Shown here: piece after piece, positions 1 through 64,000 of the stretch
How the letters are laid out: the number at the start of each line of letters is the position of its first letter
Numbering within the stretch: the first letter of the stretch is position 1
Origin: Sebaldella termitidis ATCC 33386
GTDB lineage: Bacteria > Fusobacteriota > Fusobacteriia > Fusobacteriales > Leptotrichiaceae
Length of the DNA: 64,000 bases
Reading direction: 5' to 3'
Assembly (NCBI RefSeq): GCF_000024405.1
Contig: NC_013517.1
Coordinates: 434,001-498,000 of the forward strand
Notes under the pieces: generated by a model
What the model saw: only the letters and a program-made list of their open reading frames with translations
Database searches by the model: none
Told to the model about the DNA's origin: nothing
Program-made: the position numbers and the translations under genes

Positions 1-2501
1 AGTTTTTTTATAATATCGTCTCTGCTGTTTTTTTCAAGATTTTCTCTTATATTTACCAATATCATACTGGGAAGAAGATTGAAGAAATCTTTATAATCTT
101 TATTAAAATCTGTTTTAGAGAAAAACTGATTCACAGCATCCCCTATTTTGGAGCTTTTATTTTTCAGGACAGTTTCATCTGTGTCTTCATAAAGATCTTC
201 CTGTTCCAGAATATCATTTATATGTGAGAATTCCTTTACATATTTATCGCTGAAAAATAAAATTCCATTTTCAAATATCTGTCTTCTTGAATAAGTAACG
301 ACCGGATTTTCACTGCTGTCTAATGTTTTCGTTTCCACGTTCCATTCTTTCAAAAGCATAGAAAGCATAAAATTACTGTCCGGATTACCGGGGTAAAATG
401 AAATCCCCTTTTTATTTTTATATAAGTTTTTATAGGATTTTTTGAACTCTTTTTTTAGTGTATTGTCACTGTATCCCAAAAATTTGTTTTTAAATGAATC
501 ACTTAAATTAAGTTCTTCAGAATACTGTTTTACAATATAGAGGGCAGCAATTTTTACTGAATTCAGATAATTTTTTGAATTATCATGGGAATTATTTGTA
601 AGAACCAGTACTTCGTCTATAAAATTTTTGATATCACTGTAATCCTGATATTTTAATGTAATATTCGCTGTTTGTTCGCTGTTTCCAAAAAAATCTGCAT
701 TTGGAAAAAGTCCGAGAACAAGCGGGATAAAATTAAGAGCTTTCAGAGTTTCATTTTCTCTTTTATCATCAAGCAGAAGTTTTTTTGCCTGATCAAAGTC
801 TCCGTTTGAAGCATAATAATCAGCAAGTGCCTGCTTCATTCCGTGATCCTCAAATGAGAAAAAACCTGCACTTTGGGTAAGCTGTTTTTCAAGCTCTTCA
901 TATTCCTCTTTGTCATTAGTCTTTTTATAAATATCAAGCAGATAAATCTTGTCAGGATAATAAAAAGAGTCCTGGTTATGAGATGAAACACCGTAGTCAT
1001 AGGAGTTTGACAAAAAAGAATAAAGAGTTTTTGCTTTATCAAGATCTCCGAGTTTGTAATATGCATAGGCACCTAATCTTATCATAGAAATATTATAGCC
1101 GTAAGAATCATAGTCATGATAATCATTCGAAGCCTTCGGCTCTTCATTCAGATCAATACCGCTGTCCTGAATTAATGCCAGAGTTTTATTATATTTTTGT
1201 GTTCTGTTATACAGGTCGACTATATTCAGATTAATATTGTTATTTTTAGAAGGAAGCATGCTTTCATAAATCGAAAGTGCCATTTCTGTATCTTTTTTTT
1301 CTGTATATATTTGTGCAAGAACAGGCTTTGCCCTGTTTATTCCCTGTGTGATATATGCTTCATAAATAGGAACTGCTCTGTCTTTTACCATTTTCCAGTT
1401 TTCGCCAAGATAATAACCGTCACTGATAAGGTCGTCAATAAAGGTATTTAGTTTTTCTTTCTTGTCATTTAGATAATATAATGATAATAATTCATTGACA
1501 GCATCATAATCATCAGGATTTTCAGTTATTCTGTCCAGATATATTTTCTCATTTTCTTCAAAAGAAGTTTTTAGTATGGGAAGATCAAAATCTAAGTCAT
1601 CTTCAGCTTCATCATCATCAGTTTCGGAAAGGACAGTATTATCATCCTGTACAGTCTGGAAATTATTTTCACTGTACTCATCTTCAGCATCAAGTACATT
1701 GCCTTCCTCAGCTTTGGACAGATATTCTTCGAGAACTTCTTTCGCGCCTTTGTCACCTCTTTTAATATAAGGGGCAAGCTCTTTTTTCAGGTCTTCTTTA
1801 GAATAATATTCGCCGAAAATAGTAAAAATTTCCATACTGCCCTTTGAATTTTTTAAATATTTTTTATAAGAATTAACTGCGTTTTTATAATCATTATACG
1901 CTGAGTATAAATCTCCGAGTTCTTTGTCTGCTCTTGTTTTTCCTTTGGCAGATTCAAGCTTTAACAAATCTACCCTTGTATTATAGCTGTACTGGCTGAT
2001 CATATAGAAATAAGCGTCCTCATCTCCGCTTATGGCAAGATCACGGTAAACAGCGGAAGCTTTCTCTTCATAACCGTTTTCCGCATATATGGCAGCAAGC
2101 AAATCCATGTCACTGCGGCTTTTTTTATTAAATAATTTTATCAGCTTATCTTCGGAATTATCAGCAAGATAAAGAGAACCAAGCATGTGCAGAGCCTCTT
2201 TATTTTTTTTGCGTGCGAGCTCTTCAAGTATAACTGTGCTTTTTTCATCCTGAATATCATCAATATAATATTTGGCGAGCTTTAATTTTGCCTCGTCACT
2301 TACAGGACTGTATTTTTCATATATTTCCTTAGCTTTCAGAATTTTATTGCCGTAATAATAGTCATCAGCAAGTTCCAGTTCTTCATCTATTTTTTTTGTG
2401 TCAACAGAATTTTTGATATTTGTCTGACTGGTTTTTTTCGCAGATTCTGTTAAAATGCTAAAGTTAAGTAATAACAATGTAAGAATAATAAATTTTTTCA
2501 T
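1..2501 (-). CDS. Large exported TPR-like repeat protein (3' end outside window)
   Basis: The gene runs off the left edge, so about 833 N-terminal residues are visible. The ATG at 2501 has an AGGAGGT ribosome site 3 bases upstream. The protein opens with an export signal (MKKFIILTLLLLNF), so it probably acts in the periplasm or at the envelope. The rest is built of short helical pairs with recurrent A..Y...G....A motifs (for example ALADYYASNGDFDQAKKLL), the look of TPR or Sel1-like repeats, broken by a very acidic stretch at about residues 280-310. TPR proteins are usually scaffolds; no catalytic motif was seen. It is transcribed away from the phosphodiesterase gene's terminator, as a separate unit. 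Exact repeat family and partner are unknown. Confidence 0.8.
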   Translation of the reverse strand, partial: MKKFIILTLLLLNFSILTESAKKTSQTNIKNSVDTKKIDEELELADDYYYGNKILKAKEIYEKYSPVSDEAKLKLAKYYIDDIQDEKSTVILEELARKKNKEALHMLGSLYLADNSEDKLIKLFNKKSRSDMDLLAAIYAENGYEEKASAVYRDLAISGDEDAYFYMISQYSYNTRVDLLKLESAKGKTRADKELGDLYSAYNDYKNAVNSYKKYLKNSKGSMEIFTIFGEYYSKEDLKKELAPYIKRGDKGAKEVLEEYLSKAEEGNVLDAEDEYSENNFQTVQDDNTVLSETDDDEAEDDLDFDLPILKTSFEENEKIYLDRITENPDDYDAVNELLSLYYLNDKKEKLNTFIDDLISDGYYLGENWKMVKDRAVPIYEAYITQGINRAKPVLAQIYTEKKDTEMALSIYESMLPSKNNNINLNIVDLYNRTQKYNKTLALIQDSGIDLNEEPKASNDYHDYDSYGYNISMIRLGAYAYYKLGDLDKAKTLYSFLSNSYDYGVSSHNQDSFYYPDKIYLLDIYKKTNDKEEYEELEKQLTQSAGFFSFEDHGMKQALADYYASNGDFDQAKKLLLDDKRENETLKALNFIPLVLGLFPNADFFGNSEQTANITLKYQDYSDIKNFIDEVLVLTNNSHDNSKNYLNSVKIAALYIVKQYSEELNLSDSFKNKFLGYSDNTLKKEFKKSYKNLYKNKKGISFYPGNPDSNFMLSMLLKEWNVETKTLDSSENPVVTYSRRQIFENGILFFSDKYVKEFSHINDILEQEDLYEDTDETVLKNKSSKIGDAVNQFFSKTDFNKDYKDFFNLLPSMILVNIRENLEKNSRDDIIKK

Positions 2502-2594
2502 GATACCTCCTAAATTTTAATTATTATATCATTTTCGTGTAATTTTTCATAGAATAAATTATTTTAATGCGCAGAAAAAATAGACAGAAATAAT

Positions 2595-2628
2595 ATAATA
2601 AAAAACCCCCGTTAAATTTTCGGGGGGT
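2595..2628 (-). terminator. Rho-independent terminator of the phosphodiesterase gene
   Basis: A C-rich/G-rich hairpin (stem CCCCCG 2606-2611 with CGGGGG 2621-2626) is followed on the minus strand by a run of T. It lies about 20 bases after the stop of the gene at 2646-3635. Confidence 0.85.
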
Positions 2629-2645
2629 ATATAAAAATAAAATAT

Positions 2646-3635
2646 TTAAAATTCCATACTATCTCCCTGATCCAGCATTATGAAATTCACTCCGAGAGTA
2701 TTTCCGTTTTTCAGCTGTCCAAGAATTGAAGAACGTATATCGGTATTTTTGTTCAATGTGGGTTTAACATGGCTGATTATTACATTCAGCCCTTTCAGCG
2801 AGCCTTTTCCGCCGCTGTATTTTTCCAGATTCTGAAGCTCTTTCAGGAGCCATTCGGGAGTAAGATGTCCGAATAAATCCTTGTCGGCTATTCCGTTTTG
2901 ATAAGAAACCTCGATTATTATACCTTTAAGATTCTTGCTTTTTACCTTTGGTCCCAGTGTTTTCCAGACAGTATCCAGATGCGTAGATTTCTCAACAGTA
3001 TCAGGACCTGTATCTCCGAAAAAAGCGAAATAATCTTTATTTTTTCTGACAAGGATCATAGAAGACTCGTAATTACTGTGGCTGAGCGGCAAAGCGGCGC
3101 CGAATAGTGAAGTTCCCTCTATTGCAGTTTCTTTACCGGGGTCAAGCACTTTGTAAGTGTATTGTCCAAGCTTAAAGCCTTCACCTGATGTAGAAAAATT
3201 AGGCCATGTTTTCCAGTTAAAGTAGTTATTTGTCAAAACATCAACAACTGACTGCAATGCATAGATATTTTTCTTAGAATCATCTGTAGAGCTTATAACA
3301 AGTCCTGAAACATGATCCAGATGACCATGGCTGATAAAATAACCTTTTACGGCATTTTTAAAGACATAGCCTTCCAGCGTAAGCGGTGAATCTGCCGGGA
3401 CAGCAATATTTTTAAATGCACCTTTGGCAGCGGCTTTTTCTATTCCCGGAAGAAGAGTTCCCGCATCCAGTGCAAGGTAGCTGTTTTCGTCAGTGCTTCT
3501 GATAAGATATGAAGTTATATTTCCGTCAATAACGCCGCCGTTTACACCCAGAGCTACTATTTCAAAAGAAGTTTTGGCAAAAGCGGAAACAGAAATAATA
3601 ATACCGAATAATACTGTAAAAAATGTTCTTTTCAT
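2646..3635 (-). CDS. Exported class II 3',5'-cyclic nucleotide phosphodiesterase (metallo-beta-lactamase fold)
   Basis: The 329-residue protein hydrolyses a cyclic nucleotide 3'-ester bond, if it behaves like its family (PDEase_II, as yeast PDE1 and Vibrio CpdP). The metal-binding signature HGHLDHVSGL is intact, with further metal-ligand candidates in LSHSNYESS, FFGDTGPD and IISHVKPT. An N-terminal signal (MKRTFFTVLFGIIISVSAFA) points to the periplasm, as for CpdP. The ATG at 3635 is chosen over the upstream ATG at 3677 because a GGAGGG site sits just before it and the signal peptide starts there. It stands alone, with its own terminator. The substrate (cAMP or another cyclic nucleotide) cannot be told from sequence. 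Confidence 0.87.
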   Translation of the reverse strand: MKRTFFTVLFGIIISVSAFAKTSFEIVALGVNGGVIDGNITSYLIRSTDENSYLALDAGTLLPGIEKAAAKGAFKNIAVPADSPLTLEGYVFKNAVKGYFISHGHLDHVSGLVISSTDDSKKNIYALQSVVDVLTNNYFNWKTWPNFSTSGEGFKLGQYTYKVLDPGKETAIEGTSLFGAALPLSHSNYESSMILVRKNKDYFAFFGDTGPDTVEKSTHLDTVWKTLGPKVKSKNLKGIIIEVSYQNGIADKDLFGHLTPEWLLKELQNLEKYSGGKGSLKGLNVIISHVKPTLNKNTDIRSSILGQLKNGNTLGVNFIMLDQGDSMEF

Positions 3636-3747
3636 AAATCCCTCCAAAATATAATTTAATGCTGTGCTTCTATTCATAATCAGGCAGTTTCGCCGGAAAA
3701 ATCCGGCACGGTCTGCGCAAAGGATGAGTAAGACGCTGCATTGGTTA

Positions 3748-3787
3748 TAAAAACGGAAGATTATTTACCAAATGATAAAAATCTTCC
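3748..3787 (-). terminator. Rho-independent terminator of the SAM-hydrolase-like gene
   Basis: An 8-bp stem (GGAAGATT 3755-3762 with AATCTTCC 3780-3787) is followed by T residues on the minus strand, 9 bases after the stop codon at 3796. Confidence 0.75.
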
Positions 3788-3795
3788 AGATATAT

Positions 3796-4701
3796 TTATT
3801 TATAAATTTTTACACTCCAGTCTCCGCCGTACTCTATTTTATAAGTAGAAGCAAAGTCACCCATGTTTACAGCAAAAGATAAAGAATCTAAGCTGTTGTA
3901 ATACATAAGGTTTTTACCCTCAGGCACATCTCCGAAACTATTGGCAAAAGGCATCTTGTCCTTGAAGATAAGCTTGTCTTTATTGTAGATTTCCACTGTA
4001 AAGATATCGCCTTTTTTAATATTCATTTTACTTGCAGTATTACGGTCGATGTTAGTCCATATATTTCCATACTGTACATCTAAGATAGGTATGTTTCCTA
4101 CAAGTGTATTTTTTTCATATTTTGCTTTCTGATAGCTGATCATTTCCACTTTAGAAGGAAGTTTTTTTCCTACCTGCTCAAAAGTAATAGCACCTGATGC
4201 AAGTCTTGCACCTGTATAAGCATATACATCACGTCCGTGGAAAGTATATGATTTTTCAGAATCCTGACGTCTGTTTACAGCCTCGTCAATTTGTCTAACT
4301 TCATCAATTCCGAATTTTTCTGCTACAAGAGCTAAAGTTCCGTTATCAGGAGTAACAAAATATTGTCCGTTTTTTGTTTTTAAAACAACGGATAATCTTT
4401 CGGTACCTACACCCGGATCTACTATAGATACAAATACTGTACCGGCCGGCCAGTATTCTGCCGTCTGATATAAACGGTATGCCGCATCCCATATACTGTA
4501 AGCAGGAATGTCATGTGTAACATCATATATTTTCAGATCCTTGTCGATTCCTATAGCGACACCTTTCATTGCAGAAACTGCCCCGTCCTTAAGACCAAAG
4601 TCAGACTGAAAAACCAGAATTTCAGATGCTGAAAATACAGAAGTTGAGAAGATAATAATACTTCCGACAGTTAATAAAAATTTTTTTAAAAATTTTTTCA
4701 T
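3796..4701 (-). CDS. Exported SAM hydrolase / chlorinase-fluorinase family protein (DUF62)
   Basis: The 301-residue protein belongs to the S-adenosylmethionine hydroxide adenosyltransferase (DUF62) family, whose members split SAM into adenosine and methionine using water as nucleophile. The family triad is visible: Asp34 in QSDFG, Arg in VDPGVGTER and His in FHGRDVYA. Another conserved stretch is TPDNGTL. The odd feature is a clear N-terminal signal (MKKFLKKFLLTVGSIIIFSTSVFSA), so this copy should be outside the cytoplasm, where SAM is not expected to be plentiful. The ATG at 4701 has an AAGGAGAG site. It is a single-gene unit with its own terminator. The true substrate may differ from SAM. 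Confidence 0.85.
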   Translation of the reverse strand: MKKFLKKFLLTVGSIIIFSTSVFSASEILVFQSDFGLKDGAVSAMKGVAIGIDKDLKIYDVTHDIPAYSIWDAAYRLYQTAEYWPAGTVFVSIVDPGVGTERLSVVLKTKNGQYFVTPDNGTLALVAEKFGIDEVRQIDEAVNRRQDSEKSYTFHGRDVYAYTGARLASGAITFEQVGKKLPSKVEMISYQKAKYEKNTLVGNIPILDVQYGNIWTNIDRNTASKMNIKKGDIFTVEIYNKDKLIFKDKMPFANSFGDVPEGKNLMYYNSLDSLSFAVNMGDFASTYKIEYGGDWSVKIYK

Positions 4702-4848
4702 ATATCTCTCCTTAATAAGATTTAGTCACTTAAAATATATCTTTATTATGTAAAAAAGTCAAATATATTATATTAATCGGAAAATGTCCGTATAATAAGC
4801 AATATAAGGGAATGTTGCCGAATTTGTTTTGAGAATATGTTCTTTTAA

Positions 4849-4877
4849 TTGAACTAATAATTTTTTTATGGTATTAT
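4849..4877 (+). promoter_or_regulatory. Sigma-70-type promoter of the small exported protein
   Basis: TTGAAC (4849-4854), a 17-base spacer and TATTAT (4872-4877), about 20 bases upstream of the AGGAGG site of the gene at 4901. Confidence 0.65.
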
Positions 4878-4900
4878 GAAAAAAAATAAAGGAGGAATAC

Positions 4901-5317
4901 ATGAAAAAAGTCGTTTTATTTATATTTTTAGCATTAGGGATTATTTCATTTTCAGCAGATTATTCAAAGGGAGCTGCCGCAGAATTAAAGCTTGTTCCGA
5001 TCAGCGGCAGTGAATACGGGTTTGACATTACATATTATCCTGAAAAGGACGGAACAGGGAAAGATGAGCCTTTGAAAGCAAGAGAATCAAAGACTGAAAT
5101 AGGAATCGCAGTAAAAAAGGGGAACACATATTATTATGAAGGTGAATCATACGGGGAGCTATGCAAAATTGAAATAACTGAAAATGCAAAAAAAATGACA
5201 GTAAAAACCAATAAAAACTGTTCGGGGTATGATAATTTTGACGGGACTTATCAGTATAAAGGCGAAACATCGGCAAAGAATACCAAAGATATAAAGGATA
5301 ATGCCGGAGGTTTTTAG
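4901..5317 (+). CDS. Small exported protein of unknown function
   Basis: A 138-residue protein with a typical signal peptide (MKKVVLFIFLALGIISFSA) and a charged, beta-rich mature part with many Lys, Glu, Gly and Tyr. Two cysteines (in GELCKIEI and NKNCSGYD) lie about 30 residues apart and could form a disulphide after export. I do not recognise a family. It has its own promoter, a GGAGGA ribosome site and its own terminator, so it is a real monocistronic gene. A role as periplasmic or surface protein is inference from the signal only. Confidence 0.8.
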   Translation: MKKVVLFIFLALGIISFSADYSKGAAAELKLVPISGSEYGFDITYYPEKDGTGKDEPLKARESKTEIGIAVKKGNTYYYEGESYGELCKIEITENAKKMTVKTNKNCSGYDNFDGTYQYKGETSAKNTKDIKDNAGGF

Positions 5318-5343
5318 CCAGTACTAAAAATACTTCAAAAAAC

Positions 5344-5398
5344 AGAACTTTTTTAGATAAAGAATTTTTGTATTTATCTGAAAGTAGTTCTTTTTTTT
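5344..5398 (+). terminator. Bipartite hairpin terminator
   Basis: An outer stem AGAACT (5344-5349) with AGTTCT (5386-5391) encloses an inner stem AGATAAA (5355-5361) with TTTATCT (5373-5379). The outer arm runs into eight T. Confidence 0.75.
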
Positions 5399-5449
5399 AT
5401 TGTATGATTATGATAAAATTAGTTAAATAAACAAAGGGAGAAGACGATT

Positions 5450-6895
5450 ATGTTCGAAATATTTGAAAATGTAGAATATGAAGTTATCAATAAAGGAAAA
5501 GACTTTGTCATAGGGGATATTCATTATGACTCCAGAAAGATAAAGGAAAATGATGTGTTTTGTGCTCTTATAGGAGCAGTCACAGACGGGCATAACTATA
5601 TAGAAAAGGCCGTGAACAGCGGTGCTAAAATGGTAATCGCGGAAAAAAAGGATATTACTGTTGCTGATAAGGATGTAACCTACATTTTTGTGGATAATCT
5701 AAGAAAACATCTTGGGGTAATAGCTTCCAATTTTTTCGGCTGGCCTCAGAAGAAACTGAAAATAATAGGTATTACAGGGACAAACGGTAAAACTACATCA
5801 AGCTACATACTGGACAGTATGCTTGAGAATACATCAAGAATAGGAACTATAGGCTATAAAATACTGGATGAGGAAATAGAAGCACCGAACACTACTCCCG
5901 AATCACTTGATCTGGTAAAAATGCTGGATAAGAGCCTGAAAAAAGGTGTGGAGTATTTTATAATGGAAGTAAGCTCACATGCTTTGGAGATAGGACGGGT
6001 GGATATGCTTGAATTTGATTCGGTAATGTTTACTAATCTTACGCAGGATCATCTGGATTATCATGAAAATATGGAGAATTATTTTAACGCTAAGTTTAAG
6101 CTGTTTTCCATGCTCAGAAATAAAGATGCTGCAGCTGTAAATATAGATGATTCCTACGGGGAAAGAATTTATAATTCCAATAAAAGCTATAAATCTTATT
6201 CTATAATAAAGGATTCGGATCTGAAAGGAAAAATAGAGGAATATCATAACGGAGGAATGAAAGCTTCTGTTATTTTTCAGGGAGCGGAATATTTCTTTGA
6301 TACGAAGCTCGTGGGAGACTATAATCTGTATAATCTTCTGGGTTGTATCGGAGTGCTTCTGAATCTCGGTTTTGATATCAGGGATATAATCGAAAGGGTG
6401 AAAAGAGTAGGTTATGTACCGGGAAGATTCGAGCTGGTAAATGAAGGACAGGATTTCAGAGTAATAGTGGACTATGCACATACAGACAACGGACTTGAAA
6501 ATATACTGGAAACTGTGAGAAAAATAACTGAAAAGAGAGTAATAACAATATTCGGGGCAGGCGGAGACAGAGATAATACCAAAAGACCAAAGATGGCAAG
6601 GGCAGCTGCAAAGTACAGCGACTTTGTAATTATAACTTCTGATAATCCCAGAACCGAAGATCCGGCAGAAATAACAAGGCAGGTAGAAAAAGGACTCACA
6701 GATATAGATTTTCCAAAAGATAAATATACAGTAATTGTAGACAGGGAACAGGCAATAAGATATGGAATAGAAATGTCAGATGCCAACGACAGCCTTCTTA
6801 TAGCAGGTAAAGGGCATGAAGATTATCAAATACTAGGGCGTGAAAAGATCCATTTTGATGACAGGGAACAAGCCAGAAAATATTTGAAGAAATAA
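5450..6895 (+). CDS. murE: UDP-N-acetylmuramyl-tripeptide synthetase
   Basis: MurE adds the third residue, normally a diamino acid, to UDP-MurNAc-L-Ala-D-Glu in the cytoplasm, using ATP. The 481-residue length and all three Mur-ligase domains fit: an N-terminal UDP-binding domain, the ATP loop GTNGKTT at about residues 110-116, the lysine region NYFNAKF, and the C-terminal domain with DYAHTDNGL. DNPRTEDP at about residue 398 is the motif that in MurE selects meso-diaminopimelate. Fusobacterium uses meso-lanthionine at this position, so the substrate here could be either. The ATG at 5450 has a GGGAGAAG site. It is a single gene, with a terminator about 150 bases downstream. Confidence 0.96.
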   Translation: MFEIFENVEYEVINKGKDFVIGDIHYDSRKIKENDVFCALIGAVTDGHNYIEKAVNSGAKMVIAEKKDITVADKDVTYIFVDNLRKHLGVIASNFFGWPQKKLKIIGITGTNGKTTSSYILDSMLENTSRIGTIGYKILDEEIEAPNTTPESLDLVKMLDKSLKKGVEYFIMEVSSHALEIGRVDMLEFDSVMFTNLTQDHLDYHENMENYFNAKFKLFSMLRNKDAAAVNIDDSYGERIYNSNKSYKSYSIIKDSDLKGKIEEYHNGGMKASVIFQGAEYFFDTKLVGDYNLYNLLGCIGVLLNLGFDIRDIIERVKRVGYVPGRFELVNEGQDFRVIVDYAHTDNGLENILETVRKITEKRVITIFGAGGDRDNTKRPKMARAAAKYSDFVIITSDNPRTEDPAEITRQVEKGLTDIDFPKDKYTVIVDREQAIRYGIEMSDANDSLLIAGKGHEDYQILGREKIHFDDREQARKYLKK

Positions 6896-7046
6896 TTCAA
6901 AATTGTGTAGTAATACCCGAAATAGTCCAATTGACAGTTATATATGGAGAAATTCTATAAGACACCAGGAAATACAAAAATATAAATTATATATATGTTT
7001 TATAGAAAAATTATATATATAGTTTATGTAAGTAAAATAAAGGATT

Positions 7047-7091
7047 GCCTATTTTGTCAAGGGGGTATTTAACAAATAGGCTCTTTTTTTT
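7047..7091 (+). terminator. Rho-independent terminator between murE and kdsA
   Basis: GCCTATTT (7047-7054) pairs with AAATAGGC (7074-7081), followed by a T-rich run. It lies about 150 bases after murE in an otherwise empty 306-base gap; the bases between 6896 and 7046 show no gene. Confidence 0.8.
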
Positions 7092-7201
7092 ATTGTTTGA
7101 GTATGGTAGAATTATTACAGTGAAAAATACAGATATACAGATTATATTTTAAATATAAATAGCAGGAAAAGGATAATAAGATTTTAGAGGAGGAATTTAG
7201 T

Positions 7202-8047
7202 GTGGAAAATTTACAAAAAGTAAAAGAAGTAAAAATAAGTGATAAAATAACAATAGGAAATTCCAGAATAACCCTGCTTGCAGGACCATGCGTTATCGAA
7301 TCGGAAGATCTGGTTATGGAAGTAGCGGCAAAACTAAAGGAAATTACTGATAAATTAGGTATAAATTTTGTGTTTAAGTCATCGTTTGACAAGGCTAACA
7401 GAACATCAATACATGGATTCAGAGGTCCGGGGATAGAAAAAGGACTGGAAATACTAAATAAAGTCAAGGAAAAATACGGAGTTCCGCTTGTAACGGATAT
7501 TCATGAGCCATGGCAGTGTGAAGCAGCGGCAAAAGTAATAGATATTATACAGATACCGGCATTTTTATCAAGACAGACTGATCTGCTTGTAGCTGCTGCC
7601 CAGACAGGAAAAGCTGTTAATGTAAAGAAAGGACAGTTTCTGGCACCTTGGGATATGAAAAATGTAGTAAGCAAATTTGAGGAAGCAGGAAATACTAATA
7701 TTATGCTTTGTGAAAGAGGAGCTTCATTCGGATATAACAATTTGGTGGTCGATATGAGAAGTCTTCTGGAAATGAGAAAATTCGGATATCCTGTTGTTTT
7801 TGATGCTACACATTCGGTACAGATACCGGGAGGTAAAGGAAGTGCGACAGACGGGAACAGAGAATATGTTTATCCGCTGATGAAGGCTGCTGTATCAATA
7901 GGAGTAGATGCTGTATTTGCAGAGGTTCACCCTGATCCTGACAAAGGAATGTCTGACGGACCAAATATGCTGAGATTAGATGATATGGAAGAGATACTTA
8001 CAAACATTTTGAAGATAGATGATTTAGTAAAGAACCAAGAAATTTAG
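7202..8047 (+). CDS. kdsA: 3-deoxy-8-phosphooctulonate (KDO-8-P) synthase
   Basis: KdsA condenses phosphoenolpyruvate with arabinose-5-phosphate to KDO-8-phosphate, the first committed step to the KDO of lipopolysaccharide, so the cell should have an outer membrane. The 281-residue length and the motifs [27 protein letters not shown] and [11 protein letters not shown] fit. Cys30 in AGPC marks the metal-dependent class (the metal-independent E. coli type has Asn there). Translation starts at GTG 7202, 7-8 bases after AGGAGGAA; no ATG nearby would keep the N-terminus. It is followed after 10 bases by the aminotransferase, so the two are probably co-transcribed. Confidence 0.95.
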
Positions 8048-8057
8048 GAGGAATAAG

Positions 8058-9140
8058 ATGAAAAAGAAGGTATTGCTGACACCCGGTCCCACTAATATTC
8101 CGGAAAATCTTCTCGGAGTACTGGGGACTGACATAGTACATCACAGAAAAGTAGACTTTCATAATGTTATGAAAGAGCTGAATGAAAATTTAAAGAAGAT
8201 TTTTAAGACCAGAGAGAATGTATATGTGTTGACGTCATCCGGAACCGGCGCAATGGAGGCAGCTGTAGTGAATTATTTCTCCAAAGGCGAAAAAGTACTT
8301 GTGATAAATACCGGGTACTTTGGCGACAGATTCAGGAAAATAGCCGGAATCTACGGACTGGAACCGATAAATCTGGAATATGAGTTTGGTGAATCATATA
8401 AATTAGAGGATGTAAAAAAAGCTTTGGCTGAGAATCCCGATATAAAAGGAATTTTTATGACTCACAGCGAGACGTCCACAGGAGTTCTCAATAATGTAGC
8501 GGCAGTGGGAGAGCTGACCAAAGATACGGATATTCTTCTGGTAGTAGATACTATCAGCGGACTTGTGGCAAATGAATTTGACTTTGACGGCTGGAATATA
8601 GATGTAGCAGTGGCAGGAAGCCAGAAAGCATTTTTGATACCTCCGGGGCTGGCATTTCTTGCAATGAGCAAAAAAGCAGGAAGAGCTGCAGAAAAGTCAG
8701 ATATTCCCAAATATTACTTTGATATAAAACAGGCTGAAAAAGCTTTTGAAAGTAAAAGTGAAACTCCTTATACCCCAGCTATAGGTCTTATAATTGCAGC
8801 AAATGTTTCCTGCAGAATTATAGTGGAAAAGGGAGTAGAGAATATAGTAAGGGAAAAATATGAACTTAGAAAGTATATTGAACAGAAGCTTTCTGAACTG
8901 GACTTCAAAATTCTTGTAAAGGATGAAGAAAACAGAAGCAATACTTTGATCTCTGTGGTAAAAGACGGCATAAAGATAAAAAATGTAATCAGAAGCCTCG
9001 AAGAAAGAGGTTATACAGTGACAGGAGGAAAGGGAGATTTCGAGGACAGTCTTATGAGAGTAGGAATACTCGGGGAATTTTCCAGAGAGGATATAGATGA
9101 GTTTCTTGCTGTTCTTATTGAAGAGCTGGAAAAACAATGA
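8058..9140 (+). CDS. Class V PLP-dependent aminotransferase (alanine-glyoxylate / serine-pyruvate type)
   Basis: A 360-residue fold-type I aminotransferase. It opens with LTPGPTNIPENL, the start typical of the alanine-glyoxylate/serine-pyruvate/aspartate branch. Other family marks are SSGTGAMEAA, HSETSTGVLN, VVDTISGL and the PLP lysine in AGSQKAF at about residue 192. The family moves an amino group from alanine, serine or aspartate to glyoxylate or pyruvate; some members work with phosphoglycerate dehydrogenase in serine synthesis. Neighbours do not settle the substrate. AGGAGGAA precedes the ATG. It is probably in one operon with kdsA. Confidence 0.9.
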   Translation: MKKKVLLTPGPTNIPENLLGVLGTDIVHHRKVDFHNVMKELNENLKKIFKTRENVYVLTSSGTGAMEAAVVNYFSKGEKVLVINTGYFGDRFRKIAGIYGLEPINLEYEFGESYKLEDVKKALAENPDIKGIFMTHSETSTGVLNNVAAVGELTKDTDILLVVDTISGLVANEFDFDGWNIDVAVAGSQKAFLIPPGLAFLAMSKKAGRAAEKSDIPKYYFDIKQAEKAFESKSETPYTPAIGLIIAANVSCRIIVEKGVENIVREKYELRKYIEQKLSELDFKILVKDEENRSNTLISVVKDGIKIKNVIRSLEERGYTVTGGKGDFEDSLMRVGILGEFSREDIDEFLAVLIEELEKQ

Positions 9141-9213
9141 TCTTATCTAAACAGGAGCTTTTGAAAAAAAGCATAAGTATATTAAATAAAAACAAAAAAT
9201 AAAGGAGAAAAAT

Positions 9214-10944
9214 ATGTTAAATGAATTTTCGCTGAGCAGAGGAAGAGCAATGATAAATTTTACTCTAAAATACTGCGATACATCAGAAAAATTACTGGAC
9301 AGCTACGGGTTCAGAAAAGTAGTAGAAGTTTTTGTAAGAAGACTGAAAAAGAGAGAAGGGTTGATATACAATTTTTATCTTGATGCATTTCATACGGATG
9401 ATGCTTTGAGTGATGCAATGATAGAAGTATTTAAGCTTCTTACTGTTTTTGATATAGAGGAAGTCCTGAAAGTAGATAATAAATATTCTGTATTCTTTGA
9501 GGATAAAAGTCTGTTTATAGAATTAATAGAGTTGCTATACGGATACTGGAGAAGACTGGAAAGATTTACTATTGTAAGAAACAAAAGACTGGGAGAAGGA
9601 CTGCAGAGTGTAAGATTTTCACAGGCTAATAATAACTTTAACGAACTGGTACTGGCAACATACAGAAGAATAGAAGAAACAGTAATGGGTTACAAACACA
9701 GGGTTTACAGACAGCTTAACGCAGGTGCTAACGCAGGTCTTACATTAAACGATATAAGCTGGAACTGTCCTATAGAGTATAGAGGACTGAGCAGAATTCC
9801 TTTTATAGGCTCTGTAATACTTCATCCGCCTTTTATTTCTTATTCAAAAAGAAATACAAGAGAAGGTTTATTTCAGAAACATAATAAAAATCCTCTTGAG
9901 AATATAGTTTTGAATGAGGATGACTGGTTTGTTTATCCTGCTAAAGTAGGAGATCTTCTGACATTTGTCTTTTTTCACAAAGATTTCATGGCACACGGTC
10001 TTACACTTGCCAACTTATTTGAGCTGGCAAAAGAAAGTGAATACATCGGGAAAAAACCTGATATGATTTATCTCTTCGGATATCCTGACGGAGAAAATGA
10101 AAAAAGAACTTTTTATCATAAAGATACAAAAAATGATATCTTAATAGGATATGCTAATTACACAGATGAAATAGATTATTTCGGATATATGAAAAAAATG
10201 CTTTTAACTCTGCATAATATCAAAAAAATTGACGAAGGCGATCTTCCGATACATGGAGCTATGGTAAATATAGTTCTTAGAAACGGTAAAGAGTCTAATA
10301 TAGTAATTATGGGAGACAGCGGAGCAGGTAAATCAGAGAGTCTGGAAGCCTTCAGAACACTGAATGAAAAATATATAAAGCATATGAGAATAATATTTGA
10401 TGATATGGGATTCCTGAAACTGGAAAATGACGGGAAAATAAAAGGGTACGGAACAGAAATAGGAGCTTTCGTGAGGGTAGATGACCTTGAGTCAGGTTAT
10501 GCATTCGAGCAGCTTGACAGAGGTATATTTACTAATCCTGACAAAATAAATGCCAGAGTTACTATTCCTGTATCTACATATGAAATAATCTCAAAAGGTT
10601 ATGAAGTGGATATAATGCTTTATGCTAATAACTATGAGGATTCAGAAAAGAAAATAAAATTCTTTGAAGATGTAGATCAGGCTATCGACGTATTTGAAGC
10701 CGGGGCAAGAAAAGCCAAAGGTACTACAAGTGAAAAAGGTCTTGTAAAATCATACTTTGCAAATCCTTTTGGAGCTATACAGGAAAGAGAAACAAATGAA
10801 AAGCTTGTTAGGGAATATTTCCATAAAATGGCTGAACAGGGAGTCCAGATAGGAGAAATTAATACATCGCTTGCAATAGAAGGGAAGGAAAAGGACGGAC
10901 CTAGAAATGCTGCGGAAGAATTATTTCAGCTTATAAATCAATAA
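9214..10944 (+). CDS. P-loop protein resembling PEP carboxykinase / HPr kinase
   Basis: A 576-residue cytoplasmic protein without signal or membrane segments. Residues 367-375 read GDSGAGKSE, a kinase-type P-loop of the kind found in ATP-dependent PEP carboxykinase and HPr kinase, followed about 25 residues later by IIFDDMGFLKL, which could hold the Mg-binding aspartates. The N-terminal 350 residues are not familiar. I infer a nucleotide-dependent phosphotransferase or carboxykinase-like enzyme. It is longer than HPr kinase and lacks several classical PEPCK motifs, so the reaction is uncertain. GGAG precedes the ATG; a strong terminator follows directly. Confidence 0.7.
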   Translation: MLNEFSLSRGRAMINFTLKYCDTSEKLLDSYGFRKVVEVFVRRLKKREGLIYNFYLDAFHTDDALSDAMIEVFKLLTVFDIEEVLKVDNKYSVFFEDKSLFIELIELLYGYWRRLERFTIVRNKRLGEGLQSVRFSQANNNFNELVLATYRRIEETVMGYKHRVYRQLNAGANAGLTLNDISWNCPIEYRGLSRIPFIGSVILHPPFISYSKRNTREGLFQKHNKNPLENIVLNEDDWFVYPAKVGDLLTFVFFHKDFMAHGLTLANLFELAKESEYIGKKPDMIYLFGYPDGENEKRTFYHKDTKNDILIGYANYTDEIDYFGYMKKMLLTLHNIKKIDEGDLPIHGAMVNIVLRNGKESNIVIMGDSGAGKSESLEAFRTLNEKYIKHMRIIFDDMGFLKLENDGKIKGYGTEIGAFVRVDDLESGYAFEQLDRGIFTNPDKINARVTIPVSTYEIISKGYEVDIMLYANNYEDSEKKIKFFEDVDQAIDVFEAGARKAKGTTSEKGLVKSYFANPFGAIQERETNEKLVREYFHKMAEQGVQIGEINTSLAIEGKEKDGPRNAAEELFQLINQ

Positions 10945-10958
10945 TAAAATATAGTAAT

Positions 10959-10986
10959 AAAACGGCTTTTACAGCCGTTTTGTTTT
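10959..10986 (+). terminator. Rho-independent terminator
   Basis: AACGGCT (10961-10967) pairs with AGCCGTT (10973-10979), followed by a T-rich tract. It ends the transcript of the P-loop protein gene. Confidence 0.85.
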
Positions 10987-11127
10987 CTTTGCAGCAATTT
11001 CTATGACAAATAAAGGCTTTAAGCTATAATTACGGTATTCTGATAAAAGATATAGCTTAAAAAATTAGATTTTTTGTGATATACTAAGATGAAAAAATAT
11101 CAGACTGACTTTAGGATGGGAGACAAA

Positions 11128-12012
11128 ATGAAAGCATATATAGATCTTGGTTTTATAAAAATACACTATTACAGTATTATGTATATTATTGCGTTTTTTC
11201 TTGGAATATTTATAGCCGGAAGGGATATAGTAGCCAAAGAAAGAGGAGTAAAGGATAAAAAAACAATTGAGGATTTTGCATTTTGGGTGATGATATCAGG
11301 CTTGATCGGAGCAAGAGTATATTATGTTTTATTTAAGCTTAGTATGTATAAAGATAACCCGCTTTCTGTTTTTGCAGTATGGGAAGGCGGACTTGCGATA
11401 CACGGCGGAATTATAGGGGCATTTATAGGTGCCTGTATATTTGCCAAAAGAAAGAAAATGAATTTGTGGGTACTTACGGATATGGGGGTAGGACCTTTAT
11501 TAATAGGACAGGCAATAGGAAGAATAGGGAACTATGCCAATGGTGAAATAGAGGGAGTTCCTACATTTACACCATGGAAAGTTATTTTGAACGGAAATTT
11601 TGAACAATGGTGGGCACAGTATCAGTCTATGTCTATGGAGATGCAGTCAAAGTTTAAGGAACTGGTACCTTGGGGAATAGTTTTCCCGAGCGGGACTTCT
11701 GCAGGTGACAGCTTTCCGAACTTTCCCCTGCATCCGGCTATGTTTTATGAATCTATCCTTAATGTAATAGGTTTTTTGCTGCTTTGGTTTTATTTCAGAA
11801 AAAAGAGATATAATCCGGGTGTACTTTCGATGATTTATCTGATTATGTATGCTCTGATAAGAAGCTTTGTGAGTTTTTTCAGAGTGGAGGATCTGTCATT
11901 TTTCGGAATCATAAGAGCACCGCACCTGATAAGTATAATAATGTTAATCCTGGCAGTGATAGGAATAAAGTATTTTAATAAGGATAATACTAAAAAGGAT
12001 TCATCGAAATAG
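11128..12012 (+). CDS. lgt: Prolipoprotein diacylglyceryl transferase
   Basis: Lgt moves diacylglycerol from phosphatidylglycerol to the lipobox cysteine of prolipoproteins in the inner membrane. The signature GRIGNYANGEIEG (from about residue 131) and the HGG motif in LAIHGGIIGAF are present, with about seven hydrophobic segments over 294 residues. The ATG at 11128 is preferred to the upstream ATG at 11089: a GGGAG site is 6 bases before it, and the family N-terminus (start, IDLGFIKIHYYSIMY) follows at once. The MazG-like gene begins 12 bases after the stop, so they form an operon. Confidence 0.94.
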   Translation: MKAYIDLGFIKIHYYSIMYIIAFFLGIFIAGRDIVAKERGVKDKKTIEDFAFWVMISGLIGARVYYVLFKLSMYKDNPLSVFAVWEGGLAIHGGIIGAFIGACIFAKRKKMNLWVLTDMGVGPLLIGQAIGRIGNYANGEIEGVPTFTPWKVILNGNFEQWWAQYQSMSMEMQSKFKELVPWGIVFPSGTSAGDSFPNFPLHPAMFYESILNVIGFLLLWFYFRKKRYNPGVLSMIYLIMYALIRSFVSFFRVEDLSFFGIIRAPHLISIIMLILAVIGIKYFNKDNTKKDSSK

Positions 12013-12023
12013 GAGAGATAGCT

Positions 12024-12407
12024 ATGAAAAAGCAACTGGATAAGGTTTCTGAATTTCACAGAACATTCAGACTGGGAATCGAAAAACAGCCTGTTTCTAC
12101 GCTGGAAAACGGTAAAGCCAGATTAAGATATGAGCTGATGAAGGAAGAAAATAACGAATATATAGAGGCGGCGGAAAACGGTGATATTGTAGAAGTAGCC
12201 GATGCTCTCGGAGACATGCTTTATATCTTATGCGGAACAATTATAGAACACGGCATGACAGAACTTATAGAAGAGGTATTTGACGAGATCCACAGAAGCA
12301 ATATGTCTAAACTGGGAGAGGATGGAAATCCGGTATACAGAGAGGACGGGAAAGTTATAAAAGGGCCTAATTTCTTTAAGCCGGATATTGCTAAGATAAT
12401 TAAATAA
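12024..12407 (+). CDS. MazG-like nucleotide pyrophosphohydrolase (PRA-PH superfamily)
   Basis: A 127-residue all-alpha protein of the phosphoribosyl-ATP pyrophosphohydrolase/MazG-like superfamily, which cleaves nucleoside triphosphates (or PRA-TP) to the monophosphate and PPi with Mg. The metal-binding pattern is visible as ELMKEENNEY and EVADALGDMLY. It stands alone rather than with his genes, so house-cleaning of abnormal dNTPs is more likely than histidine synthesis. It is co-transcribed with lgt and closed by a hairpin terminator. Confidence 0.85.
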   Translation: MKKQLDKVSEFHRTFRLGIEKQPVSTLENGKARLRYELMKEENNEYIEAAENGDIVEVADALGDMLYILCGTIIEHGMTELIEEVFDEIHRSNMSKLGEDGNPVYREDGKVIKGPNFFKPDIAKIIK

Positions 12408-12417
12408 TAAAATATAG

Positions 12418-12441
12418 AAAACCGGCAGTCAGCCGGTTTTT
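12418..12441. terminator. Bidirectional terminator between convergent genes
   Basis: AAAACCGGC (12418-12426) and GCCGGTTTT (12432-12440) form a stem with T on one side and A on the other, so it can end both the lgt operon and the convergent VOC gene. Confidence 0.85.
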
Positions 12442-12456
12442 ATCTTAAAATATAAA

Positions 12457-12894
12457 TTATTCTGTAATTACAAGCATATCATTCTTATCAAAAATCCATG
12501 AATCAGCATAAGCAACTTCCCAGTAATAACCATCCAGATCGGTAAAGTATCCTCCGTAGCCTCCCCAGAATGTATCATGAGCTTTTTTCACCACTTTTCC
12601 TCCCAGATTTTCTATTTTATCAAGTATTTCATCTACTTCCTCTTTTGTTTTGGTATTATAGGCAAGAGTAATTCCCGGAAAAGCCGAGCCTCTGTGTTTT
12701 AAATCAGGAACATTAACATCTTCCGCTAATCCTGATAAAGGATACAAAGCAAGCTTTGTTCCGCCGTTATTGAAAAAAACAATAGCGGGATTTTCTTCAT
12801 TTACAGGAGTTTTAAAGCCCAGACCATCTCTGTAGAATTCAAGAGATTTTGATACATTTTCTACACCAAGGGTAATTATGTTGATTCTGTTCAT
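12457..12894 (-). CDS. VOC (glyoxalase/bleomycin-resistance) family protein
   Basis: A 145-residue single-chain VOC protein with two beta-alpha-beta-beta-beta modules. Family marks are LGVENVSKSLEFYRDGLGF near the start and GYGGYFTDLDGYYWEVAY near the end. Such proteins include metal-dependent lyases, dioxygenases and antibiotic-binding proteins; this one resembles the many unassigned small lyase-like members. The ATG at 12894 is used because AAAGGATG lies just upstream and the fold starts at once; the ATG at 12912 would add six unrelated residues. It is convergent with the lgt operon. Confidence 0.85.
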   Translation of the reverse strand: MNRINIITLGVENVSKSLEFYRDGLGFKTPVNEENPAIVFFNNGGTKLALYPLSGLAEDVNVPDLKHRGSAFPGITLAYNTKTKEEVDEILDKIENLGGKVVKKAHDTFWGGYGGYFTDLDGYYWEVAYADSWIFDKNDMLVITE

Positions 12895-13269
12895 AAATAC
12901 ACATCCTTTCAAAATTTAGGCTTTTCTTGTAGATCATTTATTCTATAATATAACATAAAGAAATATATGTAAAGTAATAAAAAAATAATATTGATATTTT
13001 ACTCATTTTTTATTTAAAAAAAATAATATATAAGAATATTAATTTGTCATACTTATTTTTATATTTATATTATTTTTAGTATAGATAAAGCGGAATACTG
13101 AATATTTATTCCAGAAGTAATTAATTTTACCATGAAATTATAATGTATTGTTAGATAAGTCTGTATTGGATTTTTTATAATTTTTCTGATGATCAATATT
13201 TTTTGTTTGCATTTCAAGAAAACAAGTGTTATATTACAGTAGTATTTTTTAAATTTTTAAGGAGAAGAA
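12895..13269. other. AT-rich intergenic region with promoter for the porin gene
   Basis: No gene is visible. Near its right end TTTGCA (13206-13211), a 17-base spacer and TTATAT (13229-13234) form a plausible plus-strand promoter for the porin. The VOC promoter should lie near the left end. Confidence 0.5.
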
Positions 13270-14583
13270 ATGAAAAGAATTTTTTTATTTGTACTTGTAA
13301 TTTGTACTTCGATGATAGTGAATTCTGCAAGTATTGATTACTTAATGAATAATTCGGCTGCATATCTGGGAAATCCTTCTCAGGCAGGAATTATTTCAGT
13401 AGACGGAGCTTTTTATAATCCGGCAGGACTTACACAGCTTGAAGACGGTACATATATTAACATAAACGGACTTTTTTCCGGAGTGGAAGAGTCTATGAAT
13501 TTATCCGATAAAAAATTTGATGCCAAAGATTATCCGATGGCACCAAGTTTTAATCTTGTGTATAAAAAAGATAAAAGTGCATTTTATCTTAATACCAGCG
13601 TAATTGCCGGTGGTCCGCATCTGAATTTTAAAAGCGGGGTAGCCGGTTTGGAGCTTGCTGCACAGGCTTTTAACAAGCTTGATCCTTTGGCAGGAACAGT
13701 AAGAGCTTTAGATGCAGAGCTGAAAAACGGAGATTTTGAGGGAGAAAACAGGTATTATCAGGGAATCATAGGCGGAACATATCAGCTAAACCGTGTACTG
13801 TCAGTATCTCTTGGAGGGAAGTATGTATATTCTGTGAGAAAGCTGGAGGGAGATGCCGAGTATTCTTTTTATAAGGGGAATCCTATAGGGGCATCTATAA
13901 ACGGAAATGAGCTCCATATAAAGTCTAAAAGGGAAGCAGACGGATTTGGAGGGGTACTGGGATTAAATATAAGAGTAAATGAAAATCTGAATATAGGAAT
14001 GAAGTATGATACGCCGGTAAAGCTCACTTTCGATACCAATGCCACTGAAGATAAGAAAATGTATATAGGAGCTTTGGGGAAAAATCTTGGTATTTCTGAT
14101 TTTTATCCTACTTACAAAGATGGCTACAGTGGAAGAAGAGATCTGCCGGGTGTGCTGTCTCTTGGCATTTCGGGAAAAGTGAACAGGTTTACTCTGATGG
14201 CCGGATATAACCGTTATTTTAACAAGGCCGCCAATATTGATAATGTGGATTATGATGACGGAAATGAGGTCAACTTTGGTTTGATGTATGATATAAATGA
14301 AAAGTTTACATGGACGGCAGGAGTTAATTTTGCTGATACCGGAGCAAAAAAATCAAGCTATAACGATGTGGAATTCTCATTGAATTCTCAGTTTTACGGA
14401 ACAGGGGTTATTTATAAGCATGATGAGAAAAATGAATTTACTTTTTCTGTTTCATACATACATTATGATTCGGAAAATGGTGAAGATGAAAATTTTCTTG
14501 CCGGAACAAAGCTTGAAAAATCAAAGGTTACCTATAAAAAAGGGATAATTGGTATGGGTATCGGATATACTTATAAATTTTAG
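13270..14583 (+). CDS. FadL/OmpP1/TodX-family outer-membrane protein
   Basis: A 437-residue protein with a signal peptide (MKRIFLFVLVICTSMIVNSA) and the family N-terminal hatch signature, seen as NSAAYLGNPSQAG and VDGAFYNPAGL. The remainder alternates hydrophobic and polar residues, as in a 14-strand barrel, and ends in an aromatic strand (GIGYTYKF) with the terminal Phe needed for barrel assembly. FadL-type channels carry long-chain fatty acids or other hydrophobic substrates across the outer membrane; the substrate here is unknown. AAGGAGAAG precedes the ATG. It is a single gene, followed by a tRNA. Confidence 0.92.
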   Translation: MKRIFLFVLVICTSMIVNSASIDYLMNNSAAYLGNPSQAGIISVDGAFYNPAGLTQLEDGTYININGLFSGVEESMNLSDKKFDAKDYPMAPSFNLVYKKDKSAFYLNTSVIAGGPHLNFKSGVAGLELAAQAFNKLDPLAGTVRALDAELKNGDFEGENRYYQGIIGGTYQLNRVLSVSLGGKYVYSVRKLEGDAEYSFYKGNPIGASINGNELHIKSKREADGFGGVLGLNIRVNENLNIGMKYDTPVKLTFDTNATEDKKMYIGALGKNLGISDFYPTYKDGYSGRRDLPGVLSLGISGKVNRFTLMAGYNRYFNKAANIDNVDYDDGNEVNFGLMYDINEKFTWTAGVNFADTGAKKSSYNDVEFSLNSQFYGTGVIYKHDEKNEFTFSVSYIHYDSENGEDENFLAGTKLEKSKVTYKKGIIGMGIGYTYKF

Positions 14584-14623
14584 TATTGAAAATAGTGTGA
14601 AAAATTGATATGATAATAGTGTT

Positions 14624-14700
14624 GCACTCGTAGCTCAATAGGATAGAGCATCTGACTTCGGATCAGAGGGTTAGGGGTTCGATTCCTCTCGAGTGCGCCA
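14624..14700 (+). tRNA. tRNA-Arg (anticodon TCG)
   Basis: A 77-base cloverleaf: acceptor GCACTCG (14624-14630) pairs with CGAGTGC (14690-14696), and the discriminator G and CCA are encoded. The anticodon loop CTTCGGA closes on TCTGA/TCAGA and gives anticodon TCG. GGTTCGATTCC is the T loop. It marks the end of conserved chromosome and the start of mobile-DNA debris. Confidence 0.96.
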
Positions 14701-14722
14701 CTTTTTAATCCAATATCTAAAA

Positions 14723-14890
14723 TTAGAACTGAATCTCGATGTTATCAATATTTTTGATAACTTTTTTTATTATTAAGTTCAATATTTCTTTCAATTCATC
14801 TATATATCCGTCTTAGAGATTATTTATGAGATATTCTAATGTTGTGATATGATCTTCAGTTATTTCTTTTTTTTCTTTTCTTCTATTTGA
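14723..14890 (-). pseudogene. Remnant of a large serine recombinase C-terminus
   Basis: On the minus strand a single frame with one in-frame TAA encodes a short charged helix and ends in KNIDNIEIQF. That resembles the last strand of large serine recombinases (a pattern like ..I.I.DNIEI.F). It is only a tail, with no catalytic part. The assignment is by pattern only. Confidence 0.35.
14741..14768 (+). terminator. Possible terminator after tRNA-Arg
   Basis: GTTATCAA (14741-14748) pairs with TTGATAAC (14754-14761), followed by seven T, 41 bases after the tRNA. It overlaps the recombinase remnant on the other strand, so it could be fortuitous. Confidence 0.55.
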
Positions 14891-14983
14891 ATTTTTATAT
14901 TATCTTTTGATGGTGTTACACTAAAAACCTGGACAAAAATAGCTTGCTGATGTAAGATAAAAAATTAAGGAGCTGAGTCCAAA

Positions 14984-15250
14984 ATGAGAAAACAAAAGAA
15001 TTATGATAATGTATTTAAACAGACGATACTAAAATTACATGAAAATGGGAAGAGTTTGAAAGAATTATCACGTGAATATCTTGTTTCTACACAAAGTATA
15101 GGAGCTTGGAAAAAAGCATCAAAAAAAATAGGAACAGAAAAAGGGAAGGGTATAGCATACGAAGAATTACTGGAATTAAGAAAAAAAGCAAAAGATCTGG
15201 AACGTGATAAAGTACTAGACTTATATCACTGTTTTTTATATAATATTTAG
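14984..15250 (+). pseudogene. Truncated IS3-family orfA (helix-turn-helix transposase subunit)
   Basis: Residues 1-75 match the IS3/IS150-type OrfA pattern: KQTILKLHENGKSLKELSREY, then the second helix of the HTH, then a leucine-rich coiled start (ELLELRKKAKDLERD). The expected continuation is missing; after ERD the frame runs 14 residues into unrelated DNA. An IS-like end with TGTTACACTAAAAACCTGGAC lies at 14913-14933. OrfB is absent, so the element is a dead 5' fragment. Confidence 0.8.
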
Positions 15251-15371
15251 TGTGTACAAAATAAAAATAGGGATGAGAAAAAACAGCACAAATGTTTATT
15301 TTTCATGCTTTTATGATACAGGAAATTCGTTCTTCTATTGAAATCTTTGACGTTACAGAAAAGTATGCTTT

Positions 15372-15545
15372 ATGGAGAATTTTATTAAGAATGCAGTATA
15401 CGATGATTATGACCGTCTGGTACAGTTGTGTGATGTGCTGGTGTTACCGACTGGTTTCTACATTCTGGAAAAGCGGTTTGTAGATATAACGATCCGCTAT
15501 GGTGTTTATTCTCTTATACCGTTACTTGCTGGAAGAAAATTTTAG
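15372..15545 (+). pseudogene. Fragment of an HD-domain phosphohydrolase
   Basis: The frame from 15372 encodes about 57 residues including YDDYDRLVQLCDVLVLPTG and LEKRFVDITIRYGV. These are recalled from the C-terminal part of HD-domain hydrolases common in Clostridia/Lachnospiraceae. The HD-containing N-terminal part is missing and upstream frames are shifted. Richer codon use than the surroundings suggests transfer together with the two HAD genes that follow. Confidence 0.5.
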
Positions 15546-15644
15546 AGGTCAAAGCGGATTTTGAGGCAAAAAAGACAGTGTTCTATTTATGACCTGCTGC
15601 CGAGAGTAATAGAAAACAGTTTGAAATAGAGGAGGAAACTAGCT

Positions 15645-16454
15645 ATGAATTATGATATAAAAATGGTTGCTGTTGATATTGATGGTACGTTTGTTCATTC
15701 TGATTACACTTATGATATTCTACGGTTCCAACGTATCTTATCCCGTATGAATGATGCTGGATGTCACTTTGTAGTTGCAAGCGGAAACCAGTATTATCAG
15801 CTGAGAGATTTATTTCCGGGATATTATAACGAACTATCCTTTGTGGCTGAAAACGGCGCATTTGTAAAAGATGGACAGGAGCTTATCTTTACTGCAAATA
15901 TACCAAAAGATACTGTTGATGCCGTAATTGATGTTTGCAGGGATTATCCAGAAATATCAAATGTTTTGTGTGGGGTGGAAAGTGCTTACTGCCAGCGTGG
16001 TACTGTAAGCCAGGAGTTTTTTGACCTCACAGCTATCTATTATCACCGCTTGAAATGGGTGGATGATTTTAAAGAGGTAAAAGATCAGATTCTGAAATTT
16101 GCTCCGACTGTTCCGGAGGAAAAGACATATTTTTACTATGACATCTTCTGCGAAAGGCTCAAGGGGAAAGTAGAGCCTACAACTAGTGGACATGGATCAA
16201 TAGACCTGATTGTTCCAGGATGCCATAAAGCATCTGGTCTCAAACGGCTCACAAAACGATGGGGTATCTCGCCGGAACAGTGTGCCGCATTTGGAGATGG
16301 CGGCAATGATATCGAAATGCTGAACTACTGCGGATACAGTTATGCGATGGAAAATGCCTCAGACAGTGTGAAAGCAGCGGCAAAATTTGTGTGTCCTTCC
16401 AATGAAGAAGATGGTGTACTTGCCACGCTGGAGGAGCTTTTTGGTTTGATTTAA
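15645..16454 (+). CDS. Cof-type HAD-superfamily phosphatase (first of two)
   Basis: A 269-residue type IIB HAD hydrolase, probably a phosphatase of sugar phosphates, nucleotides or flavin. Motif I is VDIDGTF (nucleophile Asp in D.D), motif II is the serine/threonine of VVASGNQYYQL, the conserved Lys is near HKASGLKRL, and motif IV is FGDGGNDIEML. GAGGAGGAAA precedes the ATG. Its base composition is higher in GC than the flanking DNA and its sequence looks Firmicutes-like, so transfer is likely. The second HAD gene follows after about 60 bases in the same direction. Confidence 0.88.
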   Translation: MNYDIKMVAVDIDGTFVHSDYTYDILRFQRILSRMNDAGCHFVVASGNQYYQLRDLFPGYYNELSFVAENGAFVKDGQELIFTANIPKDTVDAVIDVCRDYPEISNVLCGVESAYCQRGTVSQEFFDLTAIYYHRLKWVDDFKEVKDQILKFAPTVPEEKTYFYYDIFCERLKGKVEPTTSGHGSIDLIVPGCHKASGLKRLTKRWGISPEQCAAFGDGGNDIEMLNYCGYSYAMENASDSVKAAAKFVCPSNEEDGVLATLEELFGLI

Positions 16455-16513
16455 AACTGGAGGAAGTTATATGATACAAGATTTATTATAAATAACCTTT
16501 GAGGAGACATAGA

Positions 16514-17290
16514 ATGAAAAAAATAAAAATTGCGTTTTTTGATATTGACGGAACTTTAATTGATATGAATACGAAGAGGATTTCTGAAAAAATGCTGGAA
16601 ACATTGGTGCGGCTGAAAGAGAACGGGATAATTCTCTGCCTTGCAACCGGAAGATCACCAATGGCATTGCCCCATTTTAAAAAAGTCGAATTTGATGCGT
16701 TTTTAACATTTAACGGCTCTTATTGTTTTAACTCCGAAAAAACTATTTTCAGTAATCCGATTCCAACAGAAGATATTAAGCAGTTAATTAAAAACGCAAC
16801 AGAAATAGGCAGGCCGATTTCTGTTGCAACAAAAGAACGACTAGGAGCCAATGGAGCGGATCAGGATTTGGTTGATTATTTCGCACATGCAAATCTGGAA
16901 GTGGAAGTAGCTGATGACTTTGATACCCTGCTTCAGGAAAAGGTCTATCAGGTAATGATGGGCTGCTATGAATCAGATTATACATATATGATGAAAGATA
17001 TCAGAAATGCCAAAATTACTGCTTGGTGGAACAGAGCAGTAGATATTATTCCGGCTGATGGTGGAAAAGGAAAAGGAATCGAAAAGGTGTTGGAATATTA
17101 TCATTTTGATAAATCCGAAGCGATTGCATTTGGAGATGGCAATAATGATATTGAAATGTTGCAAAGCGTTGGAACAGGTGTGGCGATGGCTAACGGTTCG
17201 GATCAACTAAAAGTGGTGGCAGATGATGTATGTGGGTATGTTGCGGAAGATGGAATTTATCATTATTGTTTAGGACATGGATTGATTTAA
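16514..17290 (+). CDS. Cof-type HAD-superfamily phosphatase (second of two)
   Basis: A 258-residue type IIB HAD hydrolase with motif I FDIDGTLIDM, motif II CLATGRSPMAL, a Lys near GGKGKGIEKVL and motif IV FGDGNNDIEML. The ATG at 16514 is chosen because GAGGAG (16501-16506) fits it; an upstream TTG would swallow that site. It is distinct in sequence from the preceding HAD gene, so the pair is not a recent duplication. Substrate unknown; sugar phosphates are typical. Confidence 0.88.
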   Translation: MKKIKIAFFDIDGTLIDMNTKRISEKMLETLVRLKENGIILCLATGRSPMALPHFKKVEFDAFLTFNGSYCFNSEKTIFSNPIPTEDIKQLIKNATEIGRPISVATKERLGANGADQDLVDYFAHANLEVEVADDFDTLLQEKVYQVMMGCYESDYTYMMKDIRNAKITAWWNRAVDIIPADGGKGKGIEKVLEYYHFDKSEAIAFGDGNNDIEMLQSVGTGVAMANGSDQLKVVADDVCGYVAEDGIYHYCLGHGLI

Positions 17291-17692
17291 TATGTTTCAA
17301 AATAAATTTTATACGGAAGTCAGTAACTATGCCATGCCGGTTTGCCGGAAGTGAAGTTTAAATACCAATTAATAAATGAACATTGTAGAGGAAACGTGTA
17401 AAGATTCGCACAATCCGCCGTCTGGTGATATCTGCCAGTGAGCGGATATTTTTTTGTGTTAGTTCAATCAAAATTCTGTGATTTTTTTTAATAACGTCTT
17501 GACAATATCTGAATTCAGATTTTGGAATGGCAACAAAAAAGTTAGACAGTTTTTTTAGTTTATTTTTTAAAAATAATAATTGTAAAAAGTTAATTGAAAA
17601 GCTCATATGAAATATAATTTTAAAATTCTCTTGACATAAACCAGACTTGATAGTGTACGATAAGTATAAATCTAAAAAAAGGAGATATAATA
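17291..17692. other. Gene-free debris with a solo IS3 end
   Basis: No intact gene. At 17523-17569 is a near copy of the right end of the IS3 element at 19074 (TGGAATGGCAACAAAAA... then GACAGTTTTTT), with no transposase beside it, so it is a solo end left by excision or deletion. Confidence 0.55.
17631..17661 (+). promoter_or_regulatory. Candidate promoter of the SDR gene
   Basis: TTGACA (17631-17636) and TACGAT (17656-17661) are separated by 19 bases, a little long. A GGAGA ribosome site and ATG follow 20-30 bases later. Confidence 0.5.
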
Positions 17693-18520
17693 ATGACTAA
17701 AAAAGTATGGTTAATAACAGGAGCATCGAAAGGAATAGGTTTAGCAGTGGCAAAGTTTTTATTGAAGCAAGGTGATTCAGTTATTGCTACAAGTCGTAAT
17801 GAAAAAAGGCTGATAGAAAAGATTAGTTCAGAAATAGATAATTTTTTACCATTGAAATTAGATATAACTAATAAAAATGATGTTTTTGAAGCTATAAAAA
17901 CTGGAGTGAAAAAGTTCAAAAAAATAGATGTTTTAGTAAATAATGCTGGTTATTTACAAGCAGGTTCCTTAGAGGATACAAGCAATGAGGAAATTCGTAG
18001 TGTATTTGAAGTTAATGTTTTAGGAACAATAAATATGATAAAGGCTGTAATACCAGAAATGAGAAAACAGGGAAATGGTCATATTATTAACACTTCATCA
18101 ATTGCTAGTATAAGATCTATGGCGTATGAAACGATCTATTCTTTAACAAAATTTGCTGTTAATGGGTTAAGTTCAGGACTTCATGAGGAAGTCAAACGTT
18201 TTAATATAAAAGTAACTAATGTTTTACCTGGTTTCATAAGAACTGAATTTTTAGAAGATACATCCTATAAAATAGCCAATATTGAAAATTCTGTTTATGA
18301 TTATAAAGAGGGGTTAAAATTTCTAAAACAAATGAATGGGAGACAGAATGGAAATCCATTAAAAATTGGAGAAATTTATAGAACTCTTGTTGAAATGGAA
18401 AATCCGCCTATTGAATTGATGATTGGCACAGATGCTGTTGATATAGCTATAAAATATTCAAATGAGCGTATTAAAAATACAAAAAGGTATAAAGAATTGT
18501 CAGAATTAGCTGATTACTAG
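17693..18520 (+). CDS. Short-chain dehydrogenase/reductase (classical SDR)
   Basis: A 275-residue NAD(P)-dependent oxidoreductase with the Rossmann motif TGASKGIG at residues 10-17, the LVNNAG strand, the catalytic serine in INTSSIAS and YSLTK (YxxxK). The pattern after TK (FAVNGLSSGLHEEVK..) resembles the ketoreductase-like SDRs often annotated as oxidoreductases with a MarR-type regulator. Arg at TSRN after the first strand suggests NADP. Substrate unknown. It has its own promoter and a hairpin downstream, and sits between IS debris. Confidence 0.88.
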   Translation: MTKKVWLITGASKGIGLAVAKFLLKQGDSVIATSRNEKRLIEKISSEIDNFLPLKLDITNKNDVFEAIKTGVKKFKKIDVLVNNAGYLQAGSLEDTSNEEIRSVFEVNVLGTINMIKAVIPEMRKQGNGHIINTSSIASIRSMAYETIYSLTKFAVNGLSSGLHEEVKRFNIKVTNVLPGFIRTEFLEDTSYKIANIENSVYDYKEGLKFLKQMNGRQNGNPLKIGEIYRTLVEMENPPIELMIGTDAVDIAIKYSNERIKNTKRYKELSELADY

Positions 18521-18528
18521 AAAAAATT

Positions 18529-18726
18529 GAATTAACTGAGTTTACATTAGAAAAATCAAAAGATATAAGACTACTTAAGATAAAAGAATGTCCAATTCAA
18601 ATAGAGGTAAAAGTAAGTAACATAAATATAAGAGATTGGTATGCAATAATAGAACTTAAAGTGTTATCAGTATATGCTGTTGGGAGTATATTAGATGTAG
18701 AAAATTATATTGATTCAGAAAAATAG
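18529..18726 (+). pseudogene. 3' fragment of an unidentified gene
   Basis: Sixty-five codons of clean coding-like sequence (ending LSVYAVGSILDVENYIDSEK) have no start codon and are preceded by a stop in frame. It looks like the tail of a small protein cut by the rearrangement that brought the SDR gene. Family not recognised. Confidence 0.4.
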
Positions 18727-18759
18727 TTTGAAAATTTATAATTATGAGATGACTGATAA

Positions 18760-18788
18760 AAAGTACGGCTTCCCCAAGTCCGTACTTT
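18760..18788. terminator. Hairpin terminator after the SDR region
   Basis: AAAGTACGG (18760-18768) pairs with CCGTACTTT (18780-18788). The T tract is better on the minus strand (TTTTTATC), but it could work in both directions. Confidence 0.6.
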
Positions 18789-18813
18789 CGCACCATGTAT
18801 ACCCGTGCAGTTT

Positions 18814-19073
18814 TTATTTAAGATAAATTTTAAAGGCTAGTGGAGTCCTATTTAGAATAGTAATTCTTTCAATTAAGAGTTTAAATAATTTATAAAAATC
18901 CTCACGATCAGAATCCTCCATGTTTTCCAGAACAGATTGGAGGATTTTTAAATTATTTTCTTTTTCCTCTGTCAATTTCTGATTTTCTATAACATTTTCT
19001 AGGTTTCTAGCTTCTTTTGTAAAGTAATTTATTTTTCCATCTATTCCTTCTATAAAGCTTCCTAAATCTTTTT
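18814..19073 (-). pseudogene. C-terminal fragment of a large serine recombinase
   Basis: An open minus-strand frame of 85 codons, without a start, encodes a coiled-coil (FTKEARNLENVIENQKLTEE) followed by EDFYKLFKLLIERITIL and TPLAFKIYLK. This is the layout of the C-terminal coiled coil and last strand of large serine recombinases. Its 5' side is cut exactly at the end of the IS3 element, so the IS probably inserted into or next to it. No catalytic domain remains. Confidence 0.5.
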
Positions 19074-19103
19074 TGGAATGGCAACAAAAATTTAGACAGT
19101 TTT

Positions 19104-19920
19104 TTAAAGTTTGTTTTTCAAAAATTCTACAGGGCTTAAATATCCTAATGTAGAATGTATTCTATAATTGTTAAATCAATTAATGTAGTCTTCTAATTCA
19201 TTTAAAGTACTAAATATACTGTTATTAATAAATTCTGTTTTAAATATTTTAAAAGTAGACTCTACTACTGCATTATCATATGGATTTCCTTTTCTACTCA
19301 AAGACCGTGATATTCCAAAGGTACCAAGGGCTTCATCGATAATGTGATTATTAAATTCACTTCCTCTCTCTCTATGAAATATCTTTATCTTTTTCAAATT
19401 CACTTTTATCCTTGCCTGAGCTCTGTATACTAGTTCTGCATTCTTTTTTCTTCCTACACTGTATCCAACTATCTGTCTGTTAAAAATATCAACAAAAAGA
19501 CAAATGTAGTTCCATTTGCTGTTTACCCTAACATATGTGAGATTACTTACCAATATTTCTGGAGGTTTTTTACTTTTAAATTCCTTATTCAAAAGATTAC
19601 CAGTCTCATTTTCCGATATTTTGATATTAACAGGTTTGTAACTGGCTTTTGTATAGCTTGATACAAGACCTGATTTTTTCATTTTTCTACTGATTTTTCT
19701 TCTTGAAACTATATATTTTAATCTAGAAAGTTCAATTTTTATCTTTCTAGTCCCATAATTATTTCTACTATCTTTGAATATTTTTTTTATTGTCTGTTAT
19801 AAAATATCTGTATCTTCTTTTTTTACTGGTTTATAACAGTAAGTACTTCTTGACATTTTGAGGACACAGCACATTGCTGATACTGAATATTTATGTATAT
19901 TTGCTTTTATTACACTTATG
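19104..19920 (-). pseudogene. IS3-family orfB (DDE transposase), inactivated
   Basis: The integrase-core frame is readable, but two in-frame stops interrupt it: a TAA after KKEDTDIL, and a TGA where a Trp is expected after NELEDYIN. The last part (FNNYRIHSTLGYLSPVEFL) continues to a stop at 19104. Two of the catalytic acidic residues look altered: SNLTYVRV where the family has (T/S)DLTY, and HRERGSEF where it has HSDRG. It cannot encode an active transposase. Confidence 0.8.
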
Positions 19921-19921
19921 C

Positions 19922-20200
19922 TCAAGCCAAGATCAGTGCTGCTTGCTTTATGATATCATTTTCCATTTCCAATTCTTTATTTCTCTTTTTTAGTTGGATA
20001 TTTTCCAGTTCATTTCTGTTTTCTTTTTCTTTAAAGGATCCGCTATTGTCATATTGACTAAGCCATCTCCCTATTACCGATACAAGAATATCATATTCTT
20101 TTGCTATATCTGATTCGCTTTCTCCGTTCTGGTACAACTGGACTATTTGTTTCTTAAAAGTAGATGTGTAATTTCTTCTCTTTCTTTTTATCATAATCAT
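19922..20200 (-). CDS. IS3-family orfA (transposase DNA-binding subunit)
   Basis: Ninety-two residues with a helix-turn-helix (KKQIVQLYQNGESESDIAKEYDI...) and a leucine-rich C-terminal segment ending ENDIIKQAALILA, the usual end of IS150-type OrfA before the frameshift into orfB. The frame is intact, but the downstream orfB is dead, so it can at most act as a repressor-like fragment. Confidence 0.8.
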   Translation of the reverse strand: MIMIKRKRRNYTSTFKKQIVQLYQNGESESDIAKEYDILVSVIGRWLSQYDNSGSFKEKENRNELENIQLKKRNKELEMENDIIKQAALILA

Positions 20201-20247
20201 TTTATATTAACTTATTTTTTCTGTCCAGTTTAATGTAACCCATCCAC

Positions 20248-20291
20248 AAAAAGAAAACGGCGGATTGAAATTTGATGTTTCAAAACCGCCG
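20248..20291 (-). terminator. Terminator of the Crp/synthetase-like/GNAT genes
   Basis: CGGCGG (20258-20263) and CCGCCG (20286-20291) form a strong stem; on the minus strand TTTTCTTTTT follows. It lies about 100 bases after the GNAT stop. Confidence 0.75.
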
Positions 20292-20389
20292 TAAGGCTAC
20301 TGTATTTTGTTTTGGCGCATAGACACTTGCTCTCGCCAAACAACGTTTTTTTATTTCCCGTTATCGTGAGCAAGAGTAACACACGTGTA

Positions 20390-20890
20390 TTATTCCCGCA
20401 ACAAAGCATATAGTTTGCTGTCATAGAGGTGACCATTCTTATATACCGCCTTTTTTAGCACGCCCTCTAATTCAAAACCGTTTTTTTCAAGAAGCCTGCA
20501 TGAACCCAAATTATGAGAAAAGACGGTTGCATATAATCGGATGATATTGCGATTTTGGAATGAAAGCTGCACCATCTGTTTTACAGCTTTTGTCATGATC
20601 CCTTTTCCCCAGTAATCTTCTCCAAGCCAGTATCCAAGTTCTGCGCTTTTCTCATAAATATCAGAACCTACTGTAATACCGATACCGCCCACCGCTTGAC
20701 CGTCAATGACGATTGCAAGGTTGCGAATTTTCTGTAAATCTTGCGTTTGGCAAAATTCAATAAAGTGCACAGCATCTTCTTCCGTATAGGGGTAGGGAAA
20801 GATATTTCCCAAATTTCGGGAAATGATCTGGTTATTTGCATGATGTACCAAGTCGTGAACATAGTCTAAAGACCATTCTTTTAATTCCAT
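20390..20890 (-). CDS. GNAT-family N-acetyltransferase (RimJ/RimL-like)
   Basis: A 166-residue acetyl-CoA-dependent acetyltransferase. Family marks are DAVHFIEF, IVIDGQAVGGIGI, ELGYWLGEDYWGKGIMTKAV (the acetyl-CoA-binding loop) and RLLEKNGFELEG. Substrates of this branch are N-terminal amino groups, small amines or aminoacyl groups. The ATG at 20890 has AGGAG upstream; the ATG at 20935 would overlap the preceding gene. It starts 10 bases after the synthetase-like gene, so the two are co-transcribed. Confidence 0.88.
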   Translation of the reverse strand: MELKEWSLDYVHDLVHHANNQIISRNLGNIFPYPYTEEDAVHFIEFCQTQDLQKIRNLAIVIDGQAVGGIGITVGSDIYEKSAELGYWLGEDYWGKGIMTKAVKQMVQLSFQNRNIIRLYATVFSHNLGSCRLLEKNGFELEGVLKKAVYKNGHLYDSKLYALLRE

Positions 20891-20900
20891 AAATTTTCTC

Positions 20901-21821
20901 CTAAAGCAATAATAACCTTTCCAAACCAAGACCACTTATTAAACACCGATTTTTTTTACTCCCAGTCATTTTGCTAATCCAATCAACAAAACCACCATCG
21001 CCGATCTCAATTTGCTCGTTATCTTTTTGCATATAAATCTTAAAATTGATTCCTTTGTAGTAGTTGTTGTTCTCACTATCTAGAACAACAGAAATAGGAG
21101 TGTCAGGAAACATCTCTTTTGTAGCAGAGTACATTTTTTCAAAAAAGTCCTCATAGGCTGTATATCCAGTTCGCCGTCTTAGCACAATCGTCATTTTACG
21201 ATGGTATCTTGTCTGTATTAAATTATCATAGAATTGAAGATGGTGCTTTAACAGCTCCTTTTCACACAGATAAGAACCCTTATCCTGTGCGGTGGATACA
21301 ATGCAAAAAATCCCAAAATGTGCATATTGATTTTCGCCTTCCCACTTCTGACCTCTAACTACGCGTGTCGTCGTTGCATAGTGTGTACAGCGGGTATGGT
21401 CAATTTGGTTGTTCAATATATCATTGGAAAGCATGATTGCCAGAATATTAGACGGATCGGAAAGCACCTCAACATTCCGTACCGCACTTAATACATTGTT
21501 TTGGTTTACACAGCCAAACACACTACAACTTCCAATCGGTGCAACCGGGGACAATAATTTGTTTGTAATTCCGGCTTTTGATGTCATTGATAATAGTTCA
21601 AGTTCCAATTGGTGCAGTTTAATCGGGTCAAAGCTGCTCGGAGCAACAAAGCGATTTTCCCTGAATGTATGCAGGACTTTTTGTGGTGTGGATTTCGCTG
21701 TTCTTAGTGAAAACAGTTTCAATAAAATAGAATTGAAGTCTGCTGTATTCAAAGAACAAATTCTGTCGAAAAAGTCCTGTATTTCTATTTTTTGTAATAT
21801 TCTTTTGCAAATTTTGTCCAT
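20901..21821 (-). CDS. Uncharacterised protein with class II aminoacyl-tRNA-synthetase-like motifs
   Basis: A 306-residue soluble protein. The C-terminus ends in ISGLGLERLLLL, which resembles motif 3 of class II synthetases and HisZ (GxGxER). The middle part has APIGSCSVFG, RNVEVLSDPSN and VVRGQKWEGE.QYAHFG, which could correspond to motif 2 and its surroundings. No anticodon-binding domain is present, and the protein is short for a full synthetase. I infer a catalytic-core paralogue that may activate an amino acid or bind ATP without charging tRNA. It overlaps no neighbour and is followed at once by the GNAT gene. GGAGAG precedes the ATG. Confidence 0.6.
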   Translation of the reverse strand: MDKICKRILQKIEIQDFFDRICSLNTADFNSILLKLFSLRTAKSTPQKVLHTFRENRFVAPSSFDPIKLHQLELELLSMTSKAGITNKLLSPVAPIGSCSVFGCVNQNNVLSAVRNVEVLSDPSNILAIMLSNDILNNQIDHTRCTHYATTTRVVRGQKWEGENQYAHFGIFCIVSTAQDKGSYLCEKELLKHHLQFYDNLIQTRYHRKMTIVLRRRTGYTAYEDFFEKMYSATKEMFPDTPISVVLDSENNNYYKGINFKIYMQKDNEQIEIGDGGFVDWISKMTGSKKNRCLISGLGLERLLLL

Positions 21822-21874
21822 GAAAATCTCTCCTTTTTTTACAAATTTTATTCATGAAAATCTCTCCTTTTTTC
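21807..21874. repeat. Tandem 34-bp duplication of a ribosome site and start codon
   Basis: Two adjacent copies (21807-21840 and 21841-21874), differing at a few bases, each carry on the minus strand an AGGAGAGATTTTC ribosome site followed by ATG. The upstream start opens a different frame (a 97-residue frame, 21628-21921), so only the downstream start at 21821 reads the gene. Confidence 0.75.
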
Positions 21875-21920
21875 AGTATAGCAAAAGTGAGAAATTCTAT
21901 CGAGGTCAATTGACCCGCCA

Positions 21921-22541
21921 TTATAAATATGGCACACTTTTTTGGAGTTTTGCCATATCCTTAATCAAAAATGTGTTGTTACTATATGAAATTATCCCCT
22001 CGCTCTCACAAGTGCTGATAGCCCTATTTAAACTCCGAATAGGGGTGTTAATTTCCTTTGACAAATTTGCTTTTGTGAGATTTTGCAAAGTGCCTCGCCG
22101 ATAATGTAATAGAATACTTCTCAAAAGTCTTTCTTTCACGGTAAGGCTTAGTAAATGTTCTACCAATTCAGTGTTTATTATCAATTTATTTGCTAATTCC
22201 TTAATTAAAAATTTAGTAGCCTCAAAATCAGATTGTAACCATGATAGGAAGTCTGTTTTATAAAGTCGTTTGGCAATACATGATGTAACGGCTGTAATCT
22301 CAACTGGTTTCCTTCCATCGTAGAATGGTTCTATTTCACCAAAAAAACTTCCTTTTTCATAAAAATACAGAGTAGCAAATGTTCCGTAAGGGCTTTGAAT
22401 ATACGCCTCAGCAGTGCCCTCTATCAAGAAATAAATGTAGTTGTTCTCCTGCTCTGCAAATAATATTGTTTCATTGGGATTATACATTTTAGTTTCCAAC
22501 TTCTCTTTCACACGGTTAGGTATAATATCATAAAAAAACAT
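21921..22541 (-). CDS. Crp/Fnr-family transcription regulator
   Basis: A 206-residue protein with an N-terminal cyclic-nucleotide-binding-type jelly roll (NETILFAEQENNYIYFLIEGTAEAY.., KGSFFGEIEPF) and a C-terminal winged helix (LTKANLSKEINTPIRSLNRAISTCESEGII). The usual cAMP-binding Arg-Ser of the phosphate cassette is not seen, so the ligand may be different or absent. There are no Fnr-type cysteines at the N-terminus. It is likely to control the synthetase-like and GNAT genes just downstream. GAGGAG precedes the ATG. Confidence 0.87.
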   Translation of the reverse strand: MFFYDIIPNRVKEKLETKMYNPNETILFAEQENNYIYFLIEGTAEAYIQSPYGTFATLYFYEKGSFFGEIEPFYDGRKPVEITAVTSCIAKRLYKTDFLSWLQSDFEATKFLIKELANKLIINTELVEHLLSLTVKERLLRSILLHYRRGTLQNLTKANLSKEINTPIRSLNRAISTCESEGIISYSNNTFLIKDMAKLQKSVPYL

Positions 22542-23038
22542 TGTACTCTCCTCTTGTTATTCAAAAATATTACCATAAATATTGGTGTAAAGAAAACGCC
22601 TAAATTATCTTCAAGCAACCAATATTTTATTCGTATTTTAACTTTTTTCTTCTTCCATCACTGGGCTTTTACGCGTCTTTAGGCCTTGGTTCGTTTGGTT
22701 GTTTCATATAAAACCCTTTTCTATAATAAATATATTATATCACGGAAAATTAGAGTACAAAGACAGCTGAAAATATCAATTGATTTTTTTAATTTTATTT
22801 TATATAAAAATCATTATGGAACTTAGTCTTATGAACATTTTTATAAGATAAAAAAATGAATTCAATGTCTAAAGTATTTTGACTATGTCGGCCAGCTGTA
22901 GCCTGGCATATGAATTTTTATTCCTGAAGAACTTTATTATTTAATTTAAAACTAATCAAAAAATGAAAATAAAGTTGACATCCTCGGTGTTTTATTATGT
23001 AACTAGTTATAACATGTTATTACGAAAGGGTGGTTGAA
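22542..23038. other. Intergenic region with mazEF promoter and operator-like palindromes
   Basis: No gene is visible. Near the right end there is TTGACA (22975-22980). After it come two palindromes, TAACTAGTTA (23000-23009) and ATAACATGTTAT (23009-23020), just upstream of the mazE ribosome site, as expected for antitoxin self-regulation. The -10 box is ambiguous. Confidence 0.5.
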
Positions 23039-23280
23039 ATGTCTAGTATTATAAAAATAGGTAATTCTTATGGCACTTTAATTTCAAAAAAATCTTAGAT
23101 TCTCTTGATATAAAATTAGGTGATGAAATAGATTTAGAGGTTAAGGATGAGGGGGTTTTTATAAAGAAGCATGAAAAAACAGCTTTTAGAGAAAATTTTA
23201 TAAAAAGCTTTAAAGAGAACGGTGTAATAAATGACGAAAAAGAATGGTCAGATTGGCAGGGGTTTGAAGATGAGTTATAA
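23039..23280 (+). pseudogene. mazE: MazE/AbrB-type antitoxin with a frameshift
   Basis: The antitoxin should bind DNA by an AbrB/SpoVT swapped hairpin and neutralise MazF by its C-terminal tail. The first part (SIIKIGNSYGTLISKK) and the second (LDSLDIKLGDEIDLEVKDEGVFIKK, then an acidic tail with WSDWQGF) are both readable, but in different frames. The break is in a run of seven A at 23086-23092, where eight would restore the frame. The present frame stops after about 19 residues. It could be a real mutation, a slippage site or a sequencing error. The toxin gene overlaps its end. Confidence 0.8.
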
Positions 23281-23593
23281 AAAATATGAAATATTGTTAA
23301 TTAATTATGACCCGTTTGTAGGAACGGAAATAACAAAGACTAGACCGAATATTGTTATAAGCTCAGATATTTATAACAAATTATCAAATCAGTTGATTGC
23401 TGCCCCTATTACAAGTGTTCACAGACAATGGGGAACAAGAATTGACATTGATACGAAAAAAACTAAAGGACAAATTGCATTAGATCAAATGAGAAGTATA
23501 AGCTCTGTTAGAATAGTCAAGAAATTAGATACCCTAAAAGATGAAGAAACTAAGAAGAAAATAACAGAAACACTTGAAATAATTTTTGAATGA
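23270..23593 (+). CDS. mazF: MazF/PemK-family endoribonuclease toxin
   Basis: A 107-residue toxin of the type II mazEF class, which cuts mRNA at short sequences. The family signs are YDPFVGTEITKTRPNIVIS (substrate-loop region with the catalytic Arg) and QLIAAPITS, then GQIALDQMRSISSVRI. The ATG at 23270 overlaps the antitoxin stop by 11 bases and is preceded by a GGCAGGGG site; an upstream ATG at 23231 would add 13 residues encoded by the antitoxin overlap. The toxin frame is intact although the antitoxin frame is broken. Confidence 0.88.
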   Translation: MSYKKYEILLINYDPFVGTEITKTRPNIVISSDIYNKLSNQLIAAPITSVHRQWGTRIDIDTKKTKGQIALDQMRSISSVRIVKKLDTLKDEETKKKITETLEIIFE

Positions 23594-23744
23594 GGTGATT
23601 CAATGCTTTAAATAAATAGTGCGGTAGACAAATTTCCGAATATATTCACGCATGTTCGGTAGTTGATCTAAATTCAAAAATGAACTAAAAAAATGACAAA
23701 AGTGAAAATATTTGAAAGTTTCATTCACAGCTCTGAAGAAATAT

Positions 23745-24005
23745 AAAACAAAGCATGATGAGATGGTGAGATAATAAAGTCTTATAAGTGTGAAGGATAC
23801 TAGCTATTATAAGAATAATTATTGCAATAAGGCTCATCATGATGTGTTCCTCCAAATTTATGGATGACGGCTCGCTCTAAAACTATAAAAAGGCCAGAAA
23901 CCATAACTATTATGGTCAAAGGTAGGGAGGAAACAACTAATGTTGTATGTATGGGATCATAATAATTATAGATAAAAGACCATGCTTTGTCATAGTCTTT
24001 TTATA
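23745..24005 (+). ncRNA. Candidate structured RNA of about 260 nt with terminator
   Basis: Part of a gene-free 650-base gap, and less AT-rich than its surroundings. Several stems can be drawn: CATGATGAG (23754-23762) with CTCATCATG (23833-23841); CTTATAA (23781-23787) with TTATAAG (23807-23813) inside it; CCATAA (23901-23906) with TTATGG (23910-23915). It ends in a terminator AAAAGAC (23974-23980) with GTCTTTTT. No open reading frame of note. I do not recognise a family. It may be an sRNA or the leader of the operon starting at 24243. The remainder of the gap is AT-rich with several TATAAT-like boxes. Confidence 0.45.
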
Positions 24006-24242
24006 TAACCATAAAATAAAAAAATCTATAAATTAAAAAACTATAATATATAATCTTCACATAAACTTCATATGAATATGATATAAAAAAGAAAATTTTA
24101 TTTAAATAATTAAGTATAAATATTTAATATATATTATTTGTGTGATATAATAATTAAATTAATAAATATAAAAATAATGTAATATTATGTAAATAATTTT
24201 AAAAAATAAAATTATAAAAGCGGTATAAATGAAAGGGAGTTT

Positions 24243-25430
24243 ATGAAGGATGAGTTTGTACAGGAAGTAATAAGGTATACTTTGGGAGAAGTAAATGAAG
24301 AATTAAACAGAAAGTTTTTTGATTTACGTAATAAGATATTTAATTCTGTGGAATATTCTTATGATGAATATAATATTTACGGGACAGTAATCAGTAAGGA
24401 TGAATTAAAAATATTTGAAAATAATTTTTATCCTGTAATTCCGGAAGATTTAAATGTGGTTGATCTTTTGGAAGAGATAAATTTTTCAAAGGGGAAGATT
24501 TTTGTAGAGAATCTTTTTTTGAAAGAATCCTTGGGTGAGATAAAAGGGCTGGAAAACAGACCTGTCAGTGGTGTGATAAAAACTGACACGGGGGAATATA
24601 AAGCAACATTTCGTTTAGTTTCAGACAAAAGGTATTTTAATAAAATGGAGACATTATTCAGGATAACAGAAAAGAACAAGATAAACTATAAAGTAATAAA
24701 TATACCTTACATTTCAAAATTTATGTCAGTATATCTTACTGACTATGATAAAGATATTTTAAAATCTTCAAAAATAAAAGAGATAATATATAATTTGGAT
24801 GTTCCTGTATTAAGGGGGCATATTTTGTGTTGGAATATAAAAGAAAAGGAATTCGATAGTGAGGAGTATATAAAACCAGCAGAGGAGATACTGACATATG
24901 AGTATAAGGTTAAGATCCCGCTGGACAGGAAATATCTTCTTAATATAGAAAAAGGAGAGCTTATGCTTTCTTATCTTGAGGATCATGAAACTCTTGTTTT
25001 TGTGACGGGCGAAAAGACAGGGCACAGGCTGAAAATCTGGGAGATACTGGATAAAGCAGACAGTGAAACGGAAAAGTATCTTTCATATAAGGTGTACTCA
25101 AATGAAATGCATCTGCAAGACAGCGGGAATATACTCTACTATAAGGAGTCTGTAGCTGAATTTGTTGATAATCTTGGAGTAAAAGATGATATTGTTTTAT
25201 CTGATATAAAATTTGAGCTGGGGGAAAATGAGAGAGAAATGGAACTTTTGAATTTTATGTCTTTTTTGAAGGAAGAGTTTGAGATGAAGAATAAAAGAAG
25301 CAAGGTATATTTGAAATTTGATTTTGTGGATGACTATTTAAAAACAGAGATAATAAGCTATATTATCACAGCTTTGAATTATCAGAATAAGGATTTTGAG
25401 TTTTCAGTACTTGAAGAGGTGGATGAATGA
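24243..25430 (+). CDS. Unknown protein, first of a paralogous pair in the injection-system operon
   Basis: A 395-residue soluble protein, rich in Lys, Glu and Tyr, with no signal or membrane segment. Its centre (PVSGVIKTDTGEYKATFRL ... KINYKVINIPYISKFMSVYL) aligns by eye with the centre of the next protein (SFRGNLKLNGTSYNYEIS ... GIKWRVLYTPYSRRFFNLYI), so the two are diverged paralogues. Paired unequal paralogues suggest a hetero-oligomeric structural part, such as a baseplate-type component, but that is inference. The next gene starts inside its last codons (ATGA overlap), so they are co-translated. I do not recognise the family. Confidence 0.8.
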   Translation: MKDEFVQEVIRYTLGEVNEELNRKFFDLRNKIFNSVEYSYDEYNIYGTVISKDELKIFENNFYPVIPEDLNVVDLLEEINFSKGKIFVENLFLKESLGEIKGLENRPVSGVIKTDTGEYKATFRLVSDKRYFNKMETLFRITEKNKINYKVINIPYISKFMSVYLTDYDKDILKSSKIKEIIYNLDVPVLRGHILCWNIKEKEFDSEEYIKPAEEILTYEYKVKIPLDRKYLLNIEKGELMLSYLEDHETLVFVTGEKTGHRLKIWEILDKADSETEKYLSYKVYSNEMHLQDSGNILYYKESVAEFVDNLGVKDDIVLSDIKFELGENEREMELLNFMSFLKEEFEMKNKRSKVYLKFDFVDDYLKTEIISYIITALNYQNKDFEFSVLEEVDE

Positions 25431-26689
25431 AATACATAAAGTCTAAGATAATAAAGGAAACATTGAAAAAATTAGATTTAGAGGAAGAAAGAAAGTTTTT
25501 GAGAGATTTGACATCAAACGGGATTCAGTATATAGAGAATAATTTTGAGCTCCAGCTTCTTGAAATGGAGAAAAATATAGAAAACAGATATCTTGAGAAG
25601 GAGCAGGATTATACAATCTATTCTATGCCTGTAAACATAGAGATATATAATAAATATTCAGAGATATTCTTTCCATTGGATAAAAAAGATACAGAAAAAA
25701 AAGAAGAAATATTGAAAAGAAGCGGAAACAGGGTATTTTTAAGAAAAATATATTTAGATGAAGATTTAGGTAGAATAGATGAGTTTAAAAAGCAAAGTTT
25801 CAGAGGAAATCTTAAATTAAATGGAACTTCATATAATTATGAAATAAGCGTGGAATATGAAGAAAAGTATCTAAATCAGGAAAAAGAGATATTGAGTGTA
25901 TTTGGTAAGAATGGTATAAAGTGGCGGGTACTTTATACACCATACAGCAGAAGATTTTTTAATCTTTATATCAGCATGCTTCCGGATAATATAGGATTTG
26001 ATAAATTAGGAGAAGTAAAGATTAATTATGGTGAATTTACAGAAAGTGTGCATGAGAACTATTTTTTGGTAAGTAATATTCAGGAGAAAAGTATACTTTT
26101 GGATAAGGCAAGAGGAAAAACTATTGACGGGAATATGTCAAGATATAAGATTTATTCCAATGAGTCTAAAACGGATCTTGTGAAAATTACTGACGGAAAG
26201 ATATATGCCATAGAAAGATTTGAGAATTTTCTGCATATTTATACAGATACTGAGCCTGAAGACGAATGGAAGCTTTGGAATATAAGAAAAATAGACAAAA
26301 TGGAGAAATATTCAGATCTGAAATTTATTCCGAAAGGGAACAGGAAGAAAATAGATGTTCTGGGAGCTTTGAAGGAAAACTCGAAATCAAGGACAAGAAG
26401 TGAAAGCGAAGTGTTTGAGATAATAAAGAGTTATTCTGAGATAAAAGGTGTAAGGCTGGCAAAGGTAAAGCTGAATGAGTATGTCGGTAACCCTGTGCCA
26501 GGTTACGATTCGAACATAGCTTTTAATAAAACTGTGAGTATACCAAGGAAGAAAGAAGATACCTTATTTTTGTATTTCAAATATGAAAAACAGGATAAGT
26601 ATTTTTATGATGAAATAAGCTTTCTGCTCGCCAGTGTGGAGTATAAGTTTCCTGAATATAATGTGAAGGGGGTATTGGAATGGAGATGA
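25427..26689 (+). CDS. Unknown protein, second of the paralogous pair
   Basis: A 420-residue soluble protein related to the preceding one. Shared order: a charged helical N-terminus; a segment of the form FLRKIYLDEDLGRI (compare FVENLFLKESLGEI); a beta-rich core; a C-terminal region with LYFKYEKQDKYFYDEISFLLASVEYKFPEY (compare LKFDFVDDYLKTEIISYIITALNYQNKDF). It overlaps the upstream gene by 4 bases and the downstream one by 10. It is an unknown family, probably part of a complex with its paralogue and with the Hsp70-like protein of the same operon. Confidence 0.8.
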   Translation: MKYIKSKIIKETLKKLDLEEERKFLRDLTSNGIQYIENNFELQLLEMEKNIENRYLEKEQDYTIYSMPVNIEIYNKYSEIFFPLDKKDTEKKEEILKRSGNRVFLRKIYLDEDLGRIDEFKKQSFRGNLKLNGTSYNYEISVEYEEKYLNQEKEILSVFGKNGIKWRVLYTPYSRRFFNLYISMLPDNIGFDKLGEVKINYGEFTESVHENYFLVSNIQEKSILLDKARGKTIDGNMSRYKIYSNESKTDLVKITDGKIYAIERFENFLHIYTDTEPEDEWKLWNIRKIDKMEKYSDLKFIPKGNRKKIDVLGALKENSKSRTRSESEVFEIIKSYSEIKGVRLAKVKLNEYVGNPVPGYDSNIAFNKTVSIPRKKEDTLFLYFKYEKQDKYFYDEISFLLASVEYKFPEYNVKGVLEWR

Positions 26690-27396
26690 AAAAAGAACAG
26701 TATCAGTATATCTGGTATTCGCTTCATAAACTGATAAGTGAGGATAAAGATACTGAAAAGATATATTTCAAAGTATCGCCGAAAATCTCGCCATATATGG
26801 AACTGAATATGGAAGAGATAAATTACGCTGCTTTGGATAAGGAATATATATTGGAGACTAATCCTTTTTACAGATTTACTCATGTGTTTAATGAGTTTAT
26901 GAATCCCGATCTTCCGATTGGCGAAAAGCTGAAGGGGGAGATGGTTAATATACTTCTTCATATGCTTGGAAATCTGGATTTACAGGAAGGACTGAATAAG
27001 AGGATAATTCTGAACAGGATAATAATAAGGGAGCTGGAAGAGGGAAGATACGGAGAAGAGATACAGAAGTGTTTTAGTGTTTTGAACAGAAGGGAAAAGA
27101 TAGCAATAGCTGACGGGATACAGGATAAGTATAGATATGACAGGGAATGGGAGATATTCAAAAAGGTAATGTCAAAGATATATAAGGATTCTATAATTTA
27201 TGATTCTATAGATGAACAGGAGAAAATAATAATTTATATAAATGAGAAGAAGAGTTCCGAGAATAAGAAAAAGGAACTTTTGATAGAGAAGCTTTTTATG
27301 CCTTTAGGACTTAAGAGCAGATGTTTTTGGGGTGCACATTTTCCTGTATTGGGAGTAGATGAAGTGATGAGGATCGGGGAGATGGTTATTTTTTAG
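26680..27396 (+). CDS. Unknown helical protein of the injection-system operon
   Basis: A 238-residue, mostly helical soluble protein with no recognised motif. It has a compact hydrophobic C-terminus (MPLGLKSRCFWGAHFPVLGVDEVMRIGEMVIF). The ATG lies inside the last codons of the preceding gene, and AGGGGG is just upstream. The position between the paralogous pair and the Hsp70-like gene suggests a subunit or adaptor of the same complex; no biochemical role can be given. Confidence 0.75.
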   Translation: MEMKKEQYQYIWYSLHKLISEDKDTEKIYFKVSPKISPYMELNMEEINYAALDKEYILETNPFYRFTHVFNEFMNPDLPIGEKLKGEMVNILLHMLGNLDLQEGLNKRIILNRIIIRELEEGRYGEEIQKCFSVLNRREKIAIADGIQDKYRYDREWEIFKKVMSKIYKDSIIYDSIDEQEKIIIYINEKKSSENKKKELLIEKLFMPLGLKSRCFWGAHFPVLGVDEVMRIGEMVIF

Positions 27397-27424
27397 GGGG
27401 AATAATAAAAAGTAGGAGAGCGGA

Positions 27425-30373
27425 ATGAAAAAACTGTATCATGAGGAAGAATTAAGGGAAAAATCATATTATGACTTATATGAAATTGTAATAGAAGAAA
27501 GGATACTGGATTCATATGCAGCAACACCAACAAGGGAGCAGCTTATAAGTCTGCTTTTGAAATACAGGGGATACAGGCTTGAGAATAAAATCAGGGAATA
27601 TAATGAAAACGGTTTTTTTTATGTCCAGCAGTTTCTGGACAGAAAGCTTGGTAATAAATTACATCCTGAAGGAAGAATAAGAATACCGTATAAAATAATA
27701 ATATATAATGATCTGGATCTGACAAGGGAAGATAACTATAAAATAGTTATTCCGGAATATGTGAACAGCAGTAATGTTTTTCTGGTAAATGCCAATAATT
27801 ATTTATGCGGAATTCTTAGTCTGGAAAAAGATCTGGATTCGATGGATGAGTATTATCTGGTGAGTAAAAAGGAATTTTTGAATTTAGACGGACTAAAAAA
27901 CAGCAAATTTTCTCTGATATTTTTTAAAGAAAGAGATGCTAAGATTCCTTATGAATTCTATAATATGGAGGATATTGGAGAAATGTCGAGATATCCGGGA
28001 AAAATTGATTATTATTGTATAGGGATAGAAAATTTCGAGTACAGGGAGCTGGAAAAAACAACAGCAGTACTGTGTATAGACTTTGGGACGGCGAATACTA
28101 CAGCAGGAGTGTATCTTGACAGAAACTATGTGAGTAAGCTTCCAAGCAATGATATTCTGAATGGAAATATAAAACTAGATGAGATAAATTATGTAAAATT
28201 TCCTGACGGAGAGTGGGATTACAGTATAATCTACCCTACGATTACATATATTGAGAATTGTAAAGATGTGAAAGATATAAAATATCTGTTTGGTCATGAT
28301 GCAAGGAGAAAACTGGAGTCCAATGATTATATAGTAAACGGGACAATATTTTACGGATTAAAAAAATGGGTTTATGAAAATAATAAAAAAGAGAAAATAG
28401 TCGATGAATATGGGAATATGCGTGAGGTAGAGAGGAAAGAAATAATAAAGGCTTATTTGAAATATGTAATATCACGGGCAGAGTATTTATTTAAATGTAA
28501 GTTTACAAAGATACATGCCACAAGTCCTGTGAGACTGAAAGAGCAGTTTTTGAATATGTTGCAGGATATTTTTACTTTAGAAATAAAAAAAACAGGGAGA
28601 AGGGAAATAATAACTAAGATACCTGTACCAAGGAAAGAAATAAAAATAAATCTGGAAAAAAAATCAGATAAAATAGAAAACACAGAGACCAAAAATCTGA
28701 CAAATGAGGAAATTTTAGAAAAGTTTGGCGGTCATGGTGAAAGAGCAGATGAACTGAAAAATGAGCTTTTAATTTCTCAGATTGAAATAGATAATGAGTT
28801 TGCGGAAGAGGAAATTAAAGCTGTAAAAACAGATGAAATAAATGTAATTGAACAAATCATGGAAGATGATGAATATATTACGGAAATCACATATGTTGAT
28901 GAAGTAATCGGAAAAGAAACAGTTATGGAATATGAAGTAATAAGTGAAAATGCTATGGATGAAGCTGTAGCTGTTCTTTATAATACTATAGAATCAGGAC
29001 TGGGAAAGAAAAATTATGAAGAAGGTACAGAATATAAGGCTTTGGTAATAGACTGCGGTGGAGGAACAACAGATCTTGCAGCATGTAGTTTTCAGATAGG
29101 GAGCACTCTTGATGTGGCTTATCATCTAGAAATGAAAACGAGTTTTGAGAATAGTGATGAGAATTTTGGAGGGAATAATCTTACTTATCGGATAATGCAA
29201 TATTTGAAAATAATACTTGCCAATAATTATATAAATAATACAGAAATAAGCATAGAGAATTTAATACCATATGCTAAAGAGAGTATTTACAATTCAATAA
29301 ATGAAATAGGAATAGATAAAATTTTTGAAGTTTTTGAGGAAGAGTATCAAAAAGCTGAAAAAATAATTCCTACTAAATTTTCAAAATTTGAAAATAAACT
29401 AAGTGAAGAGTACAGGAAAATAAAGAGTAATTTTTATCTGCTTTGGGAAGCTGCTGAAAATCTCAAAAGAGAGTTTTTTAAGAAAGATGACACATTAAGG
29501 ACAAGATTTGACAAAGAAAAAAATTATGAAAAAAGGAATGATTTTCATATAACTGCATTACGAACATGGAATTTATATATTAATGAAAATGGAAGACTGG
29601 AGAAAGAAGCGGAATTTCCAAAGAATATTTTTACAATAAGAGAACTGGAAAAAATAATAAGGATTGATATTTATGAAATGCTTAGGAAATTTCTGGACAC
29701 TTATTATGACGGCGGAGAATTACAAGAATATGCACTGATAAAATTAAGCGGACAATCCACAAAAATCGGGATATTTCAGGATGTCTTAAAGGAATTTGTT
29801 CCCGGAAGGCAGATAGAATTCAAGACAAAGGATAATGAGAAGGACGGGTACGAACTGAAACTTGCCTGTCTGAACGGGGCAATAAAGTATCTGGATTACA
29901 GAAGATTCGGACATATGAATGTAACAATAAAGAATGAGATTCCTGTGATACCGTATTCAGTATGGGGGAAAACATATAAGAATGATGATGTAGAGATAAT
30001 AAAAACGTCAAACAGGGCAAATGAAAATCTCGGATATATAGATAAAGTATCTTCTGTCATGGAATTAAAACTGTATCTGAAAAATATGGAAGATGATGTC
30101 ATAAGAGAGATAGTATATAAGAATGACATAGATTTTGTGGATAAAGATGCCAAACCACTAATAGAGGGTCTTAGGATGAAAATAAGCCAGAATGAAACAG
30201 ATAATGTACCTAATGATATAACAAGATTTCTGGTTTATACAGATGAGAACTGCTGGGGGTTTTATATATGTCCGATCAGGAGAAAAGACGACCAGATATG
30301 GATGGGAAGAATAGATTATTATCCATTTGAAGATAAAATAAATGAAATAAGTTTTTTTGATGGCGAGCATTAA
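27425..30373 (+). CDS. Large Hsp70/actin-fold ATPase in a VgrG/PAAR operon
   Basis: A 982-residue protein with the two phosphate-binding loops of the Hsp70/actin superfamily: DFGTANTTAG at about residues 219-228 and DCGGGTTDLA at about 543. A 200-residue extra domain precedes loop 1, and a long acidic insert (about residues 400-510) separates the loops. The C-terminus is unlike the DnaK substrate domain. It may be an assembly chaperone for the spike or its effectors. It somewhat recalls SrfB-type virulence proteins, but I cannot confirm that. GGAGAG precedes the ATG; vgrG follows 35 bases later. Confidence 0.8.
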   Translation: MKKLYHEEELREKSYYDLYEIVIEERILDSYAATPTREQLISLLLKYRGYRLENKIREYNENGFFYVQQFLDRKLGNKLHPEGRIRIPYKIIIYNDLDLTREDNYKIVIPEYVNSSNVFLVNANNYLCGILSLEKDLDSMDEYYLVSKKEFLNLDGLKNSKFSLIFFKERDAKIPYEFYNMEDIGEMSRYPGKIDYYCIGIENFEYRELEKTTAVLCIDFGTANTTAGVYLDRNYVSKLPSNDILNGNIKLDEINYVKFPDGEWDYSIIYPTITYIENCKDVKDIKYLFGHDARRKLESNDYIVNGTIFYGLKKWVYENNKKEKIVDEYGNMREVERKEIIKAYLKYVISRAEYLFKCKFTKIHATSPVRLKEQFLNMLQDIFTLEIKKTGRREIITKIPVPRKEIKINLEKKSDKIENTETKNLTNEEILEKFGGHGERADELKNELLISQIEIDNEFAEEEIKAVKTDEINVIEQIMEDDEYITEITYVDEVIGKETVMEYEVISENAMDEAVAVLYNTIESGLGKKNYEEGTEYKALVIDCGGGTTDLAACSFQIGSTLDVAYHLEMKTSFENSDENFGGNNLTYRIMQYLKIILANNYINNTEISIENLIPYAKESIYNSINEIGIDKIFEVFEEEYQKAEKIIPTKFSKFENKLSEEYRKIKSNFYLLWEAAENLKREFFKKDDTLRTRFDKEKNYEKRNDFHITALRTWNLYINENGRLEKEAEFPKNIFTIRELEKIIRIDIYEMLRKFLDTYYDGGELQEYALIKLSGQSTKIGIFQDVLKEFVPGRQIEFKTKDNEKDGYELKLACLNGAIKYLDYRRFGHMNVTIKNEIPVIPYSVWGKTYKNDDVEIIKTSNRANENLGYIDKVSSVMELKLYLKNMEDDVIREIVYKNDIDFVDKDAKPLIEGLRMKISQNETDNVPNDITRFLVYTDENCWGFYICPIRRKDDQIWMGRIDYYPFEDKINEISFFDGEH

Positions 30374-30407
30374 TTAAAATATAAAAATAATTGAGGAGGA
30401 AGAAAAA

Positions 30408-32264
30408 ATGTCAATAAAGAATAAATCCCTTAAAGAATTAATAGAACAGGATAAAAAAGAACAGAGAGAGCTTTATGGAGGGAATAAAAGTTCTTCGGGT
30501 TCATCTGTTAACAAAGATTTGCCGGAAAATCAGCAGGAAATACAGGAGAGACTGAATGCTTTGAGAGGAGACGCATTAAACTCCGGAGACAGAAACTCAG
30601 AGGGGAACAGTGCGGTAAACAATGCTTTTTCTAATGTGTTATCAAAAAGTAATTTTGTAAAGGGGATGGCAGCAGGAGCAGCTGGTTCAGGGCTCGCGAA
30701 TAATATTGTCGCAAATAATAATAGAGATATGACGGATTATGTTCAGTATCAGGTAAAAAATGCCGATATCACAATAAATGATGAAATCCTTGATCTGAAA
30801 GATGTGGATTTCAAGATCAGGAAGATTATGAACAAACATGATGTTCTTGAACTTAATTTTAATTTTTTTACTAAGGACGCAGATAAGTATAAAGGATATG
30901 TCTATACTCTTATGAATACAATCGGGATTGGGCTGAACAGGGTAAAAGAATCAGGGGAAGATGATTTTAAGGCTGTTTTTGACGGGATAATAGAAGAGAT
31001 TGAGGTAATACAGAGTAAGGGAGAACTTTCATCAGGGCGGATACTGGCATATTCGAAATCAATACTTCTAGATAAAGTACTGAAATTCAGAACATTCACA
31101 AATCCGGAGCTTACAGTGGACGGAGTAATAAATGAAATAGCTGCGGAGTATACTGATGTAGTGTTTCATATAGATGACAGCCTTGTGGGAAAACCAATAC
31201 CACATATTTTATTCCAGTTTGGAGAAACAGATTTTGAATTTTTGAACAGAATGCTGAATATAATGAATTACGGACTGACAACACACTTAGGTTCTGTAGT
31301 GTGTGGCCTTCTTGAACTGACAGTATATGATCTTCCAGTAGAAACTGAAATTTATACTACTATAAGACGTGATAAGAATTTATCATATAAGATAAAAGGG
31401 ACTAATCCTTTTAATGTGGTGGAAAAGGTAAATATGATAATGGAAGACGAGGAAGCTGTGAGGGTGGTTTATAGTTCCGATATGTGGATAGAAAATAAGA
31501 CAGTACAGTGTGAAATGGTGCTTGTAGATCTGAATGACAAACAGCTCAGACATGATTTTCCTTTGATAATAAATGAGAAGATGAGCGGTTCTGCAGTGGA
31601 AGCTAAGGTAGTGGAAGTAGGGGGAGAAAATGGAATAGCTACAGTTACACTGGATTTTACAGATGGTCTGGCAAGGCTTACAGACAGGAAATCACAGGCA
31701 TATAAGGATAATTATGCGGGGATATTTAAGTTTCCTTATACTACGATGTATTCGAGCACAAACAGCGGTATGTTTGTGACACCTGAGGCAAATGACGTAG
31801 TTTCTGTGTACTTTCCAAATGGGAATGACAGTCTGGCATATGTGCAGGGTTGTGTAAATAATCCCGGAAATGAGAGGGCAAGTAATCCTAATGTGAGAAA
31901 TTATACTCTTGGCGGGGATGATAATGCAGGAGGAGCACCTTTGTTTAATTTTCAGCTGAGCAGTAACAGTTTTAATGTGAGTACTACTGATCATGTGGGG
32001 CTTTCTTCCAAGAATATGATGAATATTTCTACAAGTGAGCAGCTGGTGGTGAATAGTAATAACAGGACTGTTACAACTAAGGGGAACTCTTTCGAGGAAG
32101 CAGATAGCATGTGTATGATATCTAAAAGTAAAACATCAGTGATATCTAATGACAGTGTGGCGGTAGTTAGTAAAAATAAAGTAACTGTAGGTGGGCAATC
32201 TTCAACAAATGTTGGCGGTGGAAGTTTCACTCATATCACTGGAAAAGCAGCTAAATTAAATTAG
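30408..32264 (+). CDS. VgrG-type spike protein (first copy)
   Basis: A 618-residue protein with the VgrG/gp27-gp5 plan. About 120 N-terminal residues are low-complexity and carry the motif DKKEQRELYGGNKS, shared with the second copy. The gp27-like ring domain (FKIRKIMNKHDVLELNFNFFTKD, GIIEEIEVIQSKGE, LFQFGETDFEFLNRMLNIMNYG) is typical of late-control D proteins. A gp5-type OB fold follows (VTLDFTDGLARLTD ... PEANDVVSVYFPNGNDSLAYVQGCVNNPG). The Ser/Asn/Val-rich end has a beta-helix needle pattern. It should form the trimeric tip that carries the PAAR-like effector encoded two genes downstream. Confidence 0.92.
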   Translation: MSIKNKSLKELIEQDKKEQRELYGGNKSSSGSSVNKDLPENQQEIQERLNALRGDALNSGDRNSEGNSAVNNAFSNVLSKSNFVKGMAAGAAGSGLANNIVANNNRDMTDYVQYQVKNADITINDEILDLKDVDFKIRKIMNKHDVLELNFNFFTKDADKYKGYVYTLMNTIGIGLNRVKESGEDDFKAVFDGIIEEIEVIQSKGELSSGRILAYSKSILLDKVLKFRTFTNPELTVDGVINEIAAEYTDVVFHIDDSLVGKPIPHILFQFGETDFEFLNRMLNIMNYGLTTHLGSVVCGLLELTVYDLPVETEIYTTIRRDKNLSYKIKGTNPFNVVEKVNMIMEDEEAVRVVYSSDMWIENKTVQCEMVLVDLNDKQLRHDFPLIINEKMSGSAVEAKVVEVGGENGIATVTLDFTDGLARLTDRKSQAYKDNYAGIFKFPYTTMYSSTNSGMFVTPEANDVVSVYFPNGNDSLAYVQGCVNNPGNERASNPNVRNYTLGGDDNAGGAPLFNFQLSSNSFNVSTTDHVGLSSKNMMNISTSEQLVVNSNNRTVTTKGNSFEEADSMCMISKSKTSVISNDSVAVVSKNKVTVGGQSSTNVGGGSFTHITGKAAKLN

Positions 32265-32272
32265 GAGGGGCA

Positions 32273-33079
32273 ATGAAATTTGATTTACTAAAAACTACTG
32301 GGAAAAAAATATATAGAATCAAAAAAATCAGGGAAGTTCAGATGATTGATGAAAAAGCAAAGAAAATAGAAGACTTTGTATTACAGATAGAAAGTGAAAA
32401 AAATGATTCTGATAAGATAATTATAAATTTTGAAATATTAAAGTTGTTACATACTGACAATTATATAATAGAACAAAAATATTATAATTTGATGAGAAAC
32501 AGAAAAGTGTTGTTTAATCTGGAGGGGAAATACATAGATACATTAAATAAGAATAAGATATTAACAGAATGGGATGAATTCAGAGAATTAATGAGTAAGG
32601 ATATAGAAACTCCAAATTTAAAAACTGAAAAGGAATTTAAACTGATGAGAGGGTTTTTGGTGGAAGAAAAGTATATAGTAAATTCATATGATATATTTTC
32701 GATATTTTTTCCAAAGATATATAATAAAGAATTTATTAATGAAATATATTATAATGACAGTATGGAGTATTTTTTCGGAGCTGTTAATATACCTGTTAAA
32801 GTAAAAGTTAATGTTAAAAATGAAAATGAAAATTTTAGAATATCAACAACCCATGACATAGATGATATATATTTTAGAAAATATGAAATAAAAGAAGTAC
32901 TCGAATATAATAAAATAAATGTTGATTATAATAAAAATATTATAATGAGTTTTTTTAGTTATGACTTATTATTTGATAAGGAAAGACATCTCCTAAAAAG
33001 CGGTGAAATAGAGTTAGGCGGAGAAATAAAAGATATCTATAAAAATTATACAAAATTTCAAATAGAGGAGATGGTATAA
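32273..33079 (+). CDS. Putative effector adaptor between VgrG and PAAR-like effector
   Basis: A 268-residue soluble protein of unknown family. In position it matches the gene at 52159-52905: both sit between a vgrG and a PAAR-like effector gene, both are 250-270 residues, and both begin with a short beta strand and helical region. In T6SS loci this place is held by adaptors or chaperones (Tap/DUF4123, Eag/DUF1795 families), but no motif of these was recognised. Its stop shares the A of the next ATG (TAATG), so translation is coupled with the effector. Confidence 0.65.
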   Translation: MKFDLLKTTGKKIYRIKKIREVQMIDEKAKKIEDFVLQIESEKNDSDKIIINFEILKLLHTDNYIIEQKYYNLMRNRKVLFNLEGKYIDTLNKNKILTEWDEFRELMSKDIETPNLKTEKEFKLMRGFLVEEKYIVNSYDIFSIFFPKIYNKEFINEIYYNDSMEYFFGAVNIPVKVKVNVKNENENFRISTTHDIDDIYFRKYEIKEVLEYNKINVDYNKNIIMSFFSYDLLFDKERHLLKSGEIELGGEIKDIYKNYTKFQIEEMV

Positions 33080-34569
33080 TGGATAAAGATATCGTCTATG
33101 AAGACTATCTTTTGGTTTGTGAAGCAGGAGCAGCAATATGTCAATTAAAATGCCATAATAAAATGTCTGTAGATGTAGGCGGGAAGTGCAGTATTCCATT
33201 TGGAATAGCAACTACAGCGGATAATAAAGAAGAGAATATAGGTTCATTAGATGAAGAATATTTTGGAATGTGTTTATATAAAGGGAAATGTGATTTGCAG
33301 GTATTGGGCGAGTGGACAAAGCAGCATGAAAGTTTATATATAGGTTCTTCAAAAGCTCTACTTATAGATTCAAAACTGCCGTGTAATATTTCACTGTCAA
33401 CAAATGTATCAGACATGAGACTGAGTAAATTGAAACAATTTGTGGCTTCTGACAACAATATGACTATGTCAGTAAATGCTACACATGAAGGTGACCCTAG
33501 TGATATTACAGCCTCCGGTGGTCAGCTATCACCTGGTTCGGCAGACATAACAATAACAGGAACTAAATATATATCAATATTTAAGGATTTTGATTCTGCA
33601 ATGGGGATGATGGCAAATTCAAGAGTATTACAAGAAAAAGCAGAAGGAGATTTAATAAATGCAGCAACTATAGGGGCTGTTGGTGGAACTATGATGCTTT
33701 TATTTCCACAGGTGGGAGCGGCGATTGGGAGTTATGCAGCAAAAGATATGGCATTTTCATCAATATTAATAGGTGGAACATTAGATAATTTAAAATCAAG
33801 ATATGATAAATATAAGGATTTGGAAAGAAAAGCGGATACGCCGGAAATGAAAGAGTTCTGGAGCCGTCAGTTTTGGCTGGAGGCAGGAGCAGAATACGGG
33901 CCGATGATGTTGGTTGGAGCATATCAGGCAGGGCCGGCTGTGAAGAGTAAGTTTACAGAATTGAAAGCATATTATTCAAGAGGTTTGTCAGAAGAGGAGA
34001 TGATACTCTATGGTTTAAGAAATAACGGAGCAACAGTAGCGGCAGGTAAAAGTGTGGAAGGCGGGGTTATTGGAGATGACGGGAGGTTTTATACAGCTTT
34101 AGATGATGAGCTTTTATATGGATATAATGAGGCACAAGATGCTTATTCAAGAATTTTAGGAAAAAGAAAATTTTCTGAATTATCGGTTCAGGATCAGAGA
34201 TTATTGGCACGTGAGTTTTCTAAGAGATCACCGGTTAAGATACCGGAAAATGCTAAGATTAAAGTTCAAACAAAACTAGGAGGCTATGAACAGATATCAT
34301 ATAGATGGAGAGATGCAAATTATAAATACGAGATAAGATGGCATACTCGAACTCCAGGTGCACCCGCAGATCAAGGAAATACTTGGGTTGTAATGAGAGA
34401 GACTCCTGGAACCGGAGGAAATACGAAAAGATCTTATCATTATTTATTAGATGATAATACATGGGTGACTGGAAAAGAATGGTATGATGCAATTGATGCT
34501 AGAGGTAGTGGAATGTCAACTTTGAGACAAATAGAAATTTTAAATATGGGACATTGGAGTGATTATTAA
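33079..34569 (+). CDS. PAAR-like (DUF4280-type) effector with Ntox30-like toxin tip
   Basis: A 496-residue modular effector. Residues 1-120 have the cysteine-rich pattern of DUF4280/PAAR-like caps (VCEAGAAICQLKC, GKCSIPFGIATT, LYKGKCDL). Residues 190-310 are a Gly/Ala-rich hydrophobic and helical pre-toxin region. Residues 312-338 are the linker GKSVEGGVIGDDGRFY that recurs in the array. The tip (about 385-496) has ISYRWRDANYKYEIRWHTRTPGAP and ends LNMGHWSDY; it resembles polymorphic toxin type 30, a predicted RNase, from memory of the family. The immunity gene follows with TAATG overlap. Confidence 0.8.
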   Translation: MDKDIVYEDYLLVCEAGAAICQLKCHNKMSVDVGGKCSIPFGIATTADNKEENIGSLDEEYFGMCLYKGKCDLQVLGEWTKQHESLYIGSSKALLIDSKLPCNISLSTNVSDMRLSKLKQFVASDNNMTMSVNATHEGDPSDITASGGQLSPGSADITITGTKYISIFKDFDSAMGMMANSRVLQEKAEGDLINAATIGAVGGTMMLLFPQVGAAIGSYAAKDMAFSSILIGGTLDNLKSRYDKYKDLERKADTPEMKEFWSRQFWLEAGAEYGPMMLVGAYQAGPAVKSKFTELKAYYSRGLSEEEMILYGLRNNGATVAAGKSVEGGVIGDDGRFYTALDDELLYGYNEAQDAYSRILGKRKFSELSVQDQRLLAREFSKRSPVKIPENAKIKVQTKLGGYEQISYRWRDANYKYEIRWHTRTPGAPADQGNTWVVMRETPGTGGNTKRSYHYLLDDNTWVTGKEWYDAIDARGSGMSTLRQIEILNMGHWSDY

Positions 34570-34964
34570 TGATAGAAGTAGATGATGAATATTACAAAGG
34601 TTTTGAAGGAGAAATAGAAATAGATTTTGTATATAGAAGAGATGGGGAAGTAGTAAAAAGAATGGAGATATGGTTTGGTTATTTCTTGAATTTAATAACT
34701 GGGATGGTTCCGGAAAATGAAGAACCAACAGGGATATTGTATGATTTACTTATAGGTGAAGATTGGGAAGAGGAACCATGGAAAATATTAGATATCCAAC
34801 AAACTATCGAACAATTTTGTGGATACAATGAATGTAATTTTAATGTGACTGAAAAACCAAGCAAAGGTATTTTATTAAAACTTCCTAAAGTCTTAGAAAA
34901 AATATTAAATTTTTTAAAAGAGGTTAAAAAAAATGATGGAGAAGTGTATATAGAATATCTTTAA
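34569..34964 (+). CDS. Immunity protein for the Ntox30-like toxin (family member 1)
   Basis: A 131-residue acidic cytoplasmic protein. Five relatives follow in this window, each just after an Ntox30-like tip; all share EIDFIY.., I(W).GYF..LL.GM, EPW.I.D and the C-terminal K.NGEVYIEYL. The gene overlaps the toxin stop by one base (TAATG). Immunity by binding the toxin is inferred from context only; no named family recognised. Confidence 0.8.
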   Translation: MIEVDDEYYKGFEGEIEIDFVYRRDGEVVKRMEIWFGYFLNLITGMVPENEEPTGILYDLLIGEDWEEEPWKILDIQQTIEQFCGYNECNFNVTEKPSKGILLKLPKVLEKILNFLKEVKKNDGEVYIEYL

Positions 34965-35100
34965 TAAAATTATAAAAAATATAAATTATTAATTTATAAA
35001 ATGGGTTAGAGAAAAATCTAATTCATTTAAGTAAGTGAATAATTAAATAGAAGGTTTTTTGTAGGGGGAAGTAATATTTTATAGTTTAAGAAATAACGGA
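34965..35100 (+). repeat. Array A spacer repeat, copy 1
   Basis: About 130 bases of AT-rich spacer that recurs, with changes or shortening, at 36039-36178, 39153-39215, 40162-40300, 41241-41375 and 45990-46085, and partly at 42312-42420. It contains TTAGA..TCTAA and TTCATTTAAGTAAGTGAA hairpins and ends in the first codons of the toxin linker. This copy is nearly identical to the one at 41241. Confidence 0.75.
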
Positions 35101-35640
35101 GCAACAGTAGCGGCAGGTAAAAGTGTGGAAGGCGGGGTTATTGGAGATGACGGGAGGTTTTATACAACTTTAGATGATGAGCTTTTATATGGATATAATA
35201 AGGCACAAGATGCTTATTCAAGAATTTTAGGAAAAAGAAAATTTTCTGAATTATCAGTTCAAGATCAAAGATTATTGGCACGTGAGTTTTCTAAAAGATC
35301 ACCGGTTAAGATACCAGAAAATGCTAAGATTAAAGTTCAAAGTAAACCAGCGGGTTATGAACAAATATCGTATAATTGGAGAGACACGAACTATAAGTAT
35401 GAGATAAGGTGGCATACAAGAACGCCTGGTGCACCAGAGGGACAGGGAAATACTTGGGTTATAAGAAGGACAATACCGGGAACTGGTGGGAATACAAAAC
35501 CTGCCAACCATTATTCATTGGATGATAATACATGGGTGACAGAGGTAGAGTGGAGAAATGCAATAAAAGCAAGAAAATACGGAGTACCAACATTAAGAGA
35601 GAGTGAAATATTAGATAGAGGTCATTGGAGGGATTATTAA
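35069..35640 (+). pseudogene. Orphan Ntox30-like toxin-tip cassette (copy 2)
   Basis: The frame matches the linker and toxin of the full-length effector from SLRNNGATVAAGKS to the end, about 180 residues. There is no PAAR or pre-toxin part, a TAG lies just upstream in frame, and the first possible start is a GTG (35125) inside the linker without a good ribosome site. The toxin frame itself is intact. The variable part after NTWV differs from copy 1. Probably silent unless recombined onto the linker of the effector gene. Confidence 0.75.
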
Positions 35641-36038
35641 TGGAAAAAATAAGAGAGAGTGAATTTTATGAAGGCTTCGAAGAAGAAGAAATAGATCTAA
35701 TATATAAAAAGGATGGAGAGGAAATAAGAAGATTAGAAATTTGGGAAGGATATTTTTCAACACTGCTAAATGAAATGATAACAGAAGAGACAGAAGCTGA
35801 GGGATTATTATATGTATATAGTGTTTATGAAGGTTGGTATGAAGATGAAAATCCTTGGAAAATACCTGATATTACTCAAGCTATAACTCAATTTAAAAAT
35901 TATGAAAAAAAATTAATGATAAATAAAAAAGAAATAGATAAAATTTGGCCAGAGATTCCGAAAATTTTGGAACGAATATTAAAATTTTTAGAAGAGGCTA
36001 GAAAAAATAATGGTGAAGTGTACATAGAGTATCTTTAA
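35640..36038 (+). CDS. Ntox30-type immunity protein (family member 2)
   Basis: A 132-residue relative of the protein at 34569, with divergent N-terminal half (SEFYEGFEEEEIDLIYKKDG) and conserved YFSTLLNEM, ENPWKIPDI and GEVYIEYL. The ATG at 35640 overlaps the toxin stop (TAATG); an upstream TTG is not used. It sits directly after the copy 2 toxin tip, so specific protection is inferred. Confidence 0.78.
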   Translation: MEKIRESEFYEGFEEEEIDLIYKKDGEEIRRLEIWEGYFSTLLNEMITEETEAEGLLYVYSVYEGWYEDENPWKIPDITQAITQFKNYEKKLMINKKEIDKIWPEIPKILERILKFLEEARKNNGEVYIEYL

Positions 36039-36178
36039 TAAAATTAGAGAAAATGTATGAATTATTAATTTATAAAATGGATTAGAGAAAAGTCTAATTC
36101 ATTTAAGTAAGTGAATAATTAAATAGAATATTTTTTGTGGAAAGAAGTAATATTTTATAGTTTAAAAAATAACGGAGT
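36039..36178 (+). repeat. Array A spacer repeat, copy 2
   Basis: Same spacer as at 34965, with a few changes, here leading into an EndoU cassette rather than an Ntox30 one. The spacer therefore belongs to the array, not to one toxin family. Confidence 0.7.
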
Positions 36179-36728
36179 GACAGTAGCGGCAGGTAAAAGT
36201 GTGGAAGGCGGGGTTATTGGAGATGACGGGAAGTTTTATTCAAATAAATTAAGTGATGAATTTAAAAGACTGGAATATAAGACATTTATTTCAGAAAAGA
36301 CTGAGAATAAGATTTTAAGAGGGGAACTTAATTCCAAAAAAATAGTTATAGGAGGGCACTCACCTGAAATTAATGATATGAGCACTAAATATTGGATCAA
36401 GGAAACTATAAAAATAAATCCTGATGGAACTAGAGTTGTTAGATATAAGAAAATTTTTCCAGATGGAACAAGTTCAAAACTAAAAAAATCAATAATTTTT
36501 CCGGAAACTTGGAGTGATACAGATATAATAAATTCAATAAAACAGATAGGAGATACAGAAGCAATAGGGGTAAGGGTGAGAGATCAAACCACTATTCATA
36601 GAGGAACTGTAAATGGAGTGCAAATAGAAGTAATGAAGATTGGGAGCTATACAACAAGTGGATATCCAACAGGAGGTTATCCTATGGATTTAATAAAAAA
36701 TGATTTTATACCAATAATATTTGAATAA
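36135..36728 (+). CDS. Orphan EndoU nuclease toxin cassette
   Basis: A 197-residue frame: array linker (GKSVEGGVIGDDGKFY) followed by a bacterial EndoU-type RNase domain. EndoU signs are VIGGHSPEIN (first catalytic His region), the Lys in KLKKSIIFPETWSDTDIINSI, and SYTTSGYPTGGYP at the end. EndoU toxins cleave RNA, often tRNA. The only start is a TTG at 36135 with weak ribosome site, and no PAAR part is present, so this is a reserve cassette. A truncated immunity gene follows. Confidence 0.8.
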   Translation: MWKEVIFYSLKNNGVTVAAGKSVEGGVIGDDGKFYSNKLSDEFKRLEYKTFISEKTENKILRGELNSKKIVIGGHSPEINDMSTKYWIKETIKINPDGTRVVRYKKIFPDGTSSKLKKSIIFPETWSDTDIINSIKQIGDTEAIGVRVRDQTTIHRGTVNGVQIEVMKIGSYTTSGYPTGGYPMDLIKNDFIPIIFE

Positions 36729-36742
36729 TTAAGGAGGCTTAT

Positions 36743-37039
36743 ATGGCGGTATCATTGTATGAAGAACTTAATTCATATTTGAAAAATTCTGAATACTGGT
36801 ATGAAGAATGCTGGTATGAAGAGGGAAGTGGTAAAGTAAGTGAAATGCTTTCAAAATTTACACAAGAAGATTGGAATAATTTAACAAGAGAAATATTTAA
36901 TAAATCAGTGGATTATCAAGAGAAGATAGCTTATTGTATGAATGATATTGATAATAAAAATGAATTAGAATTTTTAATATACATGACAAAAAATGCTAAA
37001 GATTCTATAGTATTTGAAAATTGTTTAGATTCTCTGTAA
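36743..37039 (+). pseudogene. Truncated EndoU-immunity gene
   Basis: Ninety-eight residues nearly identical to the first 98 of the intact protein at 38694 (SLYEELNSYLKNSEYWYEE...), then cut at about 37035, where a different toxin fragment is joined. AAGGAGG precedes the ATG. It lacks the last third, so function is doubtful. Confidence 0.75.
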
Positions 37040-37406
37040 AAATATTGGAACACAAATAGAAGGGAAAGTGGGAGAATTTGTTCAGGAGAGAGTGGAGATA
37101 GAGAAATTTGGGCAGAAACTAAAGAATGTTAAAACAAATGAAATAGCTGCAGAAATAGATATAGAAACAAAAACTCAAATTATTGAAATTAAAAAATCTG
37201 CAAGTAGTATTGAGTTAGAGCAAATTGAAAAATATATAAATCCTTTGGATAATAATTTCATTAATTATAGTGGGAAAGAAGTAATTATATATATTGATAA
37301 ACCATTAGCGGGGAGCAAAATTCCAAGATATAAAATTAATTTTATAAATAGTAAAGGAATAAAAATAGTAAATTCATTAGAAGAATTATCGGAGGTGTTA
37401 AAATAA
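37038..37406 (+). pseudogene. C-terminal fragment of a PD-(D/E)XK-type nuclease toxin
   Basis: About 122 codons without own start, joined to the broken immunity gene. AAEIDIETKTQIIEIKKS has the D...ExK arrangement of restriction-endonuclease-fold toxins. The end has INSLEELSEVLK. The linker and N-terminus are missing, so it is a relic tip. The ATG of the next gene overlaps its stop (TAATG), the array's rule for toxin and immunity pairs. Confidence 0.6.
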
Positions 37407-37888
37407 TGGGAATAAGTGCATTTGTAATGTTCGAGAGGGGAAAAAGTATATCAATAGAAAGAATGTTGCAAGAATTAAAAGAAGAATGTGAAAAATCTGG
37501 ACTATATTTTAAGTTATCAGAATATGGTTATGAATTAGGTGTAGGTGGAATAAGAATGCATGTAGTTGTGGATGAAATGGCTAATTATGATAGTGATAAT
37601 AAAGATACTGCACTTTATATGGATTTTTATGAAGAACCTAATAAATTTAATTATGTATTTTTAGATGAATATGATGATATCGAATTATTTCAAGCCATTA
37701 TAATTAATAGGTTTAGTGATAGAGAAAAATTATTGTTAAAATTTTTATATATAGTATTAAAAAAATATCCACATGGAATAGCTTGGCCAGAAACAGATTG
37801 GATTTACACTTTAGAAGATTTGGAAAAAATAGTAAAGAAACCTTATGATGAAGATTGGTTTATCAAGAATCCTAAAAAATTAATATAA
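37406..37888 (+). CDS. Probable immunity protein for the REase-type toxin
   Basis: A 160-residue acidic protein (SAFVMFERGKSISIERMLQE.. to WFIKNPKKLI), overlapping the toxin fragment's stop by one base. I do not recognise the family. Position alone makes it an immunity gene; it has outlived an intact partner and could now protect against related toxins of neighbours. Confidence 0.7.
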   Translation: MGISAFVMFERGKSISIERMLQELKEECEKSGLYFKLSEYGYELGVGGIRMHVVVDEMANYDSDNKDTALYMDFYEEPNKFNYVFLDEYDDIELFQAIIINRFSDREKLLLKFLYIVLKKYPHGIAWPETDWIYTLEDLEKIVKKPYDEDWFIKNPKKLI

Positions 37889-37986
37889 ATTTAAAAAAAT
37901 ATACTCTAGTAAAGTTGTAACAGAAAGAGAATGGGTGAAGTATACAGACAAAGTAAAAAATAATTTAGTACAATATTGAAAATCAG
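37889..37986 (+). other. Spacer with toxin-tail relic
   Basis: A short frame (VVTEREWVKYTDKVKNNLVQY, broken by stops before and after) resembles a toxin tail, but no family can be named. Confidence 0.3.
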
Positions 37987-38414
37987 AATATCCTGATATT
38001 GTATTTCATATAGATGACAGCCTTGTGGGAAAGCCAATACCGCACATTTTATTTCAGTTTGGAGAAACAGATTTTGAATTTTTGAACAGAATGCTGAATA
38101 TAATGAATTACGGACTGACAACACACTTAGATTCTGTAGTGTGTGGCCTTTATGTGGATAAAAAATAAGACAGTACAGTGTGAAATGGTACTTGTAGATA
38201 TAAATGACAAACAGCTCAGACATGATTTTCCTTTGATAATAAATGAGAAAATGAGCGGTTTTGCAGTGGAAGCTAAGGTAGTGGAATTAGGCGGAGAAAA
38301 TGAGATAGCTACAGTTACACTGGATTTTACAGATGGTCTGGCAAGGCTTACAGATAGGAAATCACTGGCATATAAAGATAATTATGCTGGGATATTTAAG
38401 TTTTTTTATACTAC
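37987..38414 (+). pseudogene. vgrG fragment with internal deletion
   Basis: The DNA is nearly identical to two parts of the first vgrG gene: about 31158-31310 followed directly by about 31481-31740. The 170 bases between are lost and the frame is broken. It then joins an EndoU fragment. It shows that vgrG itself has recombined into the array. Confidence 0.85.
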
Positions 38415-38680
38415 ATGGAACAAGTTCAAAATTAAAAAAATCAACAATTTTTCCGGAAACTTGGAGTGATACAGATATAATAAATTCAATAAACCAGATA
38501 GGAGATACAGAAGCAATAGGGGTAAGAATGAGAGATCAAACAACTCTTCATAGAGGAACCGTAAATGGAGTACAAATAGAAGTAATGAAGATTGGGAGCT
38601 ATACAACAAGTGGATATCCAACAGGAGGTTATCCTATGGATTTAATAAAAAATGATTTTATACCAATAATATTTGAATAA
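38415..38680 (+). pseudogene. EndoU toxin 3' fragment fused behind the vgrG relic
   Basis: From TGGAACAAGTTCAAA onward the DNA matches the second half of the EndoU cassette at 36135 (KSTIFPETWSDTDIINSI.. to ..TTSGYPTGGYPMDL). The first catalytic His region is missing, so it should be inactive. An intact immunity gene follows. Confidence 0.85.
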
Positions 38681-38693
38681 TAAGGAGGCTTAT

Positions 38694-39152
38694 ATGGCGA
38701 TATCATTGTATGAAGAACTTAATTCATATTTGAAAAATTCAGAATACTGGTATGAAGAATATTGGTATGAAGAGGGGAGTGGTAAAGTAAGTGAAATACT
38801 TTCAAAATTTACACAAGAAGATTGGAATAATTTAATAAAAGAAATATTTAATAAATCAGTGGATTATCAGGAGAAGATAGCTTATTGTATGAATGATATT
38901 GATAATAAAAATGAATTAGAATTTTTAATATACATGACAAAAAATGCTAAAGATTCTATAGTATTTGAAAATTGTCTAGATTCTCTAATAGAATTTGTGA
39001 CACCTGAAACAAAGTTTAGATTTTTAAGTGATGATCAATTGATTATATTAATTACTGGTGGGATAAGAAAAGAAACGATAGAAGGAAATGGAAGAAATAA
39101 GATATATAAAACAATATATGAGCAGTTTTTTGAAAAGTTAAATAATAAATAA
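38694..39152 (+). CDS. EndoU-immunity protein (intact copy)
   Basis: A 152-residue protein rich in Tyr, Trp and Glu at its start (YWYEEYWYEEGSGK) and helical later. It is near-identical to the truncated copy at 36743 and related to the protein at 44498; all three follow EndoU cassettes. AAGGAGG precedes the ATG. Inferred to bind the EndoU toxin in the cytoplasm. Confidence 0.78.
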   Translation: MAISLYEELNSYLKNSEYWYEEYWYEEGSGKVSEILSKFTQEDWNNLIKEIFNKSVDYQEKIAYCMNDIDNKNELEFLIYMTKNAKDSIVFENCLDSLIEFVTPETKFRFLSDDQLIILITGGIRKETIEGNGRNKIYKTIYEQFFEKLNNK

Positions 39153-39215
39153 GGAAAATTATTAAATAGAAGATTTTTGTGGGGAGAAATAATATTTTAT
39201 GGTTAAGAAATAACG
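39153..39215 (+). repeat. Array A spacer repeat, short copy
   Basis: Only the right half of the array spacer is present (ATTAAATAGAAG.TTTTTGTGGGG...), ahead of another Ntox30-like cassette. Confidence 0.6.
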
Positions 39216-39757
39216 GAGCAACAGTAGCGGCAGGTAAAAGTGTGGAAGGCGGGGTTATTGGAGATGGCGGGAGGTTTTATACAGCTTTAGATGATGAGCT
39301 TTTATATGGATATAATGAGGTACAAGATGCTTATTCAAGAATTTTAGGAAAAAGAAAATTTTCTGAATTATCGGTTCAGGATCAGAGATTATTGGCACGT
39401 GAGTTTTCTAAGAGATCATCGGTTAAGATACCAGAAAATGCTAAAATTAAGGTTCAAAGTAAACCAGCGGGTTATGAACAGATAGTGTATAAGTGGAGAG
39501 ATGCTAATTATAAGTATGAGATAAGGTGGCATACAAGAACGCCTGGTGCACCAGAGGGACAGGGAAATACTTGGGTTGTGCTAAGGACAACGCCAGGAAC
39601 TGGCGGTAATACAGTTGCAGTTGATCATTATTTATTGAATGATAATACATGAGTATTAGGTGATGACTGGCAACAAGCGATAAGAGTGAGAAAATACGGT
39701 GTGCCAACATTAAGAGAAATAGAAATTTTAGATATGGGTCATTGGAGTGATAATTAA
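39179..39757 (+). pseudogene. Ntox30-like toxin-tip cassette with a premature stop (copy 3)
   Basis: Linker plus toxin, very like copies 4 and 5. A TGA after LLNDNT (39650-39652) replaces the TGT found in copy 5 and the TGG found in copies 1, 2 and 4. Beyond it the frame is open and ends LDMGHWSDN at 39757. The last 35 residues are therefore not made. The start is a GTG/TTG without a good ribosome site. Confidence 0.78.
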
Positions 39758-40161
39758 TGGATCGAATAAGAGATAGTGAGTTTTATGAAGGTTTTGAGGG
39801 CGAGGGAGAAATAGATTTGATATATAAAAAAGAGGGTAAAGAAATAAAACGATTAGAGATTTGGTATGGATATTTTTCAAAATTATTAAATAAGATGATA
39901 CAAAATGAAATGGAAATTGAGGGTTTATTATATGAACATAGTATACATGCAGGATGGTATGAAGATGAGGAGCCATGGGAAATAATGGATGTAAATCAAG
40001 CAATAACTCAATTTAAAAATTACAAAGAAAAAAAGTTAACAGAAAATAAAAGAGAAATGTCTGAAATTTGGCCAGAGATTCCGAAAGTTTTAGAAAGAAT
40101 ATTAGAATTCTTAGAAGAAGCTAAAGAAAATAATGGTAAAGTGTACATAGAATATCTCTAA
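39757..40161 (+). CDS. Ntox30-type immunity protein (family member 3)
   Basis: A 134-residue relative of the protein at 34569, closest to member 2 at the start (SEFYEGFEGEGEIDLIYKK). Conserved EEPWEIMDV and GKVYIEYL. The ATG overlaps the toxin stop by one base. The immunity frame is intact even though its toxin is broken. Confidence 0.78.
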   Translation: MDRIRDSEFYEGFEGEGEIDLIYKKEGKEIKRLEIWYGYFSKLLNKMIQNEMEIEGLLYEHSIHAGWYEDEEPWEIMDVNQAITQFKNYKEKKLTENKREMSEIWPEIPKVLERILEFLEEAKENNGKVYIEYL

Positions 40162-40300
40162 TAAAATTACAAAAAATATATAGGCGATTAATTTGTAAAA
40201 TGGGTTAGAGCATTCTCTGACCAATTTAAGTAAGAGGATAATTAAATAGAAGATTTTTTGTAAGGATAAGTAATACTTCATAGTTTAAGAAATAACGGAG
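40162..40300 (+). repeat. Array A spacer repeat, copy 4
   Basis: Same layout as at 34965, with more substitutions, leading into the next Ntox30-like cassette. Confidence 0.65.
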
Positions 40301-40839
40301 CGACAGTAGCGGCAAGTAAAAGTGTGAAGGGTGGGGTTAGTGGAGATGACGGGAGGTTTTATACAGCTTTAGATGATGAGCTTTTATATGGATATAATGA
40401 GGCACAAGATGCTTATTCAAGAATTTTAGGAAAAAGAAAATTTTCTGAATTATCGGTTCAGGATCAGAGATTATTGGCACGTGAGTTTTCTAAGAGATCA
40501 CCGGTTAAGATACCAGAAAATGCTAAAATTAAGGTTCAAAGTAAACCAGCGGGTTATGAACAGATAGTGTATAAGTGGAGAGATGCTAATTATAAGTATG
40601 AGATAAGGTGGCATACAAGAACGCCTGGTGCACCAGTAGATCAGGGGAATACTTGGGTTGTGCTAAGGACAACACCAGGAACTGGTGGGACTACAAAAGC
40701 AGTTGATAATTATTTATTAAATGATAGAACATGGGTAACAGGAAAAGAATGGTCTGATGCAATAACAGCTAGAAAATATGGTATGCCAACATTAAGAGAA
40801 ATAGAAATATTAGATAGAGGACATTGGAGGGATTATTAA
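40280..40839 (+). pseudogene. Orphan Ntox30-like toxin-tip cassette (copy 4)
   Basis: The linker has drifted (GKS is SKS, and GGVIGDD is GGVSGDD), but the toxin frame of about 170 residues is open to its end (EILDRGHWRDY). There is no PAAR domain and no good start. Variable residues in the second half (GTTKAVDNYLLNDRTWVTGKEW) distinguish it from the other copies. Confidence 0.72.
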
Positions 40840-41240
40840 TGGTAATAATAAATAATAAATATTATGAAGGATTTGAAGGTGAAATAGAGATAGATTTAAT
40901 TTATAAAAAAAATGGAGTTGAGATAGAGAGATTAGAGATTTGGAATGGTTACTTTTCAGCATTACTAACAGGTATGTTACAATTAGGGACGGAACCTATA
41001 GGGATATTACATGAGTATAATTTAAGAGAAGGGTGGTACGAAGATGAGAATCCATGGAAGATACCAGATATTGCTCAAGCGATAACTCAATTTAGTAATT
41101 ATAGTGAAAGTAATTTTAGTGAGGAGGAAAGGCCGGGGAAGCTTCTCTTGAGCTCTCTTCTGAAAGTATTAGAAAGTATAATACAATTTTTAGAAAAAGC
41201 TAAAAAAAATTGTGGAGAAGTTTATATAGAATATCTTTAA
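40839..41240 (+). CDS. Ntox30-type immunity protein (family member 4)
   Basis: A 133-residue relative of the protein at 34569 (NKYYEGFEGEIEIDLIYKKN.. to CGEVYIEYL). The ATG overlaps the preceding toxin stop (TAATG). Its middle part differs from the other members, as expected if each is matched to its own toxin variant. Confidence 0.78.
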   Translation: MVIINNKYYEGFEGEIEIDLIYKKNGVEIERLEIWNGYFSALLTGMLQLGTEPIGILHEYNLREGWYEDENPWKIPDIAQAITQFSNYSESNFSEEERPGKLLLSSLLKVLESIIQFLEKAKKNCGEVYIEYL

Positions 41241-41375
41241 TAAAATTATAAAAAATATAAATTATTAATTTATAAAATGGGTTAGAGAAAAATCTAATTC
41301 ATTTAAGTAAGTGAATAATTAAATAGAAGGTTTTTTGTAGGGGGAAGTAATATTTTATAGTTTAAGAAATAACGG
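41241..41375 (+). repeat. Array A spacer repeat, copy 5 (nearly identical to copy 1)
   Basis: The spacer and the following linker and first half of the toxin match 34965-35400 almost base for base, about 6.3 kb away. This points to recent gene conversion or duplication. Confidence 0.8.
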
Positions 41376-41916
41376 AGCAACAGTAGCGGCAGGTAAAAGT
41401 GTGGAAGGCGGGGTTATTGGAGATGACGGGAGGTTTTATACAACTTTAGATGATGAGCTTTTATATGGATATAATAAGGCACAAGATGCTTATTCAAGAA
41501 TTTTAGGAAAAAGAAAATTTTCTGAATTATCAGTTCAAGATCGAAGATTATTGGCACGTGAGTTTTCTAAAAGATCACCGGTTAAGATACCAGAAAATGC
41601 TAAAATTAAGGTTCAGAGTAAACCAGCGGGTTATGAACAAATATCGTATAATTGGAGAGACACGAACTATAAGTATGAGATAAGGTGGCATACAAGAACG
41701 CCTGGTGCACCAGTGGATCAGGGGAATACTTGGGTTGTGCTAAGAACAACGCCAGGAACTGGCGGTAATACAGTTGCAGTTGATCATTATTTATTGAATG
41801 ATAATACATGTGTATTAGGCGATGACTGGCAACAAGCGATAAGAGTGAGAAAATACGGTGTGCCAACATTAAGAGAAATAGAAATTTTAGATATGGGTCA
41901 TTGGAGTGATAATTGA
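41345..41916 (+). pseudogene. Orphan Ntox30-like toxin-tip cassette (copy 5)
   Basis: The first half is like copy 2 and the second half like copy 3 (NTVAVDHYLLNDNTC), so it looks like a mosaic. The frame is open to LDMGHWSDN. One residue that is Trp in other copies (NTWV) is Cys here. No PAAR part or good start. Confidence 0.75.
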
Positions 41917-42311
41917 TGCTAATAATAGATGATAGATATTATAGAGAATATGAGGGAGAAGGAGAAATAGATTTTATATGTCAAAAAAATGGAAGGAAAG
42001 TAAAAAAAATACAAATTTGGGAAGGATATTTTTTAAGCATATTGAATGGATTAATAAAAAATGGAGAAAAACCTGTGGGAATGCTATGTATGTTGTTAAT
42101 AAGTGATACATGGGATAAAGAACCTTGGAGAATACCAGATATTCAGGAAATGATAATAGTATTTGAAAAATATGATGAAAATAACTTTAGTGAAAGTGAA
42201 AGACCGAGTAAACTTCTTTTGGATTTATTGCCGGAAGTACTGGAAAGTATAATAAAATTTTTGAAAGAAGTTAAAGAAAATAATGGTGATGTGTATATGG
42301 AGTATCTTTAA
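41916..42311 (+). CDS. Ntox30-type immunity protein (family member 5)
   Basis: A 131-residue relative of the protein at 34569 (DDRYYREYEGEGEIDFICQKNG.. to NGDVYMEYL). ATG 41916 overlaps the toxin stop (TGATG). It is the most divergent of the family in the middle part (MLCMLLISDTWDKEPW). Confidence 0.77.
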   Translation: MLIIDDRYYREYEGEGEIDFICQKNGRKVKKIQIWEGYFLSILNGLIKNGEKPVGMLCMLLISDTWDKEPWRIPDIQEMIIVFEKYDENNFSESERPSKLLLDLLPEVLESIIKFLKEVKENNGDVYMEYL

Positions 42312-42419
42312 TAAAATTCGAAAAAATGTACAAATTATTAATTTATAAAATAGGTTAGAAAATAGTCTGACTCATTTAAGTAAGTGAAGAATTTTATATA
42401 GATTAAATTAGTCTAAATA

Positions 42420-42690
42420 GAAAGTATGAGAATTTGAAAAAAAGCGGATACACCCGAAAGGGAATCCATACGATGATGTGAGCATAGAAAGTTTTTATTC
42501 AGTATTAAAAAAGAACTGATTTATGCATTAGGAGAAAAAAGTTTCATAGAATTAAAGCAATATTTGTTTGTGTATATAGAAGGGTTCTGTAATACGAGGA
42601 GAATCCAAAAAAAATCAAGTTATTTATCTTCAAGAGAATATTTGAAAAAAAATCTTAACAGACAAGAAAAATGTGTCCAAGTTATTGACA
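42420..42690 (+). pseudogene. IS3-family orfB 3' fragment in the toxin array
   Basis: A degenerate frame reads HPKGNPYDDVSIESFYSVLKK, then after a shift IELKQYLFVYIEGFCNTRRIQKKSSYLSSREYLKK. This is the C-terminal part of an IS3-type transposase. It ends with a GTGTCCAAGTTATTGA sequence, like the one that follows the fragment at 61440. No 5' part is present. Confidence 0.75.
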
Positions 42691-42694
42691 TAAG

Positions 42695-42792
42695 TTCAAT
42701 ATCCAGATTTAAATGGAGCAGAGATATTAATTTTTACTGAAAGAATTCCATGTGCAGGATGTGCTTTAGATATATCGACATTTGATAAAAAT
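42695..42792 (+). pseudogene. Relic of a deaminase-type toxin
   Basis: An open stretch reads YPDLNGAEILIFTERIPCAGCALDISTF (quoted in parts: GAEILIFTERIPCAGC). PCxxC after a strand is the zinc-binding part of cytidine-deaminase-fold toxins. The His/Cys-Glu motif and N-terminus are missing, and a stop follows. Confidence 0.55.
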
Positions 42793-42867
42793 TGATTTAA
42801 TACAATAATAAATGTATTTGATACAAATGGGGAATTATTGCTCTAAGACTAAAAAGGAGATTGAATT

Positions 42868-43296
42868 ATGAATGTATTTAAATTAAAGAAATTTACAAGA
42901 AGTGATTTTAATTATTTTAATAATTTAAATTTAATGAGTGAGGTATCACTTGTATCTGCTTGTTTAAATGAGTTTAGTTTTAGAACTGAGGAGGAGAAAA
43001 GAGGAGAAATAGTGGTATATTTGGAATTATTTATGTGTACAGAACATACAGGAGAGTTTTTGAAATATCATTATGATGAATTAGAAAAAATTATTAAAAA
43101 ATATGAAACTATTGATAATAAATATTTTAGTGATTTTGAAAATGAAGAGATAAAAAGTATGTTGAAAAAATACAGAGATAGGGTAAAAGATATGGATATA
43201 ACAGAAGTAACAGAAAATGGAGAATATAGGATATATTCTGTAAAAGAAAACAATGAATTAGAATTAAAATTTAATAAATTGAGAGTTCTTGAATAA
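42868..43296 (+). CDS. Probable immunity protein for the deaminase-type toxin (member 1)
   Basis: A 142-residue helical, acidic protein (SDFNYFNNLNLMSEVSLVSACLNEFSF...). It is related to the protein at 43529 by the shared segment LI.ACLNEFSF.(S/T)EE...EIVVYLELF.C. AAAAGGAGA precedes the ATG. It follows a deaminase relic; function inferred from position. Confidence 0.72.
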   Translation: MNVFKLKKFTRSDFNYFNNLNLMSEVSLVSACLNEFSFRTEEEKRGEIVVYLELFMCTEHTGEFLKYHYDELEKIIKKYETIDNKYFSDFENEEIKSMLKKYRDRVKDMDITEVTENGEYRIYSVKENNELELKFNKLRVLE

Positions 43297-43299
43297 TGG

Positions 43300-43532
43300 A
43301 AGGATTTTTGATGGAATATAGATGTATTTAAATTGGAGAAATTTTAAAAAAATGATTTTAATTATTTTGATAGTAGATAAATATCAGAATTTAAAAGGAT
43401 TAAGCATATTGTTATTTATAGAAAGAATACTGTCAAAAAAATGATGAAATATTTAAGTACTTAATAGAGAAAGGATTAAATAAAGTTAAGAAAATGATTG
43501 TAGATCCTAATATATTATATGAGGTGAAATGA
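43300..43532 (+). pseudogene. Second deaminase-toxin relic with a duplicated immunity start
   Basis: At 43318-43370 the DNA repeats the first bases of the gene at 42868. Then a broken frame reads YQNLKGLSILLFIERILSKK, similar in pattern to the deaminase relic, and in another frame EIFKYLIEKGLNKVKKMIVD, to a stop at 43530. The expected PCxxC is gone. Confidence 0.45.
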
Positions 43533-43885
43533 TGAGAAATGTTACTGAACTTAAAGAAGAGACTAAAGAGTGTTTTGAATATTTTGAAAAACTCACAGAA
43601 GAATTGGGTGGTTATACAAAAGCTTCCTTAATTGGGATATGTTTAAATGAATTTAGCTTTAGTAGTGAAGAAAAAAAAATAGAAAAAATAGTTATATATT
43701 TAGAATTATTTAATTGTATAGAAAAATATAAAGAAATATATATGTATCATTATAATGAATTAAATGAAATTATAGAAAATTTCAAAGTTAAAGATTTTAA
43801 ATATTTTAATGAAAAAGATAGAAAAGATATAGAAAAAATGATAAGTTTTTATAAGTCTAGAATTAAAAATATGTTGATAATATAA
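43529..43885 (+). CDS. Probable immunity protein for the deaminase-type toxin (member 2)
   Basis: A 118-residue helical protein related to the one at 42868. GAGGTG precedes it; two ATGs are adjacent, and the second (43532) has the better spacing. The start overlaps the stop of the toxin relic (ATGA). It is intact although its toxin is not. Confidence 0.72.
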   Translation: MMRNVTELKEETKECFEYFEKLTEELGGYTKASLIGICLNEFSFSSEEKKIEKIVIYLELFNCIEKYKEIYMYHYNELNEIIENFKVKDFKYFNEKDRKDIEKMISFYKSRIKNMLII

Positions 43886-43908
43886 AGATTTTGGAAAGAG
43901 CTGCATAT

Positions 43909-44496
43909 ATGAAAATCAGCTCTTTTGGCGCTACAAATGATATTAGTAAGAAATATCAGGCAGGACCGTCTGTGAAGAGTAAGTTTACAGAATTGAAGGC
44001 TTATTATTCAAGAGGTTTGTCAGAAGAGGAGATGATACTTTATGGTTTGAGAAATAACGGAGCGACAGTAGCGGCAGGTAAAAGTGTGGAAGGCGGGGTT
44101 ATTGGAGATGATGGGAGGTTTTATTCAAATAAATTAAGTGATGAATTTAAGAGATTAGAGTATAAAACATTTATTTCGGAAAAGGCTGAGAATAAGATTT
44201 TAAGAGGGGAGCTTAATTCAAAAAAAAGAATTATGGGGGGACATTCATCTGAAATTAATGGTGTAACTACTGAGTATTTGTTAGAAGAAACTGTAAAAAT
44301 AAATTCTGATGCTACAGCTTCGAAAATAAAAACATCAACTCTTTTTCCTGAAACTTGGAGTGATGCAGATATAATTAATTCTGTAAAACAGATAGGTGAT
44401 ACCCCAGCAATAGGAATCAGAATGGAAGACAAGGCAACTATTCATTTAGGACGCGTAAATAATGTAGAGATAGTAGTGATAAAAATAGGAGGCTAA
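43909..44496 (+). pseudogene. EndoU toxin cassette with deleted C-terminus
   Basis: This cassette has a longer piece of the effector's pre-toxin region than the others, beginning YQAGPSVKSKFTELKAYY (the full effector has YQAGPAVKSKF), then the linker and EndoU domain (MGGHSSEING, TSTLFPETWSDADII). The frame stops after VVIKIGG, before the SYxTSGYPTG segment that ends the other EndoU copies. The break is at AGGAGGCT, where the immunity gene's ribosome site begins. The toxin is therefore probably dead. Confidence 0.75.
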
Positions 44497-44497
44497 T

Positions 44498-45007
44498 ATG
44501 TCTTTTACAATGTATGAAAAGTTTGATTTATATTTAATGAAAGGTTACATAAAAGAATTTATAAGTTTAGAAAATGAAAGCCAAACAATAGGTGAAAAAT
44601 ATTGGTTTGATGAATATTGGTATGAGTATGGATGTGATAAAGCAATTGAAATACTTTCAAAATTTACGCAAGATGATTGGAATAAATTAACAAAAGAAAT
44701 ATTTACTAAGTCATTAGATTATCAAGAAAAAGTGATTTATTGTATGGAAAACGAGAATAATGAAAATGAATTAGAATTTTTATTATACATGATAAAAACC
44801 ACAAAAAATTCAATGATATTTGAAGCTTGTATGGAATTCTTAATAGAATTTGTAAAACCTGAGACAAAGTTAAAATTTTTAAATGATGATAAATTTATGG
44901 TGTTAATTACTGGTGGGAGAGGGAAGCAAGAGAATAGTATAAATAGAAAAAATAATATATATAAAACAATATACGAGCAATTTTTTGAAAAGTTAAATAG
45001 TAAATAA
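44498..45007 (+). CDS. EndoU-immunity protein (divergent copy)
   Basis: A 169-residue relative of the protein at 38694, with the same WFDEYWYEYGCDK.. start, KFTQDDWNKLTKEIF and FLIEFVKPETKLKFL. AGGAGG directly precedes the ATG. Intact, behind an EndoU cassette with a lost tail. Confidence 0.77.
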   Translation: MSFTMYEKFDLYLMKGYIKEFISLENESQTIGEKYWFDEYWYEYGCDKAIEILSKFTQDDWNKLTKEIFTKSLDYQEKVIYCMENENNENELEFLLYMIKTTKNSMIFEACMEFLIEFVKPETKLKFLNDDKFMVLITGGRGKQENSINRKNNIYKTIYEQFFEKLNSK

Positions 45008-45189
45008 GGAAAATTATTGACTTATAAAGTGCTAGTATTTAACTTAAGAAAAAATAGAAATTAGATAAGAAGGCGGACAAAAAGTTATGTGGATTTCCAA
45101 AAATTCAGTAAATGAAAAAGTATAATTTCAATGCCATCCACAGATTGTATTAAAAAAATGGTTGCAATATACTATAGAAATTGGAGTCA

Positions 45190-45588
45190 GAGTCAGTATT
45201 ATCGGTTCAGGATCAGAGATTATTGGCATGTGAGTTTTTCTAAGAGATTACCAGTTAAGATACCAGAAAATGCTAAAATTAAGGTTTAAAGTAAACCAGC
45301 GGGTTATGAACAGATAGTGTATAAGTGGAGAGATGCTAATTATAAGTATGAGATAAGGTGGCATACAAGAACACATGGTGCACCAGTGGATCAGGGGAAT
45401 ACTTGGGTTGTAGAAAGGATAACGCCGGGAACTGGAGGAAATACAAAAGGAGTAACTCATTATTTACTGGAAGATAACACTTGGGTGACAGGGGGGAGTG
45501 GTATAACGCAATAGGAGCACGAAGTGATGGTACATCAACTTTAAGACAAATAGAAATATTAGATAAAGGGCATTGGAGTGATTATTAA
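45190..45588 (+). pseudogene. Decayed Ntox30-like toxin cassette (copy 6)
   Basis: Only the part from ELSVQDQ onward is left. It carries an early frameshift, a TAA within KIKV, and a later frameshift at a run of G (45490-45496). A piece of 65 codons (45317-45514) is open. The 180 bases before it hold unidentified remnants. Confidence 0.75.
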
Positions 45589-45989
45589 TGAAACTTATAG
45601 ATGATGAATATTATATAAAATTTGAAGGTGAAGAAGAAATAGATTTTATATATGAAAAAAATAAAGCAGAAATAAGTAGAATGAAAATATGGCATGGTTA
45701 TTTTTATTTTTTATTAAATGGAATGATAACAAAAGAAAAAAAACTGATAGGATTATTATATGAACATAATAAGCATGAAGGATGGTATGAGAGTGACGAA
45801 CCATGGGAAATACCTGATATTAAGCAAGCTATTGAACAATTTAATAATTATAGTGAAAATAATTTTAGTGAAAATGAGAAACCGAGTGAAGGAATTTTAT
45901 TGAAACTTCCACATATTTTAGAAAAAATATTAAAATTTTTAGAAGAGGCTAGAAAAAATAATGGTGAAGTGTACATGGAGTATCTATAA
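45588..45989 (+). CDS. Ntox30-type immunity protein (family member 6)
   Basis: A 133-residue relative of the protein at 34569 (DDEYYIKFEGEEEIDFIYEKN.. to NGEVYMEYL). The ATG overlaps the former toxin stop. The toxin is decayed, so this is an orphan immunity gene. Confidence 0.77.
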   Translation: MKLIDDEYYIKFEGEEEIDFIYEKNKAEISRMKIWHGYFYFLLNGMITKEKKLIGLLYEHNKHEGWYESDEPWEIPDIKQAIEQFNNYSENNFSENEKPSEGILLKLPHILEKILKFLEEARKNNGEVYMEYL

Positions 45990-46085
45990 TAAAATTAGAG
46001 AAAAGTCTAATTCATTTAAGTAAGTGAATAATTAAATAGAATATTTTTTGTGGAAAGAAGTAATATTTTATAGTTTAAAAAATAA
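45990..46085 (+). repeat. Array A spacer repeat, last copy
   Basis: A shortened spacer, matching the 36039-36178 copy closely in its right half, leading into the mini EndoU remnant. Confidence 0.65.
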
Positions 46086-46278
46086 CGGAGTGACAGTAGC
46101 AGCAGGTAAAAGTGTGGAAGGCGGAGTTATTGGAGATGATGGGAGGTTTTATTCAAATAAATTAAATGTAGAGATAGTAGTGATAAAAATAGGAAGTTAT
46201 GCAACAAGTGGATATCCTACAGGAGGAATTCCAGTAAATTTAGTGAGAGAGCGGTTTACACCAATAATATTTGAATAA
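46048..46278 (+). pseudogene. Mini EndoU cassette (linker joined to the C-terminal tail)
   Basis: A 76-codon frame joins the array linker (GKSVEGGVIGDDGRFYSNKL) directly to NVEIVVIKIGSYATSGYPTGG, losing about 120 central residues. Its tail is exactly the part missing from the EndoU cassette ending at 44496, and the bases up to KIG are the same in both. Confidence 0.75.
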
Positions 46279-46386
46279 TAAAAATAGGAGACCAGCTATG
46301 AAATGTCAAGGAAAAAAAGAAGAAATATAAAAGCTAGAAATGAGAACATAACAAAATTAAGAGTATAAAACTTTTTGAAAAAAGAT

Positions 46387-47523
46387 TTAAATTAAAAACT
46401 GCACATCAAATGGAGTATTGGTAGATAATAGCTTAAATAAAACTCTGACTAATTTATGTGCAACATGTTCGAGAGACTGGTTAATGAGTTTTATCCTGGC
46501 TTCTTTTGTATTCATAATAAGTTTTAAAAACGTGATTGTATCTAACAAGATTCCATGAAGTAAATACAAGAGTATACCTTAAGTATTTAGACCCTCTTTT
46601 GACATTCTGGCTGATCTGGCATTAAAAGTGCCTGATTGTCTGATTTTAGGATCGAGTCCGGCAAAAGCAAGGAGTTTGGAAGGTGATTTGAATCTTTTGA
46701 TATTTCCAATTTCACCTAAAATAGAAGTAGTAGCTATGGAACTAATACCAGGAACAGAAGTAATAACAGAGTCGGTATTTTGAATAATGTCATCAATGTT
46801 TTTTTCGATATCCTCAATTTGTTTGTCTAACATCTTAATTGATTGGATCAGTTGAGGGATATGTATAGATAATGGAAAATCGAATATTCCGACGGAATCA
46901 GAAGCAAGACTTTTTAACAAAGAGGCATGTTTTTCTTTAAAATGACCTTTTGTAAACTTACTAAGAGTTTTAGTAAGAGAATTAATATTTAAGGCAGCGA
47001 TCTTCTTCTTGTCGGGATATCTTTTAAGAATTTGATAACATGCTTTGAAATGAATACCGCTTTTAAAAATAGAGTGTAATTCAGGGAAAATAATATCAAC
47101 AGCACAGACAAGTTTAATTTTAAGTCTAGTACGATTTTTAACAAAATTATCTCTGAATCTGGTTAGCTTTTTGAGATTAAGGGAGTCAATATCAATTTTA
47201 TCAATAAATTTAACAGGATTAATAATAAAAGAGAATCAAAATGATCATTTTTAATATCTCTGATAGAAGCTTTACGGATGTGAGAAGTAGCAATAGTATT
47301 AATAACAGCATTTATCAAAGAAAAAAGCAATAAAGTTATCAGCGTAATTCCCAGTAGATTTAATAACAAGGAGGATATCATCAATAATGGAAATTTTATT
47401 GAGAAAAGTAGAAAAACCGTGTAAATCATTATTGAATTTCAAATTATCAAAGATAAGCTGACCAGAATCAATAAGAGAAGCAACATGAAAAAATTTAGAA
47501 ATATCAATACCACATATCAACAT
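46387..47523 (-). pseudogene. IS110-family transposase, inactivated
   Basis: Pieces in shifting frames on the minus strand together resemble an IS110 transposase. The N-terminal DEDD part starts LICGIDISKFFHVASLI. The Transposase_20-type segment has VPGISSIATTSILGEIGNIKRF and LAFAGLDPKIRQSG. The C-terminal helices are AHKLVRVLFKLLSTNTPFD. At least two frameshifts prevent a product. It separates the two effector islands. Confidence 0.82.
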
Positions 47524-47798
47524 AAAATCACATCCTAATTAGAAATATGAAACTGTGATATTCCACAAAACTTTATTAAAACAGACTTGCTAGACATGAA
47601 AGCTGAAACGCTTATCCAACTATAAGAATTAAAAATAAAGAGGTGGCTTTACTCTCTTAGTAAAAATTATCCGATAATGGATATTTAAGGGAACATAAAA
47701 AGTCCACAGTTTCTAGTAACAATTATACAATAAATTTAAAAGAAAGGAGTGTATGATAGGAATGTATAATCATTATACATTTATCATACAAGGAAAAT
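47524..47798. other. IS110 upstream flank and leader of island B
   Basis: Non-coding. The part next to the transposase start could hold the IS110 bridge-RNA region, as known for this family, but no clear fold is assigned. The right part carries the AAGGA site of the next gene. Confidence 0.35.
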
Positions 47799-48614
47799 AT
47801 GAAATTTAGAGTAAGTATAATGCCAAGAAGTGATATGCCTGGGACAGGAGCAGGAGGCAGCAGTATTGGAGGAGCACTTTCAGAAGGAAAAGGAACATTT
47901 GGAGCACCAACAGGATACTTTGGGAATACTACAAGTGGTTTGGTAGCAAGCAATTCATCTAGTAACAGCGGGTTTGGAAGTTCCGGTCTGCCGGGCTTAG
48001 GGTCTTTAACAGGACTTCTTGGCGGGGGGCAAAGCGGGTTAATATTGACCCCTGATGAAATAACAGATGTGTCATTTAGTGCATCGGATTTTTCAGTTAG
48101 TTCCACAGCCAATACAGAATCAAATGTCACTGTAAGAATAGCTGGAAAGTTATTTTCACAAATAGAAGAAGGAAGTACCAGCTTTGATTCTCCGTTAAGT
48201 ATGAATTCATTATTAACGGGTTTTATGGATGATAAATTAAGTGGTTTAACAGATGGATTAAATAAAGGAATGCAGATTTTAGGAAATACTTTTACTTCTG
48301 GTTTGAGTTCAACATTAACTGGAATGATCGGGAAATTCGGCGGGAATAAGTTTGGGTTAAATAACCTGTACAGTATGAATTTTGAGAATACTATAGAACT
48401 GGCAAATTGGGCCTTAGCATATGGAGAAAAAACAGACTACAGGGATGTAGTAGTGGAGATAATGATAAATGAGGGAGTATCAAAAACATATGTATTGCCA
48501 GACATGTTTGCAATAGATTATGATGAAAATTTAGGAGTAGGACGCGGAGAAGGATTTTTTAATCTGGTGTTGAGACAAAAAAGATACAGTTCAAGAAAAA
48601 TAGAAATAAGGTAG
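47799..48614 (+). CDS. Putative tail-tube (Hcp-like) or tip protein with Gly/Ser-rich leader
   Basis: A 271-residue protein. The first 85 residues are rich in Gly, Ser and Thr (SSNSGFGSSGLPGLGSLTG) with no signal peptide. A beta-rich body follows (TPDEITDVSFSASDFSVSST..NVTVRIAGKLF, then ELANWALAYGEKTDYRDVVVEIM and NEGVSKTYVLPDMFAIDYDE). The body suggests a small beta-barrel as in phage tail tubes or Hcp, which would fit its place at the head of a VgrG operon; this is inference. Similar proteins may carry misleading protease names in databases. Confidence 0.6.
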   Translation: MKFRVSIMPRSDMPGTGAGGSSIGGALSEGKGTFGAPTGYFGNTTSGLVASNSSSNSGFGSSGLPGLGSLTGLLGGGQSGLILTPDEITDVSFSASDFSVSSTANTESNVTVRIAGKLFSQIEEGSTSFDSPLSMNSLLTGFMDDKLSGLTDGLNKGMQILGNTFTSGLSSTLTGMIGKFGGNKFGLNNLYSMNFENTIELANWALAYGEKTDYRDVVVEIMINEGVSKTYVLPDMFAIDYDENLGVGRGEGFFNLVLRQKRYSSRKIEIR

Positions 48615-48624
48615 GTGAGTGTAA

Positions 48625-49518
48625 ATGAATAAATTTCTGTATTTTTTCTATTTATTTTTACTTGGGAGAAATATATTGCTTTTATCAAACAGTTATTCCA
48701 ATAAAACAACAGGAGTACTGCTTCTTATAAACATGCTGTTTTGTTTTATATTAGCATTGATTTTGTTATTTAAAAGTAAAAAATATAATGTGTATCTGAT
48801 AGTTACGATTTTAAGCTTTTCAATATTTTATATTTATTATTCCGGTTACAGTGACATGAATAAGGATTTTAATAAAATGGTTTATTATATTTTTATTCTG
48901 CTGTCAATTGTTGAAATAATAATGTTTATATTTGTGAAAATGAAAGAAAGTAAAAAGGTCAAAACAACTTTATATCTTTGTTTCTGTTTTATTGCAGGGA
49001 TATTATTTTTAAGATTTTTGAATAATTATTATCAGGAACCTAAGAAAATAGTCTATAGTACACGGATTACAAGTTTAAAAGATAAACAGGAAATGTTGGA
49101 AATAATTGGAAAAATGCCGGGAATAAAATCAGCTGATATTATAGAAGATTATGAAAAAAGCAGCTTGTCATATGAGGATAATGTTTACTATCACTATAAT
49201 TTTAAAGAATCTCTGGAACCATCGGATTTAATAATAGATATTTCGTTGAAGACATTAGTGGATGATACTTCTTTGGATTCTTTGGCGTATAAAATACAAA
49301 AATATATAAAATTAAGCGGACTGGAAAATGATCTGGTAAGAATATATATAGTGACGGACAGGGATGACAGAAGAGCAATAAATATTTATGATTTTCAGAA
49401 TGATAATATAAAAGTACGTTATAAAAGAACAGAACCATATATAGCAGGTTCTTCACCATTATTAAATATATTTTCACTGGCTGTGAAAATATTAAAAGGG
49501 GTAGTGTCTGAATATTAA
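48625..49518 (+). CDS. Membrane protein of the injection island
   Basis: A 297-residue protein with four or five hydrophobic segments in the first 135 residues (for example TGVLLLINMLFCFILALILL and YLIVTILSFSIFYIYYSGY) and a soluble C-terminal domain of about 160 residues (SLKDKQEMLEIIGKMPGIKSAD.. RIYIVTDRDDRRAINIYDF). Family unknown. It may anchor the machine or act on the inner membrane. It starts 11 bases after the tube-like gene and ends 13 bases before the next. Confidence 0.75.
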   Translation: MNKFLYFFYLFLLGRNILLLSNSYSNKTTGVLLLINMLFCFILALILLFKSKKYNVYLIVTILSFSIFYIYYSGYSDMNKDFNKMVYYIFILLSIVEIIMFIFVKMKESKKVKTTLYLCFCFIAGILFLRFLNNYYQEPKKIVYSTRITSLKDKQEMLEIIGKMPGIKSADIIEDYEKSSLSYEDNVYYHYNFKESLEPSDLIIDISLKTLVDDTSLDSLAYKIQKYIKLSGLENDLVRIYIVTDRDDRRAINIYDFQNDNIKVRYKRTEPYIAGSSPLLNIFSLAVKILKGVVSEY

Positions 49519-49530
49519 AAGGAGGCAGGT

Positions 49531-50106
49531 GTGAGAGTAAAATATACAGTTGACAGCACAGCTTATTATTTAAATATACATACGAATAATAAAACAAGCA
49601 GTCTTGGAATTAAAGTAGCCAGTAAAGATATGCTGATCTTATGTTATCAAAAAGATATAGCAGTACTTAGGGATATTTCAAATCATTTAAAAAATATTTA
49701 TGAAAATGAAAGAAAAGGAACAAAGAATAAAATTAAATATATAAAAACATTACATTTTATGGCACAGGAAATATTATTTCATATTGATGCCTACGTGCAC
49801 GTGCTTGCAGAAGCTCAGATAAAGGGAATAAAAGTTGATTCAAATAAATATACAGAAAAATTAGCTGAACTAATTGATAAACTGATTGTAGAACCGTCTA
49901 AAGTAGCAGATGTAGGAGCTAATATAACTAAAGATCATGACAGTGCAATAATAAATGTAGGTTACACTGCAAGAATCCCAAGTGGTTTTATGATCAACAA
50001 ACAATTTTATAAAATTGGGGAATTATTAGGCTTCCCCTTAGAAAATACAAGTGATGTATGGTATGAATGCAGCTATAAAGGAGAAACCAAAAAAGTGAAA
50101 AAATAA
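49531..50106 (+). CDS. Unknown protein upstream of the second vgrG
   Basis: A 191-residue soluble protein. The first third is beta-like; the middle is helical (ISNHLKNIYENERKGTKNKIKY..HFMAQEILFHIDAYVHVLAEAQ); the end is beta-like (NVGYTARIPSGFMINKQFYK). AAAGGAGG precedes a GTG start. No family recognised. Operon position suggests a structural or accessory part of the spike complex. Confidence 0.7.
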   Translation: MRVKYTVDSTAYYLNIHTNNKTSSLGIKVASKDMLILCYQKDIAVLRDISNHLKNIYENERKGTKNKIKYIKTLHFMAQEILFHIDAYVHVLAEAQIKGIKVDSNKYTEKLAELIDKLIVEPSKVADVGANITKDHDSAIINVGYTARIPSGFMINKQFYKIGELLGFPLENTSDVWYECSYKGETKKVKK

Positions 50107-50120
50107 AATGGGAGGATATG

Positions 50121-52151
50121 ATGTCTGAAAAAAAGAAATTGATGATGGATTTGATTGAGAAAGATAAAAAAGAACAAAGGGAATTATATGAGGGGAATAA
50201 GAGTTTAGGGAGTACCTTAGATACAAGGAATAAAGCTTTTTCAGAAAATTCAGAAGAAATCAAAAGAAGATTGGAAGAAGTAAATGGTCAAGTATCTGGA
50301 AATAGTGAAAAAACATCATTAGGAACAAGTGATATGATAAGCGGAGCTTTTTCAGAGGTATTGTCAAAGAATAATTTTGTAAAAGGAATGGCAGCGGGAG
50401 CAGGAAGTGGTTTGCTAAGTGCAGCAGGTCTGGGAAACATTATGGGGATTCATGATTTTGTAGAATTTCATTCAAAAAATGCGGATATACTTGTCAATGA
50501 TGAAAAACTGGATTTTAAAGACGTAAAATTCAAAATATCGGAAGTAATGAATGAACATAGTGTACTCTATATGGATTTTACTTTTTCAACAAAAGATACG
50601 GATAAGTATAAAGGATATGTTTACAGCCTTATGAATACGGTAAAAATTGATTTGAACAGAATAAAAGATACAGGAGAAGAGGATTTTAAAGCTGTATTTG
50701 ACGGAATAATTGAAGATATTGAAATAACAGAAAGTAAGGGAGAACATTCTTCTGGAAGAATACTGGCGTATTCAAAGTCAATATTGATGGATCGGGTTCC
50801 TAAATTTAGATCTTTTCAAAATACGGATTTAACAGTAGATGAGGTAATAAAAGAAATAGGTGCTGAATATCCGGAAATTACAATACATATAGATGATAGT
50901 TTAGTAGGGAAAAAGATCCCGTATATGATGCTTCAGATAGAAGAAACAGACTTTCAGTTTATTAACAGAATGCTTAACATAATGAACTACAGTGTATCAT
51001 GTCATCTGGGGAGTCTGGTATGCGGTCTTTTGGAACTCACTGTGTATGATCTTCCAATAGAAACTGAGTTTTATACAGCAATAAGGAAAAATAAAAATTT
51101 ATTATATAAAATAAAAGGAACAAATCCATTTAATGTCGTGGAAAAAGTTAATATTATAGACGGAGAAAGTGAGGTAGTAAGGGTCGTATACAGCTCTGAC
51201 ATATGGATAGAAAATAACATAATCCAATGCGAGATGGTGCTGCTTGACTTGAATGAAAAGCAGCTAAGATATGACTTTCCACTGGTAAAAAACAGAAATA
51301 TGCTGGGAAGAGTAATAGAAGGAAAGATAATGGAAGTGACTTCTGAGGAAGGAATTGCTGTGATGACTCTGGATTTAACAAGTGGTTTGGCAAAATTAAC
51401 AGACAGAGAGTCTGTAGCATATCCTGATAAATATGCTGGTTCGTTTAAATTTCCTTATATGACACCAATGAGCCAGACAAATACCGGGTTTTGGCCGAGT
51501 CCTGAGGCAAATGACCAGGTAGTGCTTGTAATAGATGATTTTAACGAGTCATTATCATATGTGCAGGGAGCTGTAAATAATCCCGGGAATGGAAGGTTTA
51601 GTGATCCTACAGTAAGAAACTTTACATTGCCGCCGGATCCTTCTGTTATTTCTCCGGAAAATGCAGCGCCATATAATGAAATGGGTATAAAGAATTCTTC
51701 ATCGGGGACTTATGGAAGAAAGGGAGACAGCAGCGGGAATAAGGCTGCTCATAAGAGCGGTGGAAGACCGGCAGCACATTTTCAGCTGGATAGCTCGAAG
51801 TTTGTGGTGGATGTGACGAGTTTTATAAGTTTGAGTGCTAAAAGCAGTGTTAGTATTAATTCACAGGATACGATGGGAATATCAGCTAAGAGTGTAATGG
51901 GGATATCTTCTGATAATGTGATGAATATAGACGGGAAAAATATGTTAACTGTAGGCGGATCGGCCGGAACAATTACTGTAAATTCTAAAGGACTGATGTT
52001 AGTGGGGTCGGAAGCAAGTATATTTGTTAATGCTACAGATAATATAGCTCATACATCTAAAGTTATCATGTCTTCAGGTTCGGATACTGCAACATATGGC
52101 AGTGGTTCAGTTGCTGTTATAACTGCTGATGATATAAAATTAAACGGGTAG
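50121..52151 (+). CDS. VgrG-type spike protein (second copy)
   Basis: A 676-residue paralogue of the VgrG at 30408, with the same leader motif (DKKEQRELYEGNKS), gp27-like ring (FKISEVMNEHSVLYMDFTFSTKD, ETDFQFINRMLNIMNYS), gp5-like OB fold (PEANDQVVLVIDDFNESLSYVQGAVNNPG) and Ser/Val-rich needle (SAKSSVSINSQDTMGISAKS). It has about 60 residues more than copy 1, mostly before the needle (GRKGDSSGNKAAHKSGG). The ATG at 50121 suits the GGAGG at 50111-50115 better than the ATG at 50118. It should carry the Hint-containing effector encoded at 52915. Confidence 0.92.
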   Translation: MSEKKKLMMDLIEKDKKEQRELYEGNKSLGSTLDTRNKAFSENSEEIKRRLEEVNGQVSGNSEKTSLGTSDMISGAFSEVLSKNNFVKGMAAGAGSGLLSAAGLGNIMGIHDFVEFHSKNADILVNDEKLDFKDVKFKISEVMNEHSVLYMDFTFSTKDTDKYKGYVYSLMNTVKIDLNRIKDTGEEDFKAVFDGIIEDIEITESKGEHSSGRILAYSKSILMDRVPKFRSFQNTDLTVDEVIKEIGAEYPEITIHIDDSLVGKKIPYMMLQIEETDFQFINRMLNIMNYSVSCHLGSLVCGLLELTVYDLPIETEFYTAIRKNKNLLYKIKGTNPFNVVEKVNIIDGESEVVRVVYSSDIWIENNIIQCEMVLLDLNEKQLRYDFPLVKNRNMLGRVIEGKIMEVTSEEGIAVMTLDLTSGLAKLTDRESVAYPDKYAGSFKFPYMTPMSQTNTGFWPSPEANDQVVLVIDDFNESLSYVQGAVNNPGNGRFSDPTVRNFTLPPDPSVISPENAAPYNEMGIKNSSSGTYGRKGDSSGNKAAHKSGGRPAAHFQLDSSKFVVDVTSFISLSAKSSVSINSQDTMGISAKSVMGISSDNVMNIDGKNMLTVGGSAGTITVNSKGLMLVGSEASIFVNATDNIAHTSKVIMSSGSDTATYGSGSVAVITADDIKLNG

Positions 52152-52158
52152 GTGGAAA

Positions 52159-52905
52159 ATGAAATATCAGATAGAAGCAGTCAGTATAGTGGAAAAGGAA
52201 GAACCAGTTGATATTACATTATTAAAAATGACATTGACTACAAGAATAGAAAAAGATGTCATGATCTTTCATATTTTAGATACAAAAATATATAATAAAA
52301 GTTTTTTTATTCAATATATGAATCCTTTTAATGCTGTTAGAGAGATAAAGATGGTTTTAGACAGAAATCAAAGAATACAAGGAGTGGTAAATTACAAAGA
52401 AGTGAGAGAAAAAACAGAGAAATATTATACTGAGATGGCTGATAAAATGAAAAAAGCAAATAAAAAAGACCTGGAAGAAATCTTTTTTGATATGGCTTAT
52501 CAATCATTCCAGTATGAAGAAAATATAATAAGGGAGTTATTAAGAACAAGTTATTTCTATCCTTTTATTGGCGGAAATTACAGGAACAATGAAAGCGATA
52601 ATATTTCACTGGAAGGATTTCTTCCCAACTATAATATTATAGAAAAACTAGAGAAAATATTTTTTAGAGATAAAAACAGCACATATATAAGAGGTGGTGT
52701 TGACCAGTCGAAAGTTTACGCATATTCATTAAGTGAACAAATGAAGGAATTAGGACTTGAATATAAACCGGAGATGCTTAATCTTTCTTCTGAAAGCAGG
52801 ATTTATTATAAAGAACGGGAAATTGACAGGGTAGAATCGTATAAACAAGGAGGAATCAAAGGTTATTATCAAAAAAAAGAAAAGATATTTATAGACAGAA
52901 TTTGA
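52159..52905 (+). CDS. Putative effector adaptor (second copy, by position)
   Basis: A 248-residue soluble protein, charged and helical in the middle (EKYYTEMADKMKKANKKDLEEIF), with no recognised motif. Like the gene at 32273 it lies between vgrG and the PAAR-like effector, separated by 7 and 9 bases. Sequence similarity to that protein is weak at best. A loading adaptor or chaperone role is inferred only from position. Confidence 0.65.
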   Translation: MKYQIEAVSIVEKEEPVDITLLKMTLTTRIEKDVMIFHILDTKIYNKSFFIQYMNPFNAVREIKMVLDRNQRIQGVVNYKEVREKTEKYYTEMADKMKKANKKDLEEIFFDMAYQSFQYEENIIRELLRTSYFYPFIGGNYRNNESDNISLEGFLPNYNIIEKLEKIFFRDKNSTYIRGGVDQSKVYAYSLSEQMKELGLEYKPEMLNLSSESRIYYKEREIDRVESYKQGGIKGYYQKKEKIFIDRI

Positions 52906-52914
52906 GGAGTATAA

Positions 52915-55020
52915 ATGGGAGAAATTAAATTTGAGGAAGTATTTGTATGTCATCAGGCTTATATATATTGTCCATTTGGAGAATTTATACAGCCGGTAGA
53001 AGCTACTGTAAATGAGACAGCTACTTTTCAGGGGAAAAGAGTATTAACCAAAGATGATGACGTGGTTGGCAGGAATATTCATCCATTTAAAAAATGTGAT
53101 AAAAAAGGTGAATGTCTGCTTTCAGGAACTGTTTCCTGGCAAAAAGCCAGAACAGATATAAAGGTAAACGGATCACGGCTGCTGACAGGGGAATCATACT
53201 TTATGTGTCCGCATGTGAGAGGTACAAAGATAGAATTTAAAGATGTAAAACAGGAACCGGGACCAGAAGTAGACAAGAGAAGCAAGTTAGAGATATTTAC
53301 TGATGAAGCAAGCGGATTAATGAGTGCTCTTATGGGAATAAATGGAGTATTTCAAGCAACAGAAGGAGCAGTACAGGTAAAAAAAAGGTATGAAAATATT
53401 TATAATGCAACAGTTAAAGATGTAAAATATTTTTCAAAAGATAATCTTAGGACTCTTGAAGAAATATGGAGTTATTCATTACCAGGTCAGTTCACACATG
53501 GAGATCCATATTCAAAAGATATGAAAAGCTATATAAAGAATGAGGGGATATTTGCTTATGAAGAAGGAGAGGAGGGGTATTCGAGCGTAACAGGTAGCGT
53601 GCTGTCCTCAATGGCACTGGATGTTATACATCCTGCATACGGAGCAATGGAAGATGCGTATGATTTCAAGAATGCCTATAACGACGGAGATAAATTAGGT
53701 ATGGCCCTTTCAGCAGTAGGTTTTATTCCTGTATTAGGTGCCGGAATAAAAAAAGGAACAGGTAAAGCAATGAAAATTGCCGGTGAATCAAAAATGCTGA
53801 AAAAGGGCTCTAAAATAGGAGATGCGATAGTAGACAGCAAAGCTGTGAAACTATTTCAAAATACTTTATCTGGAAAAGTAAATAAAGTGGTACGGGGATT
53901 TGGCGATACTTTGAAAAGTATAACGGAAGCCGGGTTAAATTTGAAAAAAAGGTTTGTGAGTTCTACAAAAGCTCTTAACAGAAAAATAAATATGGCAATT
54001 TGTAATTTGATCGAATCTGGATGTTTTGTAGGCGGGACTTTAGTTAATACTGAATATGGACTTAAGAAAATAGAAAATATTAAAATTGGGGAGAAAGTTT
54101 ACACTTATGATTTAGTTAACAGAGAAGTAATTTTGAAAGAAGTAACAGAGACTTTTAATGAAAGAGTCAGTAAAATAATTAAAATAGAAATAGAAAATAA
54201 TGTTATAATTGAAACAACTGTCGAGCATCCTTTTTATGTGAAGGATATAGGATGGGTGGAAGCTGGAAAACTGAAGGAAGGTGATAAATTATTTTCCAGG
54301 GAACTGGGAGATACTGAAATAGCAGCAGTTCGGGAAGATATATATTTAGACAGGGATGTATATAACTTACAATTAGAGGGGAATCATAATTTTTTTGTTT
54401 CTGAGTTGGAGCTGTTGGTGCATAACGATACAGCTTGTGCGGAGTTGCTTAAAAAGCTGGATGATGATATAGCTAAATTGATTAAAGAAGGGGCTTCTGA
54501 GGATGTTATAAATAGTTTAAGAAAACAGAGAAAGCATATTATAGAAAAAAATCTTAATGAATTTCTAAATGGTACTAAAAAATTTGATGATGTGCTTGAT
54601 GATTATGCAAGATTATATGCTGATGTTGTTGATTCTAATGAAATATGGCGTTGGGAACGAGATATGATAGGTGGATCAGAACTAACTGCAAGACAAAGAA
54701 AGGCAATTAGAACAAAGGCATTTGATGACGGTTTATTACCAATTGTAGAGTTTAAAGCAGGTACGAAGTATCCAGACTTTGAAAAAGCTGGTTTAATAAT
54801 TAAAGAAGATATGTTACCAGAAGAGTTGTGGAAAGCATCAGATAGACGTCAATTTGATTGGTTAGACAATAGATTAGTGGATGGGCGTCCTCGAGGAACT
54901 ACTTGGAATCATTCAGATATAGCAGGTAGAATGGAATTGGTTCCATTTGGTATTCATAATGTAATAAATCATAGAGGTGGAAGAAGTCCTGGACAATGGG
55001 CTTATGTTTTAAGAAGATAG
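52915..55020 (+). CDS. PAAR-like effector with Hint domain and HNH-type nuclease tip
   Basis: A 701-residue modular effector. Residues 1-115 are a DUF4280/PAAR-like cap (HQAYIYCPFGEF, NIHPFKKCDKKGECL, MCPHVRG). Residues 210-360 form a pre-toxin helical region. Residues 370-503 are a Hint domain that starts with Cys (CFVGGTLVNTEYG), has TVEHPFYV and ends LLVHN before Asp. It may cleave itself to free the tip, as known for Hint toxins. The tip (504-701) ends TTWNHSDIAGRMELVPFGIH and NHRGG, an HNH/Endo VII-type DNase signature of the WHH class. A SUKH immunity gene follows. Confidence 0.88.
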   Translation: MGEIKFEEVFVCHQAYIYCPFGEFIQPVEATVNETATFQGKRVLTKDDDVVGRNIHPFKKCDKKGECLLSGTVSWQKARTDIKVNGSRLLTGESYFMCPHVRGTKIEFKDVKQEPGPEVDKRSKLEIFTDEASGLMSALMGINGVFQATEGAVQVKKRYENIYNATVKDVKYFSKDNLRTLEEIWSYSLPGQFTHGDPYSKDMKSYIKNEGIFAYEEGEEGYSSVTGSVLSSMALDVIHPAYGAMEDAYDFKNAYNDGDKLGMALSAVGFIPVLGAGIKKGTGKAMKIAGESKMLKKGSKIGDAIVDSKAVKLFQNTLSGKVNKVVRGFGDTLKSITEAGLNLKKRFVSSTKALNRKINMAICNLIESGCFVGGTLVNTEYGLKKIENIKIGEKVYTYDLVNREVILKEVTETFNERVSKIIKIEIENNVIIETTVEHPFYVKDIGWVEAGKLKEGDKLFSRELGDTEIAAVREDIYLDRDVYNLQLEGNHNFFVSELELLVHNDTACAELLKKLDDDIAKLIKEGASEDVINSLRKQRKHIIEKNLNEFLNGTKKFDDVLDDYARLYADVVDSNEIWRWERDMIGGSELTARQRKAIRTKAFDDGLLPIVEFKAGTKYPDFEKAGLIIKEDMLPEELWKASDRRQFDWLDNRLVDGRPRGTTWNHSDIAGRMELVPFGIHNVINHRGGRSPGQWAYVLRR

Positions 55021-55029
55021 GAGAATGAA

Positions 55030-55509
55030 ATGATAGAAGTAGATAAAAAAAGTATAGTATATCCATTACCAAGTAATGAAAGAATAGCTGATTTTGAAAA
55101 AGCGTATAGAATAGAGTTTCCGTCAGAGTATAAGGATTTTTTGAAAAAATATAATGGTGCAACATTGTTAACAAATATTTTGAAAATAAGAGATTTTGAA
55201 TATATAGTAGAGAGATTTTTATGCTTATTAGATGAACCTAATGAAAATAAAATTGATGGTTGGTATGATTTAAGTGTTGTTTTGACACAGTTAGATGATC
55301 GACTAATTGAAGATGAAGATATGGTTGGAATGAACATAATACCAATTGCATCTATGTTTGCAGGAAATTTTATATGTCTGGATTATAGAAATAATAGTGA
55401 TCCGGAAATTGTAATTTGGTTTCATGAAGAATCAGGTGAATTTAGTCCTGTGACTGATAAAATAGCTGATAGTATAAATGACTTTTTTAATATGTTGTCT
55501 AAAGATTAA
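55030..55509 (+). CDS. SUKH (SMI1/KNR4)-family immunity protein
   Basis: A 159-residue protein with the SUKH pattern: a short helix pair, EFPSEYKDFLKKYNGA, then beta strands with IIPIASMFAGNFICLDYRN. The SUKH superfamily neutralises nuclease toxins, commonly HNH-type, so pairing with the upstream tip is well supported by family knowledge. The ATG is 10 bases after the toxin stop, with a GGAG site. Confidence 0.88.
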   Translation: MIEVDKKSIVYPLPSNERIADFEKAYRIEFPSEYKDFLKKYNGATLLTNILKIRDFEYIVERFLCLLDEPNENKIDGWYDLSVVLTQLDDRLIEDEDMVGMNIIPIASMFAGNFICLDYRNNSDPEIVIWFHEESGEFSPVTDKIADSINDFFNMLSKD

Positions 55510-55535
55510 TAAAAATTTTGAAAGAGAGAGATTTT

Positions 55536-56441
55536 ATGTCAGCTAAAAATAAGGAAATAGAATTAAAAGATGAAATTTATAATAATATTTTAGAATTGAC
55601 AGAAACAGGAGATGAGTATTACGAAGAAGGTGAATTGAAAAAAGCTGAAAAAGCTTATTTAGAAGCATTGGAATTACTTTCTGAACCTAAATATGACTGG
55701 GAAGCAGGTACTTGGATTTATACAGCACTAGGAGATGTATATTTAGAGGAACAAGACTATTTAAAGGCAAAAGAAGTACTCTATGATGCTTTGAACTGTC
55801 CAAATTCTCAAAATCCTTATATTTATTATAATTTGGGAATTGCATTGTTTGAATTGGATGAGAAAGATAAAGCACAGGATTTTTTTATGAGAGTATATAT
55901 GTTAGATGGAGAGACACTTTTTTTAGACGGAGAAGATAAATATTTTGAAAGTATAAAAAATGAAATAAGTAAAGATAGATCAATGGCAAAGAAAAAATTG
56001 GAAAAAACTGATAATGTAATTACAGATGAAGCAAATAAAAATTTTGAAGCAGTTCATTTTTATGATGAAATGAATATTGCATATGAAAAAGGAGACTACG
56101 ATGAAGTTTTAAAACTCTTAAATAAAAAATGGGAGGAAATACCATTACCGAAAGAAAAGAATAAAGAAAGTCCTTACATATTAAGAAGTATAATTGAAAT
56201 TTTACTTATAAAACATGATTATATGGAAGCAAAAAAAGTATGTGCTGATTATTTTGATTATGACTTTTTTATGAATGATTTTGGTGAAGGATATCTTTTG
56301 AGCGGGAAAATATTTTATGAATTAGGAAATAAAGAAGAAGCCAAAAAAACATTGTTATTAGCATATAAAATATCAGGTAAAAGATTATTCATGGATGAAA
56401 AGAATAAAAAATATTTTGAATTTTTGAAACAATATTTATAA
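55536..56441 (+). CDS. TPR-repeat protein, possible immunity protein
   Basis: A 301-residue cytoplasmic protein with at least three TPR-like pairs (DEYYEEGELKKAEKAYLEALE, YTALGDVYLEEQDYLKAKEVL, YYNLGIALFELDEKDKAQDFF) and a related second half (SGKIFYELGNKEEAKKTLLLAY). The ATG at 55536 is preferred over a TTG at 55518, which is part of the ribosome-site region. TPR proteins occur among immunity genes of polymorphic-toxin loci; which toxin it blocks is not clear. Confidence 0.8.
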   Translation: MSAKNKEIELKDEIYNNILELTETGDEYYEEGELKKAEKAYLEALELLSEPKYDWEAGTWIYTALGDVYLEEQDYLKAKEVLYDALNCPNSQNPYIYYNLGIALFELDEKDKAQDFFMRVYMLDGETLFLDGEDKYFESIKNEISKDRSMAKKKLEKTDNVITDEANKNFEAVHFYDEMNIAYEKGDYDEVLKLLNKKWEEIPLPKEKNKESPYILRSIIEILLIKHDYMEAKKVCADYFDYDFFMNDFGEGYLLSGKIFYELGNKEEAKKTLLLAYKISGKRLFMDEKNKKYFEFLKQYL

Positions 56442-56465
56442 TTTATGTTAATATTGAAAATTAGA

Positions 56466-56655
56466 TTTTGTTGTTTTATTGGAAGAGTTAATATTAGCTC
56501 TTCTAAATAAAATAATAAGTAGATGCAAGATAATACAATATTAGAAGGGTAAATGAAGAAAAATGGATAAATTATCAAATGCTGATTTGTAATATTATAA
56601 AAATGAGAAGTTATCACTATCGAGCATCCTTTTTATGTAAAGGATTATTGGATGG
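56466..56655 (+). repeat. Array B spacer repeat, copy 1
   Basis: About 190 bases shared with 58912-59095 and, in its first 120 bases, with 62314-62437. It holds a perfect outer stem GAAGAG (56482-56487) with CTCTTC (56498-56503) and a vestigial start of the MORN gene (ATG, four codons, stop). It runs into the Hint C-terminal sequence. Confidence 0.8.
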
Positions 56656-57450
56656 GTGGAAGCCGGAAAACTGAAGGAAGGTGATAAATTATTTTCCAAG
56701 GAACTGGGAGATACTGAAATAGCAGCAGTTCGGGAAGATATATATTTAGACAGGGATGTATATAACTTACAGTTAGAGGGGAATCATAATTTTTTTGTTT
56801 CTGAGTTGGGGTTGTTGGTGCATAATGATACTCCCTGTATGGAAGCTTTAAAAAAATTAGATGATGAAATAGCTAAGTTAGTTAAAGAGGGAGCATCAGA
56901 AGATGTTGTAAAAAAATTAACGAAAGAAAGAAATAAATTAGGGAAAAAATTAGATATATTAAATGATATATCAAAACATTTTGATTTAGAAAAAGCATTA
57001 GAATATGAAAGGAAAATTAATAATAATAATTTTTTCCGTCATGAAGTTGGAGATTATGGGGAAGAGATAGTAGGAGTAATAGGAAAAAATAATAATTGGG
57101 GAAAGGATATTTCAGAACAATTTCAGACGGGAAGAAATGGACTAGATAAGGTGTTTTTATCGGAAGGTCCACCACCTAAATTAACAATTATAGAATCTAA
57201 AGCGTCAAGAAAAGGAATTTATACATATTCTGATGTGCAGAAATTAGGTGGTGAGGGATATTTTAACAATATGTTAAATAGTAGTGATGCAAGATATAGG
57301 GGCTATGCAGAAAAATTACAAGATATTAAAGATGAATTCCCAGATCTTGTAGTTGATTATAAACGTGTTGAGACAAAAGTAAAAATAACAGATATAGGTT
57401 TTGGGGCAGAAGATGTGACTGTTAAAGATTGGAGTAATCCAATATATTAA
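56656..57450 (+). pseudogene. Orphan Hint-tail cassette with REase-type toxin
   Basis: From the last third of the Hint domain (EAGKLKEGDKLFSKELGDTE.. LLVHND) the sequence matches the full effector, then a different tip follows. A one-base change just upstream breaks the frame, and the first start is a GTG without a ribosome site. The tip has GRNGLDKVF, then LTIIESKASRKG, the D..ExK pattern of restriction-fold DNases; it recalls PoNe-type toxins. The toxin frame itself is open to its end. Confidence 0.72.
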
Positions 57451-57466
57451 TTACAAAGGAGAAAAA

Positions 57467-58429
57467 ATGAATAATAAAAAATTAGATATGGCATATAAAA
57501 GATACAAAAAAAATTTTATTGAGGGATATCCTATGCAAGAAATGGAAGCTAAATATGAAGAAGCAGAAAAAAAAATAAAAGATATAATAAAAAATAATGA
57601 ACTGAAAAAGGATCATATATTTTTAACACGTTTGGCGAGAATAAGATTATATTATTTGACACTATGGAAACATATAAATTTTTTAGATAATAAGATGGAT
57701 AAGCAATCATTAAAAAAAATACAAATTATAGTGTTTTTCCAATGTTTTTCACAAGAACTATATAAAGAACGTTATCCAAATATGCTTTTAGAGTATAATC
57801 TGAAATTTGTAGTGATAGCTTTGATACATTTTAATTTTTGGGGTTGGGAAAAGGAAGAAGGAATTTTATTAGAGTTTATAAAAAATAATATTAGTAGTAA
57901 TATCTTAAACACTAATGACGATAATAAGCATGTATGGTTTCTTTTGGAGCTATACTTAAAATTTAAAAATGAAACTATTTTAGGAGTTAATGAAAATTTA
58001 AACTTAAAAGTGAAAGAAAATTTAATAAATAATGACATGAAAGCCAATATGATTCCTAATGATTTAGAGATATATGAAAAAGTGTTTAAAAATTTAAAAG
58101 CTGAAAATATTGATGGATTGATTAATGGAATGATAATTTATCATTCTGAAATGTTGAAAAACTTAGGAGAATATGGAGAATTTAGAGATTATGTGTATGG
58201 CTTTTATCCAATAGAAATTTTATATCTAATTCACATAAGAAAAAAGCTTGGATTGTCAGTTCCAGAAAAATTTGATGATTTTCTAATGAATACACCAGAA
58301 GCTAAAATGGAATTTAAAGAGAAAGAGCTATATCCGGAGATGGATGAACTTGTGGAAGAAATAGATAAATTTTACAGAAGAAATTATCCGGAGTATATAC
58401 CAAATAAACACGGAGAATTGTTTAAATAG
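57467..58429 (+). CDS. Probable immunity protein for the REase-type toxin
   Basis: A 320-residue helical cytoplasmic protein. A second copy, running off the right edge, is at 63069; both follow relatives of the same toxin. Shared parts are RYPNM.L.YN, HVWFLLELYL, YGFYPIEILYLI.IRKKLGLSV and NTPEAKMEF. The YGFYPIEI segment may correspond to the PoNi (DUF1911) motif, but I am not sure. AAGGAG precedes the ATG 12 bases after the toxin stop. Confidence 0.75.
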   Translation: MNNKKLDMAYKRYKKNFIEGYPMQEMEAKYEEAEKKIKDIIKNNELKKDHIFLTRLARIRLYYLTLWKHINFLDNKMDKQSLKKIQIIVFFQCFSQELYKERYPNMLLEYNLKFVVIALIHFNFWGWEKEEGILLEFIKNNISSNILNTNDDNKHVWFLLELYLKFKNETILGVNENLNLKVKENLINNDMKANMIPNDLEIYEKVFKNLKAENIDGLINGMIIYHSEMLKNLGEYGEFRDYVYGFYPIEILYLIHIRKKLGLSVPEKFDDFLMNTPEAKMEFKEKELYPEMDELVEEIDKFYRRNYPEYIPNKHGELFK

Positions 58430-58451
58430 AATTAGAAGAAAGGGAAGTCAT

Positions 58452-58895
58452 ATGACAATAAATAAATTAGCAGAAATAATATTTAATGAAGCTTATGAAG
58501 TTTATGATAAAAATGATGTATGTATGGAAATTTTAGATTATGGGTTAGAAAATAAAAAGCTTCTGTATATTGATTATAAAGGGGAGGAGAATCAAGAAAT
58601 AGTAAATTATATATTAGATTATGAATTTGAGAATGGGCTGGAACTCGCAAACGAAGAAGAACTAGAGTATCTTGAGGATTTTGATTATACAGAATTGCCG
58701 GAGAAAATAAAAGAAGTAAATAAAATAATAAAGAAAAATAATTATGGTTTATTTTCTTATCCAACATTTAGTGATTTTTATGCATTATTTTTGTCAGAGT
58801 TAAAAAATAAAGAAGAATTATTGAAAAGTGATATATGTATAAATTCTACGGATGAAAGAGTGCCTTTGGAGGCAAAAACAATCCAATATTATTAG
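58452..58895 (+). CDS. Small acidic protein, possible immunity protein
   Basis: A 147-residue protein with a helical start, an acidic middle (ELANEEELEYLEDFDYTELPE) and YGLFSYPTFSDFYALFLSEL near the end. It somewhat resembles DUF6630-type proteins, from memory. AAGGGAAG precedes the ATG. It is in the immunity stretch of array B, so immunity is plausible; no cognate toxin can be named. Confidence 0.68.
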   Translation: MTINKLAEIIFNEAYEVYDKNDVCMEILDYGLENKKLLYIDYKGEENQEIVNYILDYEFENGLELANEEELEYLEDFDYTELPEKIKEVNKIIKKNNYGLFSYPTFSDFYALFLSELKNKEELLKSDICINSTDERVPLEAKTIQYY

Positions 58896-58911
58896 AATGG
58901 TCAAAAAATGT

Positions 58912-59095
58912 TTTTTGTTGTTTTATTGGAAGAGTTAATATTAGCTCTTCTGAATAAAATAATAAGTAGATGCAAGATAATGCAATATTAGGAGGGCAAA
59001 TGAAGGAAAATGGATAAATTATCAAATGCCGATTTGTAATATTATAAAAATGAGAAGTTATCACTATCGAGCATCCTTTTTATGTGAAGAATATA
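58912..59095 (+). repeat. Array B spacer repeat, copy 2
   Basis: Near-identical to 56466-56655, again with the hairpin, the vestigial MORN start and the run-in to the Hint tail. In this copy the Hint frame is in phase from KNIGWVEARKLK. Confidence 0.8.
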
Positions 59096-59654
59096 GGATG
59101 GGTGGAAGCCAGAAAACTGAAGGAAGGTGATAAATTATTTTCCAAGGAACTGGGAGATACTGAAATAGCAGCAGTTCAGGAAGATATATATTTAGACCGG
59201 GACGTATATAACTTACAATTAGAAGGAAATCATAATTTTTTTGTTTCTGAGTTGGGGTTGTTGGTGCATAATGATACAGCTTGTGTGGAAATGTTGAAAA
59301 AGCTGGATGATCAGATAGCTAAGCTGGTTAAAGAAGGTGGGGATATCCAAAGAGGCATTAAGAAAACAAAGAGAGAAGATAGTGGGAGGGATACTAAAAA
59401 ATACAAAAAAGATATCATCGGGTAAAAATTTTAAAGATCATTTTTTAAGGCATAAAAAACTCCTTGAAAAAATTACTGGGGAAAAATATTCTAAATTTAA
59501 AGAGCATGATCAAGGAACATTGAATGCAACTAATATTAGATATAATATTTATAGAGGTGAAGGAATAACAATAGTGACAAAATCAGATGGTGAATGGGTA
59601 ACTATTTTGGAGTCAGGAAAAGGTATGGACAAAAATATAAAATTTATTCAATAA
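59084..59654 (+). pseudogene. Orphan Hint-tail cassette with frameshifted small toxin
   Basis: Hint C-terminus (LKEGDKLFSKELGD.. LLVHND) and a lead helix (MLKKLDDQIAKLVKEG) are in one frame; the toxin continues in another frame from about 59337 (ISKEALRKQREKIVGG, then FKDHFLRHKKLLEKITGEKYSKF and YRGEGITIVTKSDGEWV). The DHFxRH start and the basic, beta-rich end suggest a small RNase-type tip, possibly BECR-like, but this is a guess. One base change near 59338 disrupts it. Confidence 0.65.
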
Positions 59655-59667
59655 ATTGGAGTGAGAT

Positions 59668-60162
59668 ATGATAAAACATGATATAATTAAAATTTTAAAA
59701 GAGAATAAGATAGAAAATATTTATTATACAGGCTGTTTTGATATGGAAGATCAAGATTTTATAATTAATAGCAATTATGTATATTTTAAATTAGGAGAAA
59801 ATTTTATTTGCTTTGAAGCAATTGAAAGTTATTCTAAATTGGAAATTTCAATTACTGATTCCATTATCTACAGAAATGACATAGAAGATTTTATAGATGG
59901 AAAAGTTGAAATTAGTGATCTTATATTAAAATCTATTTTAACTGACAATAAAGTAGTTCAAGAAATTACATTTTATAATTTATTTGAGAAAGAAAATTCT
60001 ATTATTACAAATGTTCTAGCATGTGTACTTAATGATAAGGATTATATTTTTTTAGATCCGGGTTTTTTAGGTATAAAAGTTGGCGGTTTAGAACAAAAGG
60101 AGTTTTGGGAAAAAAATTCAAATAATAATGAAAAAATTAATATAGAAGAAGTTTGTATATAG
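59668..60162 (+). CDS. Probable immunity protein (tandem paralogue 1)
   Basis: A 164-residue beta-rich acidic protein (IENIYYTGCFDMEDQDFIINSNYVY...). It is a paralogue of the next protein: both have the pattern N(I/L)YF.G.FD....EFIIN..., I.FYN/FDNLL, and end FLGIKVG / FFGIEIC. GGAGTGAG precedes the ATG. Immunity against the preceding frameshifted toxin is inferred. Confidence 0.74.
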   Translation: MIKHDIIKILKENKIENIYYTGCFDMEDQDFIINSNYVYFKLGENFICFEAIESYSKLEISITDSIIYRNDIEDFIDGKVEISDLILKSILTDNKVVQEITFYNLFEKENSIITNVLACVLNDKDYIFLDPGFLGIKVGGLEQKEFWEKNSNNNEKINIEEVCI

Positions 60163-60182
60163 TATTGTAGAAAGCGGTGAAA

Positions 60183-60590
60183 ATGTTGAAAGAAAAAATA
60201 ATGGAAATATTAAGTACGGATACATTAGAGAATTTATATTTTTCTGGGGATTTTGATGAAAATATAAGAGAATTTATAATTAATAAAAAAAAATTATATT
60301 TAGAATTTAGTAAAAATATTATTTGTGTTAATAGTGATGAAAATATTTTAAAATTGAGTATAGTATTAAATAATAAATTTGAAAACCAACCAAGAGTGAA
60401 AATCAATGAAATTGTATTTATTAATTCTTTAATAGAAGAGAGAAAAGTAGTTGAAGTGACATTTGATAATCTTTTGTACAAAATGGATGAACTGCTAGTT
60501 GAGGGATTAATGTTAGAACTTTCTGATCATGAATATATTTGCTTAAAACCAGCATTTTTTGGTATTGAGATATGTAAAAATAAGAGTTGA
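60183..60590 (+). CDS. Probable immunity protein (tandem paralogue 2)
   Basis: A 135-residue paralogue of the preceding protein (LENLYFSGDFDENIREFIINKK...). The ATG at 60183 is used because the GCGGTG site lies before it; a GTG at 60177 would be within that site. Tandem, diverged immunity genes suggest a broadened or spare specificity. Confidence 0.74.
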   Translation: MLKEKIMEILSTDTLENLYFSGDFDENIREFIINKKKLYLEFSKNIICVNSDENILKLSIVLNNKFENQPRVKINEIVFINSLIEERKVVEVTFDNLLYKMDELLVEGLMLELSDHEYICLKPAFFGIEICKNKS

Positions 60591-60654
60591 TATAAATATC
60601 AGCTTTTTAAATAAACGATAATAAATATTTAAAGTAGAGAAAGCGTTGGGAACA

Positions 60655-60786
60655 ATGGGGAAAGAATTTGATAAAGGATATAATGTAATTTTAGATACAA
60701 GAAACTTAACAGAAAAACATCTGAATGAATTGATTAAAGCTATTGAAAAAAAAGGTGTAAGTAATAGGGTTATATTTTATCCATGA
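60655..60786 (+). pseudogene. Short toxin-tail relic
   Basis: Forty-three codons (KEFDKGYNVILDTRNLTEKH.. ending RVIFYP) without linker or ribosome site. It lies just before the pentapeptide gene, at the place of a toxin tip, so it is probably the tail of a lost toxin. Family unknown. Confidence 0.4.
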
Positions 60787-60818
60787 TTTTAAAGTTAAAA
60801 GTTAGAGGTGATCAATTT

Positions 60819-61415
60819 ATGTTTGAAAAAGACGACATAATGAAAAAGTTAGAGAATCATTTGATTTTTAGTAAAAGCTTAGGAGTGGATGGGGAAAGAA
60901 TGGAAGAAGAAGGGATAGATTTTAGAGAATATAATTTAAAAAATTATATTCTAACTGAAGGAATCTTTTATAATTGTAATTTTAGTAAGATGAATTTAGA
61001 AGAACAAGATTTTTATAAAACTATACTTGAATATTCTGATTTTAGCGAGTCAAATTTACAGAATGCATATTTTGTAAAATCAGAAACTAATAATGCTATT
61101 TTTGATAACGCAAATTTGATTGGAGCAAATTTTAGCAAATCAGATTTGCTAGAGGCTAGCTTTATAAATTCTAAATTAAATAATGTGAAATTGATATTCA
61201 CTACATTGATACGCACAAATTTTACTAATTCTAATTTAGTAAATGTTGATATTAGTGATTCATATATAGAAGAAACAATTTTTACAAATGCTATTTTGAC
61301 AGGTATGAAAAATCTCAATCAAGCATTTGTACATTCTATAAACATAGGCACAATAGAAAAACCAATTATTTTGAAAGAAAAAAAGGCAAAAGAGTGGCTT
61401 AAAAATAGAGTGTAA
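60819..61415 (+). CDS. Pentapeptide-repeat protein, possible immunity protein
   Basis: A 198-residue protein with pentapeptide repeats from about residue 50 to 165 (DFSESNLQNAYFVKS, ANLIGANFSKSDLLEASF, TNFTNSNLVNVDIS), forming a right-handed beta helix. It is cytoplasmic. The ATG at 60819 with AGAGGTGATC is preferred over the start at 60783, which overlaps the toxin relic. Pentapeptide proteins can mimic DNA or bind partner proteins; here its place suggests immunity. Confidence 0.82.
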   Translation: MFEKDDIMKKLENHLIFSKSLGVDGERMEEEGIDFREYNLKNYILTEGIFYNCNFSKMNLEEQDFYKTILEYSDFSESNLQNAYFVKSETNNAIFDNANLIGANFSKSDLLEASFINSKLNNVKLIFTTLIRTNFTNSNLVNVDISDSYIEETIFTNAILTGMKNLNQAFVHSINIGTIEKPIILKEKKAKEWLKNRV

Positions 61416-61439
61416 TTTTTAATATTGTTGGTGTTATAA

Positions 61440-61743
61440 TAGTTTATTGGACACGAAAAAGTTGATTATCTAAAAAAACCTAAGAAAACAAAGGAAAGGG
61501 AATCCGTGGGATAATACAGGAATAGAGTCGTTTCATGCGTCGTTAAAAAAGGAGTTGATTTATGCAGGAGTCCAAAAAAGTTATAAAGAAATGAAAGCAG
61601 AAATATTTGAATATATAGAAGGTTGGTATAATACGAGAAGAATTCAAAAAAGACTTGGCTATTTATCCCCAAGAGAGTATTTGAAGAAAAAATATAAGGA
61701 GACAAAAACAGACAAGAAAAATGTGTCCAACTTATTGAAATAA
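61440..61743 (+). pseudogene. IS3-family orfB 3' fragment
   Basis: The C-terminal transposase part is readable: GNPWDNTGIESFHASLKKELIYA, then QKSYKEMKAEIFEYIEGWYNTRRIQKRLGYLSPREYLKKKY (given in parts). It ends at 61743, next to a GTGTCCAACTTATTGAAATAAG end. The first two thirds are missing. A more decayed relative is at 42420. Confidence 0.8.
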
Positions 61744-61801
61744 GTCCAGGGAGAGTGGGTCAATTTTACATTGAATATTAAATAAATGAAAGGAAAGAAA
61801 A

Positions 61802-62314
61802 ATGGAAATAAATTCGTATATTTTAAAACCTGGACACGGGACAGTACCATTAAAAACATATAATGATTTTATAAATGTGAATGATTCAGACGGCTTATTA
61901 GAAATAGAAGATTTTTTAGATGATTTTTATTTAGATGGGGCAATTGAAATAAAATATGAAGAACAAATATTTTTGGATATTAATAATTGGGATTTGATAG
62001 ATCAATTATGGAGTTATATTTTGAATTTAATTGAAAAATATATAGAAAATGATAAAAGTAGGGTATATTTTCCTGATTCACCTAATGAAATTTGCATGGA
62101 AAAAGTAAATAGAAATGGTATGATGCTAGCGATTACAACAGATAAAAAAAGAAAAATAATACAAAATGAGAGAAAAATGATTGAGTTATTATTAAGAGAG
62201 GCGAAATTTTTCTTTAACAATATATCAATATTAAGAGATTATAAACAAGAGAGTTTAGAAGAAGTAGAACGAATAGAAGTTATAGAAAAAAAATTAATAA
62301 TGAGAAACAGTTAA
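61802..62314 (+). CDS. Unknown protein, possible immunity protein
   Basis: A 170-residue acidic protein (YILKPGHGTVPLKTYNDFIN.. LLEIEDFLDDFYLDGAIEI), helical in its second half (MIELLLREAKFFFNNIS). AAAGGAAAG precedes the ATG. Between IS debris and a spacer repeat. Family unknown; immunity is inferred from place and size. Confidence 0.68.
   Translation: MEINSYILKPGHGTVPLKTYNDFINVNDSDGLLEIEDFLDDFYLDGAIEIKYEEQIFLDINNWDLIDQLWSYILNLIEKYIENDKSRVYFPDSPNEICMEKVNRNGMMLAITTDKKRKIIQNERKMIELLLREAKFFFNNISILRDYKQESLEEVERIEVIEKKLIMRNS

Positions 62315-64000: not shown

What the first reader, a model, noticed from the sequence alone, without database searches (positions are those of the whole stretch)
23745..24005. 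Unassigned structured RNA candidate upstream of the injection operon
Several nested stems and a final terminator lie in a gene-free 650-base gap. It could be a regulatory sRNA, a riboswitch-like leader or part of a mobile element.
Basis: seen in the sequence. Interest (0 to 1): 0.5.

Follow-up and report, generated by a model that had tools for sequence, protein, structure and literature searches.

The report
Decayed copy of tandem toxin-antitoxin unit
The folded stretch is, read on the other strand, a worn-out copy of a small self-poisoning peptide gene; intact copies elsewhere in the same and related bacteria sit right behind a matching small RNA that should silence them, an arrangement I found no description of.

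Summary
On the minus strand the stretch holds a promoter-like site, a ribosome-binding site and a 19-codon hydrophobic peptide frame whose stop codon is now AAG (genome: Sebaldella termitidis). It is a diverged, probably dead copy of a dispersed repeat family. The consensus unit lies on one strand: promoter, a small RNA of about 65 nt ending in a terminator, a second -10 box, a leader hairpin, 14-16 nt complementary to the small RNA, Shine-Dalgarno, an 18-23 aa membrane-type peptide, then a 3' stretch that pairs with the Shine-Dalgarno. 73 intact units were found in 21 of 33 genomes of the bacterial family. In 56 non-redundant units small RNA and leader co-vary: cognate duplexes average -18.8, non-cognate -8.9 kcal/mol; 0 of 20,000 permutations as good. 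A second, 29-aa peptide family in Fusobacteriaceae has the same layout. Best reading: type I toxin-antitoxin modules with the antitoxin RNA gene in tandem upstream of its toxin. Toxicity and transcription are untested. The window copy has no detectable cognate antitoxin and is not a leader of the injection operon.

The parts
23784..23840 (-). 19-codon core of the peptide frame, MMSLIAIIILIIASILHTY
   Evidence: 10 of 19 residues identical, without gaps, to the L006 peptide; DNA match 23801-23872, 76% of 72 bases, E 5.8e-8
23781..23783 (-). AAG where L006 has the stop codon TAG; the frame now runs on to 39 codons
23721..23840 (-). frame as it now reads, stop codon included; its last codons lie in the duplicated flank
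23849..23853 (-). Shine-Dalgarno GGAGG
   Evidence: sequence; predicted unpaired probability 0.03 in the minus-strand transcript
23965..23993 (-). promoter-like ATGACA-17-TATAAT (-10 at 23965-23970)
   Evidence: 11 of 12 matches, but the number of promoter-like sites in the gap is not above shuffles (5 found, 6.1 expected); the position agrees with the family's second -10 box
23974..24002 (-). hairpin corresponding to the small-RNA terminator of the family
   Evidence: R1 match 23940-24014 minus strand, 20.6 bits, E 6e-4 in 1001 bases with filters off; plus strand 14.7 bits
23925..23934 (-). GTTTCCTCCC in the leader, predicted to pair with the Shine-Dalgarno
   Evidence: minimum-energy fold
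23901..23915 (-). leader hairpin CCATAATAGTTATGG
23833..23848 (-). start-codon arm of an inverted repeat
   Evidence: 88% complementary to 23747-23762
23747..23762 (-). distal arm that pairs with the start-codon arm
   Evidence: start codon unpaired probability 0.02
24005..24110 (-). place where the cognate small RNA should be; no complementarity to the leader above shuffles
   Evidence: 153 of 500 and 357 of 500 shuffles as good; in the same of 30 intact units beat all of 100 shuffles
23600..23741 (.). flanking block shared with a second MazF-linked remnant at C1:505055-505244; the similarity ends where the structured stretch begins

Best explanation
The stretch is a diverged, probably inactive copy, on the minus strand, of a repeat family that works like a type I toxin-antitoxin module with an unusual layout. 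In an intact unit one promoter makes a small RNA of about 65 nt that ends at a terminator; a second promoter, whose -10 box follows the terminator's T-run and whose -35 region would overlap its stem, makes the mRNA of an 18-23 aa membrane-type peptide from the same strand. The small RNA has two segments complementary to the mRNA leader: one to the loop of a 5' hairpin, one of about 14-16 nt to the mostly single-stranded stretch abutting the Shine-Dalgarno. The full-length mRNA hides its Shine-Dalgarno by pairing with a stretch behind the stop codon. Inferred working: the mRNA is made locked; the small RNA binds the landing stretch beside the Shine-Dalgarno and stops ribosome loading and/or triggers RNase III cleavage; if the small RNA is lost, for instance with a plasmid, the peptide is made and disturbs the membrane. 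Shown here: layout, co-variation, peptide-level selection, multi-copy and plasmid occurrence. Inferred: transcription, inhibition, toxicity. In the window copy the stop codon, most of the complementary segment and any recognisable cognate small RNA are gone.
For: Window copy to family: DNA match to L006 E 5.8e-8, same peptide register, R1 match just upstream on the same strand. Family: 20 curated units, cognate small RNA-leader duplex -20.9 against -9.3 kcal/mol, best in 19 of 20 rows and 18 of 20 columns, 0 of 100,000 permutations as good; 56 non-redundant units -18.8 against -8.9, best in 39 of 56 rows and 39 of 56 columns, 0 of 20,000; 12 or more of the 14 nt abutting the Shine-Dalgarno pair in 41 of 56 cognate and 164 of 3080 non-cognate combinations. 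Terminator and leader stems: 92.5% of cells paired, 12 of 13 pairs with changes on both sides, 0 of 500 shuffles. Shine-Dalgarno with 3' tail: -11.9 cognate against -9.4, 0 of 20,000 permutations. Peptide: changes 289/160/599 at codon positions 1/2/3 over 143 pairs; single-change codons 418 synonymous against 163 expected. TA[TC]AAT ahead of the small RNA in 49 of 56 and TATAAT behind its terminator in 54 of 56. Intact units on both plasmids of this genome. Same layout with an unrelated peptide: 14 of 14 cognate best in row.
Against: No transcript or toxicity data. 15 of 56 units fall short of 12 of 14 pairs and 17 of 56 cognate duplexes are not the best in their row, in part because of near-identical array neighbours or decayed copies. 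Cutting the 3' end frees the Shine-Dalgarno (probability above 0.5) in only 19 of 54 units. Units count as sequences, not as independent events. For the window copy: the R1 score is weak (not reported in a default search of the whole window), its leader is about 110 nt instead of 43-58 nt, and the tie to the family rests mainly on one relative, L006.
Confidence: 0.74

Rival explanations
1. The window copy is a living orphan: a 39-aa membrane peptide controlled only by its own folded mRNA, without an antitoxin RNA.
For: Promoter-like site of 11 of 12 matches, strong Shine-Dalgarno, start codon and Shine-Dalgarno both predicted paired (0.02 and 0.03 unpaired), minus-strand fold z -4.43.
Against: The stop codon after residue 19 is lost and the C-terminus comes from an unrelated duplicated flank; no copy of this 39-aa form found elsewhere; five of the 11 other copies that R1 finds in this genome are visibly broken.
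Confidence: 0.15
2. A plus-strand structured leader or sRNA that serves the downstream injection operon.
For: Plus strand folds with z -2.86; hairpin at 23974-24002 followed by a T-run on the plus strand.
Against: Minus strand folds better and matches R1 better (20.6 against 14.7 bits); no Rfam match; the only relative found (L006) keeps the minus-strand peptide frame and sits in a conjugative-type region, not beside an injection operon; about 240 bases with a separate promoter-like site lie between the hairpin and the operon.
Confidence: 0.06
3. The family is real but not toxin-antitoxin: a small membrane peptide for housekeeping or stress, controlled in cis, with the two complementary segments acting within one read-through transcript as a lock or attenuator.
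For: Both segments lie on one strand, so a read-through RNA would pair with itself; no direct proof of two transcripts.
Against: A terminator and a second -10 box lie between the segments in nearly all units; multi-copy, plasmid-borne and tandem-array occurrence, frequent loss of the frame and orphan small-RNA copies fit a module of selfish or addictive kind better; a second, unrelated peptide family uses the same layout.
Confidence: 0.15
4. A fragment of an insertion sequence or other transposon end.
For: An IS3-type transposase frame lies 4 kb away (19176-19682, integrase core) and the left flank is a segmental duplication.
Against: No other copy of 23742-24060 in the genome at E 1e-3 or better; related units code for a selected peptide.
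Confidence: 0.03

Closest known systems
tisB/istR-1 and the other divergent type I pairs (shoB/ohsC, zor/orz, dinQ/agrB) of E. coli
   Same: Antitoxin RNA is a separate, non-overlapping gene beside the toxin and pairs with the leader upstream of a structured ribosome-binding site; IstR-1 pairs with the standby site (passages of PMC4147584, and PMC8309996).
   Different: There the two genes diverge; here they lie in tandem on one strand, the small RNA first, its terminator stem overlapping the toxin's promoter region. Peptide and host phylum differ.
Ibs/Sib of E. coli
   Same: Multi-copy module with a 19-aa hydrophobic peptide (the Pfam Ibs_toxin model has 19 positions).
   Different: Pfam Ibs_toxin: E. 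coli control over the cut-off, 0 of 4 Sebaldella genomes. Sib RNAs overlap the whole toxin frame in antisense (PMC4147584, passages); here there is no overlap.
hok/sok and aapA1/isoA1
   Same: Toxin mRNA locked by long-range pairing of its ends (recalled, not looked up in a call).
   Different: Antisense antitoxins (recalled); unrelated peptides; 3' trimming as the switch is not supported clearly here.
Fst/Ldr superfamily
   Same: The second, 29-aa peptide family found here in Fusobacteriaceae ends in tryptophans and basic residues, as I recall for Ldr.
   Different: No Pfam or NCBIfam match at E up to 10; tandem antitoxin rather than an overlapping one.

Membership tests
Type I toxin-antitoxin module (intact units) | short hydrophobic peptide with a ribosome-binding site, under selection as a peptide | tested here: met
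   73 units of 18-23 aa, mean hydropathy 1.64; changes concentrated at codon position 3
Type I toxin-antitoxin module (intact units) | RNA with specific complementarity to the toxin mRNA | tested here: met
   cognate against non-cognate tests
Type I toxin-antitoxin module (intact units) | RNA is transcribed as a separate small RNA | tested here: inconclusive
   promoter-like site and terminator conserved, but no transcript data
Type I toxin-antitoxin module (intact units) | peptide toxic when expressed, RNA neutralises it | not testable with these tools
   needs expression in a laboratory strain
Type I toxin-antitoxin module (window copy) | peptide frame of family length with cognate RNA | tested here: not met
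   stop codon lost; no complementarity above shuffles
Ibs/Sib | Ibs_toxin profile PF13956 | tested here: not met
   0 of 4 Sebaldella genomes over the cut-off; E. coli control over it
Ibs/Sib | antitoxin antisense to the whole frame | tested here: not met
   small RNA lies upstream on the same strand in the intact units
tisB/istR-1 type | divergent toxin and antitoxin genes | tested here: not met
   tandem, same strand
tisB/istR-1 type | antitoxin pairs with a single-stranded stretch upstream of a structured ribosome-binding site | tested here: met
   in silico only: the 14 nt before the Shine-Dalgarno unpaired 0.75 on average, Shine-Dalgarno below 0.3 in 54 of 54; the standby function itself is not tested
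Any Rfam family | match at gathering score | tested here: not met
   window at gathering score: only a tRNA elsewhere; 18 loci with units, by E-value: no match over a unit reaches its gathering score

The most novel reading that the evidence does not exclude
Fusobacteriota carry a widespread, previously undescribed architecture of type I toxin-antitoxin modules: the antitoxin RNA gene sits in tandem directly upstream of the toxin on the same strand, the antitoxin's terminator stem doubling as the toxin promoter's -35 region, and at least two peptide families without detectable sequence kinship use it, with up to eleven intact, largely orthogonal pairs in one genome.
Probability: 0.7. Interest if true: 0.78.

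Novelty: new variant of a known kind. Interest (0 to 1): 0.68.

Why it matters
A 2025 paper states that type I systems were known only from Proteobacteria, Firmicutes and Tenericutes, and adds a cyanobacterial case (PMC12390103, abstract and passages). If the modules here are toxic and neutralised, type I modules reach a further phylum, with a layout in which toxin and antitoxin are not antisense to each other by position and so must co-evolve as matched pairs: a natural set of dozens of small RNA-target pairs within one family of bacteria, useful for asking how RNA specificity arises. It would also explain unannotated short repeats on fusobacterial plasmids and in mobile regions. The window copy alone is a minor relic.

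Tried and rejected
Rfam matches: only chance-level hits in the gap. A plus-strand leader of the injection operon: rejected on strand preference and position. Phage or plasmid records with the window stretch: 15 phage records with the same 29-nt chance match, no plasmid. Protein search with the 39-aa frame: nothing convincing beyond itself; hydrophobic peptides score weakly. DNA search with the window's leader: only itself and five short weak matches. Viral contigs for two core patterns: none; such exact patterns are narrow, so this is weak evidence. Ibs membership: rejected. Cetobacterium plasmid match H16: lies inside an antiporter gene. R1 hits outside the family: 8 of 63 genomes, 34.6-43.3 bits; seven of the eight loci (L138-L144) were examined and have no peptide frame behind them; the eighth (L146) fell under my 35-bit cut.

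Rows dropped before counts: R1 hits under 35 bits; 41 of 117 hits without a qualifying frame, and fewer under the stricter 17-24 aa rule (73 kept); 17 of those 73 as too similar to another or too close to a contig end, leaving 56; two of 22 hand-picked units (L098, near-duplicate of L097; L106, no recognisable small RNA); two of 16 loci without a clear frame; two of 56 units without a placed -10 box. mis-assigned the start codon in a few rows (for example L182, L189); one search uses the stricter rule. The alignment A1 was not used for counts because its ends were misaligned.

Full report
What the stretch is. The window is part of the chromosome of Sebaldella termitidis: its genome has 4,486,650 bases in three contigs of 4,418,842, 54,160 and 13,648 bases, the sizes given for the type strain (PMC3035275, passages). 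Rfam has nothing there at threshold.

Minus-strand reading. On the minus strand lie, in order: hairpin 24002-23974, a promoter-like ATGACA-17-TATAAT 23993-23965, a leader, GGAGG 23853-23849 and ATG at 23840. The first 19 codons, MMSLIAIIILIIASILHTY, align without a gap to a 19-aa frame in another Sebaldella (L006; its contig is JAGOZX010000020.1, MAG Sebaldella sp.): 10 of 19 residues, and 76% of 72 bases at E 5.8e-8. L006 then has TAG where the window has AAG, so the window frame runs on to 39 codons, into a block that is shared with a second MazF-linked remnant about 47 kb away.

A family appears. The L006 unit, used as a DNA query over 96 genomes of the order, found many copies in Sebaldella, among them seven places in this genome other than the window, one on the 13.6-kb plasmid. 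Read side by side they show one layout, all on one strand: promoter; small RNA with segments A and B; terminator; TATAAT; leader hairpin whose loop is complementary to B; A', complementary to A; GGAGG; a peptide of about 19 aa; a TTCCTC-type stretch complementary to the Shine-Dalgarno; usually a terminator.

Statistics on the small RNA. In 20 hand-curated units the small RNA fits its own leader far better than those of others (-20.9 against -9.3 kcal/mol; best in 19 of 20 rows and 18 of 20 columns; 0 of 100,000 permutations as good). A covariance model, R1, was built from the core only (segment B to leader hairpin), so A and A' do not enter it; its 13 pairs co-vary strongly. R1 has matches at E 1e-3 or better in 30 of 96 genomes: 22 of the 33 in the family, and 8 of the 63 others, the latter weak. 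Of 117 hits of 35 bits or more that I examined, 76 had a qualifying frame; by a stricter rule there are 73 intact units in 21 of the 33 family genomes, 6 of them in this genome, where R1 finds 11 copies, and 11 in one Sebaldella. In 56 non-redundant units the co-variation holds (-18.8 against -8.9; 0 of 20,000), also in the 14 nt abutting the Shine-Dalgarno: 41 of 56 cognate against 164 of 3080 non-cognate combinations reach 12 of 14 pairs. Against this, 17 of 56 cognate duplexes are not the best in their row; several of these sit in tandem arrays of near-identical units (L182, L111) or look decayed (L106).

Peptide and messenger. The peptide is selected as a peptide: over 143 pairs of related frames, differences fall 289/160/599 on codon positions 1/2/3, and 418 of 716 single-change codons are synonymous where 163 were expected; pairs share ancestry, so this is a tendency, not a probability. 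The messenger seems locked: Shine-Dalgarno unpaired probability under 0.3 in 54 of 54 folded units, and A' open at 0.75 on average; pairing of the Shine-Dalgarno region with the tail is better for cognate combinations than for permuted ones. Removing the 3' end frees the Shine-Dalgarno clearly in only 19 of 54, so I do not claim that 3' trimming is the switch.

A second peptide family. A blastn match in a Fusobacterium varium plasmid (AP017970.1) showed the same layout with a different, 29-aa peptide. Its relatives occur in 11 of 96 genomes of the order. In 14 of 16 loci I could set a frame, and in 14 of 14 the cognate complementarity was the best in its row (-21.1 against -10.5 kcal/mol). R1 does not recognise this family (10.9 bits, and not over the unit), and Pfam and NCBIfam have no match. 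The layout is therefore wider than one sequence family.

Mechanism. Shown: tandem layout, matched complementarity beside the Shine-Dalgarno, a messenger locked in silico, selection on the peptide, and carriage on both plasmids and in mobile-looking regions (L036, whose VirB4- and ArdC-like frames are my reading and not tested; L230 with AAA_15, Bro-N and a weak MqsA-like match). Inferred: the small RNA blocks ribosome loading or directs cleavage, and the peptide harms the membrane when the RNA is gone. This resembles tisB/istR-1 as described in reviews (passages), but the gene order differs. It is not Ibs by profile, although the length is the same.

The window copy. R1 matches it on the minus strand with 20.6 bits when only 1001 bases are searched without filters; a default search of the whole window does not report it. 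Its leader is about 110 nt instead of 43-58 nt, A' is nearly gone, upstream complementarity is not above shuffles, and the stop codon is lost. I conclude that it is a relic; a living orphan is the main rival.

Literature. Searches for Sebaldella, Leptotrichia or Fusobacteriota together with type I toxin terms returned no paper. Searches for same-strand, same-orientation or tandem type I pairs gave nothing of this kind (listings and, for two papers, passages). A Fusobacterium nucleatum transcriptome paper mentions toxin only in its reference list (PMC11005410, find). PMC12390103 (abstract and passages) names the phyla with known type I systems. The T1TAdb paper and a 2010 survey that I tried by a recalled DOI are not held, so an earlier mention there cannot be excluded.

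Noticed in passing
window 23039-23593: MazF/PemK-like toxin frame (PF02452) with a MazE-like antitoxin frame just upstream that looks frameshifted (my reading).
   Followed up: partly
window 23600-23741 and L033 (C1:503000-507500): Segmental duplication including the Crp-like regulator and MazF remnant; in the second copy a small plus-strand frame beginning MTKVKIFESFIHSS is intact, in the window it is cut off at the junction.
   Followed up: partly
L182 (G025 C1:1943000-1945000) and L111 (G028 C78): Tandem arrays of the units with a period of about 295 bases.
   Followed up: no
L036 8484-8538 and L089, L101: Small-RNA parts without a peptide frame behind them: possible orphan antitoxins or relics.
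   Followed up: no
L168, L184, L193, L199 and L185, L194: Two further peptide types (MERDIIYIII... and MIHQDFIMFII...) with strong cognate duplexes (-24 to -29 kcal/mol) but tails unlike the rest; possibly separate subfamilies.
   Followed up: no
L206 (Fusobacterium varium plasmid AP017970.1): 29-aa peptide unit with the same layout in an unannotated gap beside trbJ.
   Followed up: yes
window 15199-15268, plus strand: Weak R1 match, 19.9 bits, E 0.054.
   Followed up: no
window 24243-30370: Four consecutive frames of the putative injection operon (395, 420, 238 and 982 aa) have no Pfam match at E 1e-3.
   Followed up: no

What the first reader, a model, noticed from the sequence alone, without database searches (positions are those of the whole stretch)
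24243..26689. Overlapping paralogous pair of unknown family
Two unequal paralogues (395 and 420 residues) are co-translated at the head of the operon, with a third unknown protein overlapping. Paired paralogues often form alternate subunits of a ring, so baseplate wedges are a possible role.
Basis: partly seen in the sequence, partly recalled or inferred. Interest (0 to 1): 0.65.

Follow-up and report, generated by a model that had tools for sequence, protein, structure and literature searches.

The report
Split wedge proteins of contractile injector
Two sibling genes and their neighbour most likely encode the three-part wedge of the baseplate of an undescribed spring-loaded toxin-injecting machine shared by Fusobacteria and Firmicutes, in which the usual two identical wedge subunits are replaced by two specialised ones.

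Summary
Observation confirmed. P1 (24243-25430, 395 aa) and P2 (25427-26689, 420 aa) overlap by ATGA. They are full-length paralogues: BLASTP 4e-9, hhalign E 4.6e-27 over 363 columns. P3 (26680-27396) overlaps P2. No Pfam, PHROGs, NCBIfam or PDB profile finds them.

An AlphaFold2 model of P2 ranks type VI TssF chains first and second and a Streptomyces injection-system baseplate chain third among 350,542 PDB chains (best E 6e-4). The model of P3 ranks six contractile baseplate chains first. The scores are modest but agree with each other and with the gene context: a VgrG-like spike, DUF4280 PAAR-like tip and Hcp-like tube.

P1/P2 are best read as TssF/gp6 (Tri2)-type and P3 as TssG/gp7 (Tri1)-type wedge subunits. 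I infer a P1:P2:P3 trimer replacing the usual 2:1 wedge. Most relatives carry one copy next to P3; Sebaldella and Leptotrichia keep a tandem pair.

The family belongs to a machine with a very conserved sheath candidate (~720 aa), FHA, kinase, phosphatase, Hsp70 and DnaJ genes, in Fusobacteriota and Firmicutes. It fits the 'unknown phage-like translocation system' postulated in PMC8651086. The heterotrimer and the sheath assignment are untested.

The parts
24243..25430 (+). P1: TssF/gp6/Tri2-like wedge subunit, first paralogue (395 aa)
   Evidence: Paralogue of P2; family profile E 9e-106 at this place; Leptotrichia has a tandem counterpart. No model of P1 itself.
25427..26689 (+). P2: TssF/gp6/Tri2-like wedge subunit, second paralogue (420 aa); overlaps P1 by ATGA
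   Evidence: AF2 pLDDT 81, pTM 0.77; Foldseek PDB ranks 1-3 are TssF, TssF, Streptomyces CIS baseplate; VIA rank 1 is TssF, Z 7.5 over 346 residues, rmsd 8.7.
26680..27396 (+). P3: TssG/gp7/Tri1-like wedge subunit (238 aa)
   Evidence: AF2 pLDDT 77, pTM 0.58; Foldseek ranks 1-6 are contractile baseplate chains; VIA 8kea_c Z 7.8 over 108 residues, rmsd 3.7. Next to the P1/P2 family from Fusobacteriota to Firmicutes.
27425..30373 (+). Hsp70-like protein (982 aa), conserved family of the machine
   Evidence: Weak NCBIfam PRK11678 chaperone match E 0.0043; homologues, mostly 860-926 aa, in many core loci.
30408..32264 (+). VgrG/gpD-like spike (618 aa)
   Evidence: Pfam Phage_GPD 1.2e-7, above cut-off; NCBIfam vgr_GE 3e-4, below cut-off.
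32273..33079 (+). Unknown 268-aa protein between spike and tip; possible loading factor (inference)
   Evidence: Position only; no family match.
33079..34569 (+). DUF4280 PAAR-like tip with C-terminal extension, likely effector (496 aa)
   Evidence: Pfam DUF4280 7.4e-6, above cut-off.
34569..46278 (+). Array of toxin-tip fragments alternating with small, presumed immunity genes
   Evidence: Repeated GGVIGDDGRFY segments; EndoU nuclease at 36135-36728, E 4.6e-23.
47799..48614 (+). Long Hcp-like tube paralogue (271 aa)
   Evidence: Tube-profile match at G000:C1:482033-482611; the short members match PDB Hcp1 E 4.9e-5 and Pfam TssD weakly.
50118..52151 (+). Second VgrG/gpD-like spike of the window (677 aa)
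   Evidence: Spike profile E 8.7e-190.

Best explanation
P1 and P2 are two specialised copies of the TssF/gp6/Tri2 baseplate-wedge subunit and P3 is the TssG/gp7/Tri1 subunit of a contractile injection machine. The three are translated in order and, I infer, assemble as P1:P2:P3 through an N-terminal helix bundle and C-terminal trifurcation domains. One TssF-like copy would face the VgrG spike and the other the sheath, as the two TssF protomers do in T6SS. Six such wedges would ring the spike, start the sheath and fire the spike with its DUF4280 tip and toxin. Shown: paralogy, linkage, fold match of P2 and P3, co-occurrence, spike, tip and tube genes. Inferred: stoichiometry, which paralogue faces which side, sheath identity, target.
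For: (1) P2 model: TssF chains rank 1 and 2, a Streptomyces CIS baseplate chain rank 3; T4, AFP, AlgoCIS and phage P1 baseplate entries also appear in the second look. (2) P3, modelled independently: the first six PDB hits are contractile baseplate chains. (3) The family and P3 are neighbours in most loci across two phyla, as expected of a TssF-TssG pair; of 98 Fusobacteriota genomes 33 have the P1/P2 family and 31 have P3, all within the 33 (p 2e-23). (4) Spike, PAAR-like tip and Hcp-like tube lie in the same loci. (5) 31 of the 33 genomes also have the sheath candidate (p 9e-20). The Fisher p-values ignore relatedness of the genomes. (6) T6SS TssF2:TssG1 with one TssF bound to VgrG and the other to the sheath is published (PMC6300606); in diffocin two conformers of one Tri2 protein pair with Tri1 (PMC10996793). 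(7) P2 copies of Sebaldella and Leptotrichia form one clade, 96/92, so the pair looks old and retained.
Against: TM-scores are low (0.26) and rmsd is high, as domain placement differs; VIA Z 7.5 is within the range seen for models without a true match. The viral-structure search was not decisive. No sequence profile links P1/P2/P3 to TssF, TssG or gp6. P1 itself was not modelled and no complex was predicted. The P1 copies do not form one clade of their own in the full tree. gp25/TssE was not found by Pfam profile.
Confidence: 0.8

Rival explanations
1. P1 and P2 are wedge subunits but not partners: each forms its own homodimer with P3, as alternative wedges for different spikes.
For: Sebaldella keeps a P2-like copy and a single-copy type elsewhere without P1 (G000:C1:396963 and 1761918), with one sheath candidate and about seven spikes; G028 has two separate single-copy wedge loci.
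Against: The pair stays in tandem in Sebaldella and Leptotrichia, with one P3 where the surroundings were seen; P1 and P2 overlap by ATGA; among the five pairs no P1 stands without P2 beside it.
Confidence: 0.25
2. They are accessory or adaptor proteins that load spikes and effectors, not wedge subunits.
For: They sit directly upstream of the spike and toxin genes, and the sheath locus of Sebaldella lacks them.
Against: The fold search points to wedge proteins for two independent proteins; in Firmicutes they lie in the sheath/tube operon; co-occurrence with the sheath candidate is nearly complete.
Confidence: 0.08
3. Remnant of a contractile prophage or tailocin.
For: The fold classes are shared with phages.
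Against: A family member has no match in 50,697 phage records; no phage head or DNA-packaging genes were recognised in the loci examined; FHA, kinase, phosphatase and Hsp70 genes are not phage-tail genes; the gene order is kept across two phyla.
Confidence: 0.03

Closest known systems
T6SS TssF-TssG wedge (6n38, PMC6300606)
   Same: Best structural match of P2; adjacent genes of matching type; VgrG, Hcp-like and PAAR-like partners; helix, beta middle and alpha/beta C-terminal domain order
   Different: P2 is 420 aa against 528-532 modelled TssF residues; no sequence-profile link; two paralogues instead of one protein used twice; genome lacks Pfam-detectable TssF and TssC
Diffocin triplex Tri2A-Tri2B-Tri1 (8v3w, PMC10996793)
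   Same: P3 hits chains of this entry first; 2:1 wedge
   Different: There Tri2A and Tri2B are conformers of one gene product; here two genes are proposed; VgrG/PAAR-like tip with toxin instead of a bacteriocin spike
AFP/AlgoCIS wedge Alg11-Alg12 (7aeb, PMC8894135)
   Same: Two different genes form the wedge ring, one of them with a gp6-like part; AlgoCIS and AFP baseplate entries appear
   Different: There the gp7-like part is fused to the gp6-like part of Alg12; here it is a separate protein (P3), and P1/P2 are recognisable paralogues
DUF4280 and Phage_GPD spikes of Firmicutes (PMC8651086, PMC5349215)
   Same: Same spike and tip types; [quoted passage not shown]
   Different: They reported no machine genes nearby; here wedge, tube and sheath-candidate genes are proposed

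Membership tests
TssF/gp6/Tri2 wedge subunit | N-terminal helix, beta-rich middle, alpha/beta C-terminal trifurcation domain | tested here: met
   Element order of the P2 model matches the description in PMC6300606; TssF is the top hit, with modest scores
TssF/gp6/Tri2 wedge subunit | Sequence-profile match to Pfam TssF (PF05947) | tested here: not met
   No hit for P1, P2 or 30 family members in Pfam; no PF05947 match in the genome. Remote members of this fold class often lack such matches, so this lowers 'is a TssF', not 'works like TssF'
TssF/gp6/Tri2 wedge subunit | Adjacent TssG/gp7/Tri1-type partner | tested here: met
   P3 fold hits; linkage
TssF/gp6/Tri2 wedge subunit | 2:1 heterotrimer, six per baseplate | not testable with these tools
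   No multimer prediction was available
Canonical T6SS (i-iv) | TssB/TssC sheath recognisable by Pfam | tested here: not met
   No PF05943 match in the genome; the ~720-aa candidate has no credible family match
Canonical T6SS (i-iv) | Hcp tube, VgrG, PAAR | tested here: met
   Hcp1 E 4.9e-5 and weak TssD, Phage_GPD/Vgr, DUF4280
Canonical T6SS (i-iv) | TssE/gp25 sheath initiator | tested here: inconclusive
   PF04965 gave only two sub-threshold hits among 33 genomes, neither in a genome that carries the family; divergent forms could be missed
Canonical T6SS (i-iv) | TssJLM membrane complex and ClpV | not tested
   Not searched for over the genome; Pfam scans of ten core-locus proteins named none
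Phage or tailocin | Related genes in phage genomes | tested here: not met
   tblastn of a family member against 50,697 phage records: no match

The most novel reading that the evidence does not exclude
A distinct lineage of contractile injection systems in Fusobacteriota and Firmicutes, with its own sheath, FHA/kinase/phosphatase and Hsp70/DnaJ modules, is the missing machine behind DUF4280/Phage_GPD toxins; in Sebaldella one sheath locus serves several interchangeable wedge and spike modules, one of which has split the two TssF positions between two genes.
Probability: 0.55. Interest if true: 0.87.

Novelty: new variant of a known kind. Interest (0 to 1): 0.75.

Why it matters
Two papers noted DUF4280 or Phage_GPD spike genes in Gram-positive bacteria without a known machine (PMC5349215, PMC8651086). 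This gives candidate wedge, tube and sheath genes and an operon order to test. The tandem pair is a natural experiment on why a wedge needs two different positions for one protein, a question hard to test where both are the same gene product.

Tried and rejected
Pfam, PHROGs, NCBIfam and PDB sequence profiles for P1/P2/P3: nothing credible. hhalign of the P1/P2 family against the P3 family: not significant. P2 against viral predicted structures: a siphophage tail protein ranks first and some baseplate entries lie lower, not decisive. Sheath candidate against PDB, Pfam and PHROGs: no credible match; it remains a candidate by position, conservation and co-occurrence. The PDB match of the first tube alignment to KEOPS Pcc1 vanished with a broader alignment, which found Hcp1. 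A TssF profile for profile-profile comparison could not be gathered. Per-domain divergence of P1 and P2 is suggestive only. Phage remnant rejected.

Full report
Observation. The two ORFs are real and exactly placed. P1 ends and P2 begins in an ATGA overlap; P3 begins 10 nt inside P2, behind AAGGGGG. P1 and P2 are paralogues: BLASTP E 4e-9, with shuffled scores at most about half as high, and profile-profile E 4.6e-27 over nearly the whole length.

What the family is. Sequence libraries do not know P1, P2 or P3. With an alignment of 33 family members P2 gave a model of pLDDT 81. Among 350,542 PDB chains the first two hits are TssF of the T6SS baseplate and the third is a baseplate chain of the Streptomyces contractile injection system; realignment put TssF first, Z 7.5 over 346 residues, with entries of T4, AFP, AlgoCIS and phage P1 baseplates also listed. 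P3, modelled from its own alignment, hits diffocin, PhiTE, Bas63, A-1(L), phiCD508 and Pam3 baseplate chains first; realigned scores reach Z 7.8. The tool does not name which protein each chain is; a Tri1/gp7/TssG role is the best fit to P3's helical first part and alpha/beta C-terminal domain. Single scores are modest, and the aligner warns that Z under 8 may mean only a common arrangement. The case rests on two adjacent proteins giving the same answer in the right genetic setting.

Context. Downstream follow an Hsp70-like gene, a VgrG/gpD-like spike, an unknown protein, a DUF4280 PAAR-like tip with extension, and an array of toxin-tip fragments with presumed immunity genes, one an EndoU nuclease. 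A second spike operon with a long tube paralogue starts at 47799. The core locus of the genome lies at C1:1,308,495 onward: a 720-aa protein, an Hcp-like tube, a 259-aa protein, DnaJ, two FHA proteins, two proteins of a PP2C-phosphatase family, a kinase, Hsp70, a spike and a DUF4280 gene. The tube family matches PDB Hcp1 (E 4.9e-5) and, weakly, Pfam TssD in 12 of 26 members. The 720-aa protein is the most conserved part (49-74% identity for most members from Sebaldella to Firmicutes, about 30% for a Lachnospiraceae branch) and precedes the tube gene in most loci; it has no known relative. I treat it as a sheath candidate by position, size and conservation.

Distribution. In 98 Fusobacteriota genomes the P1/P2 family occurs in 33, P3 in 31 of these, the sheath candidate in 31 of these and in 3 others, two of which hold fragments only. 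One scan of bacterial and archaeal genomes with the sheath candidate gave 26 loci, all Fusobacteriota or Firmicutes in the broad sense, including Clostridium, Paenibacillus, Lachnospiraceae, Pelosinus and halanaerobial species; the scan used two peptide patterns, so it is not exhaustive. Their order is mostly sheath candidate, one or two tubes, DnaJ, FHA, FHA, phosphatases, one P1/P2-family gene, P3, Hsp70.

Why two copies. In the Firmicutes loci the family is single-copy where seen (one locus has it broken into two ORFs). A tandem pair was seen only in two Sebaldella-genus and three Leptotrichia-type genomes (G000, G001, G019, G030, G032). In a 49-row tree the P2 copies of both genera form one clade (96/92); the P1 copies do not form one clade in the full tree, though weakly supported branches there leave a single old duplication possible. 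Both paralogues are more diverged from single-copy members than these are from one another. In T6SS two TssF protomers of one wedge hold different positions, one at VgrG and one at the sheath (PMC6300606); in diffocin two conformers of one protein form the triplex with Tri1 (PMC10996793); in AlgoCIS two different genes, Alg11 and Alg12, form the wedge (PMC8894135). Splitting the two positions between P1 and P2 is therefore the likeliest reason for the pair, but it was not tested.

One sheath, several wedges. The genome has one sheath candidate, one short and several long tube genes, three intact wedge loci plus a broken copy and about seven spikes. This suggests exchangeable wedge and spike modules on a common sheath, which is inference.

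Literature. In the held open-access library the searches run here found no paper describing this machine. PMC8651086 and PMC5349215 raised the possibility of an unknown phage-like system in Gram-positive bacteria from DUF4280 and Phage_GPD genes. Subscription papers and preprints were not searched, so novelty is stated with that limit.

Noticed in passing
window 34569-46278: Array of orphan toxin-tip fragments sharing a GGVIGDDGRFY segment, alternating with small presumed immunity genes, with a truncated spike fragment at 37.9-38.5 kb
   Followed up: partly
window 47799-57450: Second spike operon: long Hcp-like tube paralogue with a Gly/Ser-rich insert, membrane protein, spike of 677 aa, PAAR-like protein of 701 aa and later toxin pieces
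   Followed up: partly
L102:495-18055 (G000:C1:1308495-1326055): Core machine locus with FHA, kinase and phosphatase genes like the T6SS threonine-phosphorylation pathway, plus Hsp70 and DnaJ, and without wedge genes
   Followed up: partly
L102:3498-4277: Conserved 259-aa protein after the tube gene whose N-terminus recalls (by eye) the TssK shoulder domain; no database match
   Followed up: partly
G000:C1:506261-507007: Degenerate copy of a P2-like gene with several stops, about 8 kb beyond the window
   Followed up: no
L018:1945-6459: 1504-aa protein with DUF4280 and an Amidase_3 domain in the third wedge locus, a possible cell-wall-degrading tip
   Followed up: no
window 23231-23593: Small protein resembling MazF/PemK toxins (by eye) just upstream of the operon
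   Followed up: no
L072-L075: Shorter, very divergent family members (344-383 aa) in small-genome relatives of the same family, with spike and tube genes beside them
   Followed up: partly

What the first reader, a model, noticed from the sequence alone, without database searches (positions are those of the whole stretch)
47799..48614. Gly/Ser-rich protein with tube-like body heads island B
The low-complexity leader with no signal peptide and the beta-rich body suggest an Hcp-like or tip component with an unusual extension. If it is the tube protein, it links the islands to a real contractile system.
Basis: inference. Interest (0 to 1): 0.5.

Follow-up and report, generated by a model that had tools for sequence, protein, structure and literature searches.

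The report
Tube-like carrier of unrecognised injection machine
This gene encodes a variant of the inner-tube protein of a spring-loaded injection machine that standard family searches miss in this bacterial group, and it probably carries its own small toxin, so it points to an overlooked weapon in gut and mouth bacteria.

Summary
The 271-aa ORF is real. Its AlphaFold2 model has a tube/Hcp fold: 49 of 50 listed PDB matches are named as T6SS, eCIS, tailocin, phage-tail or GTA entries. The Gly/Ser stretch is not a leader but an insertion between strands 1 and 2; a second, helical insertion follows. It is not the main tube. A 145-aa relative elsewhere in the genome sits beside a 720-aa protein whose (poor) model matches contractile sheaths (Z 16.3 to 10.8; next row 6.2). 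Sheath and tube co-occur in 34 of 98 Fusobacteriota genomes (two partial or broken), and DUF4280 tracks the sheath (31 of 34 with, 3 of 64 without). No genome passes the T6SS VipB model. In Leptotrichia the extended tube gene is 90-96% identical, but homology ends near its stop codon and different genes follow; the window's tube/membrane-protein/191-aa trio recurs there. Best reading: a cargo-specific tube paralogue of an undescribed contractile injection system, perhaps the 'unknown phage-like translocation system' speculated on in 2021 (PMC8651086). Assembly, secretion and toxicity are untested.

The parts
47799..48614 (+). 271-aa tube-fold (Hcp-like) paralogue, extended form
47823..48038 (+). 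Gly/Ser-rich insertion, residues 9-80, between strands 1 and 2; pLDDT below 50 for residues 16-36 and 38-76
48150..48359 (+). second insertion, about residues 118-187, partly helical (helices 135-161 and 163-178), between strand 3 and the conserved helix
48625..49518 (+). 297-aa membrane protein, 10 bp downstream; homologues (35-38% identity over 279-281 aa) follow tube genes or tube fragments in four Leptotrichia loci; candidate immunity protein of the cassette (inference)
49531..50106 (+). 191-aa protein without hydrophobic segment or family; homologues (32%) in third position of two Leptotrichia cassettes; candidate cargo (inference)
50118..52151 (+). VgrG-like spike protein (Pfam Phage_GPD over cut-off; TIGR03361 far below its cut-off)
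52159..52905 (+). 248-aa protein between spike and toxin; no family found; possible adaptor (inference from position)
52915..55020 (+). 701-aa DUF4280 (PAAR-like) - HINT - WHH nuclease polymorphic toxin
55030..55509 (+). SUKH-family protein, likely immunity
24243..26689 (+). two members (395 and 420 aa) of a conserved ~420-aa family; relatives of the 420-aa one in 24 of 98 phylum genomes, 22 of them with the sheath; role unknown, baseplate suspected from synteny
26680..27396 (+). 238-aa member of a conserved ~240-aa family, mostly next to the ~420-aa one in the loci fetched; baseplate suspected
27425..30373 (+). 982-aa conserved protein with an Hsp70/actin-like motif (motif recalled; no Pfam hit); 28 of 98 genomes, all 28 with a sheath hit
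30408..32264 (+). 618-aa VgrG-like protein of island A
33079..34569 (+). 496-aa DUF4280 (PAAR-like) protein of island A

Best explanation
The protein is a cargo-specific tube-fold (Hcp-like) paralogue of a contractile injection system that known-family searches miss. The machine has a 720-aa sheath-fold protein and a 145-aa tube protein (G000:C1:1308495-1311345, outside the window), a phospho-regulatory set (kinase, PP2C, two FHA proteins), conserved partners partly encoded in island A, VgrG-like spikes and DUF4280 PAAR-like toxins. The extended tube protein probably joins the tube as a ring or ring segment and loads the product of the gene pair just downstream (48625-50106), one member being cargo and the membrane protein its immunity. 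The spike, DUF4280-HINT-WHH toxin and SUKH protein would form a second effector-immunity set of the same island. Shown by computation: tube fold of this protein, sheath fold of the neighbour of the 145-aa relative (low-confidence model), co-occurrence with DUF4280, synteny, 3'-end cassette replacement in Leptotrichia. Inferred: ring formation, assembly into the tube, cargo loading, which gene is toxin, and firing into other bacteria.
For: Tube fold: AF2 core mostly at pLDDT 78-92, 55-67 around residues 91-110; best VIA Z 9.9 (2.9 A, 115 aligned); 49 of 50 listed rows titled as T6SS/eCIS/tailocin/tail/GTA, one (4tv4) 'putative uncharacterized'. Sheath: the first 37 of 50 listed rows, all Z 10.8 or more, come from contractile tails, tailocins, eCIS or T6SS; next row 6.2. 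Sheath and tube: 34 of 98 genomes have both, none has sheath alone; two are partial or broken (G050 sheath 531-720 only, G076 fragments of both); in 26 of the 34 they lie within 260 bp (my reading of the rows). DUF4280 tracks the sheath: 31/34 vs 3/64; inside genus g15 5 of 5 vs 0 of 7. Clades: all 11 sheath-adjacent sequences form one clade (100/100), the four extended forms including this one another (97/88). Cassette: five Leptotrichia extended tubes have identity 0.92 or more per 20-aa window up to residue 260, then 0.66 and 0.61; pairwise DNA homology ends between nt 874 and 929 of an 894-nt CDS and the following genes differ; three C-terminal tube halves, 92-95% identical to each other, head other gene sets, one with a partial Tae4 match (PF14113, E 2e-10). 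The window trio (tube, membrane protein, 191 aa) recurs complete in two Leptotrichia loci (L184, L130). Canonical T6SS sheath model: 0 of 98 over cut-off.
Against: The tube model is moderate (mean pLDDT 67.1) and Foldseek E-values are weak (best 9e-4). The sheath model is poor overall (pLDDT 58; Foldseek best E 0.065; BFVD: rank 1 an uncharacterised myovirus protein E 8e-4, rank 2 a tail sheath E 0.09), so the sheath call rests on VIA-align. Profile comparison with the sheath and tube of the P2-like prophage in the same genome found nothing, though against single sequences. G089 (same genus, 99% complete, 290 contigs) has extended tubes, VgrG-adjacent tube, DUF4280 and the 420-aa protein but no sheath hit; G068 (88% complete) likewise lacks it, and G053 has DUF4280 only. 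Three of the four extended forms have no VgrG-like hit in the stretch fetched (20, 35 and 8 kb). In seven Leptotrichia genomes sheath and main tube genes are not adjacent. The 3'-cassette pattern comes from five genes in four genomes of one genus. Behind two of the orphan tube halves the membrane protein stands without the 191-aa partner. The Tae4 match covers only profile positions 3-59 of 125, and NCBIfam and PDB searches did not confirm it. No test of ring formation, secretion or toxicity.
Confidence: 0.62

Rival explanations
1. It is the tube initiator or spike adaptor: a single ring that joins the trimeric VgrG to the main tube (the role that Afp5/Pvc5-type or gp48/gp54-type proteins play; roles recalled).
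For: It lies 1.5 kb upstream of a VgrG-like gene in the same run. A VgrG-adjacent tube form exists: in 7 of 57 distinct sequences the order is 240-aa protein, tube, VgrG. Foldseek ranks eCIS baseplate chains 6rao_F and 6j0n_n high.
Against: The same genome has another family member, the 200-aa protein at 1.764 Mb, directly before a VgrG. The extended forms are a separate clade and none of the four is directly next to a VgrG gene.
Confidence: 0.2
2. It is an evolved effector tube protein: the Gly/Ser and Gly-rich helical insertions are themselves the delivered activity, for example membrane-active helices.
For: Large insertions in two loops of a small fold; helices 135-161 and 163-178 in a Gly-rich stretch. 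T6SS toxins fused to Hcp1 domains are described (passage of PMC3482391).
Against: No hydrophobic segment of TM type; in Leptotrichia the insertions lie in the constant part while the 3' end and following genes vary.
Confidence: 0.12
3. It is a decayed or passenger relic of a prophage tail, without a machine.
For: A genome of the same genus keeps such genes without a detectable sheath (G089). The island regions hold VgrG fragments and an IS-like fragment.
Against: Intact frame with a 57% identical full-length homologue in that genome; no match in 50,697 phage records for the protein, the 145-aa form or the 720-aa form; co-occurrence of sheath, tube and DUF4280 over 98 genomes.
Confidence: 0.06

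Closest known systems
[quoted passage not shown]
   Same: Predicted fold; paralogues in one genome; neighbours VgrG, PAAR-like toxin, immunity.
   Different: No match to PF05638 over cut-off in the genome; two large insertions; no VipB-family sheath over cut-off in 98 genomes.
eCIS tube and baseplate-ring proteins (AFP 6rao, PVC 6j0n/6j0b, Streptomyces CIS 9gts)
   Same: Predicted fold, Z 8.7-9.1 for these entries.
   Different: No detectable sequence family; the sheath and tube locus carries kinase, PP2C and FHA genes.
Contractile sheath proteins of phages, tailocins, eCIS and T6SS (relevant to the 720-aa partner)
   Same: First 37 listed structural matches.
   Different: 720 aa, no convincing Pfam, NCBIfam, PHROGs or PDB sequence match; poor model confidence.
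PAAR_H2 (DUF4280) with Phage_GPD spikes, the 'unknown phage-like translocation system' of PMC8651086 (passages read)
   Same: Same pairing of Phage_GPD spike and DUF4280 toxin without known T6SS or eCIS genes.
   Different: There reported for Firmicutes and without a tube or sheath; here Fusobacteriota, with candidates for both. Only one Bacillota match was found here (Megamonas plasmid, 35%); Bacillota genomes could not be searched.
Polymorphic toxin systems with displaced cassettes
   Same: Conserved carrier, variable 3' end, orphan C-terminal pieces heading other gene sets.
   Different: The constant part is a tube-fold protein, and the cargo appears to be a separate downstream gene rather than a fused domain.

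Membership tests
Hcp / tail-tube fold superfamily | Tube-protein fold | tested here: met
   AF2 model, best Z 9.9, 49 of 50 listed rows T6SS/eCIS/tailocin/tail/GTA; Foldseek weak, best E 9e-4
Hcp / tail-tube fold superfamily | Hexameric ring and stacking into a tube | not testable with these tools
   Monomer predictions only, both jobs used
T6SS Hcp (Pfam PF05638) | Sequence match to the family over its cut-off | tested here: not met
   Two sub-cut-off hits elsewhere in the genome, none at this gene; no Pfam family for the protein
Type VI secretion system | TssC/VipB-family sheath (PF05943) | tested here: not met
   0 of 98 genomes over cut-off, one sub-cut-off hit with stops in G032; E. coli control positive
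Type VI secretion system | TssJLM membrane complex and ClpV | not tested
   No search was made for these families
Type VI secretion system | VgrG spike with PAAR or PAAR-like tip | tested here: met
   Phage_GPD over cut-off, TIGR03361 far below cut-off (22.7 vs 186.35); DUF4280 over cut-off
Extracellular contractile injection system | Sheath recognised by a known model (PF04984) | tested here: not met
   Genome hits only at 1509 kb (over cut-off) and 974 kb (below; P2-like prophage tail), none at the 720-aa gene
Extracellular contractile injection system | Free extracellular particle | not testable with these tools
   Needs microscopy
Contractile injection systems in the wide sense | Contractile sheath beside the tube gene | tested here: met
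   720-aa protein: 37 rows of sheath-bearing entries Z 16.3-10.8, then 6.2; within 260 bp of the 145-aa tube gene in 26 of 34 genomes (rows). Caveat: pLDDT 58, Foldseek E 0.065
Polymorphic cargo carriers | Constant carrier with variable 3' end and exchanged downstream genes | tested here: met
   Five genes in four Leptotrichia genomes; not tested on the window's own clade, whose copies are too divergent

The most novel reading that the evidence does not exclude
Fusobacteriota, including oral Leptotrichia, and probably some Bacillota carry a separate lineage of contractile injection system, invisible to current sheath and Hcp models, that answers the 2021 question of how DUF4280 toxins with Phage_GPD spikes are delivered; and its tube paralogues are themselves polymorphic carriers whose 3' ends recombine so that each copy acquires a new cargo and immunity pair.
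Probability: 0.55. Interest if true: 0.88.

Novelty: new variant of a known kind. Interest (0 to 1): 0.76.

Why it matters
[quoted passage not shown] The sheath and tube candidates named here make that testable with defined genes. If right, surveys that rely on current T6SS and phage-sheath models would miss a contractile weapon present in about a third (34 of 98) of the Fusobacteriota genomes held here, among them Leptotrichia hongkongensis and an oral-taxon Leptotrichia (145-aa tube gene). The extended tube genes would add a mode of effector evolution: exchange of cargo cassettes behind a constant tube protein.

Tried and rejected
Sequence searches for the target protein in Pfam, PHROGs, NCBIfam and PDB found nothing. 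Profile searches of the 720-aa, 145-aa, 420-aa and 240-aa families against PDB sequences gave only weak hits to unrelated proteins. Profile comparisons of three of these families with genes of the resident P2-like prophage (sheath, tube, a 376-aa baseplate candidate) gave nothing; the prophage side was a single sequence each time, so the test is weak. Phage collection: no match for the 720-aa, 145-aa and 271-aa proteins; plasmids: none for the 720-aa, one Megamonas plasmid (35%) for the 145-aa form; the 271-aa protein was not searched against plasmids. IMG/VR scan with the 145-aa alignment: 9 pattern matches, no relative. PF06841 (gp19) in the genome: none, but that model passed its cut-off in none of the 14 control genomes either.

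The idea that the paralogue at 967.6 kb belongs to the contractile tail about 5 kb away was dropped: that tail is a P2-like prophage with its own sheath and tube. The idea that the Gly/Ser tract is a leader was dropped. The idea that the protein is the main tube was dropped. A look at membrane genes behind tube genes: within the next two same-strand genes 14 of 14 for the variant tubes shown, 2 of 8 for sheath-adjacent and 1 of 7 for VgrG-adjacent ones (read; a crude hydropathy scan; 8 of 11 and 7 of 20 of the latter classes were shown); within the next three it does not separate the classes.

Rows dropped before counts: the tree used 47 of the 57 distinct tube-like sequences; left out were six short ones (109-124 aa) and four long outliers (341-576 aa). 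Alignment A1 used 20 of the 30 sequences listed. Loci L137-L156 were not included in the synteny maps. The three genomes counted with tube but no sheath (G040, G068, G089) match the 145-aa query only weakly, through other family members.

Novelty searches in the held library (open-licence PMC only, no preprints). No title or abstract start in these capped listings describes this system in Sebaldella or Leptotrichia; subscription papers and preprints were not searched. Papers: passages read of PMC4431377, PMC5014421, PMC8651086, PMC3482391, PMC4793230, PMC9230969; the rest seen as search listings.

Recalled, from no call: the organism name Sebaldella termitidis (from genome size), the roles of Afp5/Pvc5 and gp48/gp54, the Hsp70/actin-like motif, the DnaJ and Sel1 labels of neighbours (read from sequence, not scanned), the IS110-like and P2-like labels, Hcp as carrier of small T6SS effectors, and that clostridial relatives of the 145-aa protein are annotated 'membrane-associated protease 1'.

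Full report
What was checked. The ORF at 47799-48614 is intact, 271 aa, and starts a same-strand run: membrane protein, 191-aa protein, VgrG-like spike, 248-aa protein, DUF4280-HINT-WHH toxin, SUKH protein. The protein has no family match. Its Gly+Ser content over residues 9-80 is 50%, the highest of the 64 window ORF products compared.

Relatives. In the same genome it has relatives at 4.052, 0.968, 1.764 and 1.311 Mb (a sixth hit at 3.767 Mb, E 0.02, lies in an unrelated transporter-like ORF). The one at 1.311 Mb is a 145-aa protein. The alignment of 36 members shows one shared core. The long forms keep strand 1 at the very N-terminus and carry insertions in two places. The Gly/Ser tract is therefore a loop, not a leader.

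Fold. VIA-align on 996 chains put Hcp1 8z7k first (Z 9.9, 2.9 A, 115 aligned); of the 50 rows listed, 49 are titled as T6SS, eCIS, tailocin, phage-tail or GTA entries and one (4tv4) only as uncharacterised. Foldseek alone is weak, best E 9e-4. The uniformity of the list is the argument, more than the Z.

The machine. The 145-aa relative lies 0.25 kb after a 720-aa gene and is followed by a 259-aa protein, a DnaJ-like protein, two FHA proteins, PP2C proteins, a kinase, a 339-aa protein, a 926-aa protein, a VgrG-like protein, a lipoprotein-like gene and a DUF4280 protein. The 720-aa protein has no convincing sequence family. Its model is poor (pLDDT 58), yet VIA-align on 992 chains places 37 chains from contractile tails, tailocins, eCIS and T6SS first, Z 16.3 to 10.8, and the next row, a protease, at 6.2. 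Foldseek shows only weak hints: 9gtp E 0.065, P1 sheath E 0.14; in BFVD rank 1 is an uncharacterised myovirus protein (E 8e-4) and rank 2 a tail sheath (E 0.09).

Distribution. In 98 Fusobacteriota genomes, hits to the 145-aa query occur in 37 (three of them weak, through other family members), to the 720-aa protein in 34 (G050 partial, G076 fragments), DUF4280 in 34, the 982-aa protein in 28, the 420-aa protein in 24. All 34 sheath genomes have a tube hit; all 28 genomes with the 982-aa protein have the sheath; DUF4280 occurs in 31 of 34 with and 3 of 64 without (Fisher p 1e-18, not corrected for kinship; genus level 13/1/2/13, p 2e-5). Within genus g15, 5 of 5 sheath genomes and 0 of 7 others have DUF4280. 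By the positions, sheath and tube genes lie within 260 bp in 26 of 34 genomes; in seven Leptotrichia genomes they are not adjacent, and G076 has only remnants. The VipB model of the T6SS passes its cut-off in 0 of 98.

Synteny and tree. In 64 fetched loci and the window, two arrangements recur: sheath, 145-aa tube, 259-aa protein, DnaJ-like, FHA, PP2C, kinase, 982-aa-type protein; and 420-aa, 240-aa, second tube form, VgrG, often DUF4280. Among 57 distinct tube-like sequences, 11 follow a sheath gene, and 7 stand between the 240-aa gene and VgrG. In the tree of 47, sheath-adjacent forms are one clade (100/100); the four extended forms, including the target, are one clade (97/88); the relation between clades is weak, and VgrG-adjacent forms do not form one clade.

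How it works. Five extended tube genes in four Leptotrichia genomes are 90-96% identical in DNA, with pairwise homology ending between nt 874 and 929 (gene 894 nt; one pair has a further 72-nt match inside the following gene); identity per 20 residues falls from 0.92 or more to 0.66 and 0.61 over the last 37 residues, and different genes follow. Three C-terminal tube halves (109-111 aa, 92-95% identical) head other gene sets. One of these sets holds a protein whose first part matches Tae4, a T6SS amidase effector family (PF14113, E 2e-10, profile 3-59 of 125; not confirmed by NCBIfam or PDB searches). Several sets hold a multi-pass membrane protein followed by a soluble protein. The window's trio has this form, and both partners have homologues in the same positions in two Leptotrichia loci (35-37% and 32%). 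I infer that the extended tube protein carries the product of its cassette, as Hcp carries small effectors in the T6SS (recalled), and that the membrane protein is the immunity partner. The order tube, membrane or lipoprotein, soluble protein fits that in the Tae4-like set but does not prove it.

Against this. G089 and G068 keep variant tubes, spikes and DUF4280 without a detectable sheath; both are drafts. Three of the four extended forms have no VgrG-like hit in the stretch fetched. Sheath and tube models are of poor and moderate confidence. The cassette argument rests on one genus. Membership in the T6SS fails on the sheath and Hcp sequence tests; membership in the wider class of contractile injection systems rests on predicted folds.

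Novelty. DUF4280 as a PAAR-like tip is known (PMC5014421, passages). [quoted passage not shown] In the listings of my searches of the held library I saw no paper that names a tube or sheath for it or reports it in Sebaldella or Leptotrichia; preprints and subscription papers were not searched. I rate it a new variant of a known kind.

Noticed in passing
window 33079-46278: An array of short ORFs linked by sequence to the island A DUF4280 protein (a cluster of 9) alternating with a second cluster of 131-138 aa (6 members), one of the first kind with an EndoU nuclease domain; looks like displaced toxin and immunity cassettes.
   Followed up: no
window 37935-38415: VgrG-like fragments, 53-57% identical to the island B spike, one with an in-frame stop.
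   Followed up: no
window 47299-47523: Minus-strand ORF resembling an IS110-type transposase fragment just upstream of the tube gene (label recalled).
   Followed up: no
L018 8031-19928 (G000:C1 about 973-985 kb): P2-like contractile prophage tail about 5 kb from another extended tube gene.
   Followed up: partly
L136 7764-11289 (G049): Tube-like proteins of 303 and 576 aa beside the 883-aa protein; the 576-aa one is long enough for more than one domain (not examined).
   Followed up: no
L130 6156-6530 and L187 2026-2400: Short (124 aa) copies of the main tube form that head cassettes of a multi-pass membrane protein and a soluble protein.
   Followed up: partly
L187 8902-9381: Partial Tae4-like protein behind an orphan tube half and an LRR protein with a lipoprotein-like start.
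   Followed up: partly
L060 19372-20612 (Megamonas funiformis plasmid NZ_CP048628.1): A 203-aa relative of the 145-aa tube protein next to a VWA-domain gene: the family reaches Bacillota.
   Followed up: partly
G089 and G068: Genomes with variant tubes, spike, DUF4280 and the 420-aa protein but no sheath hit.
   Followed up: partly
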